Part shown: positions 1 to 49,517 of the stretch, piece by piece
Layout: each line of letters begins with the position of its first letter
Position numbering within the stretch: the stretch's first letter is position 1
IMG/VR virus record: IMGVR_UViG_3300034378_000082
Coordinates: 1-49,517 of that record
DNA: 49,517 nt
Reading direction: 5' to 3' (one strand)
Origin: a virus
Position numbers and translations under genes: made by a program
Notes under the pieces: generated by a model
The model's input: only the letters and a program-made list of their open reading frames with translations
Database searches by the model: none
What the model was told of the DNA's origin: nothing

Positions 1-69
1 CAAAGACTGTGCCTCCGTTTCAAATACCACTTTCCTACTATCCCATCTCGACACAATCCGAATTGTCAT
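1..69 (-). CDS. Pentapeptide-repeat protein, N-terminus (cut by left edge)
   Basis: Twenty-three codons are visible, beginning MTIRIVSRWDSRKVVFETEA and running off the left edge. Phage pentapeptide-repeat proteins often start with this kind of short beta-strand leader (I.I..RW...VFE.E) before the A(D/N)LXX repeats, and a pentapeptide C-terminus enters from the right edge in the same orientation, so I infer these are two ends of one gene. The start at 69 has a good ribosome binding site (AAGGTGAT, spaced 4). An in-frame upstream ATG at 141 would add 24 charged residues but has a weak site. The first 32 bases of this gene and its binding site are duplicated at 49035-49074. Function is unknown. 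Confidence 0.6.
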   Translation of the reverse strand, partial: MTIRIVSRWDSRKVVFETEAQSL

Positions 70-80
70 ACTATCACCTT
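41..80. repeat. 40-bp exact direct repeat, copy 1
   Basis: Bases 41-80 are identical to 49035-49074. The unit covers the ribosome binding site, ATG and first ten codons (the tenth partly) of the pentapeptide gene on the minus strand. Bases on both sides differ between the copies. Confidence 0.95.
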
Positions 81-154
81 TGTATTGTTGAGCATGAACG
101 TTCTCTTTTTCGGTACTTCTTTTAATACTCTGCTCTTCCATTTTTTCCAGTCTT

Positions 155-652
155 TTATTGTCCACCTCCTTTATTGACCGAATTGATAATCTTCGTAGTG
201 CTCAGATCATGGGTATGTTCAATAAACTCAATACACCCCCCATACAACTCCACAGTTTTGCGCTCCGGTATCTTCTTGTCTTCCCAGTCCTCTCCTTTCA
301 CATGGTAGTCAGGATGAAGGAGAGCTATCAACTGCATCGGCAGGTCTCTCTCAAAACAATCATCCCCGAAGTACGTCACTATATCTACGTAGGGTAGCTT
401 ATCAACCGTGAAGGCGCGTACCTTCCAAGGCATAATGGGCCTGCCTTCGCCTTTGATCCTCTTGACACTCTCATCCGAATTGATAGCCACAATGAGGACA
501 TCACCCAACGCCTTTGCTTGTTGAAGGAAATAGATGTGTCCAGCGTGCAGCACATCGAAACATCCGTTTGTGAATACGATGGTATATCCGAACGGAGGTC
601 GGCGTTGCTCTCTGACTATATCAAGGAGATGTTGTCGGTTTGTGATTATCAT
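155..652 (-). CDS. RfaE/HldE-type sugar-phosphate nucleotidyltransferase
   Basis: A 165-residue single-domain nucleotidyltransferase of the cytidylyltransferase-like fold. The HxGH motif is at residues 36-39 (GCFDVLHAGH), NSDESV at about 58-63, and an LSTTKII tail stands in for the usual STT/ISS motif. The closest well-known family is the C-terminal half of HldE (RfaE2), which adenylylates D-glycero-beta-D-manno-heptose 1-phosphate, giving ADP-heptose after epimerisation; glycerol-3-phosphate cytidylyltransferases are the alternative. The start at 652 follows AAGGAGGATTGAC; a longer frame to 733 overlaps the upstream gene and lacks a site. It is the last clear gene before the pentapeptide gene in the leftward small-gene cluster. 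A GT9 enzyme at 7931 could use its product. Confidence 0.8.
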   Translation of the reverse strand: MIITNRQHLLDIVREQRRPPFGYTIVFTNGCFDVLHAGHIYFLQQAKALGDVLIVAINSDESVKRIKGEGRPIMPWKVRAFTVDKLPYVDIVTYFGDDCFERDLPMQLIALLHPDYHVKGEDWEDKKIPERKTVELYGGCIEFIEHTHDLSTTKIINSVNKGGGQ

Positions 653-666
653 GTCAATCCTCCTTA

Positions 667-828
667 TCATAATAACAATCGTCGTCTTGGTCCATCCACT
701 GTGCATTTGATGTCCTGATCCGCAGGTAAGCAAGTCAATAGCATCATAGTCACCTTCTTTGTTGCCTCCCGCATCACAATTCCGGTCGGTGAGTTCTCAT
801 ACATAATTCGTTCAAGACTTTGCATCAT
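667..828 (-). CDS. Small hypothetical protein, 53 aa
   Basis: Begins MMQSLERIMYENSPTG and ends in an Arg/Leu-rich tail. An AGGGGGTGA ribosome binding site abuts the start, and the start abuts the stop of the upstream 45-aa gene (829), as in a tightly packed operon. It is 14 bases from the nucleotidyltransferase gene. No motif is recognised. The site and gapless packing support it; length alone would not. Confidence 0.55.
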   Translation of the reverse strand: MMQSLERIMYENSPTGIVMREATKKVTMMLLTCLPADQDIKCTVDGPRRRLLL

Positions 829-966
829 TCACCCCCTTACGAAACGCACGTACTTGTTGATGGCTCCGTTAGTCACAACAAGACCATGCCATGTTCTGAC
901 TTCAACCCCGTTCCGGCGTGTCCGTCTGACACGGACAGCCCTTGTTGCTTTGCTGTCGTTCTTCAT
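829..966 (-). CDS. Small basic hypothetical protein, 45 aa
   Basis: Starts MKNDSKATRAVRVRRTRRNG and is strongly basic in its first half. Its ATG overlaps the TGA of the upstream 76-aa gene by four bases (ATGA), implying translational coupling, and its own stop lies directly before the next start. No known domain is visible. Its size, charge and position suit a phage early host-takeover peptide, but that is inference. Confidence 0.6.
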   Translation of the reverse strand: MKNDSKATRAVRVRRTRRNGVEVRTWHGLVVTNGAINKYVRFVRG

Positions 967-1193
967 GCTTTATCTTCCCCTTTCGTGAACTCAGCAATGA
1001 GTTCGTCGTTTTCACCCCCATTGCTCCCGCTTGTACGATACACACGGACAACATCTCTGCCGTCTATGTGATCGCACGTTACTAGCGCTCCGATATTCCA
1101 ACCGCGAATGTGACCCCAAATGCCGGAGGACTTTGAGCCTTGGCGTGAGGCCAAACCACGGTTACCTTGTATCTCTGCGTAGAACTGACTCAT
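963..1193 (-). CDS. Hypothetical protein, 76 aa
   Basis: Starts MSQFYAEIQGNRGLASRQGS behind a full AAAGGAGGTAAAGTAAG ribosome binding site that lies in the end of the upstream gene. The middle has a beta-rich pattern (IRGWNIGALVTC, DVVRVYRTSGS) and the C-terminus is acidic. I do not recognise the family. ATGA overlap with the 45-aa gene downstream. Confidence 0.7.
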   Translation of the reverse strand: MSQFYAEIQGNRGLASRQGSKSSGIWGHIRGWNIGALVTCDHIDGRDVVRVYRTSGSNGGENDELIAEFTKGEDKA

Positions 1194-1199
1194 CTTACT

Positions 1200-1340
1200 T
1201 TACCTCCTTTTCGTTTCAACTATTCGTGTTCGTATCCCACGTCTGCGCTGATATGCCACGGCATATCTCCATGCAGCGCAGAGACTTACAAATACCGTGG
1301 GAATCTTATACGTTCCTACTTGGACTTGATATTGTTTCAT
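1200..1340 (-). CDS. Small basic hypothetical protein, 46 aa
   Basis: Starts MKQYQVQVGTYKIPTVFVSL and ends in a basic helix (YQRRRGIRTRIVETKRR). An in-frame ATG four codons upstream (1352, adding MRIK) is an alternative start; neither has a strong binding site. Its final codons AGG AGG form the ribosome binding site of the next gene at 1193, typical of compact phage clusters. Function unknown. Confidence 0.55.
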   Translation of the reverse strand: MKQYQVQVGTYKIPTVFVSLCAAWRYAVAYQRRRGIRTRIVETKRR

Positions 1341-1507
1341 CTTGATTCTCATGTATGCTTATCACACAAGCATATCCATCAGGGTCGTGATCCAGACGAT
1401 CCACACTCACTCCTTCAATATCAATCGAAGATAATTACTTTCACGCCTGTGTCTCTATGTGAGACATAAGCCACCCCGCCTGACACTTCAATATGGACTT
1501 CTTTCAT
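1306..1507 (-). pseudogene. Small conserved-type protein split by a frame change
   Basis: The first frame (1507 to 1421, 28 codons) begins MKEVHIEVSGGVAYVSHRDT behind GAGGAATAAAC and stops at TGA after VKVIIFD. The +1 frame then reads IDIEGVSVDRLDHDPDGYAC and stays open to 1306, overlapping the next gene. Joined, the two give a beta-strand pattern (MK.V.IEV.GGVA.V....GVKVIIFDIDIEGV) that I associate with tiny bacterial and phage proteins of unknown function. Either the gene is frameshifted (real or sequencing error) or there are two tiny genes, the second using a GTG with AAGGAG upstream. Confidence 0.45.
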
Positions 1508-1509
1508 GT

Positions 1510-1788
1510 TTATTCCTCACACTTCCATAGCCCGAAGTCACTGTTATCATTGGTTCCCCAATAATAACCTTCAACTCCACAATGCTCGTTCATATATTCC
1601 TCAGCTTCCGTCCATGCTTCGTGATAGATGTCAGGGTGACAATCCTTATCACCACAAGGACAATCTTCATCATGGTGACAGGGAATGGCCGGCCCTTTCC
1701 ATCCTTCACTCTCTGCTATTGCTTGGACGTGTTCGCCAAGATATATCCCACGAGCACTATCACCGTAACATCCTGGCTCATAGTCCAT
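1510..1788 (-). CDS. Acidic Cys-rich hypothetical protein, 92 aa
   Basis: Starts MDYEPGCYGDSARGIYLGEH after GGAGGTATGAACA. The middle has a Cys/His cluster (CHHDEDCPCGDKDCH, about residues 37-51) that could bind metal, followed by acidic and aromatic residues. The start overlaps the end of the upstream 48-aa gene by 11 bases. No named family recognised. Net charge is strongly negative, a feature of several phage DNA-mimic and host-takeover proteins, but nothing here proves such a role. Confidence 0.7.
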   Translation of the reverse strand: MDYEPGCYGDSARGIYLGEHVQAIAESEGWKGPAIPCHHDEDCPCGDKDCHPDIYHEAWTEAEEYMNEHCGVEGYYWGTNDNSDFGLWKCEE

Positions 1789-1924
1789 TGTTCATACCTC
1801 CAATATAGTTCGCAAACGCCCCCAATCTCCGACACCATTTGAGGATAAGCTCTTCTGAAGGTTCCTGTCTATGGACCTTTCGATAGAGAGCTATCACTCG
1901 TTCCAGTTTTGTTTTCTTCTTCAT
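1778..1924 (-). CDS. Small hypothetical protein, 48 aa
   Basis: Starts MKKKTKLERVIALYRKVHRQ behind a near-perfect site, AAAGGAGGTGAATAAGA. The sequence reads as one long amphipathic basic helix with a Gly-rich end. The stop lies inside the start region of the 92-aa gene. No family recognised. Confidence 0.65.
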   Translation of the reverse strand: MKKKTKLERVIALYRKVHRQEPSEELILKWCRRLGAFANYIGGMNNGL

Positions 1925-1926
1925 TC

Positions 1927-2262
1927 TTATTCACCTCCTTTCAAATGGTGGTCCGCCAACTGCCGCCGCCGCATCTCCGCGTCGTCAGGTAACGTCTCGT
2001 CCTTGGCTGGACACGGATGTTGCCCCAGCCAGAGCCGCACCTCAGCCAGATCCTCGTTGCTCATCTGCCTCGCAGCACATAGCCTCACGACGATTGCCGC
2101 CGCAGACGGGGGCTCACCGCCCCCGAACTCGGTAATTGGCACCCTGTCCGCCGGGCCATACTCTTGGCCGTCAATCAAGCATACTCCCAGGCCATAATGA
2201 CTTGCCGGGTGATCCGTCGTGATCTGACACTTGTCCGCCTCGTATCCTAGTTGCACCCTCAT
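1927..2262 (-). CDS. Hypothetical protein, 111 aa, GC-rich
   Basis: Starts MRVQLGYEADKCQITTDHPA after AAAAGGAGGGGACACG. The ATG overlaps the stop of the upstream 69-aa gene by four bases. By eye, codon use is richer in G and C at the third position than in neighbours such as the 92-aa and 48-aa genes, suggesting a different origin. Its last codons carry the ribosome binding site for the next gene. No family recognised. Confidence 0.65.
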   Translation of the reverse strand: MRVQLGYEADKCQITTDHPASHYGLGVCLIDGQEYGPADRVPITEFGGGEPPSAAAIVVRLCAARQMSNEDLAEVRLWLGQHPCPAKDETLPDDAEMRRRQLADHHLKGGE

Positions 2263-2468
2263 CGTGTCCCCTCCTTTTGTTCATCTCGATGGCGGTTGCA
2301 ATGACCTCCACCACAGAATAACTGATGATCTCCCATATACATACAGGGGGCTTCATTGTCGTCTGTGTCAGGCATTTCCCCTGACTCAAACAATTCTGTG
2401 ACTTTGGCTAACATTCCGCGGCACGCCTCACACAGCCATATATAACTCTCCGGCCTCTCGAATTTCAT
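2259..2468 (-). CDS. Putative small zinc-binding protein, 69 aa
   Basis: First gene of the leftward small-gene cluster. Starts MKFERPESYIWLCEACRGML after AAAGGAGGTGAATCAGG. Four cysteines form a CxxC at about residues 13-16 and a CGGGHC near 52-57, an arrangement compatible with a zinc ribbon. It is preceded by a roughly 530-base untranslated leader running from the promoter at 3003-3031. The zinc role is inferred from cysteine spacing only. Confidence 0.65.
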   Translation of the reverse strand: MKFERPESYIWLCEACRGMLAKVTELFESGEMPDTDDNEAPCMYMGDHQLFCGGGHCNRHRDEQKEGTR

Positions 2469-2568
2469 CCTGATTCACCTCCTTTCGATTGTATTTCCGA
2501 CCATGACCAGACCATGATCGGAAGCACAATCCCAAGCTCTTGCGCTGTGATTAGCTATCCGCTGTAAA

Positions 2569-2588
2569 TAGATAATCCGAATTATCTA
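2569..2588. promoter_or_regulatory. Palindromic operator copy 1
   Basis: TAGATAA, six bases (TCCGAA), TTATCTA. Arms extend by three bases within a perfect 10-bp inverted repeat (2567-2576 / 2581-2590). Identical 7-base arms and spacing occur at 2917-2936 and 3825-3844. Confidence 0.7.
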
Positions 2589-2916
2589 TTGTAATTCGGC
2601 GTATCCGGTTAGGAGCACAATCACTTGGATCATACCGACCTCAGTTCCCCAGGGTTCAAGAGGCCCACGGAATAGAGGTCTTGTGCATACGTGAAGGGAA
2701 TGCACCATACGTTGATCCGCTCAAGTTCACGTTGAAAGCGGGCTTTTCCTGTGTCGAACAGGCATCGCCAAACATCAGCGACGGTTACGCGCTACCTGCC
2801 ATACCTACGTGGCAACATGCCGGCCTTTGCCCTCGGTCCACGGATACTTCCGGCGTGGCTTTATGCGCTTGTCCCGTCCAGTAATCCTGCAAAAGAACAA
2901 CGCCTTCTGAGATCAA

Positions 2917-2936
2917 TAGATAACTGCGGTTATCTA
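2917..2936. promoter_or_regulatory. Palindromic operator copy 2
   Basis: TAGATAA, six bases (CTGCGG), TTATCTA; about 70 bases downstream of the -10 box of the leftward promoter at 3003-3031, so a bound protein could block elongation or the site could act as an RNA hairpin. A second small inverted repeat (GCAAGA...TCTTGC) lies just beside it. Confidence 0.7.
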
Positions 2937-3002
2937 CTTGCAAGAAACGTCTTGCGGCGTATCGGGAATAGCGGCGTGTCTATTCTCCGTCTTCTATCAT
3001 AT

Positions 3003-3031
3003 AGTATAACACAATATCGGATATTTGTCAA
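3003..3031 (-). promoter_or_regulatory. Leftward sigma70-type promoter for small-gene cluster
   Basis: Minus strand: TTGACA (3031-3026), 17-base spacer, TATACT (3008-3003). This is a near-consensus housekeeping promoter facing the small-gene cluster. The spacer shares TCCGATA and TGTG with the promoter at 3774-3803, so the two are probably related copies. Confidence 0.8.
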
Positions 3032-3063
3032 GAGGGGTTGAAAGTTTTTTTGCGTGGTGAGGA

Positions 3064-3097
3064 CAAAAAAAGAGCGCGGTATTGAACCGCGCTCTTT
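3064..3097 (-). terminator. Rho-independent terminator of the 170-aa gene
   Basis: A perfect 12-bp stem (3069-3080 / 3086-3097; AAAGAGCGCGGT and its complement) with a 5-base loop. On the minus strand it is followed by a run of T (3070-3065). It lies 39 bases after the stop of the 3136-3648 gene and separates it from the next leftward promoter. Confidence 0.85.
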
Positions 3098-3102
3098 ACA
3101 TA

Positions 3103-3117
3103 TTGCCTGCGTCCTGC
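3103..3117. repeat. Inverted repeat flanking the 170-aa gene, left arm
   Basis: TTGCCTGCGTCCTGC; its complement with one extra base (GCAAGGACGCAGGCAA) is at 3668-3683, on the other side of the gene. Confidence 0.7.
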
Positions 3118-3135
3118 TGTTTTGCGTTTTGTGTA

Positions 3136-3648
3136 TTATGCCGCTACGCGCTTAGTGCTTTTGTGATTTTTCTCTACCAGCGCGATCGCGGTTTTCAGGC
3201 TCTCCCTCACGGCCCGCGCTCCAAATCTCGAAACGAGATTAGACAAAGTATCAATCAAGTTGTCCTCTGTCATGGTCTCGGATTCAAGTTCCACGGGAGT
3301 ATCTGTCTTTTTCTTCGTTGTCCGCGGTACTGGAGGCCGTTGTTGCGGCAGATTCAGCGAGGCCGCGGCCTGGGACATATATACTTTAACTGTGTCCCAG
3401 TTCAGTGCCTGCTTGTCAGCTTCGGCATGTATGATGCTGCTGACAACTCTGCGAGCCTTCAGCAGTTCTGCGCGTTTGGCCTTTGCGATCGGCTTGCCGA
3501 CATACGCTACGATCAGTTTACGGTACGATGTTCGCACCGCTGTTTTGATTGTCCGCGCGTGCCTGGCAACGGCCCGCACAAATGCCTGAGCATATGGCAC
3601 GAGCTTTGCCGTTTTTGATTCCACGTCCTTGTTCTTCATTGTATTCAT
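3136..3648 (-). CDS. Basic hypothetical protein, 170 aa, in its own transcription unit
   Basis: Starts MNTMKNKDVESKTAKLVPYA after AGAGGTGAGGAC. The first 80 residues are helical and rich in Arg, Lys and Ala; a Pro/Lys/Thr linker (about residues 101-117) follows, then an acidic patch and a C-terminal helix. I do not recognise the family; the charge suggests nucleic acid binding. It has its own promoter (3774-3803) and terminator (3064-3097), an operator just upstream of the promoter (3825-3844) and an inverted repeat on both sides. By eye it is more GC-rich than most of the window. A regulator of the nearby operators, or an independently acquired gene, are the two obvious guesses. Confidence 0.7.
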   Translation of the reverse strand: MNTMKNKDVESKTAKLVPYAQAFVRAVARHARTIKTAVRTSYRKLIVAYVGKPIAKAKRAELLKARRVVSSIIHAEADKQALNWDTVKVYMSQAAASLNLPQQRPPVPRTTKKKTDTPVELESETMTEDNLIDTLSNLVSRFGARAVRESLKTAIALVEKNHKSTKRVAA

Positions 3649-3667
3649 GTCCTCACCTCTTTTCTTC

Positions 3668-3683
3668 GCAAGGACGCAGGCAA
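3668..3683. repeat. Inverted repeat flanking the 170-aa gene, right arm
   Basis: GCAAGGACGCAGGCAA, complementary to 3103-3117 with one extra base. It lies in the transcribed leader of the gene, the partner just after its stop and before the terminator hairpin, so an RNA pairing is also possible. Confidence 0.7.
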
Positions 3684-3773
3684 GATGACGTTCACGGCCG
3701 CTCCGCTACTCCGCTTTCGCGCGAGGACCGCTACTTGTGTTTGTCAAAAACCCGATTCCTATCATCTGGTAGT

Positions 3774-3803
3774 ATAGTATCACATAGTATCGGAAGGTGT
3801 CAA
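3774..3803 (-). promoter_or_regulatory. Leftward sigma70-type promoter of the 170-aa gene
   Basis: Minus strand: TTGACA (3803-3798), 18-base spacer, TACTAT (3779-3774). The spacer contains TCCGATA and TATGTG, like the promoter at 3003-3031. An operator palindrome lies 21 bases upstream of the -35 box. Confidence 0.75.
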
Positions 3804-3824
3804 CCTTTTCTGTGAAAAAAGTGA

Positions 3825-3844
3825 TAGATAATTGCAGTTATCTA
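3825..3844. promoter_or_regulatory. Palindromic operator copy 3
   Basis: TAGATAA, six bases (TTGCAG), TTATCTA; the arms extend one more base on both sides. It sits upstream of the leftward promoter at 3774-3803 and between it and the rightward arm. A further 14-base inverted repeat, TGAACT-TG-AGTTCA, is at 3849-3862. Confidence 0.7.
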
Positions 3845-3892
3845 TGAGTGAACTTGAGTTCATTATTACGCAAGGAAGAGAGATTATGTGAG

Positions 3893-3936
3893 GCCGCGGG
3901 GAAGAGCAGGGAGAGGTTCAAATCCCCCTTGCGGCC
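3893..3936 (+). other. tRNA acceptor/T-arm-like minihelix or tRNA remnant
   Basis: GGTTCAAATCC (3915-3925) matches the T-loop consensus. Bases 3893-3899 pair with 3929-3935 (five Watson-Crick and two wobble pairs) in the position of an acceptor stem. The D and anticodon arms are missing and two of five T-stem pairs mismatch, so this is not a functional tRNA. It could be a remnant or chance; T-arm sequences are also common integrase attachment sites, but no integrase is present. Confidence 0.25.
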
Positions 3937-3946
3937 CGGTCCATTT

Positions 3947-4004
3947 TGTAAATGTTTACATGTAAACGTATACATTTGTAAACGTAAGATGTAAACGTTT
4001 ACAT
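3947..4004. repeat. TGTAAACG iteron array
   Basis: Four copies of a TGTAAA(C/T)G unit start at 3947, 3961, 3977 and 3990, about 14 bases apart. The first is a palindrome TGTAAA-TG-TTTACA, the second a near palindrome, the third a half site, and the fourth lies in a perfect 16-bp palindrome ATGTAAACGTTTACAT (3989-4004). Regular spacing upstream of a RepA-like ATPase suggests initiator or repressor binding at an origin. Confidence 0.7.
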
Positions 4005-4479
4005 ACTGGTCAGGCAATGCCGGTCGGAAGGACTATCAATTCTTTATACAGCAACGAACACACTAAGGCCCCCCACCAACCAAAAGGGAAGTACGAAAGC
4101 GGACGGCGGCGAGGAGAGGTGACGGACCCACACACACACACACCCACACACAAAACACACCCTCCTCCCCGAAAAAGTTTCCGAGAAATTTCCGAGAAAT
4201 TTTCTGGAAATTGCCATAAATATATTGGAAAGAAACCCGAAGGAAAGTTTCTTTCCTATATATAGGGAAACTTTTTGGGAAATTCCCTGTAACCTTCTGC
4301 CCCTCAACGAGTTACAGCGAAATCAAGAATTTCCCGGAAACTGAATTTGGACACGAATTGAAAAAAAGGGCAAATTTCTTGGAAAAACGCTTGACTTTGA
4401 GGACGAAAAATGGGATTTTCATAACAGATTTCCGAATGCAACCCTCTCTTTCATAACCAGGCAGCGAAGGAACGCGAGC
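4005..4479 (+). other. Non-coding, AT-rich putative origin and rightward leader
   Basis: No convincing gene. Parts in order: a CA-rich stretch (about 4131-4165); a dense set of TTTCC and GGAAA motifs from about 4178 to 4435, including tandem TCCGAGAAATT and the palindrome GGGAAATTCCC; and an AT-rich patch around 4216-4264 with the 12-bp palindrome CCTATATATAGG (4255-4266). A weak promoter candidate begins TTGACT at 4391. Between iterons and a replication ATPase gene, this fits an origin with an unwinding element; that is inference. Confidence 0.5.
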
Positions 4480-5490
4480 ATGACGAAAGCAAAAAAGCGC
4501 AAAACAGACGAACCCGAATTCGACGATCTTTACCCTCTCTACAAATTCTCTGCCCTCAAGGACTTCACCCTAAACCCGAAAACATATATCGCGGGTAAAG
4601 GGTTCCTCAAGGAAGGTGGAGGGTGTCTTCTGATAGGCTCGACCGGAATGGGCAAATCCGTACTGGCTGAACAGATCGGGATTTCTGTAGCTGCTGGAAA
4701 GAACATCTTGGGCAAGATCACGGTCCCCCGGCCACGGAAAGTGCTCTATGTGCAGAGTGAAAACGCCATAGACATACTGCACAAGGATATTCCCTCTATC
4801 GTCAAACACATAAAGGCCAACGAAAAGCTGGTAGAGAAGAATTTCGACGTGAGATATATGTTCGGCCTGACGAATGAGGAGTTTGGAGCGTACATTGAAG
4901 AGGATGTAAAACGCTTCAAACCAAAACTCCTGATCGTGGACTACTATGAGAGTTTTGTTGATGGGGATATAAACCTGTCAGCTACCTTCAGGAGATGGGT
5001 CAATCCCATAAGCGAGGTGATAAAGGATTGTGAATGTGCTCTCCTTCTGGTCAGTCATACCTTCAAGCCCAGGGACACCTCTGATTGGGACTGGCGATAC
5101 GGGATCTATAGAGCGTCGGGTTCTGCGGCCATAGCGAATTGGGCTAGAACGAGTTGTGAGCTTACCCCCGACAAAGACAACCCAAGACGTTTCCGGCTTT
5201 CCTTCAGTAAGAACTCCAGTTGGACGGGCATGAGAAATGGGCAAGGGGGTATCCTGAAGGAACTGTGGGTGGAACACTCCCATAATCCTGAAACGCCATA
5301 CTGGAGTCTCGCGGAAGACCAGTCACCGGGGTTGAAAGTGAACCTGGATAACATTGTTAGGGATTGTGCTCTTCAACACATGACCTGGAACCAGAAAATG
5401 ATCGCGGAGCATTTGGGCCTCAGTCCGGCTACTGTGAGTAAGCACATGCCCAAGACCTTAAAAGAGAAGCGAAGGAAGATGAGAAAATGA
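4480..5490 (+). CDS. RepA-like AAA_25 replication ATPase with C-terminal HTH
   Basis: A 336-residue RecA-fold ATPase. Walker A is GSTGMGKS (residues 53-60), Walker B LLIVD (150-154), and LLLVSHT (188-194) is the sensor-like strand typical of RepA/AAA_25 helicase-type proteins. The C-terminus (about 304-330, MIAEHLGLSPATVSKHM) is a helix-turn-helix, giving a DNA-binding tail. It opens the rightward arm directly after the iterons and AT-rich region, so I infer a hexameric helicase or initiator acting at the origin. No separate DnaB-type helicase is seen. AAGGA lies 10 bases before the ATG. Confidence 0.85.
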   Translation: MTKAKKRKTDEPEFDDLYPLYKFSALKDFTLNPKTYIAGKGFLKEGGGCLLIGSTGMGKSVLAEQIGISVAAGKNILGKITVPRPRKVLYVQSENAIDILHKDIPSIVKHIKANEKLVEKNFDVRYMFGLTNEEFGAYIEEDVKRFKPKLLIVDYYESFVDGDINLSATFRRWVNPISEVIKDCECALLLVSHTFKPRDTSDWDWRYGIYRASGSAAIANWARTSCELTPDKDNPRRFRLSFSKNSSWTGMRNGQGGILKELWVEHSHNPETPYWSLAEDQSPGLKVNLDNIVRDCALQHMTWNQKMIAEHLGLSPATVSKHMPKTLKEKRRKMRK

Positions 5491-5560
5491 ACAACCCACT
5501 CACCCCGTATCGTGAGGTGCGGGGACGCTCTTCGTCAGCGTTCGCGCGAGTGGGTTGTTC
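5489..5560 (+). terminator. Branched hairpin (terminator or structured RNA)
   Basis: A perfect 13-bp outer stem (5489-5501 / 5548-5560) encloses two smaller hairpins: CCCCG/CGGGG (5503-5507 / 5520-5524) and ACGCT/AGCGT (5525-5529 / 5537-5541). The 3' strand is followed by TCTTTT. It begins on the stop codon of the ATPase gene. A terminator is the simplest reading, but the three-way junction is more elaborate than termination needs. Confidence 0.65.
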
Positions 5561-5598
5561 TCTTTTGGAGGAGAAGTGAGAGGGGACTACTACGTTGT

Positions 5599-5904
5599 AT
5601 GGCAACCCATCCAGTAATCTACCTACGCAGACCGAAAAGACGGCAGGCTCCTCACACGGAAAGGTCAAGGCTGCTACGGAAACTTCTTCAGGAGCTAGGA
5701 CCGAATGAAAGTCTTATCGTCAAAGGTTGGTTCAAAGCCGAAGGTTTCCAGGGAGCGAGCCAAGAAAAGTCCTACCTCCAGAACTGGCTCAAAAAATACT
5801 TCCCGAAAGAAAAGTTCTATCTCGGTCTCCTCCCCCCGCAAGCGGGGTCGAAGAAAAGGCGTTGGAGAATCTGTCGAGACAAAACTCAAAAGGGCCAGGG
5901 GTAG
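5599..5904 (+). CDS. Putative winged-helix-like basic protein, 101 aa
   Basis: Frame starting MATHPVIYLRRPKRRQAPHT. From about residue 25 the sequence is globular (LLRKLLQELGPNESLIVKGW, then SYLQNWLKKYFPKEKFYL and a RRWRICRDK end), resembling a small winged-helix domain, and codon use in this frame looks like the rest of the arm. No good ribosome binding site precedes this ATG; GGAGGAGAA lies about 25 bases upstream, before a GTG (5576) in another frame that stops after 13 codons. The same DNA is also open in the frame of the next gene (from 5705), there a Lys/Ser/Arg-rich low-complexity sequence. I prefer this frame but the start is uncertain. Confidence 0.55.
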   Translation: MATHPVIYLRRPKRRQAPHTERSRLLRKLLQELGPNESLIVKGWFKAEGFQGASQEKSYLQNWLKKYFPKEKFYLGLLPPQAGSKKRRWRICRDKTQKGQG

Positions 5905-5917
5905 GCGGCTGTGGGGG

Positions 5918-6595
5918 ATGTATAAGGACAAACGGGTGTTCAAGAAATACTTGGAGGGTTTGAAGGACGCCCGCGAATTCATGTCTGAGGGTAGGATTCA
6001 TTTTCTTCAATCTGTGGGAGACTCGTACCGGAAGGCGATTTACCGGCATTTCAAGGAAGTTGACCCTGAAGGCTACAAGGAACTGATGGTGTACCGAAGG
6101 GCTTTGGCAAAGGCAAAAAAGAGGGAAAAGGAAATTCCCCTCAAGGACACGTTGGATGAGACGAAGGTTGAGATAGCCCAAGCTCATTACGAGGAAGAGG
6201 GGATCACCAAAACCCGCTTCATTCCCTTCGAGGGGATTCTGGATATTATCGCTGTGCTTCGGGCAGCGGGTTACTCGATCAAAGAGGTCTGCGCGAAGCT
6301 GCGGGTGGAACCTCAGATCGTTCAGAAAGTCACTCAGGCGGATGTAGCCCGGATGCGAAGGCGGCTGCCGGAGGCTATCACAATGGCTGCCGATAAGAAG
6401 GTAATGTTCGATTTGGCTGAAGGGGAGGTTGACAAAGACACGGAGCGTGCAGATCGGATAGCAGCCCGGAGAAGGAAACAGGCTTTGGAAGAGTGGGACA
6501 GAAGCGAAGGGAGAAACAAGCCGACTTTGCCCTCAGAAGCGAAACAGATTAGAAGTGACCATGAGACGTTCTTTGATGTGAAGGAGGGGAAATGA
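5918..6595 (+). CDS. Putative DNA-binding protein, candidate small terminase
   Basis: 225 residues from ATG 5918 (MYKDKRVFKKYLEGLKDARE). The same frame is open from ATG 5705, which would add 71 low-complexity basic residues and would overlap the 101-aa gene; that longer start is possible. Mostly helical, with a helix-turn-helix-like segment (GYSIKEVCAKLRVEPQIVQK, about residues 115-134) and a charged C-terminal helix. Phage small terminase subunits often have an N-terminal HTH and helical core, and no other candidate is seen, but the large subunit is 11 kb away, so the assignment is weak. ATGA overlap with the next gene. Confidence 0.6.
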   Translation: MYKDKRVFKKYLEGLKDAREFMSEGRIHFLQSVGDSYRKAIYRHFKEVDPEGYKELMVYRRALAKAKKREKEIPLKDTLDETKVEIAQAHYEEEGITKTRFIPFEGILDIIAVLRAAGYSIKEVCAKLRVEPQIVQKVTQADVARMRRRLPEAITMAADKKVMFDLAEGEVDKDTERADRIAARRRKQALEEWDRSEGRNKPTLPSEAKQIRSDHETFFDVKEGK

Positions 6596-6996
6596 AGAAA
6601 TGGTTGTGTGATGCTTACTTGGGGCCGGATGTTGCTGTGCGGATATATGTGACGGATGAAGGGGATCAGGGATCTTGTAGTTGTCCTTATGCTGGCAAAA
6701 AGATGAGTTGGCATGTTTGTGTAGGTGTGGGGAGGAGTTGGGGGGAGACGTTTATTACCTTGCTCCATGAGCTTTTTGAGACTGCCGCAATACTGCAGAA
6801 GGGTTCTTTTGTCCCTGACCATGCTTGGGGGGACAAGAGCGACCGACGGTTATTTTTGTTCGGGCATGGGGATTTTGAGGAGATGTGCGCTTGTGTCGGA
6901 GACGTTCTCTTGATTGTGGCACCAAGGTTGGAAAAGGCTTGGAGAGAATTCCACAAGTCTAAGAAAGAGAAAAGGAAGAAGAAGAAAAAGAAATGA
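6592..6996 (+). CDS. Hypothetical protein with LLHELFE motif, 134 aa
   Basis: Starts on the ATGA overlap with the preceding gene. Residues 57-63 read LLHELFE, followed by a second conserved-looking acidic helix (GDFEEMCACVGDVLL). This resembles small phage proteins annotated as HExxE or HExxH metallopeptidase-like, though a third ligand cannot be identified from sequence alone. The last 13 residues are almost all Lys. It is directly coupled (ATGA) to the epimerase gene, so it is transcribed with the sugar island; no link in function is evident. Confidence 0.65.
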   Translation: MKKWLCDAYLGPDVAVRIYVTDEGDQGSCSCPYAGKKMSWHVCVGVGRSWGETFITLLHELFETAAILQKGSFVPDHAWGDKSDRRLFLFGHGDFEEMCACVGDVLLIVAPRLEKAWREFHKSKKEKRKKKKKK

Positions 6997-7934
6997 GCTA
7001 TCTAGTAACAGGTGGAGCAGGATTCATTGGATCGAGTCTTGTCAGGCGATTGGTTGAGGTGGGTCATAGCGTGCGTGTGCTGGATAACTTCGCTACGGGT
7101 TCTGTGCAGAACATCAGCGATGTGCTTGACAAAGTAGATCTCATTGTGGGTGATGTGCGGAACGCTACGGTTGTGGACAGGGCGATGGAGGGAGCAAAGC
7201 ATGTTCTTCACCTTGCCGCTCTTCCCTCAGTAGTAAGATCCGTGTCGTATCCAGTTCTCACCAGTGAAGTCAATGTTCTGGGTACGCTCAACACGCTTGA
7301 AGCGGCGCGAGGGGCAGGCGTGGAGACGTTCGTGCTGGCCTCATCCTCATCGGTATATGGTAATACACCTACCTTACCGAAAACAGAAGAAATGTCTCTT
7401 GCTCCTCTGTCACCCTACGCAGTTCAGAAATTGGCTTGTGAGCATTATTGTAGGGTGTATCATCAGTTGTTTGGGCTTCGTACCTTCGTGCTTCGATACT
7501 TCAACGTATATGGGCCACGGCAGAATATCTGTTCACAATACGCAGCGGTCATACCCATATTTATCGAGAAACTCCTCAACTACCAATCTCTTGTTATTCA
7601 TGGTGATGGGGAGCAGACTAGAGACTTCACTTTCGTGGATGATGTTGTTGAGGCCACTATTCGTTGCTGTGAGGTTCCGAACGCTAAATGCGGGACGTAT
7701 AACATTGCCTGTGGCAGCCAAGTTTCTGTCAACCAGCTTGCTGGTAAGCTCATTGACTTGATGGACAGTAGTATCAAGCCTATCCACGATGATCCACGTA
7801 AAGGTGATGTGCTTCACATGCAGGCTGACGTGTCAAAAGCGTGTGAATATCTCAACTGGCAGTCTCGAATATCATTCGATGAGGGACTCAGGCTTACTCT
7901 TAAATGGTTTGCGGGGGAGGGAGGAAAGAAATGA
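6993..7934 (+). CDS. NAD-dependent sugar epimerase/dehydratase (SDR)
   Basis: 313-residue extended short-chain dehydrogenase. The NAD-binding motif is GGAGFIG (7-13), SSSSVYG lies at 117-123, and the catalytic YxxxK is Tyr142/Lys146 (SPYAVQK), followed by the family signature RYFNVYGPRQ. It matches the UDP-GlcNAc/UDP-glucose 4-epimerase and dTDP-glucose 4,6-dehydratase group; YFNVYGPRQ with a C-terminal sugar domain favours a 4-epimerase of the WbpP type. Substrate cannot be fixed from sequence. First enzyme of the glycan island, coupled by ATGA overlaps on both sides. Likely cytoplasmic, supplying a nucleotide sugar to the downstream transferases. Confidence 0.9.
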   Translation: MSYLVTGGAGFIGSSLVRRLVEVGHSVRVLDNFATGSVQNISDVLDKVDLIVGDVRNATVVDRAMEGAKHVLHLAALPSVVRSVSYPVLTSEVNVLGTLNTLEAARGAGVETFVLASSSSVYGNTPTLPKTEEMSLAPLSPYAVQKLACEHYCRVYHQLFGLRTFVLRYFNVYGPRQNICSQYAAVIPIFIEKLLNYQSLVIHGDGEQTRDFTFVDDVVEATIRCCEVPNAKCGTYNIACGSQVSVNQLAGKLIDLMDSSIKPIHDDPRKGDVLHMQADVSKACEYLNWQSRISFDEGLRLTLKWFAGEGGKK

Positions 7935-9055
7935 GAATCATCATGCCGGACAAACTGATTAAGGCTGACTCCTATTACTTCAAGCCTTTCTGTCGGTATA
8001 TCGTCTCTGATTATGAATTGGACACTCTCCTCAAGTTCTCTCCGAGAACGAATTGGAAGTGGAGTTCCTTCAACGCATGGGAGCGTAGGTATAGTGGTCA
8101 AGACCTTAATGGGAAGAAAGTTTGTGTCTACCGGCATAATGCTTGGGGAGATCAGCTTATTGCTTCTGCTATCCCCCGGTACATTAAGACGCTTTATCCT
8201 GACGCGACAGTTCACTTGTATTGTCACCCTCATGTGATGGCTCTTTGGTTGGGGAATCCCTACGTGGAGGGAAGCGCGATTTCTCTACCGATCCCATTTG
8301 AGGCCGCGATCAATTATGATTATCAAGTCTTCTATGAAGGGATGCTGGAAGGAAACAGTGAGCCGGACCAACGGTGTTGTTACGATGATATGTTTGGTTG
8401 GATCGGGTTGGATGATGTTCCGACGTGCTACAAGCGGCCTTGTTTCTTTCCGAGACCAGAAGACTATAAGTATGTGAAGAAGTCAGGGATAGACCTGAAG
8501 AAAAAATACATGGTCTATCACATGGCCCCTGACAATGAGAACAGGAGCTATCCCCCGAAAAAGAGTAAGTTGTTCATAGAGAAATTTCTGGCGGCCTTTC
8601 CTGTTTTCAATGTGATAATTGTAGGGATGGACAAGCATAAGGAGTACGAGGAAATTCTTGAAGTCTTCCGTTACGACGAGCGTGTGGTGAATCTGATTGA
8701 TAAGACTCCGAACTTCCGTGATGTCTTTCCTATCATAGAGAGAGCCTCACTCGTAATTTGTCCTGACTCCGCAGTAATGCACATGGCGGCAATCTTCGAT
8801 CAAGTGCCTGTGATTTCGCTGTGGGGTCTGTTTGCCCCTCACGATAGAATAGCGTACTACCCAAACAACTTTCCTCTTTTTCATCCTGAAGCCTGCCCTC
8901 ATGCCCCTTGTCGAGATCACAATTTCTTTTTGCCTTTAGAGAACTGCAAAGACGCTACCGAGCATCGGGACAAAGAGAGAATCAAATGGTGTTGCGCTCT
9001 GGACGCGATTACGCCGGAGGAGATCGTGGAGAGGGCGAAGGGGATCTTGGGATGA
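7931..9055 (+). CDS. GT9 (heptosyltransferase-like) glycosyltransferase
   Basis: 374 residues from MRIIMPDKLIKADSYYFKPF; the ATG overlaps the epimerase stop and follows GGGAGGGAGGAAAGAA. The middle has the GT9 N-domain pattern (YRHNAWGDQLIASAIPRYIK, strand-loop-helix with GD), and the C-domain has ICPDSAVMHMAAIFDQVP then ISLWG, equivalent to the nucleotide-sugar-binding GPDSGxxH motif of LPS heptosyltransferases (WaaC/WaaF). A Cys/His-rich tail follows (CPHAPCRDH...WCC), which is unusual. GT9 enzymes classically use ADP-heptose, and the phage also carries a heptose-type nucleotidyltransferase at 155-652. Confidence 0.85.
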   Translation: MRIIMPDKLIKADSYYFKPFCRYIVSDYELDTLLKFSPRTNWKWSSFNAWERRYSGQDLNGKKVCVYRHNAWGDQLIASAIPRYIKTLYPDATVHLYCHPHVMALWLGNPYVEGSAISLPIPFEAAINYDYQVFYEGMLEGNSEPDQRCCYDDMFGWIGLDDVPTCYKRPCFFPRPEDYKYVKKSGIDLKKKYMVYHMAPDNENRSYPPKKSKLFIEKFLAAFPVFNVIIVGMDKHKEYEEILEVFRYDERVVNLIDKTPNFRDVFPIIERASLVICPDSAVMHMAAIFDQVPVISLWGLFAPHDRIAYYPNNFPLFHPEACPHAPCRDHNFFLPLENCKDATEHRDKERIKWCCALDAITPEEIVERAKGILG

Positions 9056-9942
9056 GGCATATAAGCAGGCTTACGGGTAAGCCTCTCAAGTTCAAGACGA
9101 AAGAGCAGTATGAAGCTCAGTTGAAAGAACTTCGAGAGAAGGGTCTGGTTAAAAGGGAGCGCAGTCGAAAGACTCGTCGTGACATTAGACGTGACCGATA
9201 TTGGAAGTCTGTTCATAGCCCTCTCACGCTCCCTCCTCAACGTTTCACGCGAGAGCCTGCCGCAAAACCTGAAGGCCATGTCAGGCAAGTCTTCAGCATA
9301 ATCCAGCCTACGAGACAACGGCCTGCTCCTTGCCGTCAATGTATGTATATGTGGATGGACTACTTCTCGGAGCACAATGAGCTTGAATATGTCCTTTCAA
9401 TAGACACGGATGATGCGAAATCCTACATGCCTGTGATACAAGAGATGTTGGGCCAAGTGAATCTAAAAGTCTCAATCATGGAGAATGAGAATGTCGTGCA
9501 GGCTCTTAACGTGGGCGCGAAGATCGCTAAAGGGGACATTCTGCTCTACGTCTCAGACGATTTCGAGTGTTTTTCAAATTACGATTTGAAGATACAGGAA
9601 CTTGTGAAGGGGCAGGGAGATGATTGGTTCCTTCTAGTACATGATGGAATTCAAGACAAGATTGCCACACTTCTGATTGAGTCTCGGATGTACTACAGTC
9701 GTTTTGGGTATCTCTACTATCCTGAGTATATCTCGATGTTCGCAGATCCCGATGCCACGGAGGTTGCTCATCGGTTGGGCAAGCTCATAGACGCAACTCA
9801 TGTTACCTTCAAGCATGACCATCACTCAATAGGGGGATTCATGGCTGATGGAGTAACTGCGAAGCACGAGAATCCGCAAACGTGGGCGCATGGAGAGAAG
9901 TTGTTCAACGAAAGGAAAGCGAGGAACTTTGATCTGCCATGA
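9052..9942 (+). CDS. Family 2-like glycosyltransferase, 296 aa
   Basis: Start at 9052 on an ATGA overlap. A basic region of about 65 residues leads into the GT-A core: a first strand FSIIQPTRQRPAPCRQ (about 77-92), then GDILLYVSDDFECFS with an SDD metal/nucleotide motif (about 161-175). The end contains HLIDATHVTFKHDHHSIGG-like His-rich sequence, often near the acceptor site. The fold assignment rests on the strand and DD pattern. Donor and acceptor unknown. An open frame extends upstream to 8908 but overlaps GT9 and is not needed. Confidence 0.75.
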   Translation: MRHISRLTGKPLKFKTKEQYEAQLKELREKGLVKRERSRKTRRDIRRDRYWKSVHSPLTLPPQRFTREPAAKPEGHVRQVFSIIQPTRQRPAPCRQCMYMWMDYFSEHNELEYVLSIDTDDAKSYMPVIQEMLGQVNLKVSIMENENVVQALNVGAKIAKGDILLYVSDDFECFSNYDLKIQELVKGQGDDWFLLVHDGIQDKIATLLIESRMYYSRFGYLYYPEYISMFADPDATEVAHRLGKLIDATHVTFKHDHHSIGGFMADGVTAKHENPQTWAHGEKLFNERKARNFDLP

Positions 9943-10751
9943 GGAACTATACAGCTTACTACATGGTGATTCGAGATGAGTTTTGCTTGATGGAATCTTG
10001 TGAGTCTCTCTATGCACAAGGAGTGAGAGGTTTTTTCTTCCTTACGCCGGAGACGTATTGGGATGGGACTCCAGCTTCGGTTTCAGACATACAATCAATA
10101 GAGAAAATTTTCAGTAAGGTTTCTGGTTGGACTGGCGTGCGGGCAAAGGTGCTTCAAGTGAACCCTAAGATGTATCCTGCTCCTACTTACTTGGAGACGG
10201 AAGGAAAGATTCGGAACTTCGGGATGGAGTATTTAAGTCAGAGGGAGCATATCCTTATTGTTGAAGCAGATGAGTGGTGGAGACCGGGAACTCTCAAGAG
10301 GTTGGATGATTTCATCACGGCTTCTGGAGCAACAACGGTTTCTCTGAGGTCTATTCCGGTCGCAGGTTTCCCTGGCTACCCTCTTATCGCAGAGCAAGAA
10401 GGGTTACTCGTATATGTGAAGGCCACAGAGAGGTTCAAGAGTGGTAGGTGTCCCAACATTATTCCTAAGACGTTGCAGGACTACTTTGGGATTTATCACT
10501 TTACCTCAACACGCCGGACGATGGTGGAAACTATCTACAAGCATGAAAAGTCGAGTCATTATGATGACCCGAACTACGCTATGGACAAGTGGTTGAAAGA
10601 GAAACTTCCGAAGATAAAGCCTGGGGAGAAAGATTGCCATATGTTCAAGAAGTACCAAATCTGGAAAGAGGCGCGGCATTTCTCTGAGATTGAGTGGTAC
10701 GAGATATTGCCGGACAGTTTGAAACCTTTCTTGGGAAAACCTGGGCAATGA
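9939..10751 (+). CDS. Glycosyltransferase-like protein, 270 aa
   Basis: ATGA overlap with the previous gene. The N-terminus (MRNYTAYYMVIRDEFCLMES) and the later strand HILIVEADEWWRPGTLKRLD (about 104-123) follow the GT2 pattern, with EADEWW in the place of the DxD metal site, as in bacterial family 2 enzymes that carry DADE or EADE. A substrate half (SIPVAGFPGYPLI, YHFTSTRRTM) follows. Likely adds one sugar to the island's glycan; details cannot be read from sequence. Confidence 0.7.
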   Translation: MRNYTAYYMVIRDEFCLMESCESLYAQGVRGFFFLTPETYWDGTPASVSDIQSIEKIFSKVSGWTGVRAKVLQVNPKMYPAPTYLETEGKIRNFGMEYLSQREHILIVEADEWWRPGTLKRLDDFITASGATTVSLRSIPVAGFPGYPLIAEQEGLLVYVKATERFKSGRCPNIIPKTLQDYFGIYHFTSTRRTMVETIYKHEKSSHYDDPNYAMDKWLKEKLPKIKPGEKDCHMFKKYQIWKEARHFSEIEWYEILPDSLKPFLGKPGQ

Positions 10752-10840
10752 AGACACCTTGGCCTGAGAGAAAGCGTGAACAATTTGAAGACAAGTACGG
10801 TGAGAGGATTATGGAAAATTTTAAGGACTATGAGTTCTAA
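10748..10840 (+). CDS. Possible 30-aa charged peptide
   Basis: Reads MKTPWPERKREQFEDKYGER and continues for ten residues. The ATG overlaps the stop of the preceding transferase (ATGA), and its end carries the AAGGA that precedes the next gene. Too short to identify; it may be a real coupling peptide that keeps ribosomes moving into the next transferase gene. Confidence 0.4.
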   Translation: MKTPWPERKREQFEDKYGERIMENFKDYEF

Positions 10841-11495
10841 GTGCGTCGTCAACTTCGCGTGTCCGGGGCGAGAACGTTATCTGTTGGGGCAGGAGCGTTT
10901 GAAGAGGTCTCTCCAGACTCAGAAGTACAAAGGCCACTTAATCTTCTACACAAACAGCTACCCTCCCAAATGCCCCCCTCATCACCAAGTACCTTATGCG
11001 TTCAAATGGTACGGGCTACAAGATGCTTTCAACAGGGGGTGCGATCTTGTGTTGTGGTTAGATGCGAGTGTGGTTGTGCTCAAGCCAATGACTTCTTTGT
11101 GGGAAGTGGTAGAGAAGAGAGGGATACTGCTTTTCGACAATCCGGGTGTCCCTGCTCATTTCTTCACGTCTAAAGATTGTCTTGATAAGTTGAAATGTTC
11201 TCTTGAGGAAGCTCAGAAGATCAATCAGGTGGTAGGTGGGGTAGTAGGTTTCAATCGTAATCACCCGGACGCAAGGAACGTCGTGGACTGGATGCTTAAT
11301 CTCAGTAGGGATGGAGTTTCCTTCCAGGGAGGTTCTTGTACGAGTCCTCATCCTAAGTTCATTGTGCATAGGCACGATCAGAGTTGCTTGTCCATAATTT
11401 CGCATAGAATGAAAATCAAGAGAGAACCTTTCGAGTGGGTGAGGTATTCAAGTAGCGTGATTGGTAAGACAATACTAGAACTGAGAGGTATGTGA
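10830..11495 (+). CDS. GT8-like glycosyltransferase, 221 aa
   Basis: Start at 10830 (MSSKCVVNFACPGRERYLLG), with AAGGA only two bases away; a longer frame from 10776 overlaps the 30-aa peptide and lacks conserved sequence. The core CDLVLWLDASVVVLKPMTSL (about 71-90) matches the GT-A pattern with a DxD-like DAS as in GT8/GT32-type enzymes, followed by VVGGVVGFNRNHP, equivalent to the acceptor loop of these families. One of several single-sugar transferases in the island. Confidence 0.7.
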   Translation: MSSKCVVNFACPGRERYLLGQERLKRSLQTQKYKGHLIFYTNSYPPKCPPHHQVPYAFKWYGLQDAFNRGCDLVLWLDASVVVLKPMTSLWEVVEKRGILLFDNPGVPAHFFTSKDCLDKLKCSLEEAQKINQVVGGVVGFNRNHPDARNVVDWMLNLSRDGVSFQGGSCTSPHPKFIVHRHDQSCLSIISHRMKIKREPFEWVRYSSSVIGKTILELRGM

Positions 11496-12205
11496 TGAGA
11501 GACCGTAACCGAAGAAGAAGAAAAGTCAAACGTGATCCATCGAGGAGGCCACCTACCGTACAAGTCAAATCTGGAAAGTTGGTTGCGGTTGTAGCTGTGA
11601 CAGATTCTCCTGTTGCTGAGATGTGCTTGAGAACGTTTCCTTCATTATGTGATGCGATCTATGTCCAGTTCGATCCGTTCACAGGCACGCAGGAATTCCT
11701 AAGACACTTGAGGAGGAACCAGCAGTCTATCTTTGGAGGGAAGTTACGGATGTTACGGACTGCGAAGAGGAAGTGGACGATGGGTATGTGGCATGAGGAT
11801 CTGCTGGAAATGGTGAGGGGGGCGAACGCTTCTATGATCTTCACTCCGGGGCAAGATGAAACTTACCAAGTCAAACCTTTCCGTGCCGATGTTCAACGGT
11901 TGGTGCAATCCCCCGCGAACGCTCTGATGTTCACTTATTCTGATATGGCTACGGATGATGGGAGAGTCATTCCTTTCCGATACCCCGGCAAGCCTCACAT
12001 GAAAGTCTATAAATGGAAATCTGGGTTGAGCTACAAACCCTATAGTGGGTGTGGACAGGTTGCCAAGTACGCTCATCCGTCTGTTCAGATAAGAAGCACT
12101 ACTGGGATTAAGCATTGGTGTTTTTACACAAAGGAGATGGAAGAGAAGAAGATCCGCTGGCTTAAGAAACATTATGATTTCGAGTCCGTGATAAGAAGGA
12201 GATAG
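11495..12205 (+). CDS. Glycosyltransferase-like protein, 236 aa
   Basis: ATG at 11495 overlaps the previous TGA by one base (TGATG) and follows GAGAGGT. A strongly basic N-terminus (RDRNRRRRKVKRDPSRR) precedes a Rossmann-like strand KLVAVVAVTDSPVAEMCLRT, a GT2 first-strand pattern. ANASMIFTPGQDETY may be the DxD-equivalent strand (Q-D-E). The fold call is moderate. It lies in the middle of the glycan island. Confidence 0.6.
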   Translation: MRDRNRRRRKVKRDPSRRPPTVQVKSGKLVAVVAVTDSPVAEMCLRTFPSLCDAIYVQFDPFTGTQEFLRHLRRNQQSIFGGKLRMLRTAKRKWTMGMWHEDLLEMVRGANASMIFTPGQDETYQVKPFRADVQRLVQSPANALMFTYSDMATDDGRVIPFRYPGKPHMKVYKWKSGLSYKPYSGCGQVAKYAHPSVQIRSTTGIKHWCFYTKEMEEKKIRWLKKHYDFESVIRRR

Positions 12206-12209
12206 TTCG

Positions 12210-13322
12210 ATGCGAGTCTATCACATGATCCGCGTGGGTATTGTTGGGATTGGAGCTATGGGTAAAGGACTTGTCTATCAGTGTATGGTTACTCCAGGGG
12301 TTCAGTGTACGGCTATTACTGATGTAGATGAGAAAAGGTGTCAAGAAGTGAAAGGTTGGCTTCCTGTGGGGAGCGTGGTGCTTTTGGATGGGATGGCAGT
12401 AGCAAAATATCCTTTTGTGGACGTGTTGATTGACGCTACGGGAGACATCGCGGGAACTCTTGAGGTGTTGAAGGCAGCTATCCGAAGAGAGAAGCATATT
12501 GTAATGATGAACGCTGAGATGGATCTCGCGTATGGGGTGGAGTTGTTGGAGTTGGCTAAGACTTTTGGTGTTACTTACACCAGTTGTGGGGGAGATCAGC
12601 CTGTCGTGATAAAGGACTTAATTGACGAGATCGTGTTCTGTGGCTTCGAGCCGGTTATGGCGGGTAACATAAAGGGGTTTTTAGATCGGTACTCGAATCC
12701 TACGAAGATCATACCTGAAGCTGATAAGAGAGACCTTGATTACGTTCAAGCCGCAGCTATGACAGACGGGACTAAAATGAATATCGAGATGGCTTTGGTT
12801 GCAAACTGTCTAGGCTACAAAATTCCGAAGGTGGGAATGACTGGCCCTCGTCTTGATGTTGTTCAGGATGTCTTTAAGGCCTTTGACTTTGGTTCAATAG
12901 ATGCTCCCTGTGTGGAGTACATTGTGGGAGCCGAACCGAATGGGGGAGTTTTCGTTGTAGGAAAGTGCGACCACCCTTATCAGCGGAAGCTCTTGAGGTA
13001 TTACAAAATGGGGAATGGTCCGTATTACCTTTTCTATCGCCACTACCATATCTGCCATGTTGAGGCCATGCGCTCTGTTATTGATGCTTACAATGGAAAG
13101 TCCTCTATGCAACCTGATTTTGGTATGAGAACAGACGTGTACGCTTACGCGAAAAAACCCCTCATGGTGGGGGATACGTTAGATGGTCTCGGAGGATATG
13201 CCTGCTACGGTCTAATAGACAATTTTAAGGAGAATGGATTGCCTGTTTTACTTTGCCGTGGAAAAAAGTTGAGGCGTGCTGTGGGACGGGATAAGGAAAT
13301 CACGAAGGAGGACGTTGAGTGA
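12210..13322 (+). CDS. SAF-domain homoserine dehydrogenase-like oxidoreductase (COG4091 type)
   Basis: 370 residues; AAGGAGATAGTTCG before ATG 12210. The N-terminal Rossmann domain has VGIVGIGAMGKGL (about 8-20) and a strand-end D (TAITDVDEKR). The middle (TSCGGDQPVVIKDLIDEIVF, then ETNP-type GNIKGFLDRYSNP) and the C-terminal region with KKPLMVGDTLDGLGGYACYG fit the homoserine-dehydrogenase-like family carrying an SAF domain. These enzymes are predicted NAD(P)-dependent, several in carbohydrate contexts, with substrates mostly unknown. Its place among glycosyltransferases suggests it makes an unusual sugar or sugar substituent. GTGA overlap with the next gene. Confidence 0.75.
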   Translation: MRVYHMIRVGIVGIGAMGKGLVYQCMVTPGVQCTAITDVDEKRCQEVKGWLPVGSVVLLDGMAVAKYPFVDVLIDATGDIAGTLEVLKAAIRREKHIVMMNAEMDLAYGVELLELAKTFGVTYTSCGGDQPVVIKDLIDEIVFCGFEPVMAGNIKGFLDRYSNPTKIIPEADKRDLDYVQAAAMTDGTKMNIEMALVANCLGYKIPKVGMTGPRLDVVQDVFKAFDFGSIDAPCVEYIVGAEPNGGVFVVGKCDHPYQRKLLRYYKMGNGPYYLFYRHYHICHVEAMRSVIDAYNGKSSMQPDFGMRTDVYAYAKKPLMVGDTLDGLGGYACYGLIDNFKENGLPVLLCRGKKLRRAVGRDKEITKEDVE

Positions 13323-13984
13323 AAAAGGGAATTGTCCTTCTGATGTTTGGGGAGGAGTACAAGAAGATAGGCAAGGCTTGTCTTAAGCACTCAATGAAGA
13401 ACACCAAACTTCCCTTCAAGGTCTTCCAAGGGGCGCAAGAAAAGAACAGGCAAATCAAGACTACTCTTGTGGATCATACTCCTTTCGATAGGACTCTCTA
13501 TTTGGATTGTGATTCGATTATTCAAAAGCCTGGTATTGAGAGAGTCTTCGAGCTTCTTGAAGATTGTGATGTGATTCTACGAAGGTTCGCTAGATGGGGG
13601 AAGGGAGACAAAGTACTGAACATCTATAAGAGAGCTATGGTCCAGTTTGGGGTAACTCTTCCTTTAGATATTTGGAATGGGGCTTTCATAGCCTTCAAGA
13701 AAAATGAAGCTGTTGCGAGATTCTTTTTCAGATGGAACAAATACTGGAGAGTGTTCGGGAAGGGAAGAGAGATGCCTCCCTTAGCTTGTGCTGTCAAGAG
13801 GTCTGAAGGACTGAAAGTGAAAGCTATCCCTAGGGGTTTCTTCAATGCGGAAGAACTTGCGGATGATGTTATCGTACAGCATTACACTGGTCAGAAATTC
13901 TTGGACAAGTTCGGCCTTCCCAAATTCGAGCGTTGGACTCCTTTCGACAGTAACCCGAAAGACTTCTCTTGGACGACAATGTGA
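13319..13984 (+). CDS. GT8-like glycosyltransferase, 221 aa
   Basis: GTG start overlapping the previous stop (GTGA), with AAGGAGG six bases upstream. The core TLYLDCDSIIQKPGIERVFE (about 59-78) contains the DxD motif D-C-D after a hydrophobic strand, as in GT8-type nucleotide-diphospho-sugar transferases. NGAFIAFKKNEAVARFF matches the acceptor-loop strand of the family. Ends with HYTGQKFLDKF, a common C-terminal His motif. One base overlap (TGATG) with the next gene. Confidence 0.8.
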   Translation: MKKGIVLLMFGEEYKKIGKACLKHSMKNTKLPFKVFQGAQEKNRQIKTTLVDHTPFDRTLYLDCDSIIQKPGIERVFELLEDCDVILRRFARWGKGDKVLNIYKRAMVQFGVTLPLDIWNGAFIAFKKNEAVARFFFRWNKYWRVFGKGREMPPLACAVKRSEGLKVKAIPRGFFNAEELADDVIVQHYTGQKFLDKFGLPKFERWTPFDSNPKDFSWTTM

Positions 13985-14592
13985 TGAAGCTGCATGAATA
14001 CCAGAGTTATGAAAAGTACCATAAAGCTCAAGCTAGTTCTTTCAGAAAGGAAGGGGCCGTTTGGGTTTCAGATAAAGAAATTGATTTGATGTCGGATTAC
14101 ATTAAGACGCATCTGAAGCAGCTATCGCTTGGGATCTGTCATGGTGTCAGGAGTGGTGCTGAAGTTGAACGTTTCAAGCGGAACTTGAAGATCAATGTGA
14201 TTGGAACGGATCTATTTCGAGAACAAGGTCAACCTGATTACATTGTCCAGATAGATTTTCATCAGGTCAAACCTGAGTGGATCGAGAAGGCAGATTTCAT
14301 TTACAGTAACTCATTGGATCACAGTTATGACCCAAGGATGTGCCTGTACCAATGGAAGCGGTGTCTGAGGAAAGGGGGACTTTGCCTTTTGCATTGGAGT
14401 GTGGGTCATTGTGAAGTTGTGGTGGAGACAGGAGATTGCTTCGCTGCTTCCGAGAAGGAGTATGGTCAGATGATGAAGGAGCATTTCAAGCTCAAAGCTG
14501 CGATCAGAGTGGGCAGAGGAGATCATGGAGGAACTCACTCGACTATCTTTGTGGGGCAGAAAAGGAAAAGTTTTGATGCACGAGTATCTTGA
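13984..14592 (+). CDS. SAM-dependent methyltransferase-like protein, 202 aa
   Basis: Start at ATG 13984 on a TGATG junction (MKLHEYQSYEKYHKAQASSF). The central region QLSLGICHGVRSGAEVERFK and NVIGTDLF resembles motifs I and II of class I methyltransferases (Gly-rich loop, then acidic residue), and the strand WIEKADFIYSNSLDHSYDP resembles motif IV. YQWKRCLRKGGLCLLHW is the motif VI strand-loop typical of the fold. Acceptor unknown; sugar methylation is likely from context. Confidence 0.7.
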   Translation: MKLHEYQSYEKYHKAQASSFRKEGAVWVSDKEIDLMSDYIKTHLKQLSLGICHGVRSGAEVERFKRNLKINVIGTDLFREQGQPDYIVQIDFHQVKPEWIEKADFIYSNSLDHSYDPRMCLYQWKRCLRKGGLCLLHWSVGHCEVVVETGDCFAASEKEYGQMMKEHFKLKAAIRVGRGDHGGTHSTIFVGQKRKSFDARVS

Positions 14593-15343
14593 TGAGTTCT
14601 TTTTCTTTGAGCCAGATCGGATGAGGAAGGCTCCGAATGTTCTTGAGGTAGGAGTTTTCACATTGGATCGGGCGAAGGCTTTGAGGAAAAAATATCGTAG
14701 AGCCAGGATCGTTCTTTGTGAGGGGTCTCCCGCCAACTACAAGAAACTCGTTTCACAGAGGATTCCTCGGAGAGTACGGACCCTTCAGTATGCTCTAGCT
14801 GACAGAGATGGGCCTGTGGTTATGTACGAATTTCAGCCTGAATTCCAGAGTTCCTTCAGCTTATATCCTCGACACACTTTGGCTCCTCACTTGAAACTGA
14901 AGGTCGCTATTCATGTGGAGGGGCTTAGTCTCATGTCTCTACTTGACGAATGCAGGTTTGAGGTGGTGGATTTGCTTCTGTTGAACTGTGAGGGAGGAGA
15001 AGTGGCGGCTCTGAGAGACTTGGCTAAGTGTCACGCTTTACGTTGTAGAGTTCCGCAAGTCTGTACTTCCTTTCATACAAATGCTTGTTACGAAGGGAAG
15101 GTAAGAATGAAACTTCTGTGTGGGATGGAACAGTTCTATGATGTGCATGTAGGGGGGACCAGAGAAGTTCCTTACTACTTGTTTTTGAGGAGGGATTCAC
15201 ATGAAGAAGTTCTTCGTGGGGACAGTAGAGGGAGGAGGGACGCATCTTCTCCTGTGGCTTTTGGAAAGCCACCCCCTGGTAAAGAAACACCGGGACATGA
15301 TGGATCTACGGACGTTGGCTCCGAAAGACCCTCCGGCTCCTGA
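14576..15343 (+). CDS. FkbM-type methyltransferase with probable 3' frame change
   Basis: Start at 14576 (MHEYLDEFFFFEPDRMRKAP), AAAAGGAAAAGTTTTG upstream. NVLEVGVFTLDRAK is motif I, IVLCEGSPANYKKLVSQ the FkbM motif II, and VVDLLLLNCEGGEVAALRDL the family's signature (usually D-IKID-EG-E). FkbM enzymes O-methylate sugars or peptides. After YYLFLRR (near 15187) the frame runs 145 bases into the next gene as low-complexity sequence. One extra T in the T5 run at 15182-15186 would bring the stop onto the ATGA start of the sulfotransferase (15201), giving about 209 residues. I suspect a one-base loss, real or artefact. Confidence 0.75.
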   Translation: MHEYLDEFFFFEPDRMRKAPNVLEVGVFTLDRAKALRKKYRRARIVLCEGSPANYKKLVSQRIPRRVRTLQYALADRDGPVVMYEFQPEFQSSFSLYPRHTLAPHLKLKVAIHVEGLSLMSLLDECRFEVVDLLLLNCEGGEVAALRDLAKCHALRCRVPQVCTSFHTNACYEGKVRMKLLCGMEQFYDVHVGGTREVPYYLFLRRDSHEEVLRGDSRGRRDASSPVAFGKPPPGKETPGHDGSTDVGSERPSGS

Positions 15344-15791
15344 AGACAGGCTCCATTGGGCTTCACTCAAGAGGATGAGGAAGGATGGATTTCAGAGAGT
15401 GATCCTATTAACGAGGACTCCTGTTCATGCTGTCTATTCGGCTTACAGGCGGTTCTGGAGACCGAGGAAAGGAACGAAAGCAGAGGTAGCGATTCTTCAT
15501 CTCAAACGCCATGTGTCTTCATTGACTCTTATGCAAACGATAGAAAGGGAGTTTCCTTCTCTTCGTGTGACGTATGAAGATCTTGTTTCTGATCCGAAAG
15601 GGGAATTGAGAAAGGTTGCGGAATTCGTTGGGTTGGTTCCTGTTGAGTGGAAATATGACGTGTCGAAGACTTCTCGTTGGTTTGGGTTTTCTGGAATTAA
15701 GAATAGGAACAGGGAAGGTTGGAAGCAGGACGAAATTTTCTGTGGAGTATGGAAGAAGTACAAAGGAGTTTTTGATGCACTCACAATATGA
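15201..15791 (+). CDS. Sulfotransferase-family protein, 196 aa
   Basis: Start at 15201 after GAGGAGGGATTCAC. MKKFFVGTVEGGGTHLLLWL is the 5' phosphosulfate-binding loop region of PAPS-dependent sulfotransferases, and VILLTRTPVHAVYSAYRRFW (about 68-87) is the 3' phosphate-binding motif (usually RdPrdva.S...). LRVTYEDLVSDPKGELRKVA is the third family segment. The first loop has GGG in place of the usual R/K-S-G-T, so activity needs confirming. With FkbM methyltransferases on both sides it would decorate the island's glycan with sulfate. PAPS would come from the host. Confidence 0.8.
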   Translation: MKKFFVGTVEGGGTHLLLWLLESHPLVKKHRDMMDLRTLAPKDPPAPEDRLHWASLKRMRKDGFQRVILLTRTPVHAVYSAYRRFWRPRKGTKAEVAILHLKRHVSSLTLMQTIEREFPSLRVTYEDLVSDPKGELRKVAEFVGLVPVEWKYDVSKTSRWFGFSGIKNRNREGWKQDEIFCGVWKKYKGVFDALTI

Positions 15792-16371
15792 AGAAGAACA
15801 AATCATTCGGGACTTCTTTGGAGGGCAGAAGACAGGAAGGTTTCTCGATGTCGGGGCTTACGACGGGAGGACGTTCAGTAATACTTTCGCTTTGGCGGAG
15901 AGGGGATGGTCAGGAGTCTGTGTGGAAGCCTCCCCTCAGTGTTTCATTCAACTTCAGAAAACTTACGCTGCGAATCATAATATCGTTCTGGTATGTGGGG
16001 CTTTGAATTCGAGGATAGGGTGTTATCCTTTCTACGATAGTGGAGGGGCCGTAGCTTCCTTATCAAAGGCTCACATGGAAAAATGGGGAAAGCAGCAGAA
16101 GGATTTCAAGACGATCTACGTTTTTACTGTCACTCCTCAATGTCTGGTTCGTGTGCTACCTGGTCCTTACGATTTCGTTTCAATAGATATTGAAGGTAAG
16201 AGTATTGACACATTGGCTTTATTTCCTGAGTTGCGGACTCTCGGAGTCAAGTTAATCTGTGTGGAGGCTCCAGAAGAAAGAGACCGGGAGAAAGTTCAAC
16301 ACATTATGAATGCTTGGGGATACAAGTTTTTGGCTCGCACGCCAGAGAATGTTCTCTATAGGATGAACTGA
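15775..16371 (+). CDS. FkbM-family methyltransferase, 198 aa
   Basis: Start at 15775 (MHSQYEEEQIIRDFFGGQKT), AAAGGAGTTTTTG upstream, overlapping the sulfotransferase end by 17 bases. RFLDVGAYDGRTFSNTFALA is a clear motif I with an Asp-Val-Gly-Ala loop, VCVEASPQCFIQLQ motif II, and YDFVSIDIEGKSIDTLALFP the FkbM signature. Ends within LARTPENVLYRMN, a typical FkbM C-terminus. Likely sugar O-methyltransferase. It differs in sequence from the first FkbM gene, so the two probably methylate different positions. Confidence 0.85.
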   Translation: MHSQYEEEQIIRDFFGGQKTGRFLDVGAYDGRTFSNTFALAERGWSGVCVEASPQCFIQLQKTYAANHNIVLVCGALNSRIGCYPFYDSGGAVASLSKAHMEKWGKQQKDFKTIYVFTVTPQCLVRVLPGPYDFVSIDIEGKSIDTLALFPELRTLGVKLICVEAPEERDREKVQHIMNAWGYKFLARTPENVLYRMN

Positions 16372-16937
16372 TGTTGTTCAGTGTTTTGATTTGTACTCTG
16401 GAAGATCGGAAGCAACAGTATCTCGATCCTTTGCTTGCCCATCTTGAATCGCAAAAGGGGGAAGATGTCGAGATCCTTACCCTCTCGAATCAAAAGCAAG
16501 ACAGCATAGGGATAAAGCGGAACAGGTTACTCCAAATGGCTCAGGGGAAATTCGCGGCTTTCTTAGATGATGATGATTGGGTCTCGGATACCTATATTCC
16601 TGATATTCTTTTTGCGGTGAGGGCTGTGGAGAATTTGGATTGCATTGGGTTTTTCGGGGAAGTATATTTCAAGGGCAGGCTGGAAGGTAGGATGATTCAT
16701 TCAATATCCTGTCCTTTCTGGACGGAGGAACCTGGGACATACTTTCGGCCCCCTAATCATTTGAATCCGATTAGACTTGACATTTCCCGACAGTTCAAGT
16801 TTCCTAATGTATCATTCAGCGAAGATTTTGCTTGGTCAATGGCAGTTCAGAGTTCGGGATTGTTGAAGCGAGAGGTATTTTTGGGGCATAAGCCCCTTTA
16901 TCTCTATAAGTGCAGAGTGGAGAAAAAAGGTCTATGA
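16371..16937 (+). CDS. Family 2 glycosyltransferase, 188 aa
   Basis: TGATG junction with the FkbM gene. MLFSVLICTLEDRKQQYLDP is a canonical GT2 first strand, IGIKRNRLLQMAQGKFAAFL leads to the DDDDW motif (residues about 66-70) that binds nucleotide and metal. At 188 residues it is short for GT2 and is close to the bare catalytic domain. Last clear enzyme of the glycan island. Donor unknown. Confidence 0.85.
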   Translation: MLFSVLICTLEDRKQQYLDPLLAHLESQKGEDVEILTLSNQKQDSIGIKRNRLLQMAQGKFAAFLDDDDWVSDTYIPDILFAVRAVENLDCIGFFGEVYFKGRLEGRMIHSISCPFWTEEPGTYFRPPNHLNPIRLDISRQFKFPNVSFSEDFAWSMAVQSSGLLKREVFLGHKPLYLYKCRVEKKGL

Positions 16938-17314
16938 AATACGATGAGTTAGTTGAGTTGTTGATGAGAGTGGCTGCGGGAGGTCAGAGAAAAGATTCTC
17001 TGCATCTCAGTAAAGCAGATGATGTTGATTCTCAAATCAAGTATGTCCAACGAACTCAAAATACTTTTGACTTAATCTGGATCAAAAAGTCAGTGGAAGA
17101 TCCCCTCTTTCAGTTCTGGAAACTTGTGAAGGGAAACGCTCTTGCTCCAACGTGCTTTGTCATTTTCACAGGAGCCAACACGGTCGGCTGGACTCAAGAG
17201 CTTGCGAGCTACGAGACGATCCGATGGGGAGACCTTTTCCTGTTGATTGCTGATACTACAACTACTCCCCCTGTCGTGCCTTCGCAGCGGGGGATTTTTA
17301 GAGATGAGGAGTGA
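16934..17314 (+). CDS. Hypothetical protein, 126 aa
   Basis: Start at 16934 (MKYDELVELLMRVAAGGQRK) on an ATGA overlap, AAAAAAGGTCT upstream. Ends in a Thr/Pro-rich tail (TTTTPPVVPSQRG). The middle (TQNTFDLIWIKKSVEDPLFQ) looks globular. I do not recognise it. It stands at the border between glycan and packaging genes and is coupled to both. Confidence 0.6.
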   Translation: MKYDELVELLMRVAAGGQRKDSLHLSKADDVDSQIKYVQRTQNTFDLIWIKKSVEDPLFQFWKLVKGNALAPTCFVIFTGANTVGWTQELASYETIRWGDLFLLIADTTTTPPVVPSQRGIFRDEE

Positions 17315-17316
17315 CT

Positions 17317-17538
17317 ATGACGACTAGATCATGTCCGAAGAAGCGTAGCGGGAAACATCGTAAGCATACCCCCATCGTGAGCGAGAAGCAACGGGGGCTG
17401 TTCGGTGCGGAGTATGCCCGGAGGAAAGCAGGTAAGAAAGGTCGGATGCCAGGGATTACGAAGAAGGAACTTCGTAGTCATTTGAAGGAAGCCAAGGGCA
17501 AAAAACTTCCGGCGAAAAGTCGGAGAAGGAGGAAGTAA
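17317..17538 (+). CDS. Small basic protein, DUF3008-like, 73 aa
   Basis: ATG 17317 follows GAGGAGTGACT; a GTG six bases earlier is an alternative. The sequence (SEKQRGLFGAEYARRKAGKK, then a Lys-rich end with SRRRRK) resembles the small basic phage proteins of the DUF3008 kind, in which a QR.LFGA.yA.R.G segment and a K-E-L helix are conserved. Function of that family is not established; found near packaging and head genes. Confidence 0.65.
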   Translation: MTTRSCPKKRSGKHRKHTPIVSEKQRGLFGAEYARRKAGKKGRMPGITKKELRSHLKEAKGKKLPAKSRRRRK

Positions 17539-17741
17539 TGGGAGAGCCAAGAACAGTCCAGGGATTTGTCACGAAGATCAAAAAGGGTCTGTGGCACGCA
17601 TGGGTCGTGGATGTGAATATGCCTTCTTACGTTACTGATCCTGTTTCTGGTAAGACAATGAAAGCTGCCGTTGAAGCAGGGAACGAGTTCGTAGAAGGGA
17701 GAGGCTACAAACTGAGAGGTTGGGAGAAATATGATGCCTGA
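17538..17741 (+). CDS. Hypothetical protein, 67 aa
   Basis: TAATG junction with the previous gene; GGAGGAAGTA upstream. Starts MGEPRTVQGFVTKIKKGLWH. A beta-rich small protein with no recognised motif. Its end overlaps the start of the following small gene. Confidence 0.6.
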   Translation: MGEPRTVQGFVTKIKKGLWHAWVVDVNMPSYVTDPVSGKTMKAAVEAGNEFVEGRGYKLRGWEKYDA

Positions 17742-17862
17742 AGAGAAAGTGAAAAAGAAGCTGACAGGGGAAGCTGAGAAGATGGCTGCGAATAGGCAGA
17801 CATACACAAAGCCCCTTAAAAAAGCTACTCCAGAACAAGCCTTCAAAGGTAAGAAGAAGTAA
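17731..17862 (+). CDS. Small Lys-rich protein, 43 aa
   Basis: Starts MMPEEKVKKKLTGEAEKMAA (the second ATG at 17734 is equally possible), behind GAGAGGTTGGGAGAAAT, and ends KGKKK. The TAA overlaps the ATG of the large terminase by one base (TAATG). No family recognised. Tight coupling on both sides supports it. Confidence 0.55.
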   Translation: MMPEEKVKKKLTGEAEKMAANRQTYTKPLKKATPEQAFKGKKK

Positions 17863-19847
17863 TGCTCGGATATTTCGATAAGGACTCCTTCAAGGAGAAC
17901 CAGAAGTTATATCCTAATCTTGCCGCTCTCGATGAGAGTATCACAAAACTGCTCCGATCTGATGCCGCTAAGAAGTGGGATGTAGGCCGTCGAGAAGTCG
18001 AAATTTGCCGGAGACATCCTATCTACTGGATGGAGAAGTACGGCTTTATCAAGGCCGGAGAAGTTCTTGGAGGGTCAGAAGAAGTTGGGATCATTCCCTT
18101 CAGGCTGAACCATACTCAGCTTCAGACCGCCAACCAGATCTGCAAAGCCTTCCTGAAGAAACCTTGGTCTCGTGTCCAAGCAGTAGTCCTCAAGCATCGT
18201 AAGGCTGGTACATCCACACTCTTTGCAGGGTTCGATTACTGGCTTGCCCGCTTCATTCGGATGCTTAATCTGTTTGTGATTGCTGACCTTGGATCACACA
18301 CGGACAACATCGTTGCTATGATAGAGTTGTTTCATAAACGGGATGAGTGTGGTAAAGGATTGGACCCTAAGTTCCGTCCTCCTAAAAGAGTCCCAATGCC
18401 TAAGAACAAGAAAGGACTGAAGTTCTCTAATGGTTCAATGGTCGAGCAGGACTCAGGTGAAAATTCCAACCCTGGTACAAGTGGTACGATTCAAGTTCTT
18501 CACAACTCTGAGTTCTCGAAGTGGAGAGACAAGGAGAACGCAGAGACATCTCTTCTTAACTCGATCCCCCGCACAGGCTTTGCCTTCATTGTGAAGGAAT
18601 CTACGGCTTTTGGATTAAACAAGTTCTCTCAAGATTGTGAAGATGCGGAGAGAGGAAAATCAAATTGGGATTTCATTTTCATTTCATGGAAGGATTTGCC
18701 GGATTGTGAATACTCTTTAGATGTGGGGGAGGAACTTCAGTATGATGAAAAGGAGGCTGAACTTGCGGCTGCATACAAGTTGAGACCGGGGCACGTCAAA
18801 TTCAGGCGCAGTCAGATAGAACTCCTTGGGAGTGAGGAAAGGTTCAGGCAGGACTTTCCTCTCAACAGTAAAGAACCCTTCCTTGTTACGGGTGCGAATT
18901 TCTTCAACGCATCATTGGTTCAAGAGAGGATCATGGAGATCAAGTTCTACCATGATTGGAAGATTCATGGGGAAGATGGATTAGAGGAGAAATATCCTGA
19001 GATTGTTCAACGAGTTAAGCATCATCCAGGAGGGAAGCGGGAAGCTCTCGCGTTGTATGAGAATAGGAATGTTCTGCCTGAGATGAAGTGCATTGTTATC
19101 AATCGGGAAAAAGTGACTTTAGTACCTCCGCCGAAAGGTGGGTCAAAGGAAGCAGTTACGGTCTTTCGTTTGCCCCGGAGGGATAGGCGGTATCTTCTCA
19201 CGATTGATGTGGCTGAAGGTATCAAGACGGACGAATACACGAGTGACTTGAGTATCATTCAGGTTTTTGACACTTACAATCGGGAGCAGGTTGCGGAGTG
19301 GGGTGGGATTTTTGACGAAGAGGTAACGGCTTTCTATGCGGTCTTGATTGGGCGGTACTACAATGAAGCTGAGATTGCTCCTGAGATGAATAACAAGTGT
19401 GGAGGGCTTCTGAAGGCTGAGTTGGAGAAATCGAAATATCGTAGATTTTTCTACCGGCAGAAGATTTCAAGCTCTCACCGGATAGAACGGGCCTTTGGGT
19501 GGGAAACCACGGTAGGTAACAAAAAGGAGGTTTGTGGGCAGTTTCGACTGGATTTCAAGAATGGGGATTGCGTAATCCATAGTCTCTCCCTTTTGAAAGA
19601 AATGCTTTATTTTGTTGACAACAAGGGAAAGCTATGTGCATCATCCGGGACAGATGATCGAGTCATGGCAACGAGTGTGAATTTGAAGATAATAGCAGAC
19701 ACCCCTGCTTACCGCCGAGTTGTGAGAAAAAAGATAGATAGACAGATGAGAGAGCCTCAAGCCTACCCTGAGTATAATGATCCTTTTGTTACTCAGCAAC
19801 GGTATGAACAGCGTCAGCGAGAAGTCTTGCGGAGGCACATGAGATGA
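17862..19847 (+). CDS. terL: Terminase large subunit
   Basis: 661 residues, the usual size range for TerL. The N-terminal ATPase has a deviant Walker A, KHRKAGTSTL (111-120), and HNSEFSKW (214-221) in the Walker B position, where Ser-Glu replaces the common Asp-Glu. The C-terminal RNase H-like nuclease has TIDVAEG (Asp449), PEMNNKCGG (about 508-515) and SGTDDRVMA (Asp598/599), the three acidic positions expected. The motor packages DNA into the prohead through the portal encoded next (ATGA overlap). Class of packaging (headful or other) cannot be told from this. Confidence 0.93.
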   Translation: MLGYFDKDSFKENQKLYPNLAALDESITKLLRSDAAKKWDVGRREVEICRRHPIYWMEKYGFIKAGEVLGGSEEVGIIPFRLNHTQLQTANQICKAFLKKPWSRVQAVVLKHRKAGTSTLFAGFDYWLARFIRMLNLFVIADLGSHTDNIVAMIELFHKRDECGKGLDPKFRPPKRVPMPKNKKGLKFSNGSMVEQDSGENSNPGTSGTIQVLHNSEFSKWRDKENAETSLLNSIPRTGFAFIVKESTAFGLNKFSQDCEDAERGKSNWDFIFISWKDLPDCEYSLDVGEELQYDEKEAELAAAYKLRPGHVKFRRSQIELLGSEERFRQDFPLNSKEPFLVTGANFFNASLVQERIMEIKFYHDWKIHGEDGLEEKYPEIVQRVKHHPGGKREALALYENRNVLPEMKCIVINREKVTLVPPPKGGSKEAVTVFRLPRRDRRYLLTIDVAEGIKTDEYTSDLSIIQVFDTYNREQVAEWGGIFDEEVTAFYAVLIGRYYNEAEIAPEMNNKCGGLLKAELEKSKYRRFFYRQKISSSHRIERAFGWETTVGNKKEVCGQFRLDFKNGDCVIHSLSLLKEMLYFVDNKGKLCASSGTDDRVMATSVNLKIIADTPAYRRVVRKKIDRQMREPQAYPEYNDPFVTQQRYEQRQREVLRRHMR

Positions 19848-22060
19848 ATGGAGATTCTGTCGTTCCGAGTGCTACCCTTACACCCCCTGATGCTTCGCCT
19901 ATAGTCCCCGAAGAAGCTCTGGGGTTTCCTGAGTCAGAGACTTCACCAAAGGTGCAGGATGTGGGCAACATAACTTTTGAAGATGTTTTTCCTCCCCTCA
20001 GCCTCGATGAGAAACGGAAGAAGTCTATTTGTCAATGGTTTATGCGGGATTTGAAAGCCTGTGTGAAGCATGTGAACGCGCAACTCTCCACTTGGGCGAA
20101 GTATCGGGCTGTTTATCTTCTTGAGTATGTCGAAAAGTTCTATCCTTCAATGGGTTTGGGTGCGAATTTCGCTTCCGGTCTTCTCTGTGAGAAAATGCTG
20201 GAGGGAATGGATCGAGTGAAGAGAGCGGTCTTCTCCGCGTATCCTCTCTTCTTGGTGGATGATAAGGTATCCAGCACCGAGAACATAGAGTTCATTCATA
20301 GAGCGGAATGGTTTCAACATACATTCTTTTTGAAAAACTTGAAGGTAAGAGAGACCATAGGAACCCCAGGTATTTTTGATTTCCTCTTGGACGGTTCCCT
20401 TATCGTTGAAGCCGATCAAATGTATGAGGCAGTTCCTCAACGGACGCTCAAGACTTACGCGACTGTGGACGATCTTCTGGCAGACGAATCAAAGATCTTG
20501 GACAAATCTGCTTTTGAGGAAACCCTGATTAGAATAGAGGAAGGAAGGCCCACAAGAATCTTAGTAGAAGAAGATTTGCTCACAAAAGAAGGTCTCCAAG
20601 TATTTATTGTGGATAAAGTGGATCACCTCATTCCTCCGAATGTGTATAAGGAAAGTGATGTTCGGCTCAGGGCAAGACGAATGTACCTCACTGAGTCCGA
20701 TCTACGTCTGTTGGCTTCAGAAGGAGTAAATTGGTATGAGCAGGAAGATGTAGATAAAGTTCTGAATGAACGGGCTGCTTTTCGATCCGGCTACAGGATG
20801 GCACATAAAAGGGGAGAGGGATCAGCAGATGCAGCGAAGATGGAAGAAGTGCGGCGGGCTGAAAGTGAGACTCTGGCTTATGACTGGCGATCTGAAGAAG
20901 AAAGACTAGGACCAAACAAAGACATTCTTCCATATAAGAACACTTTTGCGGTCTATCGAATCGTCTGTAAGTATGGGTATAAGACAGGAAGTGATCCCAA
21001 GGGCTTGATTCCAAAGTTCTGCACGTTTGATTTTGAGCCGGAGAGTCAAACGATCTTACGGGCACGTACCTATCCGCATTTCCATGAGCGTAAGAACTAC
21101 TTTCATTTCAAACTAGGTCATGCCCCGGACAGCTATTGGGGTTTCGGTTATGGGGCGCGTCTTATCAACGATGATTTCATTGAATCCAATGCTGTTGATC
21201 TCTATCTAGATGGCGCAGCTATAGCTACTTTCCGGCCCTTCGTTTGTTTGCATCCTGAACAGTCAGATGGTGTGGTTCCTTTCAGGGACGGGTTGGGACC
21301 GGGAAAGATCGGATACGTCAGGAACATCGGTGAATTTCAACCCTTTGAGATTCCTCCTCCTCCTGAAGCCTTGATTCGGAATCTCCTTCCTATAACCAAA
21401 ACGAGAGCGGGAAATAAGACAAGTGTCACTTCTCTCGTCCAAGGACAGACGGAAACGGCTGACCCTCGCTCTCCTGCACAGAAGACCCGAATGCTGTTGG
21501 GAGAAGCATGGGTAGGGATTGATTCTCAGATTGAGGATTGGAACGTTACAGGTTGGAATCCTCTGGCGAACTTCGTGTGGGAAACCAATTATGAAAATCT
21601 GGTATGGCAAGGGAAGGAAGCCTTTGAGGACATGATTGAGTTTCCGGGTCTTGCTCCTGACCTTGAGAATACAAACAGAATCACGGCGGAAGAACTCAAA
21701 AAGAAAATAGAGTGGCAGAGTCAAGCCTCCACAGAACTTTTGAATCCAGAAGCGCGAGTGGTGAATTTCCTTCGTCACTTTGAGTTCTTCTCTCCTATTC
21801 TTCAACAGTTAGGAGCATTCAATCCTGATCTTTTTAAGAAGTATTTCTTACGTTGGATGAGAATGGCTGCAAGGGAATTGCAGATCAGAGGATTTCGTTA
21901 CCTTATCCCATCGGCTGAGGAACTTGGTGACATTCCAATGGAACAAATGAGTCAGATTTGGGACGCTTTGATTACCCAACTTCGGGCAGGACAAAGCCCG
22001 GAAACTTTCCGAGTTCAAGGGGCAGAAGGTGGTAGAGCTAGAGGAGAGGAGCGTGTCTGA
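19844..22060 (+). CDS. Portal protein
   Basis: 738 residues, directly after TerL with an ATGA overlap, before scaffold and capsid genes. This is the expected place for the portal ring. Size fits podovirus-type portals of 60-85 kDa. Recognisable features are the segment KLGHAPDSYWGFGYGARLIN followed by a long helix-rich stretch with NAVDLYLDGAAIATFRPFV, as in portal families. About 35 N-terminal residues are Pro/Ser-rich and probably disordered. The identification rests mostly on order and length. Confidence 0.82.
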   Translation: MNGDSVVPSATLTPPDASPIVPEEALGFPESETSPKVQDVGNITFEDVFPPLSLDEKRKKSICQWFMRDLKACVKHVNAQLSTWAKYRAVYLLEYVEKFYPSMGLGANFASGLLCEKMLEGMDRVKRAVFSAYPLFLVDDKVSSTENIEFIHRAEWFQHTFFLKNLKVRETIGTPGIFDFLLDGSLIVEADQMYEAVPQRTLKTYATVDDLLADESKILDKSAFEETLIRIEEGRPTRILVEEDLLTKEGLQVFIVDKVDHLIPPNVYKESDVRLRARRMYLTESDLRLLASEGVNWYEQEDVDKVLNERAAFRSGYRMAHKRGEGSADAAKMEEVRRAESETLAYDWRSEEERLGPNKDILPYKNTFAVYRIVCKYGYKTGSDPKGLIPKFCTFDFEPESQTILRARTYPHFHERKNYFHFKLGHAPDSYWGFGYGARLINDDFIESNAVDLYLDGAAIATFRPFVCLHPEQSDGVVPFRDGLGPGKIGYVRNIGEFQPFEIPPPPEALIRNLLPITKTRAGNKTSVTSLVQGQTETADPRSPAQKTRMLLGEAWVGIDSQIEDWNVTGWNPLANFVWETNYENLVWQGKEAFEDMIEFPGLAPDLENTNRITAEELKKKIEWQSQASTELLNPEARVVNFLRHFEFFSPILQQLGAFNPDLFKKYFLRWMRMAARELQIRGFRYLIPSAEELGDIPMEQMSQIWDALITQLRAGQSPETFRVQGAEGGRARGEERV

Positions 22061-22512
22061 TGCCAGTCCTAAAAGGTTCAGAAACTAATCCTTCAGTAGT
22101 AGAGGATCGCTTCAAACAGCTTGAGATCAACAAGGAAGGCACGCGGGAGCAGAGGCGGGTTCTTGATGAACAGTTGGGGAAATGGCAAGCCTTCCATGAT
22201 ACTGAAATGGGGAGCATTTGTGCTGAATTGGCTGAACCTAAGATACGGAATCTTGATGCTATGTTGGCAGCTTCCGCAGATGTCCTAGTCCGGCAGTATG
22301 GTCTTCCTCTTGATGCTATTGAGGAGTTACGGGCTGAGTGGAGGGGGGCACGTAAGGTTTGGTATGACATTATGTACGCGCATGAACGTCTGAAGCGGGA
22401 AGCAGAAATGCTTAAAGGCTTGGAGGAAGAGCCTCCCAAAGAAGGTCTTCAGTGGAAAAAAGTGACGCAAAAAATCCGAAAACGCTTGACAAAAGAAAGT
22501 GAGTCTGGTTGA
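22060..22512 (+). CDS. Helical hypothetical protein, 150 aa
   Basis: TGATG junction with the portal. Starts MPVLKGSETNPSVVEDRFKQ. Most of the sequence is predicted by eye to be long charged helices (for example NKEGTREQRRVLDEQLGKWQ). It lies between portal and scaffold and might be a head-assembly accessory; no family recognised. The end contains a TTGACA (22486-22491) that could start a promoter for the capsid genes. Confidence 0.65.
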   Translation: MPVLKGSETNPSVVEDRFKQLEINKEGTREQRRVLDEQLGKWQAFHDTEMGSICAELAEPKIRNLDAMLAASADVLVRQYGLPLDAIEELRAEWRGARKVWYDIMYAHERLKREAEMLKGLEEEPPKEGLQWKKVTQKIRKRLTKESESG

Positions 22513-22566
22513 TTTGAATACGATGTGCCACCTGTAGGCTAATACAGAGAGCAAGGAGGAGTACAG

Positions 22567-23424
22567 ATGAACGGTCAGACCCTTCCTGATCTGGAGGAAC
22601 TGAACAAGGAGTTAGAGGAACTTGATCTTGAAGGGGAAATCCCCAAAGAGATTGAGGATTTGACTCCTGATTCAACTGAAGAGGAGAAGAAGAAAGCGGC
22701 TCATGCGTTTGGGCAGTTGAGAAGTACGCTGAAAACTGCGAAAGCAGTAATCAGTGAGATGTCCAGAAAGGAAACGCCTACTGAGCCAGCGACAGTTGAA
22801 AAAAGCCCTTCCTCTCAGGGCCAACTGGCTCCTGAACAGCAAGCAGAGTTGTACTTAAATAACTTGCGAACTAGGGCAATGAATAACACAGGGATCTTTG
22901 ACCTCAATAATCCTCTTGTGACTATGGAGGTTCAAAGATTATACGGTGAAGATTCAGCCCAAGCGCGGCGACAACTGGATGCTGAGAAGGAAGCTGAATC
23001 AATAGTTGAGAATACTCTTAGTAGTTTTTCTCAACTAGAGGACGCTGATAAAGCACAGTTACGAGAGCGTATTTCAACACGTCCTGCAATCGAGAAGGCT
23101 GATCCTGAAGTAGTGAAAGGAGAGATTCATCGGTATCTCGGTGAGAACTTGGAAAAGTTCAAAACTAAGGAACCGAAGACTCCTGCAACTAACGGACAGA
23201 CAGGCGCGGCTGGTGCAGCCGCAGCTTCATCCGTGAAAAGTCAAGGCAGTCCCGGCGTCGAACTTGGCAAAGGTACTGCCGGTGAGGGGGAGAAGGAAGT
23301 TAAACCTCTGACTCCCACTGAACGGAAACGGATAAAAGCTCTTGGGATCACCCATCCTACTTCCGATCAGATTGCCCTGTTCCGCAGAGCCGAGGCAAAA
23401 AAAGGAAAAGTGCGCTCAAGCTGA
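22567..23424 (+). CDS. Putative scaffolding protein, 285 aa
   Basis: AGCAAGGAGGAGTACAG precedes the ATG. Highly charged, Glu-rich N-terminus (LEELNKELEELDLEGEIPKE), long helical middle and a low-complexity Ala/Gly linker (TGAAGAAAASSVKSQGSPG), then a basic C-terminal helix region (PLTPTERKRIKALGITHPTS). This composition and the place before the capsid gene fit a scaffolding protein, which fills the prohead and is then lost. No protease gene is seen nearby. The preceding 50-base gap is one of the few in this arm. Confidence 0.7.
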   Translation: MNGQTLPDLEELNKELEELDLEGEIPKEIEDLTPDSTEEEKKKAAHAFGQLRSTLKTAKAVISEMSRKETPTEPATVEKSPSSQGQLAPEQQAELYLNNLRTRAMNNTGIFDLNNPLVTMEVQRLYGEDSAQARRQLDAEKEAESIVENTLSSFSQLEDADKAQLRERISTRPAIEKADPEVVKGEIHRYLGENLEKFKTKEPKTPATNGQTGAAGAAAASSVKSQGSPGVELGKGTAGEGEKEVKPLTPTERKRIKALGITHPTSDQIALFRRAEAKKGKVRSS

Positions 23425-23472
23425 TCCTTCCTTGCTGAAGGTAGGCTGGCTCTTTTCCTTGGAGGTTCTGTC

Positions 23473-23946
23473 ATGGAACGGATGCCTACCTTCACAGACC
23501 CCAATGTAGGTGTGTATGACGGTGAAGATCGTATCATGCACGTACCTTTCGCTGCGGGGACTATCTTCCGCCGTCGTGGTGGAAAAGCGGTGGACTTGCA
23601 TCACCGTTATCGTGCCGCGACAGCCAACTCCTCCAACCTTGCAGGTTTCGCAGAAGTCGAAGAAGTCGGAGTCGCTGGTGGTCGGCCTACCTCTGTAGCT
23701 GATGGGGATACTCTTCCTGTCAACTTCAGTCTGCACAAATCCCAAGTCTTTCCGACAACGGGACGTGCAGCGAACCAAGCTGACCGAGGTAAAGACTTCG
23801 ACATTTTCGTGGACGCAACCGGACGGCAATTCGTGAACATGGGTGCTTCTGTAATGGGTGTGCTCAGAATCTCGCGTATTGTCACCGCAGACGGGCTTCA
23901 CGTCTCGTGCGAGATCCCGCCTGACTTGCGTTACGGGAACGAGTAA
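23473..23946 (+). CDS. Putative capsid decoration or head protein, 157 aa
   Basis: CTTGGAGGTTCTGTC before ATG 23473. Starts MERMPTFTDPNVGVYDGEDR; beta-rich with VDLHHRYRAATANSSNLAGF and DFDIFVDATGRQFVNMGASV. Lies between scaffold and major capsid, where small head-stabilising proteins are commonly encoded. By eye its codons are richer in C at third positions, as in highly expressed structural genes. No definite family. Confidence 0.6.
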   Translation: MERMPTFTDPNVGVYDGEDRIMHVPFAAGTIFRRRGGKAVDLHHRYRAATANSSNLAGFAEVEEVGVAGGRPTSVADGDTLPVNFSLHKSQVFPTTGRAANQADRGKDFDIFVDATGRQFVNMGASVMGVLRISRIVTADGLHVSCEIPPDLRYGNE

Positions 23947-23959
23947 GGAGTAGAGAACC

Positions 23960-25141
23960 ATGCACCTTAGTAATCAATTCCTCGAATTGTTTCGGGAAGA
24001 GACTTATGCGGTGAATCTGGCTCTCTACGATAATAGGGAGTTGGAGAATCCGTTTGATGGAATCCTTGCCAGAAGGCCGATGTCCGGTATGTGGACAAGA
24101 GAGTATTCTGTTGTCCCTATCGGGGCATTGGGTGGCCGTAGGGAAGCCGAACCTATTCCTCAGAAGAATATGGTCATGGGCTATACCTGCTATGGTGCTC
24201 AGTGTATTGAGGCCTCCGGTAAGGTCAATCTGTCAAAGACTCTTCAGCAACGGTCTAGGGAATTCAGTAGTCCTGGCGGATCTATTGATGAACCTCGGTT
24301 TGCAGGCCATTTGGCTGATTCAATTGGGCGTGCGTTCTTGCTGCGTCGTGCTCAGAAGTGGCATTGGCTGGCTGCGCGTATCTTCAACCTTGGAGGTATC
24401 CAAGCTGGTCATGTTTTCTTCAATCACCGCACAAGAACAAACGGTCTGTCTGATCTGCCGAACACCACCCTGCAATACGACGCGAGGCCGTTGTTTGCCC
24501 TACCCGCGAATGCCCACCCTGCATATTCTGACAACGCGGTGATAGGGACAAATGCTGCTGCTGTCGGTACAACTATTGACATGGCAGCGACGATTGCCGA
24601 CACAGGAGGGTATTTCAATGCCTTCTTGCTGCCGCCTTCGTATTGGGCATTGAAGCGCGTGATAACGCACTTCATAAACAATATGCAGTACGACGAGAAC
24701 AACGAGCAGTATGATGATTCACCGGACACGCTTCTGGTGAGTTCTCATAATCTCATGCTCTGGACTGAGATTCTCGAATCGAAGTTCATTGAGCCGAGGG
24801 CTGCGGGTGATACCACTAACATCGAGAACATCTTCCAGATGGAAGGGTTCAGGATGAAATTGGTTCACTCTCCGCGTCTCGTCAGAAATACCTGGTTCGT
24901 TGGTAGGGCCAACTCAGGGGGAATCAATGTCCTCGATGTCGAGGAGAAAGAAGACCCTTGGGCCTACTACCGTGATGAAGATAACAGGGCGTACTTCATC
25001 TCGTTTGAAGACGATTGGGGCTTCATCATTCGGAATTGGAGGAACTGGTGTGGGGGAGCTATCTCACAAGATGGCACAACTGCCCCGACCTTCAACAACG
25101 TGCCGGAAGAACAGTGGAATCGCATACCTGCGGGTGTGTGA
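23960..25141 (+). CDS. Major capsid protein candidate, 393 aa
   Basis: 393 residues, start at 23960 after AAGGAGTAGAGAACC. Length, position after the scaffold gene and composition (abundant Asn, Gly, Ala, few Cys) suit a HK97-fold capsid protein of P22/T7-like size. Segments such as TIADTGGYFNAFLLPPSYWA and TLLVSSHNLMLWTEILESKF look like a central A-domain; the end is Trp-rich (WGFIIRNWRNWCGG). The identification rests on gene order; no single diagnostic motif exists for this fold. Confidence 0.78.
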   Translation: MHLSNQFLELFREETYAVNLALYDNRELENPFDGILARRPMSGMWTREYSVVPIGALGGRREAEPIPQKNMVMGYTCYGAQCIEASGKVNLSKTLQQRSREFSSPGGSIDEPRFAGHLADSIGRAFLLRRAQKWHWLAARIFNLGGIQAGHVFFNHRTRTNGLSDLPNTTLQYDARPLFALPANAHPAYSDNAVIGTNAAAVGTTIDMAATIADTGGYFNAFLLPPSYWALKRVITHFINNMQYDENNEQYDDSPDTLLVSSHNLMLWTEILESKFIEPRAAGDTTNIENIFQMEGFRMKLVHSPRLVRNTWFVGRANSGGINVLDVEEKEDPWAYYRDEDNRAYFISFEDDWGFIIRNWRNWCGGAISQDGTTAPTFNNVPEEQWNRIPAGV

Positions 25142-25205
25142 TCCTGAGAGCGGAAAAGAGGGGAAGTGGTTGCAGTCCATTTCCCCTCAACATCAGGAGT
25201 TTTTG

Positions 25206-25517
25206 ATGAGTATAGCTGACACAAAAGTTGAATGTTGTGAACTGGATCGGGTTAGCGTGCCTACCACGGGGGGAGGGACTACGCTTGCTGGAATGGGACT
25301 TGCTCTTAACCCCCAAGCCACGAACATTTCTTTCCTGAACGTGGGTGTGAATAACATCTATGTGGCGAGAAATCGCGCTGTGACGAATGTGGATTACGTG
25401 TTGCTTCCCACAGGCGGGACTGCTCTTCGTGTGAGTTCTCAGACTGCTGCAACCTTGCGCTTTATCGCTGACAATGCTGCGACAGACATGAACGTGCAAC
25501 AGATGGGGGATGAGTAA
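25206..25517 (+). CDS. Beta-rich structural-type protein, 103 aa
   Basis: True start at 25206 (MSIADTKVECCELDRVSVPT) after AGGAGTTTTTG. An open frame reaches back to 24900 inside the capsid gene but is out-of-frame shadow. Alternating small and hydrophobic residues (NISFLNVGVNNIYVARNRAV) predict a beta-sandwich, as in small head or decoration proteins. Follows the capsid gene and precedes an exported protein. Confidence 0.65.
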   Translation: MSIADTKVECCELDRVSVPTTGGGTTLAGMGLALNPQATNISFLNVGVNNIYVARNRAVTNVDYVLLPTGGTALRVSSQTAATLRFIADNAATDMNVQQMGDE

Positions 25518-26468
25518 ATGAGAAAGTTGATAGTCGGACTCACAGGAGTCCTCTACGCTTCGATTGTGATTGCTCAACCAATTTCACCTAGAGTAATCAC
25601 CCGTACTCGACCTGTGGTTGGTGACGATATTGTCACTTATGATGGCACAACAGGGTTTTTCATTCAGGATAGTGGTGTTCCTATAGATTCTATTTCATCT
25701 TTGAGTGAAACACAAGAGAATCACACAGCCAATTTACCTATGCTTCACGGTAGTATCAAAGGTCTGTGGACACATTGGGTTGATACCGATACGCTTTTAG
25801 TCAGTACCGGCGCATGTTGGGCTGCTGGTGATTATATGTATCAGACTAGCGGAGTCAGTTTTGATGTCAGCGGTGTCACAACTGCTCGTGAGATCCATCA
25901 CGTTTATCTCGATAAGTCAGGCTCAACAAATCCAACATTGTCGTTCTACAACGCCACGAATATATGGGTTTGGAATAATGAGTGGCTTGGTTACTATCAT
26001 CCGATCAATACGAATGACCGGGGAGTGTCATACTTCTATAGTGCTTACGGCACGGCAGACATTCTAGCATTTAGACGAATGAATGATGGGAGTTTCTCTG
26101 TCTCAAATGAAGCCCCCGATACTGTCTTACAATGGAATGGCAATCCAACCGGAAACTGGCAGGAGCCTATAACAAATATGCACGAACGTATGCCTGTTGG
26201 TTCCCTTTGGGTTCGTCTCAGACTCTACAACAGTGGTGTGAATGTTCATGTTGCTGCGGCCTCCACAGAACATGCCGAAATCAATGAACATTCTGCGCCA
26301 GGAAATAGTTACCATTGGGGCCAAGTGAGTGCATTCCAAAGTAGTGAATGTCATCTCAAGGGTGTGCCGTTATCTTTTGGCCCGTTAGTGCGGATCAAAT
26401 GGGCGGGTGAGGGAAATGACAACAACGCTTTCAATATGCTTTGGCAAGGTGGAAGAATCGGACGATAG
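25518..26468 (+). CDS. Exported protein, 316 aa, signal peptide
   Basis: MRKLIVGLTGVLYASIVIAQ is a classical Sec signal: basic start, hydrophobic core and a V-I-A cleavage site before QPIS. The rest is beta-rich with many aromatic residues (NATNIWVWNNEWLGYYHPIN), resembling tail-fibre or adhesin domains. Export of such a protein to the periplasm or surface during infection is unusual in the middle of virion genes; a receptor-masking or superinfection-exclusion role is possible but unproven. Abuts the previous stop with no gap. Confidence 0.7.
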   Translation: MRKLIVGLTGVLYASIVIAQPISPRVITRTRPVVGDDIVTYDGTTGFFIQDSGVPIDSISSLSETQENHTANLPMLHGSIKGLWTHWVDTDTLLVSTGACWAAGDYMYQTSGVSFDVSGVTTAREIHHVYLDKSGSTNPTLSFYNATNIWVWNNEWLGYYHPINTNDRGVSYFYSAYGTADILAFRRMNDGSFSVSNEAPDTVLQWNGNPTGNWQEPITNMHERMPVGSLWVRLRLYNSGVNVHVAAASTEHAEINEHSAPGNSYHWGQVSAFQSSECHLKGVPLSFGPLVRIKWAGEGNDNNAFNMLWQGGRIGR

Positions 26469-26487
26469 CAAAAGGAGATTAAGGGAA

Positions 26488-26955
26488 ATGAGAAGAACAT
26501 TCCTGATTCTAGTTGGCTTGATGATTTTTGTGACTCCAGCAATGACCGCACCTACCTATTTCTTTGGTGCTGATGAGGCGACTGGCATTTTGGTGTGTAG
26601 TGATGATAAAGAAATACCTGCTGGTGAAGATATGCCTAGTAAGTCGTTTGAATATAAACTTCCATTTAAGACGAAGTTGCGGAAGGCTTACAGGTGCTTT
26701 GTTACACAGGCACAGTATGGGGATGGTTCTGATGCGGCTTGGGCTGCTATTCCGCAAGCACTTAAAGACACGGCTAAGAGTGAGGCTCAAGAAGAGCGTA
26801 AGGATTTTGAAGTGCAGTTCCAAAAACTGTTGAAGGCCTTTGCGCTAGTGGTGCTAGATGAAATCAATGTGTTGCGGCAACAACATGGTTTGCCAGTACG
26901 CACGACAGCGCAACTTAAAGCAGCCGTAAAAGCGAGGTATGACACATTACCATAA
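26488..26955 (+). CDS. Exported small protein, 155 aa
   Basis: Start at 26488 (MRRTFLILVGLMIFVTPAMT) after AAAGGAGATTAAGGGAA; the first 22 residues form a signal peptide with likely cleavage after AMTA. The C-terminal helix LVVLDEINVLRQQHGLPVRT resembles the short conserved end of some phage tail-associated proteins. Two exported proteins in a row suggest a shared task at the cell envelope. An open frame to 26407 lies in the previous gene. Confidence 0.7.
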   Translation: MRRTFLILVGLMIFVTPAMTAPTYFFGADEATGILVCSDDKEIPAGEDMPSKSFEYKLPFKTKLRKAYRCFVTQAQYGDGSDAAWAAIPQALKDTAKSEAQEERKDFEVQFQKLLKAFALVVLDEINVLRQQHGLPVRTTAQLKAAVKARYDTLP

Positions 26956-26970
26956 GGGAAAGGATAAGGT

Positions 26971-27258
26971 ATGAACGGGAAAGTCAAAAAGCGATTGATT
27001 ATTGGTGGTAGTATTTCAATTCCGATAGCGATTCTTCTTCCTTTTCTTTTCAAACTTGTTGCGGCAGCTATGAATGTAGGTTCGATGAAGACCGAATTGA
27101 TGACGGTAAAGCACACTGTCAATGACAATCACACTCCCCGTATCGCTACGATAGAGAAAGCACAAGAACGGTTTTCCGTCCGGCAGGAAGTCATGCTTGA
27201 GACCCTCACCGAAATCAAGGCTGATGTGAAAGCTATTCGTCGGAACAATGGTCCATGA
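26971..27258 (+). CDS. Membrane-anchored coiled-coil protein, 95 aa (lysis candidate)
   Basis: One N-terminal membrane helix (LIIGGSISIPIAILLPFLFK, about 9-28) followed by a hydrophilic helix with heptad-like pattern (IEKAQERFSVRQEVMLETLT). One-pass topology with a periplasmic coiled coil fits an inner-membrane spanin (Rz-like) or a XhlA-like holin partner. The lipoprotein at 45285-45467 would be a possible outer-membrane partner, although the two are encoded far apart. ATGA overlap with the next gene. Confidence 0.6.
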   Translation: MNGKVKKRLIIGGSISIPIAILLPFLFKLVAAAMNVGSMKTELMTVKHTVNDNHTPRIATIEKAQERFSVRQEVMLETLTEIKADVKAIRRNNGP

Positions 27259-27677
27259 AGCTCTTCAGAGTTCTCGGAAAATACATCGGTAATGTCGCGG
27301 TAAGCATAGACCAGCTTGGCAACACGCTTTTAGGAGGTGCTCCCGACGAGACTATCAGTTCGCGCATCGGGAAAATCAAGGTTCATTACGGGGGAAGGAT
27401 TCCTTGGAAAAGACCGATTGCCAGGATTGTTGACAAGGCTCTCGACAAGATTGATCCCAACCATTGTATTGACTCAATCGAAATAGATGAGGGACATCAT
27501 GCGATAGTAGATCAATACAGGTTGAAAGTGACGTTGAAACAATGTCTTCATATCGGAAAGGAGTTCTGGCCGAAAGGAGCGAGCACTTCTGCCGGGGATA
27601 TTCTTCGGGCGATTAAGAAGATCATTGTTTATGCACATGAGGAGGATAAGGAAGATGCCAGAGACGAACAAGCGTGA
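27255..27677 (+). CDS. Conserved-type phage protein, 140 aa
   Basis: ATGA overlap with the membrane protein. VAVSIDQLGNTLLGGAPDET with ISSRIGK after it is a pattern I associate with a small protein frequent in phages near lysis genes (VIDQL.NTLLGG.PDET.SSR.G), whose function is not settled. A later segment has His and Asp (NHCIDSIEIDEGHHAIV). No transmembrane helix. Possibly involved in lysis by context only. Confidence 0.6.
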   Translation: MKLFRVLGKYIGNVAVSIDQLGNTLLGGAPDETISSRIGKIKVHYGGRIPWKRPIARIVDKALDKIDPNHCIDSIEIDEGHHAIVDQYRLKVTLKQCLHIGKEFWPKGASTSAGDILRAIKKIIVYAHEEDKEDARDEQA

Positions 27678-27876
27678 ATACGCAGGTCAGCATCCTAAGA
27701 TGGTTCCGGGTTCGACTGTGAAACTTGGCCGTCAGGCAGTAGGAAAAGGCAAGGGGAAAATAGGAACAAGAGGTTTGCGAGCCACAGGTGGACCGAAAGG
27801 TTGGACTCCTGAGCAGACTCTCAAAAGTTTCACCCAACTTCCCCCTGTGAAACGTTGGCCGAAGAAAGGAAAGTAA
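27655..27876 (+). CDS. Small basic protein, 73 aa
   Basis: Start at 27655 (MPETNKREYAGQHPKMVPGS) after GAGGAGGATAAGGAAG, overlapping the previous gene by 23 bases. Very basic and Gly-rich (GRQAVGKGKGKIGTRGLRAT), likely disordered and possibly nucleic-acid binding. No family. Confidence 0.6.
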   Translation: MPETNKREYAGQHPKMVPGSTVKLGRQAVGKGKGKIGTRGLRATGGPKGWTPEQTLKSFTQLPPVKRWPKKGK

Positions 27877-27879
27877 GCC

Positions 27880-28125
27880 GTGGCTAGACCTCCTTTTGGT
27901 GAGGAAAAGGAGTACACGACTTGTGATGATTGCGGGGATACCGTTACTCTGCCGCCTGGAGTAATCCACGAGGGTCTCAAACTTCACAAGCATTGTGCTC
28001 AAATCCGTCGTCAGCAGGACCGATCTAACGACGTGGTTGAACCTTTCCTTGACCGTATAGAACAGGAATTGGATGAATTGATGGAAAACATGGAACCTAT
28101 GGAAACCCCGGACTGGCCGTACTGA
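27880..28125 (+). CDS. Small zinc-ribbon-like protein, 81 aa
   Basis: GTG start at 27880 with GAAAGGAAAGTAAGCC. CDDC at about residues 15-18 and a later HKHC provide four possible zinc ligands. The C-terminal half is an acidic helix (IEQELDELMENMEPMETPDW). No known function. One base gap from the next gene. Confidence 0.6.
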   Translation: MARPPFGEEKEYTTCDDCGDTVTLPPGVIHEGLKLHKHCAQIRRQQDRSNDVVEPFLDRIEQELDELMENMEPMETPDWPY

Positions 28126-28126
28126 T

Positions 28127-29098
28127 ATGAATTTCTATGGACTGAAGAAAGAATTTGACCGGATGTGCAGGACCGCTGGACTGGATGAGATGGGTAGTCT
28201 CAGGGACACTTGGATCAATCAAGCATGGGAAAAGATCACTGAGATATTTGTAATCCCATCCTTGACTAAGACTATTCTCTTTGACTCAGTTGCGGGTCAG
28301 CAGAACTACCTTCTTCCTTATGACTACAACGGGACGGAAATTGGATTGATGTATAACAACCGTAGGCTCGATCCGGTCCCCGATGAGAACCTCCGGTTGA
28401 AGTATGAGAGACGTTCAGGAAACATGGGACAGGTCAGGTTCTATGATTGGTCGGGTGTGGCGGGAGACGATTTGTTCACTGTTTCAGAATGCACTCTAGC
28501 AAATGGAAGTTCCACTGTCTTATGTGATTCAACTGATGCAAGGCTCAATACGGCTCTTTGGGTGCGCTTTGATCCTTATGCTGACGCAAGCAACCCGGAC
28601 AGGGAAGATGATATTGATAACATGGTTGACCCGAAGGATTACGGCTATCTCATAAGCGCGGGTAACTTCGCTTCGGGCACTTCTTTCCGATTGACTCAGG
28701 CTTACCGAGGGCCGAATGGAGACCAGTTCACAGCCCGCGTTCGTCCGGCGGAACAACAGCAATTCATTACCTATGGTATTCCTTCTGCGTCTGAAACGAA
28801 CATCTTCAACTTACGCTACTCCTCACGGCCTCGAAGACTCTGGAACGACAGGGACGTTCCTGAATGGCCGAACATGGGAATACCTATCGCTTACATGGCT
28901 ATCTCGATAGGACTTGAGTGGCATCACAATATGGAGCTATCCACGACATTTTGGGGAAGGGCTGTCCAGAGAGTCAAAGGACTTGAGCGGCGTAGAAAGC
29001 GTGTCGAGGCTTTGGTATCCGATGTGACTGTGGGATCGAGCGTGAGCCGACAGACCGGGATGCGCGGGGTGTGGCTCACGAACAAGAGGTACAGGTAA
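28127..29098 (+). CDS. Putative head-tail adaptor or tail tube A-like protein, 323 aa
   Basis: Starts MNFYGLKKEFDRMCRTAGLD and has an N-terminal helical part (LRDTWINQAWEKITEIFVIP), a beta-rich centre and a C-terminal helical part (SIGLEWHHNMELSTTFWGRA). This helix-beta-helix layout and the place before the nozzle-type gene match tail tubular protein A (gp11-like) adaptors of podoviruses, which ring the portal. Inferred from layout and order, not from a clear motif. Confidence 0.6.
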   Translation: MNFYGLKKEFDRMCRTAGLDEMGSLRDTWINQAWEKITEIFVIPSLTKTILFDSVAGQQNYLLPYDYNGTEIGLMYNNRRLDPVPDENLRLKYERRSGNMGQVRFYDWSGVAGDDLFTVSECTLANGSSTVLCDSTDARLNTALWVRFDPYADASNPDREDDIDNMVDPKDYGYLISAGNFASGTSFRLTQAYRGPNGDQFTARVRPAEQQQFITYGIPSASETNIFNLRYSSRPRRLWNDRDVPEWPNMGIPIAYMAISIGLEWHHNMELSTTFWGRAVQRVKGLERRRKRVEALVSDVTVGSSVSRQTGMRGVWLTNKRYR

Positions 29099-29099
29099 T

Positions 29100-29438
29100 G
29101 TGTCCGAGCGAACTGCAAGATCAACAAAGATTGTTGAGGATTTCAGGGGAACTAATCAGGTCATTGACGAGTTTAAGTTATCAGATGAGTACGTTCCTTG
29201 GAATCGTGGAGGATATTTTAATGAGAAGGCAGAGTTCGAGCGAATCCGAGGAAAGCACCTCAACAGTTCCATCACAACTGGAGGGCATATACTTACCCTA
29301 CGTCAATTAGAATTTACCGACAGTAACGTATTGTTTGTGCATCAATCTTCAAGCTGGCTCTTGGAGGACGATTTGACGGAACTGATGAGTGAGCCTTCAG
29401 TAACACCGTTGACTCCTCAAGAGCCATTCATTTTCTAA
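29100..29438 (+). CDS. Short tail-type paralogue, 112 aa
   Basis: GTG start at 29100, AGAGGT upstream. The frame ARSTKIVEDFRGTNQVIDEF and ITTGGHILTLRQLEFTDSNV aligns by eye with residues 8-75 of the next protein (ILQDLRGIREVGEDFIDRID, GLAGGPIWSLHQLRFQDTVL), giving a conserved LRG/FRG start, an R-I-P/R-G-K-L segment and L-x-Q-L. It is a short tandem paralogue, perhaps a duplicate N-terminal domain. Confidence 0.65.
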   Translation: MSERTARSTKIVEDFRGTNQVIDEFKLSDEYVPWNRGGYFNEKAEFERIRGKHLNSSITTGGHILTLRQLEFTDSNVLFVHQSSSWLLEDDLTELMSEPSVTPLTPQEPFIF

Positions 29439-29440
29439 CA

Positions 29441-31288
29441 ATGCAAAGAACACGAGAGAAACCAGCAATCCTGCAAGACCTTCGAGGTATTCGGGAAGTA
29501 GGAGAGGACTTCATTGACCGGATAGATGAAGTTCATGGCCTATTTAACGAGCCTGCCACGTCCCTTCAGCGGATTCCTGGAAAGCTCCTTGCTACAACGG
29601 GTCTCGCTGGAGGCCCGATATGGAGTCTTCATCAGTTAAGATTCCAAGATACGGTCTTGATGCTTACACATGATGGGCCGAATCTGGATTACAACAGAGA
29701 GTCGCTTCCCGCAGCCGGACAGTTCTTTGCCCCAGGTCTTTCTGATCTATTGGAAGACGAGTCTCAAATAGTCACTCCTGATGTGTCTTTCGATTGGCCT
29801 GGTGCTGAGTATGCTCAACAGATAGCGGATCGGATCGAGATTGAACAGGCAGTTGATATACAAACTCCACAAGGTTGGGGATCTGAGATCGTGTTTGGTG
29901 ATCCTACAGTTGAGGTCTCCCCTCTTAGTTTGGAATTCAATGAGAATCCTGGGAGGATAGATCAATCTCAGAATGTGACTCTTCAACCTATGTCACGCCG
30001 TTCAGGGTATGGGGGATTTTGCTGGATTCTTGCGGAGGCTTCTGAGTCTTGGGTCGTCTTCGATGCTTTCAGATTCGTCACAAACCCCAACTCCTTCATA
30101 TGGAACAGTAGCTATTTGGTAGCGATTTCTATAGACCAATACAACGCTCCTGCTCACGAAGGCACAGCGACACTCAGATTCATTCTGGTGGATGGAATAT
30201 CGGCCACAAGGAGACTTCTGAATTCTGACAATGAAGTGATCCAAAGTGCTGAGGTGACTGTCAGAGTTACTACCATTCTTACGGTTGTTATCGCTTCAAC
30301 CATGCAACGAAGTACGAATTACACATTACGACTCCAGACACGTTACAACCAGAGCTACGTTCCTGCCGGAAACATAAATCTCAGTGTCAATGATACAGCC
30401 GTGACTATTACGCCTAGTGTGGTGAGTAATTCAGGATGGGGTTACGGCATCAGAGAAATAGCTATTCAGATGGTGGGAGGTTTCTCGGACCTCAACCTTG
30501 TCCTGACTGCTCTTGACCCGGACACAGGGTTGACGGGGAATACTTCACTCATACTGACGGGAACATCACAGTTCACTTTAACGGTTGAAATGGGGGAAGT
30601 AGTTTGGCGTGGTATCAACTTTGACCTAGTGATCGCTGCGGTCGGTGACGCCAGCTATGTGCCGAGTGGAAACGTTGACCTCCTAGACAATCACACTGGG
30701 GATAACATTGCTCCTACCTTCACGAACAACGCAGGGTGGGCCGGAGGCCAAAAGACTGTTGTGTGCCAACTGGCAGGAGGGGCTGGAGACCAGGACGGCC
30801 AAGTGGAAGCTGAAATATCTGCCGATAGTAGAGAGGGTGAGGTTGATGTTAGAGTAATCCCCGCTGCGAATTTTGCTCCTGCTATGGACATTTACTATGA
30901 CTTAGGGCCAGGTAGGACAGAATACACACAAGCGGTTCCTCCAAGACATACGGACTTCCCCGCTGGTCCTATCAGAGTCCCCTACAACGTGGGCCTCACG
31001 ACGTACTACACATCTTTCTGGAGAGACGATACTGAATGGGAAATTCACTTTGCTTATCAAGGGGCTGACAACAGGTGGCTTTTTCAGATTGGTAGAGTGG
31101 CTCCTAGTTGGTGGCCGTCCAACGATGTTCCACCTCTGGTGTACGTGTTGAATACTTACGCTCAAAACGCTGGATATGACCCTGCTCCTTTCAACTGGTA
31201 TAGAGTACCGGGGCCGTACCCTAACTGCATTTTAGGAGCAGGGGCGACACAACTGATGCAGAACATTACTGTGAGGTCTAGTCTCTAA
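29441..31288 (+). CDS. Structural tail protein with internal Ig-like repeats, 615 aa
   Basis: The N-terminus is a paralogue of the preceding 112-aa protein. Residues from about 280 to 465 contain two copies of a domain of roughly 95 residues: STNYTLRLQTRYNQSYVPAG with NINLSVN, and GINFDLVIAAVGDASYVPSG with NVDLLDN, each followed by a SGW/AGW motif and a strand-rich end. This looks like a beta-sandwich pair. Likely a tail or appendage component; exposed Ig-like domains often bind carbohydrate on cell surfaces. Confidence 0.7.
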   Translation: MQRTREKPAILQDLRGIREVGEDFIDRIDEVHGLFNEPATSLQRIPGKLLATTGLAGGPIWSLHQLRFQDTVLMLTHDGPNLDYNRESLPAAGQFFAPGLSDLLEDESQIVTPDVSFDWPGAEYAQQIADRIEIEQAVDIQTPQGWGSEIVFGDPTVEVSPLSLEFNENPGRIDQSQNVTLQPMSRRSGYGGFCWILAEASESWVVFDAFRFVTNPNSFIWNSSYLVAISIDQYNAPAHEGTATLRFILVDGISATRRLLNSDNEVIQSAEVTVRVTTILTVVIASTMQRSTNYTLRLQTRYNQSYVPAGNINLSVNDTAVTITPSVVSNSGWGYGIREIAIQMVGGFSDLNLVLTALDPDTGLTGNTSLILTGTSQFTLTVEMGEVVWRGINFDLVIAAVGDASYVPSGNVDLLDNHTGDNIAPTFTNNAGWAGGQKTVVCQLAGGAGDQDGQVEAEISADSREGEVDVRVIPAANFAPAMDIYYDLGPGRTEYTQAVPPRHTDFPAGPIRVPYNVGLTTYYTSFWRDDTEWEIHFAYQGADNRWLFQIGRVAPSWWPSNDVPPLVYVLNTYAQNAGYDPAPFNWYRVPGPYPNCILGAGATQLMQNITVRSSL

Positions 31289-33423
31289 TGCCAATAACCA
31301 TATACACCGGACAGAATGTTGCGAAAGACTGTGTGGTGGGGGACCGCCTGATGAACCGCTACACAGTCTTCAACGGATTGGAACGTCCTCGACGGATAGA
31401 TTCGAACGGGAACGTCACCATTCTTGGGGTAGATCCTCCTCCTGCTCCTACGGTCGCCCTAGTAGGGGGAGTGGGTTCACTTGGGGCAGGTTGGTATTCT
31501 TGGGTGATAGTCTATGCTTCTTCAATTTACACACGGCCTGTGGCGGTACTCGATGATTCAGGTAACTATACGAGAGGGAATCCTTCACCTGTTGCTTCCC
31601 TTAATCCTGGAATAGCTACGCAAGTGGGTGTGACTGTGACCGCTACGACTCAGGCAGGCATTACTCATATTCTCATCTACCGTTCTCTCGCTGCGGCGAC
31701 TCAAGCACAGGCGGAGGCAGGCCCATTTTTCCTGTCGCAAGTTGTGGCGAACGCATCGGCAACTATCGTAGACGGCAGGGCTGATGCTGCTTTAGGGTTA
31801 GCAGCGGAAACGGACAACTATCCCCCGAATGCGTATCGGTATGCTGTGGCCGCTTACAACTACGTTTTCATGGCAGGGAACTTTCCCATAGGTTCGGGAC
31901 TTACCTGTACCATGACTCCAGGCTCATCTCTTGTGACAGTAGATGCGGGTGTCCCTTTCTACGACGGGATACGGGGCTGGAGGTTCAAGTGTCTCCTAGA
32001 CAGTACGGGAGGAACAAACAACGCGGGGTTGTATTATGCGAATTACGTGAACGGAACTACCCTTCAGTTGATAGACGCCAGTGGGAATGTGATAAACTAC
32101 GATGGAAGTCTCACAGGAAGTGGGCACGTCTTCGTCGTTTATCTCCCCGGCTACGCTTTACGTTGGAGTAAGATTGGAGAACCGGAAGCTGTTCCTACTC
32201 TCAACAATATCAACTTTGAAGGAGACATCACAGGTATCGCACAACTTCCCAACCAACCTATTCTCATTGTCTGTACGGACGAACCTTCAATCTACAATTT
32301 AGACCTGAATTTGGTAGGTACAGAATCCTTCAGACGAAACAGAACCCTTGTGTCTACCGAGCACACAGCTTCATCTCATTATAGTCTGTGTCCTGTGGAT
32401 GGACGGCTCCGGGGTATAGATTTCTTCAAGAGTTGTATTATCGAGACTGACGGGGCAAGTGTAAGCGATATTAGTGGAGCTTTTGTACCGAGGATTTTCG
32501 AGTTCCTCAACGATGATATGAATGATGTGAGGCTCTGGCACTGTGCTTACGATCAACGCCAGCGAATGTTCGGAGCGTTCGTTACCTTCAGAGGAGCACA
32601 CCGTCTCATAGACTTCTGTATAGGTCAGTACACTCTCACAAAGGGATGGTTCTTCCATTTGGAGAAAGACCTGCTTTGTACGGGGGATTACATTCATCCT
32701 GATACCGGCGAAACAATGGTCTTAGGAGGCACAGAAGGCCCAGGAAATGATTTGGGTGGGGTGTGGGGCAGGATATGGTGTCCGAATGTGTACTCTGAAT
32801 GGATACCAACGGGCTGTCTTCTCAGTGGAACCCTCACGAACGTTGTGAATGCTCAGACCTTTGACGTGGATACTTCGAGCGGAACCTTCACAACGGGAGG
32901 AGACGGGTTGGTAGGAAGGTGGGTACTCGTATGTGACGCAAACGGGGAGTATGCTCAAGTAGGTTACATTATCAGTAACACAGCTAGTAGGTTGACGGTG
33001 AACCGTGTTCTCAACGGACTGAATGCTTATGCTTTTCAGCCTGTCCCTCAAGTGGGATGGAGGTTCTACCTTGGATTGATTGAATGCAGATGGGGACCAA
33101 AGAAATTCGATTTTGGAGATCCTGATGTTCTGAAGAAAATTTGGGAGGTATGGTGTTGTGTGAGTAATCATAATGAAAATGATCTTCCTTTCATCCGACT
33201 TTACCGCGGATTTGAAACCACTTATGAGTCTCAACTGAGTCTTCAAGAAAGAATCTACATGGACAACACAGTGAATCAATCGTTAGTGAATAAGGTGGAT
33301 CAAAAGTTGGAACCTGTTCCAAGGTGGGGAGTGGCCTGGTATGACAGAAGTTATGGCCCCACAACCCTGCACAGTTTGACTATTGTGTTCAACTCGTTCC
33401 AAGAAGCACAGCGTCAAAGATGA
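31288..33423 (+). CDS. Putative tail nozzle (tubular protein B-like), 711 aa
   Basis: TAATG junction with the preceding gene. MPITIYTGQNVAKDCVVGDR opens a strand-rich protein whose centre (ALRWSKIGEPEAVPTLNNIN, LPNQPILIVCTDEPSIYNLD, GIDFFKSCIIETDGASVSDI) has blade-like repeats typical of podovirus nozzle or stabilisation proteins (gp12-like). These form the distal tube of a short tail. Family assignment is moderate. ATGA overlap with the next gene. Confidence 0.65.
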   Translation: MPITIYTGQNVAKDCVVGDRLMNRYTVFNGLERPRRIDSNGNVTILGVDPPPAPTVALVGGVGSLGAGWYSWVIVYASSIYTRPVAVLDDSGNYTRGNPSPVASLNPGIATQVGVTVTATTQAGITHILIYRSLAAATQAQAEAGPFFLSQVVANASATIVDGRADAALGLAAETDNYPPNAYRYAVAAYNYVFMAGNFPIGSGLTCTMTPGSSLVTVDAGVPFYDGIRGWRFKCLLDSTGGTNNAGLYYANYVNGTTLQLIDASGNVINYDGSLTGSGHVFVVYLPGYALRWSKIGEPEAVPTLNNINFEGDITGIAQLPNQPILIVCTDEPSIYNLDLNLVGTESFRRNRTLVSTEHTASSHYSLCPVDGRLRGIDFFKSCIIETDGASVSDISGAFVPRIFEFLNDDMNDVRLWHCAYDQRQRMFGAFVTFRGAHRLIDFCIGQYTLTKGWFFHLEKDLLCTGDYIHPDTGETMVLGGTEGPGNDLGGVWGRIWCPNVYSEWIPTGCLLSGTLTNVVNAQTFDVDTSSGTFTTGGDGLVGRWVLVCDANGEYAQVGYIISNTASRLTVNRVLNGLNAYAFQPVPQVGWRFYLGLIECRWGPKKFDFGDPDVLKKIWEVWCCVSNHNENDLPFIRLYRGFETTYESQLSLQERIYMDNTVNQSLVNKVDQKLEPVPRWGVAWYDRSYGPTTLHSLTIVFNSFQEAQRQR

Positions 33424-33677
33424 ACGTCGCCAACACATTGTCGTTTGAAGGGATGAGGAACATGCCTGTTCCTGAAGACATGCGGTTTTTTCAGGAAGAG
33501 ATTTGCCGAAGATTGGAGTTGTTTACGAAAGACCTTATCAGTCAGTTGCGAAGAGAACCCACAGTCTTCTATGCAGATCCCGACACGCAGCCGGATTTGG
33601 TTGCAGGTTCCAAGCCTGGGGATGTAGCTGTGTGGGTTGATGCTACGGGGGCCAGTCAGTTTCGAGTATTACAATAA
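33420..33677 (+). CDS. Small virion-type protein, 85 aa
   Basis: ATGA overlap with the nozzle-like gene. Starts MNVANTLSFEGMRNMPVPED; an N-terminal helical part is followed by a beta-type end (SKPGDVAVWVDATGASQFRV) that resembles the short trimer or attachment motif of tail proteins. No named family. Confidence 0.6.
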   Translation: MNVANTLSFEGMRNMPVPEDMRFFQEEICRRLELFTKDLISQLRREPTVFYADPDTQPDLVAGSKPGDVAVWVDATGASQFRVLQ

Positions 33678-33688
33678 GGAGACAAAAA

Positions 33689-35308
33689 ATGCCTATTCCA
33701 CGAACACGTTATCCATCAGGGACAGTTAGAGGAACACCTGCTGTGAGTCCTTGGCAGGAGAGTATGCTGTATGGGGTGTTGCCTCCTCAGAGGTTGCCTG
33801 CCCCTCGACAGCCTACGAGACGGCCTACAAGACGGACAACGGGGAGAAGACCACGAACCACATTGGGGTTGCCTACAACACGGGCAAGGGCACTTACTTC
33901 TCCTATTGCACCGGCAACGGACATACAGGGGATAATCAGTCTTCTTGCTTCTGGTGTGCCTTCAGCAGTTACGAGAGAAACGGAAAGGATCACACAGCAG
34001 CAACCCTCACCTACTCTCGAACGACAGATTCAAGAAGCTATCACGCAACAACAGGCAAGAGCGGCAGGGTATGAGCAAGCCTTCGCTGGAAAGCAACAAG
34101 CCTTTGAGGATGTGATCCGGGCCTTAACTCAGACCTATCAGACTCAGGCTGGACAAGCTGCGAGAGCGACCGGAACAGCCGCACTTGCTTCCGGTTTGAC
34201 CCCGATGGAAGCTACTGGAGCGGGTCAAACTGCGCTTCAACAGGTTCTTCAGCAATACTATCCGCAGCTTGCTCAGATGAGAGCGACACAGGCTGATGTG
34301 CCTATTGCCCTGCAACAAGCTCTCCAAGGATTAGGAGGAGAATACCAACAGCTTTTAGCAAGTGTGATGGCTCCCTATCAAAGAGCAGTCGCCGGGACCG
34401 TAGAGCGGGGTACAGTCACAGAAAGAGATCCTATGCGTAGGATGCAGTTGTTAAGTCAACTTGTTGTTCAGCAACAACAGCAACAGGATGAAGCTCTTCG
34501 TGCTCAAATGCAAATGGCTCAGATCGAGTCTCAACAGTTGATCGCACAGTTACAGCAAGCTGGAATGGATAGACGATTGGCTACACAAATCGGTGGTCAA
34601 ATGGCTGTTGAACGTATGCGTCAGATGGGAGGCTTACAGCAAGCGCAGATTGGGGCAGGGGCACGTCTTGGGGCTGCTGAGGTGGGAGCGCAAGCACGGG
34701 TGGGGGCTGTTGGTCTGAGAGAACGTGGAGCTACGGCAAGAGCCGCAATGCCTTGGACAATGGGGGCTACACCTGAAGCCATGTTGAGGGCACAAACTCA
34801 AATGGGAGTCGCGCAGCTTCCATATCAAGCAGTTACTCCTGCTGACCTATTGAGACTTCAAGCTCAAATGGGAATCGCACAACTCCCTTGGACAATGGGG
34901 GCTACCCCTGAAGCCATGTTGAGAGCACAAACTCAAATGGGAGTCGCACAAATGCCTTGGACAATGGGTATGACTCCCGATCAGATCGCACGTCTTCAAA
35001 CTCAACGTGATATTGCTGCTATAAGAGCAGAAGCAATACAACCACGAGAGACTCCTGAGCAGAGGGCGCAAAGAGAGACAGTGAATAGACTACTTGCTCC
35101 AATTCTCAAAATGTCACCGAATGAAATTGAGAGAATGTTTCCTGGTACGACTCGGCAACCTTTCTGGCTTGGTCTATTGAATCCTGCCAACTGGATCGCA
35201 GAGGAGACTGTGGACTGGCCCAAAGTTATGAAAGGCCTTCGACAAGTAGCGGAAGGAACTTCTGCGTCTCGCGCAAGACAACTCCTCGACCAAGCCCAAG
35301 GCAAATAA
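33689..35308 (+). CDS. Gln/Ala-rich internal virion protein, 539 aa
   Basis: AAGGAGACAAAAA before the ATG. After a basic Pro/Arg-rich N-terminus (about residues 20-70) the protein is almost all helix, rich in Gln and Ala, typical of podovirus ejection proteins that leave the head with the DNA. Residues about 350-445 contain tandem near-copies of a 22-23-residue unit (PWTMGATPEAMLRAQTQMGV and variants). Precedes the giant 1,330-residue gene, with which it probably works. An overlapping open frame at 33751-34074 is shadow. Confidence 0.75.
   Translation: MPIPRTRYPSGTVRGTPAVSPWQESMLYGVLPPQRLPAPRQPTRRPTRRTTGRRPRTTLGLPTTRARALTSPIAPATDIQGIISLLASGVPSAVTRETERITQQQPSPTLERQIQEAITQQQARAAGYEQAFAGKQQAFEDVIRALTQTYQTQAGQAARATGTAALASGLTPMEATGAGQTALQQVLQQYYPQLAQMRATQADVPIALQQALQGLGGEYQQLLASVMAPYQRAVAGTVERGTVTERDPMRRMQLLSQLVVQQQQQQDEALRAQMQMAQIESQQLIAQLQQAGMDRRLATQIGGQMAVERMRQMGGLQQAQIGAGARLGAAEVGAQARVGAVGLRERGATARAAMPWTMGATPEAMLRAQTQMGVAQLPYQAVTPADLLRLQAQMGIAQLPWTMGATPEAMLRAQTQMGVAQMPWTMGMTPDQIARLQTQRDIAAIRAEAIQPRETPEQRAQRETVNRLLAPILKMSPNEIERMFPGTTRQPFWLGLLNPANWIAEETVDWPKVMKGLRQVAEGTSASRARQLLDQAQGK
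34751..35023 (+). repeat. In-gene tandem repeats of 66-69 bp
   Basis: Four units begin near 34751, 34820, 34886 and 34955, encoding PWTMGATPEAMLRAQ-type, PYQAVTPADLLRLQA-type and similar peptides. Units one and three differ by only a few bases, so duplication is recent relative to the others. Confidence 0.8.
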
Positions 35309-35310
35309 GA

Positions 35311-38300
35311 ATGTACGAGAACCTCACTCACAAGGACGCTGATGATATTGCAGCGGTTCTTGAGGAACGGAAAGTTCCTGAAGATCAGTGGGAATCCACA
35401 TTCCATCATCTAGCAAGAGAAATTAGTTACCAAAAGTATTCCGAAGAAGCCCCTTATGGCTTCTTTCCTGGAGCCTTTCGTGCTGCTGTAGTTTCTACCC
35501 CCCGCGTGATAGGAGGCATTCTCAGTGGGGTTGGCCACATCCTAGAAGAGACTAAGGGAGCACCTCTCACGTTGCCTGCTCCTCCTCTCCCTGGTGTAGA
35601 ACATTTATTTCCTACAGGTGAAATAGAGATCCCAATTCCTGAAGCCATTCATCCTACCAATATCGGACGTTTACTCCGTATAGGTGGGGAGAAACTCAAA
35701 GAGATTGAGTTCCCTCACTACCAACGTCGAGTGGCGGAGAAAGGAGCAGGCCGTTTATTTGAGCGAGGTTTCAGGGAAAGACTCGGTACGTGGGTTGGGG
35801 GTCAAGCTCCCGTTCTTGGTACTGCCGTTGTGACTGCTCCTGTGGGAGTAGGTGGACCCCTTCTTGCTTTCTTTGCAATGGAGAAAGACGGATTCAAAAC
35901 AGCCGTTGGATCTTTGGGGATAGACGAGGATCTTGTGGAAATGGGAGGAGACGAGTATGGATTAGTTTCCGGGGCTATTGAGCAACTCCAGACTATCGGG
36001 ATGTTGGCCCCTTGGAAGAAACAAGGACAGAAAGTGGCTTCCAAACGTGTTCTCTTGCCTGTCTTGCGGAGGTTGGGGAAAGAAGTTGTTGTCAATGCTC
36101 TTGAGGGAATGGAAGAAGTCGGGCAGGGTATGTGGTTCAACCGTACACTCGACCGAGTAATAGAGGAACAGAACAGACGTAACCGAGAAGCAGGAATACC
36201 TGAGATTGCTTCTGACGCGGTTGACCGTCTGAAAGAGGATTACACACAAGGTTTTGAACGAGGTTTCGGCGTAGCTGCGATAGTCAGAGCTGGTCCTGCC
36301 GTTGGTAGAGGTATTCGGGGTACAGTTAGAGGAGCGCAAGCTGCCTATGGTAAGGCTCTTGATATTGCTGCCGCAAAGAAAGGAGCAGAGTTTTTCGAGA
36401 AGATCAAAGAAGGAGCTACTATTGAAGAACTCACGGAGATGTCCAGTGTTGACGCCCCAAGTCTCACTCCTAAAGGAACAGAGCGGGCAAGAACAGAAGC
36501 ACGCACTCGTCTTACTCCTGCACAGAAGAGAGCAGCCTTCAGTCAACTCAAACCCGCAAGCTATCGTACTCTCGCAAAGAACTACGGGATAGAGATTGAG
36601 GGTAAGACCGACGAACAACTGAAGGCTGAGCTTGAATCTGTCATTGGTCTTGTAGATGAGGGTCCGGTCATAAAGCAGGAGGGTGTCAGAATTGTCAAGC
36701 CCATTCTCAACAAAGCCAATGAAACTGAAATCAACCATCATAACAAGGTTGATGAGTTTCTGAGGAATGCTATCAGCACGATTGGGGCCGAGTTAGACGT
36801 TATGTTCCCAGGACTCCGTAGAGTTCTAGGGAAACTTATCAAGTCCAAACGTATCAATGCTCTCACTGAGGAGATCGTAGAAGAAGCACAACGCGGAGTT
36901 ATCAATTCCTTCAGGTACAAGGCTCTTCAAGCTGTTGTGGGAGACCAGATTGCCGATGCTCTTCTTCCTTTAGATCAGACCCAACTGGATCAACCTACTA
37001 GTCTTGAGGATTCCCTCCGGCGAGACCAGTACGCGAAGTACACCGACAATCTTGAAGGAATAGTTCGAGACATCTTCCGTCATTCCCAAGGGCGTATTGC
37101 GGAGACTGAATTCCTTGTTAAACTCTCAGATCAATTCACAGTGGCTCTCGAAGATTCTCTTCATGTGGCTCCTATTCGATTAAGAGATGGAACTGTGATT
37201 GATGAGACTCAGATTCCTGAACAACAACGAGACAGAAATGGAAAAGTTGTTCATATCCCGTGGTATCGTCGCTGGCTTGCGCTTCTTCCTTCATTGGAAG
37301 ACATAGAGAATCGTACTGGACTTCCCTTAATGAATCTGGATTACGCTCTCCATGAGGGATACAAACGACGTATGAAGCTCTATGTAGCTTTGAGTCTTGC
37401 CAACCGTCATATTTGGTCAAGAATCCCACGAGCTTTGCGAACAGGATTGCCCGGTCGTAGAATGGCTGAACTGGTCCATTACATTCTCACAGACTACACG
37501 CAGAAACAACGGCTTTCTCGAACTGTGGGGCGAGCGCAGAATCTTAAAGCATACATAGATGCTGTGGCTGAAGTGAGTACTGAAAAAGATAGAGGGGAGA
37601 TTCTTAAATGGGCGAGAGAACTTCGCCGGGATCTCCGCGCATTCTATAACTGGTTCCCTAAAAATAATCTCATCCGTCCGGATCAATTCCATCGTGACTA
37701 TGCTCCTGTGATCTACGAATTTGCGAAGAGTGATGACTTTGAGAGAATGACTTTCACTGAATGGGTAAGGGACAATCGCAATCGGAAGGACACAACGGGA
37801 GAACTGATCCGGGGGTTATCTGAAGGGAAGATCGAATGGCTTGCTGATCTAGTGGATACAGTAGTGTCGTGGAAACAGAAAGGCTATGCTACACCAGGAA
37901 AGAACAAAGCTGCTGCTGAATATGCTCGTGTGGCCGATAAGTCTTTCATGCGAGATCTGGCTTTGGTTTCTGATATTCGGGATTCTACTGACATTTACGT
38001 TCGGCAAGCCGTACAACGAATAGTTTTTGGGCACATGGTTCCGGCTGTAACAGCCATTGCTCAGCGTGGAAACAAAATTCTCACAGGCCAGAGTAGAGAT
38101 CAGTTCAATCGGATCATAGGCAACTACTTCGAGTCTATTATGGGACGACCTGACGATGGGGCAATTTGGTTACAGAAACATAAACTCCTGCCCTCAGCTA
38201 CGACTCATGCTCTCCACGGTATTAACAAACTCATTGACCTCTATAATAAGAGTCCTATTGCGAAACAATTCGGTAAAGTTGAAGTCCGAGACCCTGAAGC

Positions 38301-39303
38301 CAATTTCACTGGACGGGACGCTATGATGATGGGCGTGTCTTATATGTATGGTTGGACGCTTGGAGCACCCATGAATCTAGTTGCCCCTATTAAGAACCTG
38401 ACGCAAGGCCCATTGTCCATTGTAGCGGTAGGGGTTCCTCGTTATCTAATGGGAATGCTCCATTTGAAGCAGAACTACCCACGTCTGAACAAGATGATGC
38501 TTCGCCCTGAGTTCAGAGCGTTCGAGTTCGCTGAACTTGGGACAGCGAAAGGAAGAGGGGCCTTGGTGGTCAGAGGTGTTCTTCAGCTTTACAGGATGAG
38601 TGATCTAATCAATGTCTATTCGACTGCCTCTGCTGGCCTGGTGGGTTGGGACGTTCTCGAAGCTCGGATGAGGAAGGGCGAAATAACAGATAAGGAGATC
38701 CAAGACATTCTCTGGAGAGGAAAGAAAGGAATGAAGCTGGATGATCTTGAGGTGATGAACAAGAACCGGATGGAAAGCAACCTCTTCAAAGGCGTGATCT
38801 CCAAACCTGTGAGTCTGTCTGTGATTGAGTTTATCCGCAAAGGCAAGATGGAAGACGCAAAGAAAATGTATCTTCAGTACCTTGTCAACCTTACGCAATG
38901 GAGATACGGGCCAGGGGGTACTCCAGGGTTGCTACGGAACTCTATTGTGAGGGGTTCCCTTATGTATTGGTCGTGGTGGATGAACTATACTGATTTCCTT
39001 GCAAGAGCCTCACGCCCCGGTATGTTGACTCGTTATGGGCAATGGGCGGCGACCGAGATTCTAATTGCTTCTATGCTTATGGGAATGGGATACAAAGCTT
39101 GGAGGTGGTTACTGGCAGGACCACTCCCCAGTAAGTTCATGGAGCTTGGACCCCTCGCTACTATGGCGGAACAGGTCTACAACATTCTGCGTGGAAGTCT
39201 CGTTCGAGGGACAGCGGAGATCATTCCCGGTGTACCGGAAGAAGAGAAGGAAGCCATGACCAATTACGTTAGCCGCCAGTGGGATGATCTTTGGGGGTTC
39301 TAA
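35311..39303 (+). CDS. Giant internal virion (ejection) protein, 1,330 aa
   Basis: The largest gene and last of the rightward arm. Mostly helical, with an amphipathic or membrane-like Gly-rich stretch (VGGQAPVLGTAVVTAPVGVG, about 165-184) and a second hydrophobic region near the C-terminus (ATEILIASMLMGMGYKAWRW). In podoviruses such giant proteins form the ejection conduit across the envelope, sometimes with a lytic transglycosylase domain; I cannot see one. Long regions such as GINKLIDLYNKSPIAKQFGK resemble large polyvalent-protein domains. Its stop overlaps the end of the facing leftward arm by four bases. Confidence 0.7.
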   Translation: MYENLTHKDADDIAAVLEERKVPEDQWESTFHHLAREISYQKYSEEAPYGFFPGAFRAAVVSTPRVIGGILSGVGHILEETKGAPLTLPAPPLPGVEHLFPTGEIEIPIPEAIHPTNIGRLLRIGGEKLKEIEFPHYQRRVAEKGAGRLFERGFRERLGTWVGGQAPVLGTAVVTAPVGVGGPLLAFFAMEKDGFKTAVGSLGIDEDLVEMGGDEYGLVSGAIEQLQTIGMLAPWKKQGQKVASKRVLLPVLRRLGKEVVVNALEGMEEVGQGMWFNRTLDRVIEEQNRRNREAGIPEIASDAVDRLKEDYTQGFERGFGVAAIVRAGPAVGRGIRGTVRGAQAAYGKALDIAAAKKGAEFFEKIKEGATIEELTEMSSVDAPSLTPKGTERARTEARTRLTPAQKRAAFSQLKPASYRTLAKNYGIEIEGKTDEQLKAELESVIGLVDEGPVIKQEGVRIVKPILNKANETEINHHNKVDEFLRNAISTIGAELDVMFPGLRRVLGKLIKSKRINALTEEIVEEAQRGVINSFRYKALQAVVGDQIADALLPLDQTQLDQPTSLEDSLRRDQYAKYTDNLEGIVRDIFRHSQGRIAETEFLVKLSDQFTVALEDSLHVAPIRLRDGTVIDETQIPEQQRDRNGKVVHIPWYRRWLALLPSLEDIENRTGLPLMNLDYALHEGYKRRMKLYVALSLANRHIWSRIPRALRTGLPGRRMAELVHYILTDYTQKQRLSRTVGRAQNLKAYIDAVAEVSTEKDRGEILKWARELRRDLRAFYNWFPKNNLIRPDQFHRDYAPVIYEFAKSDDFERMTFTEWVRDNRNRKDTTGELIRGLSEGKIEWLADLVDTVVSWKQKGYATPGKNKAAAEYARVADKSFMRDLALVSDIRDSTDIYVRQAVQRIVFGHMVPAVTAIAQRGNKILTGQSRDQFNRIIGNYFESIMGRPDDGAIWLQKHKLLPSATTHALHGINKLIDLYNKSPIAKQFGKVEVRDPEANFTGRDAMMMGVSYMYGWTLGAPMNLVAPIKNLTQGPLSIVAVGVPRYLMGMLHLKQNYPRLNKMMLRPEFRAFEFAELGTAKGRGALVVRGVLQLYRMSDLINVYSTASAGLVGWDVLEARMRKGEITDKEIQDILWRGKKGMKLDDLEVMNKNRMESNLFKGVISKPVSLSVIEFIRKGKMEDAKKMYLQYLVNLTQWRYGPGGTPGLLRNSIVRGSLMYWSWWMNYTDFLARASRPGMLTRYGQWAATEILIASMLMGMGYKAWRWLLAGPLPSKFMELGPLATMAEQVYNILRGSLVRGTAEIIPGVPEEEKEAMTNYVSRQWDDLWGF

Positions 39304-39476
39304 ATCACAAACCACAATCCATAGAGTGCGAGTATGATGAGGGGAATAACTTCCCATGCCATAAGTACATGATACCACTTTGTTCGGGAGAGAGTGTTCG
39401 TTTCACGGCAAGCCAAGAACCCAAATATGACTAATCCTATAAGCCAGATGGTTCCTATGAGTTTAGCATAGAGCAT
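39300..39476 (-). CDS. Two-helix small membrane protein, holin candidate, 58 aa
   Basis: Last gene of the leftward arm, start at 39476 after a strong GGGAGGAAGTGAG site. Reads MLYAKLIGTIWLIGLVIFGF, a short polar loop with charged residues (RETNTLSRTKWYH), then a second membrane helix (VIPLIILALYGLWFVI). Two closely spaced transmembrane helices in a tiny protein fit a class II holin or another small membrane toxin. No endolysin is adjacent, so the role is open. Convergent with the giant ejection-protein gene, overlapping it by four bases. Confidence 0.7.
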   Translation of the reverse strand: MLYAKLIGTIWLIGLVIFGFLACRETNTLSRTKWYHVLMAWEVIPLIILALYGLWFVI

Positions 39477-39477
39477 C

Positions 39478-40065
39478 TCACTTCCTCCCGGCTGCTATAT
39501 CAACCTGCTTTGCTTCAGGATTCTTCGTAACCTTCAACCCATTCTCTCCGGTCCAAAAGTCTCCGAGCATGATAGCGTCTGTGAAGTTGAGGCTCCGTTC
39601 CTTCATATCACAGCGTATCCCGTACTTATCCGTACACCTTTTAGCCGTGACTGGTTTGGGAAGCTGACCTTTCCATTGAGAAGGAGTAACTAGATCAGCG
39701 AGAGCCAAATTGAATCCTTTATCCTTCAGCATCCTTGCCATGTGTACCTGCCAAGAAGTGCAAATCGAACCACACAGAAAAGCGAGTTGAAGCGTTCCTC
39801 CTTTCCGGGCAGCATGAGTTCCTTTCGTGCCTGCTTGGAATTCAGGATATTCGAGAACGAGATTCGTGCATTCCTTTTCAGTGAAGAGATCGAAAATCTT
39901 GCTGGTCAGTCTCGCACAGCGCAGATCGAAAGCCTCTTTCCTTGTGGACGTGATAACTCCGTATTGTGTGAGTCGCAATAAAGGATCAAGAAGTCCCTGC
40001 TCGAAATAGGCATATCCCGTGTAACGAGTGGCAGGGTCCAGAGCCAAGAGATGTATTAGGTTCAT
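39478..40065 (-). CDS. RuvC/RNase H-like resolvase, 195 aa
   Basis: RuvC-like nuclease. The first acidic strand is LLALDPATRYTGYA (Asp10), the second LVLEYPEF (Glu72), and the third FTDAIMLGDF (Asp163, with Asp169) completes the RNase H-like set. Phage RuvC-type enzymes resolve Holliday junctions or trim branched DNA before packaging. Its stop lies two bases before the holin-like start (TGAGATG). The start has a weak binding site, so the exact N-terminus is not certain. Confidence 0.85.
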   Translation of the reverse strand: MNLIHLLALDPATRYTGYAYFEQGLLDPLLRLTQYGVITSTRKEAFDLRCARLTSKIFDLFTEKECTNLVLEYPEFQAGTKGTHAARKGGTLQLAFLCGSICTSWQVHMARMLKDKGFNLALADLVTPSQWKGQLPKPVTAKRCTDKYGIRCDMKERSLNFTDAIMLGDFWTGENGLKVTKNPEAKQVDIAAGRK

Positions 40066-40103
40066 TTTTCGCCAGTTTCTAGATACGCATCTTCGCGAGG
40101 AAA

Positions 40104-40952
40104 CTAGCTGACATATCGCCTATGTACGGGATATGTGCCGACGATCCTCAAACTCTCACAGACACTTGTTGCCTTATCGATAGCTCTCTTTACGGAGCGG
40201 TTCTGCGGAATGCCGTCAATGCTAACGAAGAATGCGTATTCATTAGGACAGCCTTCAATTGTGCGTGAGATAATCCGCGACAAGTTAACATCTTCATTCT
40301 TGAATGGCTCCAGAAAACGACAAAGTGCTCCTGCTACGTTCTTTAATCGAAACGCTATGCTAGTCTTAGAACTCCCAGACAGGACTTGTCGTTTTCTTGT
40401 CACGGCATAGAAGGCAGTCACATTGAGAACCTTCGACCTAACGGGGTATTTCAGAATATCAAGTTCGTAGGCCCTGCATGCCTTCTTGCTGCACAGCGCA
40501 GCAGCATTCTGTTTCTCAGACGCTTCACGCGCAGCCATCGCTGTACTCATAACGTCACAACGCTCCACATGGGGCAGATGCGCCCTGAGCCACTCATCGC
40601 AGTGACTCATCGCGGCCGGATGAGAGTAGAGGGTCTTGATCTTTTCTCGTGCGCGACCCGCAAGTGCAAGTTTGACGTTGATAGATAGCTCCTCCTCAAT
40701 GTGTAGCGAAGGCCTGACACGCATAGACGGCTTATAGTCCGACAGGATGTCAACTGTCGGATAGATCGTTCCGCCCGACGTGTTCTCAATGGGCACAACG
40801 CCAAGTCGGTTCGGTTTCTTGGCAGCAAAGTCACACACTTCAAATGTTGTTTCGAAAGGAATCAATTCCGCGACACGCCCATATCGCTTTTCCGCCACAT
40901 CATGAGCATATGTCCCTTGCGGACCAAGATAGGCAACCTCACGGGATCTCAT
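40104..40952 (-). CDS. pheA: Prephenate dehydratase with ACT domain
   Basis: 282 residues, full length for a monofunctional PheA. Motifs in order: GPQGTY (10-15), PIENTSGGTIYPT (54-66), YSHPAAMSHCDEWL (109-122), then NVTAFY (177-182), where the classical catalytic TRF motif reads TAF. The C-terminal ACT domain has GALCRFL (208-214) and ISRTIEGCPNEYAFF, degenerate relative to the Phe-binding ESRP motif. Normal enzymes convert prephenate to phenylpyruvate for phenylalanine synthesis. Flanked by a zinc-finger gene and the resolvase; AAGGAGGTATGAAGT is a strong start site. Activity and feedback control cannot be assumed. Confidence 0.88.
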   Translation of the reverse strand: MRSREVAYLGPQGTYAHDVAEKRYGRVAELIPFETTFEVCDFAAKKPNRLGVVPIENTSGGTIYPTVDILSDYKPSMRVRPSLHIEEELSINVKLALAGRAREKIKTLYSHPAAMSHCDEWLRAHLPHVERCDVMSTAMAAREASEKQNAAALCSKKACRAYELDILKYPVRSKVLNVTAFYAVTRKRQVLSGSSKTSIAFRLKNVAGALCRFLEPFKNEDVNLSRIISRTIEGCPNEYAFFVSIDGIPQNRSVKRAIDKATSVCESLRIVGTYPVHRRYVS

Positions 40953-40955
40953 ACT

Positions 40956-41138
40956 TCATACCTCCTTAACTAGAGGACAAGTCTTATAGTGCTCAATGGC
41001 TTTGTACTTCAGATCGTTGAAGAAATCGTTCTTACATTCAGGACTACAAAAATAGTGTTTTTCCTGCTTTGGTTGAAACTTCTCTCCACATTGTTTGCAG
41101 GCTGTTTTCTGATATTTAGGTTGAGTCTTCCTTGGCAT
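40956..41138 (-). CDS. Zinc-finger protein, 60 aa
   Basis: GGGGGTGAG precedes the ATG. CKQC near residues 15-18 and C-x3-C (FCSPEC) near 30-35 give four zinc ligands in a FCS-like finger (CKQCGEKF...HYFCSPECKNDFF), similar to small zinc fingers in phages and in DNA-binding proteins. Probably a nucleic-acid-binding accessory of the replication cluster. Four bases upstream of the prephenate dehydratase start. Confidence 0.75.
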   Translation of the reverse strand: MPRKTQPKYQKTACKQCGEKFQPKQEKHYFCSPECKNDFFNDLKYKAIEHYKTCPLVKEV

Positions 41139-41147
41139 CTCACCCCC

Positions 41148-41176
41148 AATGTAACACTAGTATACACCAGTGTCAA
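41148..41176 (-). promoter_or_regulatory. Candidate leftward promoter with palindromic spacer
   Basis: Minus strand TTGACA (41176-41171), 17-base spacer, TACATT (41153-41148). The spacer lies in a near-palindrome ACACTGGTGTATACTAGTGT. Transcription would start nearly at the zinc-finger ATG, which argues against a simple reading; the -35 overlaps the polymerase stop codon. Confidence 0.35.
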
Positions 41177-42912
41177 CCGCATTCCTTCCAGTTTTTTCCT
41201 CTTGTTGCCTCTGCCATGATAGGAAGGCCAAAGAGATCGAGCTTCTGAAGGGCTTCACAGTAGCCCTTCACCCTTGTTGCTGGCCTATTCCCCTTGCGGA
41301 TCTCACAGTCAAACTCGTCGTGGACCGCATTGACTATATGATCGTCTGTCTCTTTCATGGCTTCTGAAATCTCACACATCCACCATTTGAGGACGTTCCC
41401 TGCCGCTCCTTGATGGATGTGTGCAACGATTTCGTAAGGCTTGTGATTTGGTTGAAAGTAACACGCTCCAAAGGGATCGAGAAGGTAGCCCTGACTCTCA
41501 GCAAGGTTGAGTAGGAATCGCTGGAATCTTTTGATGAAAGGACAATTTCTATCAATCGAATCGTAGATGTCTCTGCAATCTCCTTCCGTATAGTCGAGTT
41601 CAAACTTATCTCGTAATTGGGTAGCGAATCGTTGAGCACCTGAACAATAGAGTCTGCCAAGGACTCCATGCTTGTAGGGGATGTAGAGTTCATGTTTCTT
41701 TGTCACCTTTCCGTGTCTTGTGCATCGTTCGATTACCCATAGATAGGGATTGAAGTTCTTGTCCTTCCGATACATCTCGGCAAAGACACTTTCGCCCATA
41801 AGGATCTCCATGAAGGCAGAGAACATCCTTGCTTCAATGGAGGCAAGATCGAGCTTCCAGAATTCATATCCTGGTCGGGCTATAATGCCCTCTCTCATAA
41901 CAGGAGGGAAGTTCTGAGTGTTGCCTTTCACTGTAACGCCTTGCGACCCATGAAACCCGGCGCAGCGATAGCGTCTGGTGACTGCGCCGGACTGAATGAA
42001 ATTGGGATGGAAGATTCCTATGCCATTAGAGAGAGGAACCGACGCAGCGAGGACATGCTCAGCGAAATGGCTGATGTTATGTCTATCACGCCTCACTCGC
42101 TCGACTGAACCAATTGTTTTGTCTCGTTTGCGCCAGTCCCTCAAAACTGTTTTGTCGGCTTTCGTAAGTCCCGAAGTCGTTGTGCGGCTTTCTCCAAGTG
42201 ACTTGAGATGATCCCGCAGAGCATGTCCCATTGGGTTTGCTCTAGTGCCCATATGCGCCGCGCCTTTGCGTCTGTTATACGTAATTCGACGTAAGCCTTT
42301 CCTCTTATATTCTTGATAGAAACGGAGATCAGCAGCAATTCCTCTTTCTTCAGTCTCACAGGTGTGGAGGATCGTGCGTCTATCAAGTTCATAAGCATAG
42401 TTTCCTTTCAGTTCCTTCCAAAAGACATGAGCTAACCTCGCTGTCATTTCCACATCTTTGAGACAGTAGGCTTCAACGAGCTTCTTAGGGGGCAAGCTCA
42501 TGTTCATATAGCGTTCATCGTCTGAAAGATTCTGTTCCCGGAACCACTGTTTGAGAGCAGCGAGTTCGAGATAAGTCTCACCGAAATAAAACCAAGCTAG
42601 AGACTTGAGATTGAAGGCGGGGAGAAGATTGTTGACGTGCTTTGCCATGAGGTAGGTGTCATGGATAGGACGTGAAGGACATGGGTCTTTCCTTCGGAGT
42701 AAATGAAGATCGAAAGAAGCGTTGTGCATTACAAAAGAATTAGGATAGAGAAGAGTGAAAGCGTTTATGACTGTCAAGTATTCCTTCTCTTTGATCTTCC
42801 CTGTCTCAATGTCAAACTTGCAGATCCCAAGACCCACAATCTCGCAAGAATACTTGTTGATTGAAGTGGTCTCGAAGTCTATGGCACACCAGACATCACT
42901 CTCTCGTTTCAT
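41173..42912 (-). CDS. Family A DNA polymerase with 3'-5' exonuclease
   Basis: 579 residues. Exonuclease motifs: DFET (12-15), HNASFDL (63-69) and YCLKDVEMT (149-157). Polymerase motif A is LDLASIEARM (354-363) and motif C NAVHDEFD (528-535); QGAAGNVLKW (501-510) is the palm helix. Motif B, normally R-x3-K-x6-(F/Y)-x-Y/G, reads KVTKKHELYIPYKHGVLGRL (402-420), so the fingers are unusual. No 5' exonuclease domain, as in phage replicative enzymes. It overlaps the uracil-DNA glycosylase gene by 17 bases. This is presumably the phage's replicative polymerase. Confidence 0.92.
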   Translation of the reverse strand: MKRESDVWCAIDFETTSINKYSCEIVGLGICKFDIETGKIKEKEYLTVINAFTLLYPNSFVMHNASFDLHLLRRKDPCPSRPIHDTYLMAKHVNNLLPAFNLKSLAWFYFGETYLELAALKQWFREQNLSDDERYMNMSLPPKKLVEAYCLKDVEMTARLAHVFWKELKGNYAYELDRRTILHTCETEERGIAADLRFYQEYKRKGLRRITYNRRKGAAHMGTRANPMGHALRDHLKSLGESRTTTSGLTKADKTVLRDWRKRDKTIGSVERVRRDRHNISHFAEHVLAASVPLSNGIGIFHPNFIQSGAVTRRYRCAGFHGSQGVTVKGNTQNFPPVMREGIIARPGYEFWKLDLASIEARMFSAFMEILMGESVFAEMYRKDKNFNPYLWVIERCTRHGKVTKKHELYIPYKHGVLGRLYCSGAQRFATQLRDKFELDYTEGDCRDIYDSIDRNCPFIKRFQRFLLNLAESQGYLLDPFGACYFQPNHKPYEIVAHIHQGAAGNVLKWWMCEISEAMKETDDHIVNAVHDEFDCEIRKGNRPATRVKGYCEALQKLDLFGLPIMAEATRGKNWKECG

Positions 42913-43543
42913 AAGGATACAATCCTGCTTCGATTCCTTTTGGTTTCACTTTCAGACCGGCAACTTTTGCCGCCCCGTAAATCGCGGCCGCAATGTATGC
43001 CTCCTGACTTGGATTTCTAAGAGCAGCGGCAGGATGGTATGAGGCATACATATCCACGAAAGATCCGCACTTTCGTCCCGTCTCTTTAGACTTATGAGTC
43101 ACAATGAAGTGTCGTCCAACCCTCATCCCTTCCCACCGTCCTATCTGGAGAGTATGAGGGCTAGACATAAGAGAAAGTGCCGTCCCTCCCATGAGAAGAA
43201 TTACCTTTGGGTGAACATCCTTGATCTCCTGCATGAGATAAAGACGGCAGGCTTTCCAGCACTTAAGAAGTTCTTTACGGGCAGGTAGTTTGTTCCTTGG
43301 GGGTCTGCATTTCAAAACGTTGGTGATATAGAGATCCTCTCGCCTGAAGTCAAGTTTGTCCAAAATATGATTGAGAAGTCTGCCAGCCTCGCCCACAAAT
43401 GGACGGCCAACACAATCTTCTTCGCGTCCAGGAGCTTCACCAACCAACATGAGTTTCGCTTTAGGGTCTCCCTCACCCCATAAGCACTTGGTTATAGCCG
43501 CACCGTGTAAGAGACAACGTTTACACTTGGAGTTGCGTTTCAT
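42896..43543 (-). CDS. Family 4-type uracil-DNA glycosylase
   Basis: 215 residues with the four Fe-S cysteines of family 4 enzymes: Cys7, Cys10, Cys79 and Cys95 (CxxC ... C-x15-C). Catalytic motifs: GEAPGREED (35-43), PFVGEAG, NVLKCRPPRN, and SYHPAA (168-173) near the end. Family 4 enzymes remove uracil; SPO1 also carries a separate homologue in its polymerase. The domain is fused to or adjacent to polymerases in several phages, and here the gene directly precedes the family A polymerase. Its role could be DNA repair or processing of modified bases. Confidence 0.9.
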   Translation of the reverse strand: MKRNSKCKRCLLHGAAITKCLWGEGDPKAKLMLVGEAPGREEDCVGRPFVGEAGRLLNHILDKLDFRREDLYITNVLKCRPPRNKLPARKELLKCWKACRLYLMQEIKDVHPKVILLMGGTALSLMSSPHTLQIGRWEGMRVGRHFIVTHKSKETGRKCGSFVDMYASYHPAAALRNPSQEAYIAAAIYGAAKVAGLKVKPKGIEAGLYPYETRE

Positions 43544-43585
43544 TATAGAGCTTCCTTTCGAGTATCGGATATTACCTTGTTCGAT

Positions 43586-43768
43586 TTACGCATATATGCG
43601 CTTCACTTCTTCAATTCTGATTTCACGGTTTCCGTGTGTGCGCCGGATTCTCCGCTTGCCGTCCTCAATGGCCTCGTCTTCATTCTCGCCTCGCGCTTCA
43701 ACAAACCCATCGTACATCGGCATCCCTATCCCACCGGGTAACCATGCCTTGATCTTCCATCGTTTCAT
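43586..43768 (-). CDS. Small basic hypothetical protein, 60 aa
   Basis: AAAGGAGTATGAC upstream of ATG. Reads MKRWKIKAWLPGGIGMPMYD and GENEDEAIEDGKRRIRRTHG. Compact beta/helix pattern with a basic C-terminal half. No family recognised. Well-placed site and isolated by 42-44-base gaps on both sides. Confidence 0.6.
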   Translation of the reverse strand: MKRWKIKAWLPGGIGMPMYDGFVEARGENEDEAIEDGKRRIRRTHGNREIRIEEVKRIYA

Positions 43769-43812
43769 GTCATACTCCTTTCAAATCGAACAAAGCAATC
43801 GAGAGTATTGCG

Positions 43813-44130
43813 CTATCCGCGCAAACTCTCATTGCCAGCGTTGGCATCCACTTTCTTGACATGGCGTTCTGCCACGATCCACGGCCGTCCTCCGTGAAGG
43901 CTCATGCGGTCCACCATGTAGTAGCCGTCTCGCCATTCCGTCACGATGCCTTGGTGCATGGGGACGGCCTCGCCACACACGTAGACATAGCACTGCACCC
44001 GGTCGCCGACCTGGATGCCAACAATGGATTCGACCGTATCCAATGAAGGCGCGTTTTCAGCCTCGTAATCCTTCTGGCAATCACTGCACGGCAACCGCCG
44101 ATCCAACCCGTGTTCACATTCAGCCTTCAT
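43813..44130 (-). CDS. Hypothetical protein with CxxC, 105 aa
   Basis: Chosen start 44130 (MKAECEHGLDRRLPCSDCQK) with AGGAGTGACC upstream; an earlier ATG at 44178 has no site. CxxC at about 15-18 and Cys5 with His7 could bind zinc. IQVGDRVQCYVYVCGEAVPM and GIVTEWRDGYYMVDRMSLHG suggest a small SH3-like barrel. By eye GC-rich. Overlaps the next upstream gene by 11 bases. Confidence 0.6.
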   Translation of the reverse strand: MKAECEHGLDRRLPCSDCQKDYEAENAPSLDTVESIVGIQVGDRVQCYVYVCGEAVPMHQGIVTEWRDGYYMVDRMSLHGGRPWIVAERHVKKVDANAGNESLRG

Positions 44131-44416
44131 TGGAACGGTCACTCCTGTCGTTCGCCATACGGTACACAGGTTCCGCATGAATGGTGTCCTGGTAGTGGGC
44201 CTGCATCCCGTAGGCTATGCCCCGCGCTTCGGCCTGAGTCGGCCACGTCTTCGCGTCTTCCTCCCTCGTGCTCCATTCATTCTCGCGGGGTTTCCCTGTG
44301 TAGAACTTCACGGGGTTGCGCCCCTTCACTAGCGCATAAACAGTCTTCACGTCTGTCCTCCCGCACACGGCCAGCGACCGCGCACATTGATCCATTGCCC
44401 ACTCGTCAAATCTCAT
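44120..44416 (-). CDS. Hypothetical protein, 98 aa
   Basis: From ATG 44416 (MRFDEWAMDQCARSLAVCGR); a TTG at 44425 lies closer to the GGTGGAGGC site and may be the true start. No recognisable domain; a helix-rich N-terminus with a basic middle (GRNPVKFYTGKPRENEWSTR). GC-rich codon use like the neighbouring MT-A70 gene. Confidence 0.55.
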   Translation of the reverse strand: MRFDEWAMDQCARSLAVCGRTDVKTVYALVKGRNPVKFYTGKPRENEWSTREEDAKTWPTQAEARGIAYGMQAHYQDTIHAEPVYRMANDRSDRSNEG

Positions 44417-44437
44417 GGCGAACAAACGCCTCCACCG

Positions 44438-45031
44438 TTACGAGGGTTCCGCTTCGCTACACCCTCGAAGGTGAGGCGAAGCGTTGGCCTCTACCTCATT
44501 CCCCCACACCGTCCAACCGGGACGGGCGCGGCGGGCGAAGATGTCCAGCCGGTTTGATCCGAGTGGCTCCACCATGCGGTAGAACTCATCCGGCTTGGCA
44601 CTGTGTCGTTCGGACTTCCCGCTGAACACCGTAGGGATGGCTTTGCGGCGCGGGTACATTTCGATCTTCCCGCGATACCCAAACAGGCAAAACTCCGTCC
44701 GATGGTGAAACCCGAACAGGCACATTCCGTTCGCCTTGTCCCATGTCAGCGTCCGTTGGTAGCGGAAGCCGTAGGCGTCCATCACGTCGAAGGCGTCACG
44801 CAGGAATGCGTGAGTTGTCCACAGGAACAACACGGCCTTGTCTGCCGCGCACCCGGTAACCGGCATGGCCTTGATCTCGTCGAGCGTCATTGTAGGGTAG
44901 TCAAGCGCGGCAACCTGATTCGGCCTGACCTTGCGGACGATCTTCTTGACCGGCCACGGTGGGTCGGACACCAGAAGATCAAACCCCCGGCCAACAAGAG
45001 CATCGAGGGTACAGTCATTCGCTGCGCTCAT
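44438..45031 (-). CDS. MT-A70-family N6-adenine methyltransferase
   Basis: 197 residues. DPPW at 23-26 (LLVSDPPWPV) is the catalytic motif IV of MT-A70 enzymes, followed by MTLDEIKAMPV and LFLWTTHAFL, the family's typical helix-strand pair. TEFCLFGYRGKI and the C-terminal ARPGWTVWGNEVE match phage MT-A70 proteins. Probably methylates adenine in phage DNA, protecting against restriction; RNA cannot be excluded. Overlaps the next gene by four bases. A near-copy of its 3' end lies at 45050-45088. Confidence 0.88.
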   Translation of the reverse strand: MSAANDCTLDALVGRGFDLLVSDPPWPVKKIVRKVRPNQVAALDYPTMTLDEIKAMPVTGCAADKAVLFLWTTHAFLRDAFDVMDAYGFRYQRTLTWDKANGMCLFGFHHRTEFCLFGYRGKIEMYPRRKAIPTVFSGKSERHSAKPDEFYRMVEPLGSNRLDIFARRARPGWTVWGNEVEANASPHLRGCSEAEPS

Positions 45032-45285
45032 GCCTGACCCTCATGCTCGGCGTTGGCCGTCTCTACTTCATTTCCCCACACCGTCCATCCTAGGCGTTGC
45101 CGCCTTCTGCCCAACAACCGGGGATGCCCAAGATGCCAACCCTGACAGTGAGGACAGTGATAAGGTCTCACTCCTCTATAGGGATTACCGTGCTTCCTCA
45201 TTCTGTGTAGGATTTTCTCTGCCCGCTTCTCTGAAGCATAACGGATTTTCTTTTCGCATTCAAACCAGACTTGAGGTGTAGTCAT
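45028..45285 (-). CDS. Zinc-finger protein with captured MT-A70 tail, 85 aa
   Basis: Start 45285 (MTTPQVWFECEKKIRYASEK) on a TAATG junction with the lipoprotein gene. YHCPHCQGWHLGHPR is a small zinc-knuckle-like motif common at the C-terminus of tiny phage proteins. After that comes RRRQRLGWTVWGNEVE and a short tail, which matches the C-terminus of the neighbouring MT-A70 enzyme (ARPGWTVWGNEVE). I infer a recombination scar that fused a piece of a methyltransferase gene to this one. A frame open to 45342 lies in the upstream gene. Confidence 0.7.
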   Translation of the reverse strand: MTTPQVWFECEKKIRYASEKRAEKILHRMRKHGNPYRGVRPYHCPHCQGWHLGHPRLLGRRRQRLGWTVWGNEVETANAEHEGQA

Positions 45286-45467
45286 TAGGCTCCCGGTGGT
45301 TTTGGTCTTGGCATGTGCCTTGCCCCCGGAGGACCGTCCCATGCTTCCTCTGGAGGAACGTTCGTTCGTGGATCTCCGTACATGATATGATGCCAGTGTT
45401 CAATATGAATAGGGTAGTTAGCACAACCAGTAAACACGAATAGAATAAGCACCAATAAAAATTTCAT
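45285..45467 (-). CDS. Rz1-like proline-rich lipoprotein, 60 aa (o-spanin candidate)
   Basis: Start 45467 after AGGAGATGAA. MKFLLVLILFVFTGCANYPI is a lipoprotein signal with lipobox FTGC (Cys15). The mature part is only about 45 residues and Pro-rich (PPEEAWDGPP, PRPKPPGA), as in the outer-membrane spanin Rz1. A partner inner-membrane spanin could be the coiled-coil protein at 26971-27258. ATGA overlap with primase. Its place inside replication genes, far from other lysis genes, is unusual. Confidence 0.7.
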   Translation of the reverse strand: MKFLLVLILFVFTGCANYPIHIEHWHHIMYGDPRTNVPPEEAWDGPPGARHMPRPKPPGA

Positions 45468-46405
45468 TTCATCTCCTGTCCACACATAGGGCAATACCTT
45501 TTCTTCTTCCCTCGGCGTGGAAACTTGTATGTCTTCATGTCAGTCTCAAGGAACTGTAAGGCTTGAGGATTAGTGAAGCTCCAGTCGGTCAGGTCTTTTC
45601 CTTCAGAATCTAAAGGTTTAAGAATCTCTGCCTGATAAGCCACTCCCTGAAGTTTCTCAAGAACCTGTCTTGCTCCTTTCTTACCTGCACCATCGTTGTC
45701 GTAGAGAATCCACACGAGCTTGTCAGCGAAGAGATAGGTGTACTTATCGTTCCATCCATTCGCCCCGCCCGTCCATGTCACCGTGGGTAGATCGAAACCT
45801 CTACCACAAAGCATGTCCCACTCTCCTTCAACAAGCAGGAGCCTACGTTCCTTCACGATTAGGTGCTCAGGATACAAACGTACTTCACCTTTACCTTTGA
45901 TGTTGAGAGCCTTGGTCTTGTGCTCTCTCAACCAGCCCATACGCCGGATGTTCACACACGAGCCGAACTGATCGTAGATAGGGAGCGTGATCCTGTTGTC
46001 AGAAGGATCACGTCCGATCTGAAACTGCACAATAACGCTTGAAGGAAGATGTCGGTTCATTGTCAGGTACTCGACTGCATCTAATCCCAACTTCTTGCCG
46101 TAAGCCTTGAGTTCGCATTCAGGAACTACATCCACTATCCGGCCATACAGCAGTTCCTTTGTCTGTTCGTAGTCGAGATCCTCCAGTTTTGCAACAAGTT
46201 CTACTATGTCTTTGGCTTTTTCCCCGCAGGCATGGCAGAAAGCCCGACCGTCTTCTGAGATATGAAGAGAAGGTTTAGTATCACGATGCCAAGGGCAAAC
46301 CACAAGGCCATCTGTGTTGTATTCAGGAAAGTAGGAATGAATAAGGCCAACAACATCTGTGTTGGCCTCGATGAAAGACACCTTCGGGTTTTTGATACGG
46401 TTCAT
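45464..46405 (-). CDS. DNA primase (CHC2 zinc finger and TOPRIM)
   Basis: 313 residues. CHC2 zinc ligands Cys37, His40, Cys57, Cys60 (CPWHRD...FCHACGE), then the TOPRIM domain: Glu193 in LLLVEGEWD and Asp236/Asp238 in YDNDGAGKKGA. The C-terminus adds a CPMCGQ zinc finger. No helicase domain, so a separate helicase is needed; the RepA-like ATPase at 4480 is a candidate. The ATG has no ordinary ribosome binding site; a hairpin and a coupled 11-codon frame precede it. ATGA overlap with the lipoprotein gene. Confidence 0.92.
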   Translation of the reverse strand: MNRIKNPKVSFIEANTDVVGLIHSYFPEYNTDGLVVCPWHRDTKPSLHISEDGRAFCHACGEKAKDIVELVAKLEDLDYEQTKELLYGRIVDVVPECELKAYGKKLGLDAVEYLTMNRHLPSSVIVQFQIGRDPSDNRITLPIYDQFGSCVNIRRMGWLREHKTKALNIKGKGEVRLYPEHLIVKERRLLLVEGEWDMLCGRGFDLPTVTWTGGANGWNDKYTYLFADKLVWILYDNDGAGKKGARQVLEKLQGVAYQAEILKPLDSEGKDLTDWSFTNPQALQFLETDMKTYKFPRRGKKKRYCPMCGQEMK

Positions 46406-46437
46406 TGAAAAAGAGGACGGTCGGCCAGGTCACTCAT
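46402..46437 (-). CDS. Possible 11-codon leader peptide before primase
   Basis: Reads MSDLADRPLFQ and its TGA overlaps the primase ATG (ATGA). It covers the 3' arm of the hairpin at 46415-46480, so translating it would open the hairpin. Its own binding site is weak. Short, so confidence is limited. Confidence 0.35.
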   Translation of the reverse strand: MSDLADRPLFQ

Positions 46438-46480
46438 GTTTATCTGCTTGCAAATAAACACGTCCTCGCTGCGACCGTCC
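46415..46480 (-). promoter_or_regulatory. Hairpin with nested loop upstream of primase
   Basis: A 9-bp stem (46415-46423 / 46472-46480; GGACGGTCG and its complement) encloses a second hairpin, TGTTTAT...ATAAACA (46438-46444 region). On the minus strand the stem is followed by CTTTTT, so termination or attenuation is possible. A GGAGG lies at the foot of the 5' arm and would be brought near the primase ATG by folding. Confidence 0.55.
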
Positions 46481-46486
46481 CTCCAG

Positions 46487-47131
46487 TTACCGACGTTTCT
46501 TTTTGGCAGCTTTGCGCTTTGCGACCTTCCGCTTGGCAGGTGCTCGTTTCTTCGCGGGTTTCTTCGCAGGAGCACGAGAGAAACTCAAGTTCCCTTCAGG
46601 CGTATGAGAACTGCGTCTTTCGATAGGTTGGGCTTGCTGTTTCCCATCCTCCCCTAAACCACGGTTGATGAACACACTCTGCCAAGGAGTACCATCGTCC
46701 CGCATATTCTTCGTATTGACCACTTTTGCTTCAACGGTCTCCCCAATACATTGAGCGGCGAGATCGTCGAACATTTCCAAGAAAGCAGGTACGTCAACCT
46801 CGAACTCTCCTTTTGTGTTCTTGTACCCAGGTATCACATCACCAAGGATACGCTGGATGTTGGCCGCAGCAGCTACGATCCCTTCTAACTGATCGAGCGC
46901 AGGCGCGAAAGGGAATATACTTTTGTTCGCATCGTCACCCGCTATGCAGCGCAGCCGCATGTAGTGTGAAGGGAACGTTCTTCCTTGCCTTGTGGTTTCT
47001 TTGAGCTTCGACTCGGCTATCTCAAACGTGTGGACTCCTTCGACAAACGGTGAGTTGTCAAATATTGGAGTTTCGATTGAGGCAGTCTGTCCTTTGAACC
47101 TACGTCTTGCAGCTAGTAATGCTTCGTTCAT
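46487..47131 (-). CDS. Putative ssDNA-binding protein with histone-like tail, 214 aa
   Basis: Start 47131 (MNEALLAARRRFKGQTASIE) after AAGAAAGGAGAAACAAA. The core from about 28 to 120 (GVHTFEIAESKLKETTRQGR, SHYMRLRCIAGDDANKSIFP) resembles the DUF669 kind of proteins found beside phage recombination ATPases, thought to bind single-stranded DNA. The last 33 residues are mainly Lys, Arg, Ala and Pro (APAKKPAKKRAPAKRKVAKR), like histone H1 or AlgP tails, the opposite charge of the acidic tail of common SSBs. Downstream of the ATPase gene by 33 bases. Confidence 0.7.
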   Translation of the reverse strand: MNEALLAARRRFKGQTASIETPIFDNSPFVEGVHTFEIAESKLKETTRQGRTFPSHYMRLRCIAGDDANKSIFPFAPALDQLEGIVAAAANIQRILGDVIPGYKNTKGEFEVDVPAFLEMFDDLAAQCIGETVEAKVVNTKNMRDDGTPWQSVFINRGLGEDGKQQAQPIERRSSHTPEGNLSFSRAPAKKPAKKRAPAKRKVAKRKAAKKKRR

Positions 47132-47164
47132 TTTGTTTCTCCTTTCTTTTTGGATCAACTTCGG

Positions 47165-48004
47165 TTAATCTTCCAATTCATAGAAACAACTCAGGATTGC
47201 TTTCGCGGCAGTTTCCGGTGAATCGCCTCTATCAAGCTCTTCTGGAAACACTCCCCAATGGTCTCCGGCTTCAACCCCGCTTCGAGAGCGCGTCGTAATA
47301 ACGTGTTTATCTCCTTCTCCATCTGGCAAGACCTCGAAGTGCAGGATTTGGTTGGCGAGGCCCGCGAGGTACGGCCTCGATTTGCCTGAGACGCTGAACG
47401 TGGCTGTTTGGATCGTACCACCTTTCACCCTCCTTTCCTGATGATAGACGTGCATGACAACAATGACGCCTTTACCTGCTCCTGTCAGGATTCCCAGTTT
47501 TTCCCGGAACTCGTCGAAGATCTGTACCCATGCAATGCCGTGGTCGGTTTGTGTAGGATCTGCAATACCGAGTCTCACGCAAACAGCGTCAGCAATCGCT
47601 TGGTACATAGCGTCTCCCGTATCAATTCCAATGGGATTGAAGGGAGACTCCGCAGCCCACTGAAACCATTCCTCTATTTCCTCTAAGGTGGAGAGAATCT
47701 TTCGGCGTGTCCCCGTACCATTGCAATTAGAACAGTTCTTCTTACCCCCGCAGGGACATTTCTCCGAAGTACAGTTGAGTTCCACACCACCAGAACCCGG
47801 CTCGAAGAGTATGATGAAAGGGTTGACTTCATCGGAGAGTCCATACTCTTCCGCTATCTGGCTTAGCGCGGCAAGTGTGGAGGTCTTACCTACCTTCGGT
47901 GCTCCTACCCATATCTGGATCGCTTGCGGGAAGTTGTAAGCCGGAGCGTGCTTCCGTATAGGAACACCTCCCGGTCCCACTAACTCAGCTTTTTTCTTTG
48001 GCAT
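47165..48004 (-). CDS. RecA-like AAA_24 ATPase (Sak4-type) with zinc insert
   Basis: 279 residues. Walker A GAPKVGKTS (34-42), Walker B GIDTGD (126-131), and VIVVMHVYH as the sensor strand fit the AAA_24/Sak4 group of phage single-strand annealing or recombination ATPases. Between strands 2 and 3 lies an insert with Cys78, Cys83, Cys85, Cys91 and Cys94 (CPCGGKKNCSNCNGTG), a DnaJ-like CxCxG element that probably binds zinc. Encoded with a PD-(D/E)XK nuclease upstream (20-base overlap) and the ssDNA-binding candidate downstream, forming a recombination cluster. Confidence 0.85.
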   Translation of the reverse strand: MPKKKAELVGPGGVPIRKHAPAYNFPQAIQIWVGAPKVGKTSTLAALSQIAEEYGLSDEVNPFIILFEPGSGGVELNCTSEKCPCGGKKNCSNCNGTGTRRKILSTLEEIEEWFQWAAESPFNPIGIDTGDAMYQAIADAVCVRLGIADPTQTDHGIAWVQIFDEFREKLGILTGAGKGVIVVMHVYHQERRVKGGTIQTATFSVSGKSRPYLAGLANQILHFEVLPDGEGDKHVITTRSRSGVEAGDHWGVFPEELDRGDSPETAAKAILSCFYELED

Positions 48005-49025
48005 CTTTTTCCTCCTTTTCTTTACTCAACTCAGGATGTAGTTCTTCTTTTAACCGATACAATCCTCGGCATTCAGGACTATCCCATCCGTCTTTGTGTC
48101 CTTGCAGCTTCGCAACACAGGCGTTCACGAACGGACAAGCTCTGCCGTACATACCGCTACATGATTCAAAGTTCATAAACGGCACGCTGTCTTGGAGCAT
48201 AGTCAAGATGTGAAGCAGTTGTTTCTTCACCGATTCGATAGTTCCCTTCAACACTTTGATAGGTGGAGGCCGAAAGAATTTCTTCTCTGGCTCATCGAGG
48301 TATTGCTGAGTGACCCTAGCTTCAAACTGAGCAAGTGATTCCCTACCTCCTGACTTGTCTTTCTTTCTACGCAGGTTGCTCTTGATGATGAAGTCTCTTG
48401 CGCGGAAGTCAGGATACTCACCCATGAGAGTCAGGCAACCCTCGCAATAAATGAGATCCTGGAGACTCATCGGCAAGACAACATAAGTATCTTGGGCTAT
48501 CCGGCTTGCTGATTTGTTCTCCCAAAGAAAGAGCTTGTCGGACTCTCTATTGCGGTTGATTCTGTCTATGACTCCCAAGACCAGATAACCTCCCAACTCG
48601 AATTGGAAAGGCTCTTCGAGATAGAGCGTCTCAAACTCGTTGATCTCATCGTGATACCTACTCTTGTAGCCAAGACAGGCTCCCACCATAGCGGCGAGCT
48701 TGACCTCAAGTGCATCGTCTTCTTCTGGGGGCAAGCCTCCTGTTTCTTCTTTGGCTCTGTTGATGATCTTAGCTACCCGCTTGAGTAGATTATCCCGTAA
48801 CATCCTGTGTGACTTGTGGAAGTGTTTGAGTGCGTAATGAAGGAACTCTCCCTCAAGGAAAGGAATGTTGACTGTAGTTGATTCGATTCCCACTCCTTCT
48901 ACTCTGAACCGGTAGTATTCTTCCATCGGGCATCGAAGGAACGAAGCTATCCGGCTGTATGTAACAGTGGGCAGTTCCTCTTTTCTTCCTTCACGTATTC
49001 TCTCTGTTACTTCTTTTTTTCTCAT
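47985..49025 (-). CDS. PD-(D/E)XK nuclease with Fe-S cluster (RecB/Cas4-like)
   Basis: 346 residues. YSRIASFLRCPMEEYYRFRV carries the first Fe-S Cys (Cys32); EGEFLH (58-63) is motif I (His63); GVIDRI (Asp153), ENKS (Glu168, Lys170) and SLQDLIY (Gln188, Tyr192) complete the RecB nuclease core. The remaining cluster cysteines are Cys288, Cys296 and Cys302 (CSGMYGRACPFVNAC). This arrangement is found in Cas4 and AddB-type nucleases and in phage recombination exonucleases. Start overlaps a 13-codon leader by ATGA. Confidence 0.9.
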   Translation of the reverse strand: MRKKEVTERIREGRKEELPTVTYSRIASFLRCPMEEYYRFRVEGVGIESTTVNIPFLEGEFLHYALKHFHKSHRMLRDNLLKRVAKIINRAKEETGGLPPEEDDALEVKLAAMVGACLGYKSRYHDEINEFETLYLEEPFQFELGGYLVLGVIDRINRNRESDKLFLWENKSASRIAQDTYVVLPMSLQDLIYCEGCLTLMGEYPDFRARDFIIKSNLRRKKDKSGGRESLAQFEARVTQQYLDEPEKKFFRPPPIKVLKGTIESVKKQLLHILTMLQDSVPFMNFESCSGMYGRACPFVNACVAKLQGHKDGWDSPECRGLYRLKEELHPELSKEKEEKDAKEKS

Positions 49026-49063
49026 TTCTTAACCTCCCATCTCGACACAATCCGAATTGTCAT
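49022..49063 (-). CDS. 13-codon frame formed by a duplicated gene start
   Basis: Reads MTIRIVSRWEVKK. The first ten codons are an exact copy of the pentapeptide gene's beginning (40-bp repeat), then the sequence diverges and stops on the nuclease ATG (ATGA). GGGAGGTTAAG at its end is the binding site for the nuclease gene. Probably a leader peptide, or an inert scar. Confidence 0.4.
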   Translation of the reverse strand: MTIRIVSRWEVKK

Positions 49064-49074
49064 ACTATCACCTT
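49035..49074. repeat. 40-bp exact direct repeat, copy 2
   Basis: Second copy of the unit at 41-80. Here it supplies a ribosome binding site and start codon for a 13-codon open frame that ends on the start codon of the nuclease gene, so the copy now sits in a leader. Confidence 0.95.
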
Positions 49075-49164
49075 ATTAGTGCTCCGGTTCTGATATTGCC
49101 TTAACCGCCGCTCCGATTCCTCTGTTTCGGCTTCCTGCCGCGCATGTTCATCCAGCGACTTCAC
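49060..49164 (-). CDS. Possible charged small protein, 34 aa
   Basis: GTG start at 49164 overlapping the previous stop (GTGA) and stop overlapping the next ATG (ATGA). Reads MKSLDEHARQEAETEESERR and continues for 14 residues: a single charged helix. The frame is the same as that of the pentapeptide gene, so it may be only the end of that longer open frame. Confidence 0.4.
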   Translation of the reverse strand: MKSLDEHARQEAETEESERRLRQYQNRSTNKVIV

Positions 49165-49517
49165 ACGACGCCCTCCTGTCCCATCGCTATGCGCGACATC
49201 CGGTCGAACGCACCCATTGACCAATCGGCATCGCACGCGTCCCACCGCTCGCGTGCCTGTCCGGTCGTGATGAGAATGAAGTCGGGCGCGGCCTCCGTGT
49301 CCAGCATCTCGAACTGTTCCTTTTCCCTGTTCCAGTGGATCTCGTATTGCCTCCGTTTCATCGTTTTGCCCTCCGTCCTCCTTGAAATTGACTTCTACGG
49401 TTTTTCCCTTGTAAGTGATCTTTGTTTTTTCAAACCAAGTGTCACACAAAATCGCTCCGAGCAGGTCTGCTTCGTGCAGGTCTGCTTCGTGCAGGCTTGC
49501 TTTGCATAGGTTTGCTC
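49060..49517 (-). CDS. Pentapeptide-repeat protein, C-terminal part (cut by right edge)
   Basis: From the right edge the frame reads ANLCKASLHEADLHEADLLG and AIL, five tandem A(D/N)LXX pentapeptides, then CDTWFEKTKITYKGKTVEVN and FKEDGG. The frame continues open to 49060 over the 66-aa gene as R/H-rich shadow sequence. A one-base shift near 49365 would end it at the TGA that overlaps the ATG of the 66-aa gene, the normal junction in this genome. Likely the 3' half of the gene that begins at 69. Confidence 0.65.
   Translation of the reverse strand, partial: ANLCKASLHEADLHEADLLGAILCDTWFEKTKITYKGKTVEVNFKEDGGQNDETEAIRDPLEQGKGTVRDAGHGGRARLHSHHDRTGTRAVGRVRCRLVNGCVRPDVAHSDGTGGRRVKSLDEHARQEAETEESERRLRQYQNRSTNKVIV
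49161..49361 (-). CDS. Small hypothetical protein, 66 aa
   Basis: GGAGGACGGAGGGCAAAACG upstream of ATG 49361. Reads MKRRQYEIHWNREKEQFEML and ILITTGQARERWDACDADWS. Compact helix/strand pattern, GC-rich. It lies fully inside the open frame of the pentapeptide gene but on its own codons looks natural. No family recognised. Confidence 0.6.
   Translation of the reverse strand: MKRRQYEIHWNREKEQFEMLDTEAAPDFILITTGQARERWDACDADWSMGAFDRMSRIAMGQEGVV

Follow-up and report, generated by a model that had tools for sequence, protein, structure and literature searches.

The window, that is, the whole 49,517-nucleotide stretch of viral DNA analysed here, carries at positions 6993-16937 of one strand an island of glycan genes within a phage genome, and the extent assigned to it in an earlier note is correct. 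Its genes encode a sugar epimerase, one GT9 enzyme and as many as six transferases of GT-A type, together with an oxidoreductase of the DRL/SAF type, a sulfotransferase and three methyltransferases, two of them FkbM. It occupies a constant position, with a putative small terminase gene on one side and the large terminase gene on the other, and its cargo changes between related phages. We favour, with a probability of about one half, cytoplasmic glycosylation of virion proteins by this cassette island over remodelling of the host envelope. The earlier note had left the target as a virion coat or host LPS; of these, the virion is favoured, because no polytopic membrane protein was detected and the island is linked to virion genes.

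All genes described here are on the plus strand. The island is preceded by the conserved, HTH-like putative small terminase gene (5705..6595; 27-33% identity in the relatives G4, G1 and G5; weak HTH_23 match) and by a gene for a 134-aa protein (6592..6996), which has a relative in G5 (33% over 60 aa). The last fixed island gene, which also encodes 134 aa (16910..17314), precedes the large terminase gene, terL, in all nine aligned members; no credible PDB match was found for it, and its reading as a reduced methyltransferase was rejected, since the profile comparison was not significant. terL (17862..19847; PHROG terminase matches; 53-58% in relatives) is followed by a gene assigned by position and size as the portal (19844..22060; 47-56%) and by a probable major capsid gene, assigned by position and conservation (23960..25141; 61-69%).

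The genes are packed head to tail as the earlier note had described. The coding density of the island is 0.997 (99.7%), and six junctions are 4-base ATGA/GTGA overlaps when gene starts are revised by comparison with relatives (GT9 at 7931, GT2a at 9052 instead of 8908, the class I methyltransferase at 13984 and the second FkbM gene at 15775). The further claim that the island is made together with the packaging genes stands as far as both lie on the same arm. Co-production itself is something we infer; a gap of 547 bp separates the last island gene from terL, and no promoter or terminator rose above the shuffled-sequence background. The GC and GC3 of the island match those of its flanks, and there is therefore no sign of a foreign or host insert.

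The island was found at the same position in three other long IMG/VR genomes (G1, G4 and G5), where its edges are again the last 134-aa gene and GT9, the latter at about 55% identity. One of the four long genomes is circular, with a 91-bp end repeat. The cargo between the two edges differs among these genomes, over 3.0-9.5 kb. Of the 14 genes from the epimerase to the 134-aa gene, G4 shares 10, G1 shares 4 and G5 shares 2, and terL, portal and capsid genes recur in all three. As judged from these sequence comparisons, the site between the terminase genes is a variable cassette site. Since the relatives have a different gene set at the same spot, it is probable that a glycan, most likely carried by the virion itself, varies among phages of this lineage. 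The possibility raised in the earlier note that the cluster is flanking host DNA is rejected, because the island adjoins conserved phage genes on both sides in four genomes and has a GC content like that of its flanks. A host and prophage scan of a bacterial genome collection gave no terminase relatives, and Roseobacter phage CRP-7, the best terminase match among phage records, gave no match in capsid and portal comparison.

The first enzyme of the island is an NAD-dependent nucleotide-sugar epimerase (6993..7934; Pfam Epimerase 2.8e-61) with GxxGxxG and YxxxK motifs. Its nearest solved structures are WbgU/WbpP (PDB 3ru7, 7e-72), and it has no counterpart in G1 or G4. A second enzyme that may modify a sugar is a COG4091-like DRL/SAF-type NAD(P) oxidoreductase (12210..13322; Pfam DRL_cat 6.5e-40; 54% in G4), homologous to the catalytic domain of Brucella DRL of the DXR-II family (PDB 3upl, 1.3e-42). 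Some of its bacterial relatives sit in exopolysaccharide-type clusters, beside rml and Bac_transf genes, and these genome neighbours point to a role on sugars rather than DXP. DRL matches also occur, unannotated, in Listeria phage records.

The decorating enzymes comprise a class I methyltransferase (13984..14592; Pfam Methyltransf_11 2.6e-4), two FkbM methyltransferases (14525..15343, Pfam 7e-7; 15775..16371, Pfam 9.2e-8, with relatives in G4 and L014) and a PAPS sulfotransferase (15201..15791; Pfam Sulfotransfer_3 7e-10). Both FkbM proteins pass the PF05050 cut-off (30.0 and 32.8 bits against 22.7) and possess SAM motifs. The sulfotransferase likewise passes its cut-off (40 bits against 27) and matches the 3'-phosphate motif RxPxxxxxS as RTPVHAVYS; its 5' loop, GGGTHLLLW, was assigned by eye, the regular expression giving no match. 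A search of phage records with this protein returned no match, and G4 carries a different sulfotransferase. The epimerase, the DRL enzyme and the methyltransferases, FkbM ones included, retain their catalytic and cofactor motifs.

Four transferases have profile or fold support, and the others are weak or unproven. The GT9 enzyme (7931..9055; Pfam Glyco_transf_9 5.3e-8; 54-56% in G1, G4 and G5) has a GT-B fold with the GT9 C-lobe signature and resembles heptosyltransferase II (WaaF, 1psw; VIA Z 19.0 for the C-lobe only, the N-lobe model being poor). A reading as a TibC-type protein heptosyltransferase, suggested by the Cys motif, was set aside and remains a lead only: the four conserved Cys residues are spaced 5/12/15 against 3/16/12 in the TibC/BAHT iron-finger Cys4 motif, and the fold is nearer to WaaF (VIA Z for TibC, 13.2). 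GT2a (9052..9942) matches PHROG 14945 glycosyltransferase at 6e-13 and is common to G1 and G4. GT2b (16371..16937; PHROG 14775, 6e-27) is related to actinobacteriophage glycosyltransferases, with 30-33% identity to Avani gp105 and Gordonia phage Forza gp93 (2e-23 for the latter). A Pfam Glycos_transf_2 match in the island reaches 9.1e-8. The fourth, at 11492..12205, has a GT-A fold (AF2 pLDDT 67; Foldseek SunS 1e-5; VIA Z 11.8 to ThuS) and two relatives in G4. The gene at 13319..13984 is weakly GT8-like (NCBIfam Npun_R2821 1.4e-4; LYLDCD motif; 50% in G4); it bears no real similarity to the gene adjoining bacterial DRL, and was rejected as its counterpart. A putative GT-A transferase at 9939..10751 (Pfam GT2 E 0.17; 45% relative in G4) and a putative transferase at 10776..11495 are unproven. 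The latter matched no Pfam or other profile and showed no DxD by regular expression; its family recurs in viral glycan loci (relatives in 18).

With these families and folds, the link to the packaging genes and the recurrence at this position in related phages, the central claim of the earlier note, a phage-encoded gene set that makes and decorates a glycan, is borne out. Its description as an entire pathway is not, because no nucleotide sugar is made de novo and the host must supply PAPS, SAM and activated sugars. We suppose that in this uncultured tailed-phage lineage the soluble enzymes would act late in infection on nucleotide sugars of the host, of which the WbgU-like epimerase would convert one and the DRL oxidoreductase perhaps another. 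The GT9 and GT-A transferases would then add sugars stepwise to a cytoplasmic acceptor, after which the chain would receive O-methyl groups from SAM and sulfate from PAPS. A virion protein is the likeliest acceptor, which would place a decorated glycan on the head or tail, possibly for shielding, particle stability or adsorption. Cargo turnover between related phages would therefore make the glycan structure differ from phage to phage.

Several observations bear on the virion as target. Forza gp93 is encoded between the head-tail adaptor and tape measure genes, and Avani gp105 is a predicted fusion of a GT2 with a methyltransferase in a three-GT operon; capsid and tail-tube glycans have been reported in mycobacteriophages (Freeman 2023, as cited in PMC12619734 and PMC11256854). 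Among 13 other viral records in which terL could be detected, 8 have their glycan genes on the same strand as terL and no more than 5 kb away (expected, 2.9), a figure that becomes 6 of 11 after removal of near-duplicates (P about 0.016), although closeness to terL is no proof of a virion target. Against the virion as target, the virion-arm proteins have no Ser/Thr-rich tail.

The GT9 fold nearest to LPS heptosyltransferase II and some bacterial DRL relatives in exopolysaccharide-type clusters, beside rml and Bac_transf genes, also count against it. The same two features, and the likeness of the epimerase to O-antigen enzymes, favour a possible though not probable alternative, in which the enzymes act at the inner membrane face on the host's precursors of LPS or capsule and a host flippase exports the altered glycan, blocking superinfection or progeny re-adsorption. 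Pelagimyophage genes have been read in this way (PMC7029224). However, a simple hydropathy scan of the window, G4, G1 and G5 showed no ORF with more than one membrane segment, and therefore no flippase of their own (such as the GtrA type), polymerase or lipid-linked exporter. In addition, the island sits with packaging genes and its expression is probably late, at a stage when altering the envelope would be of little help, and the subset of ORFs scanned held no integrase.

It is improbable that the genes were gained piecemeal and serve several independent targets without a single product. Gene order and content do differ strongly among the relatives, families being swapped rather than co-inherited, but the frames overlap tightly, the motifs are intact, ten families are shared with G4, and the order GT2a-GT2b-FkbM-10776 recurs in unrelated viruses. 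Glycosylation (hypermodification) of phage DNA bases, a known activity of phage glycosyltransferases (cited in PMC12619734), is very improbable, since the replication-arm genes scanned (PolA, UDG, MT-A70, primase, AAA and PD-(D/E)XK) include no thymidylate-synthase-like, hydroxymethylase or other base-modifying gene and the sulfotransferase and FkbM set better suits sugars on other acceptors.

The view in the earlier note that multi-gene glycan sets are exceptional in phages is not supported. Loci with 2-6 of these families are fairly common in other, uncultured viruses, at least two being present in 70 of 98 other viral loci that contain one, and a published precedent exists in the hypervariable regions of pelagimyophages, which contain several glycosyltransferases (PMC7029224). 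What sets the island apart is the presence of sulfotransferase, FkbM and DRL enzymes together at a swap site flanked by terminase genes; a literature search of incomplete coverage gave nothing on FkbM and sulfotransferase together in phages. We offer only tentatively, and consider rather unlikely, the wider idea that many unrelated uncultured tailed phages swap soluble glycosyltransferases, FkbM enzymes, sulfotransferases and epimerases at a shared terminase-adjacent cassette site, each making its own decorated, sometimes sulfated, virion glycan as a general serotype-switching system.

Should the particle carry the glycan, these phages would have variable, sulfated, methylated sugar coats made by soluble viral enzymes, which would matter for the receptor used, the decay of particles and recognition by the immune system. 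The gene set offers a direct test of protein glycan assembly by a bacterial virus without membrane machinery, and supplies uncharacterised families that recur across viruses (10776, 11492 and the 134-aa gene). In O-antigen conversion by gtrABC of temperate phages, phage genes alter a glycan via a membrane flippase and a lipid-linked donor; the island resembles it in that phage genes would alter a glycan, but by hydropathy has no such membrane protein. Mycobacteriophage virion glycosylation (Freeman et al. 2023), as recounted in PMC12619734 and PMC11256854, also combines phage glycosyltransferases with a methyltransferase, and the island matches it in a GT2 related to actinobacteriophage enzymes and three methyltransferases. 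That system has two or three genes in those accounts, whereas the island has about 13, adding a sulfotransferase, an epimerase and a DRL enzyme. In chlorovirus PBCV-1, virus enzymes outside the membrane system build the capsid glycan (PMC7019647), much as proposed for the island; PBCV-1 differs in being a eukaryotic virus with at least eight GTs. Pelagimyophage and cyanophage hypervariable regions (PMC7029224) are, like the island, variable multi-GT regions tied to structural genes. Those regions lie near tail fibre genes, carry LPS-type GTs and have been read as changing the O-chain, whereas the island lies between the terminase genes and carries enzymes for sulfation and FkbM methylation.

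In the window, which is an IMG/VR virus record, the island occupies positions 6993 to 17314; all its genes lie on the + strand with a coding density of 99.7%. When the gene starts were corrected against relatives, six 4-base start-stop overlaps were found. Profile matches revealed an epimerase, a GT9 enzyme, a GT2 enzyme, a DRL-type oxidoreductase (12210..13322), a Methyltransf_11 protein, two FkbM methyltransferases, a Sulfotransfer_3 protein and another GT2 enzyme. The two GT2 genes, which start at 9052 (GT2a) and 16371 (GT2b), were also assigned as phage glycosyltransferases by PHROGs, in agreement with the profiles. The predicted structure of the product of 11492, modelled together with two relatives from the long genome G4, has a GT-A fold, and the C-lobe of GT9 matched heptosyltransferase II in a predicted structure of which the N-lobe was poorly modelled. 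Profile-type evidence weakly suggests a transferase at 13319, and the genes at 9939 and 10776 are putative transferases; the number of transferases in the island depends in part on weak evidence. The first FkbM gene (14525-15343) overlaps the sulfotransferase gene (15201-15791) by 143 bases, with a low-complexity tail, which may reflect a recent frameshift or stop loss.

On its 5' side the island is preceded by a putative small terminase gene and by one that is AAA ATPase/helicase-like; on its 3' side come a 134-aa gene and the genes for large terminase, portal and capsid. End repeats were absent from the window. Searches with terminase, capsid, GT9 and DRL retrieved short contigs and the long genomes G4 (IMGVR 3300035125_000070), G5 (IMGVR 3300025736_000079) and G1 (IMGVR 3300036979_000299; circular, 91-bp end repeat). 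GT9, with 54-56% identity to that of the window, was the first island gene in 4/4 long genomes, the window's own exception being an extra epimerase ahead of it, and the 134-aa gene closed the island just before the large terminase gene, also in 4/4. GT9 and the large terminase gene stand about 8.8 kb apart in the window; the corresponding approximate distances are 9.5 kb (G4), 5.1 kb (G5) and 3.0 kb (G1). The 134-aa gene (16910-17314 in the window) and its relatives share a PSQ(R/K)G end and always stand shortly 5' of the large terminase gene; no known family or fold was found.

Ten island genes are common to G4 and the window, in a different order. The G4 island lacks the epimerase, the third methyltransferase, the first FkbM gene and the window-type sulfotransferase, and carries in addition a second gene of the 11492 type, a GNT-I-like transferase, a SPASM radical-SAM gene (L005:8485-9339) and a sulfotransferase distinct from that of the window. 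G5 retains only GT9 and the 134-aa gene from the window's island, together with GT4-like transferases and three methyltransferases, of which one is CmcI-like and another belongs to Methyltransf_24. The G1 island has only about five genes, a GT34-like one among them, and loci L014 and L024 hold still other combinations. We conclude that the site is fixed and that its cargo is turning over.

Elsewhere in the window, three genes on the - strand were recorded. The window genes that had a match in G1, G4 or G5 did not include the amino-acid biosynthesis gene for prephenate dehydratase (40104-40952; PF00800, 1.5e-43, weak ACT domain). A Uracil-DNA glycosylase superfamily gene (42896-43543), of which G1 has a relative, adjoins a phage DNA polymerase A gene. 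An MT-A70 adenine methyltransferase gene (44438-45031) lies near the GC maximum of the window (0.569 at 43501-45000).

Relatives of GT2b were found at 180 viral loci. In loci outside the window's lineage, at least two island-family genes occurred within about 12 kb in 70/98 and at least four in 22/98, which weakens the argument of the earlier note that a whole pathway with two types of decoration is uncommon among phages; the order GT2a-GT2b-FkbM-10776 also recurs among them. Two different non-DRL genes occurred in 0/29 control loci chosen by other genes. A terminase was detected with phrog_2 in 13 other records; in 8 of these, glycan genes lay on its strand and no more than 5 kb away, versus 2.9 expected under a simple null that assumes a 70% same-strand chance (P ~0.016 without near-duplicates). 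From these counts, controls and proximity data, many-gene glycan sets are not rare in uncultured viruses, and this recurrence broadens the interest of the system. The GT9 of one unrelated virus (L019:9935-11650) is 571 aa long, and its C-terminal region is methyltransferase-like. Although annotated as a glycosyltransferase only, gp105 of Mycobacterium phage Avani (L050:2980-4146) is a fusion of a GT2 with a methyltransferase of the TylF/Methyltransf_24 type.

As for the destination of the glycan, a virion protein may be glycosylated in the cytoplasm. In favour of this route are the packaging-gene context and the kinship of GT2b to actinobacteriophage transferases, one of which is a GT2-methyltransferase fusion and another of which lies among head and tail genes. 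The capsid and tail-tube glycans reported for mycobacteriophages (Freeman et al. 2023, as cited in PMC12619734 and PMC11256854) favour it likewise. Alternatively, the phage enzymes may alter host precursors and the host then export the product to its envelope; the GT9 fold and the bacterial gene context of the DRL relatives point in this direction, which is the published reading for pelagimyophages (PMC7029224). Lipid-linked export by the phage alone is unlikely, because the island enzymes all look soluble and a hydropathy scan with a crude threshold found no ORF with at least two membrane segments in the window, G4, G1 or G5. The order of the enzymes, the sugars and the acceptor are what we infer.

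At an E threshold of 0.01, the window sulfotransferase had no relative among 50,697 phage records, and neither GT9 nor GT2a had one in the phage records. Regions with multiple glycosyltransferases in phages, and virion glycosylation, are already known. As far as these tools show, what is new is the fixed terminase-flanked site with extensive exchange of cargo, the joint presence of a sulfotransferase, FkbM proteins and a DRL enzyme, and the recurrence of unnamed families.
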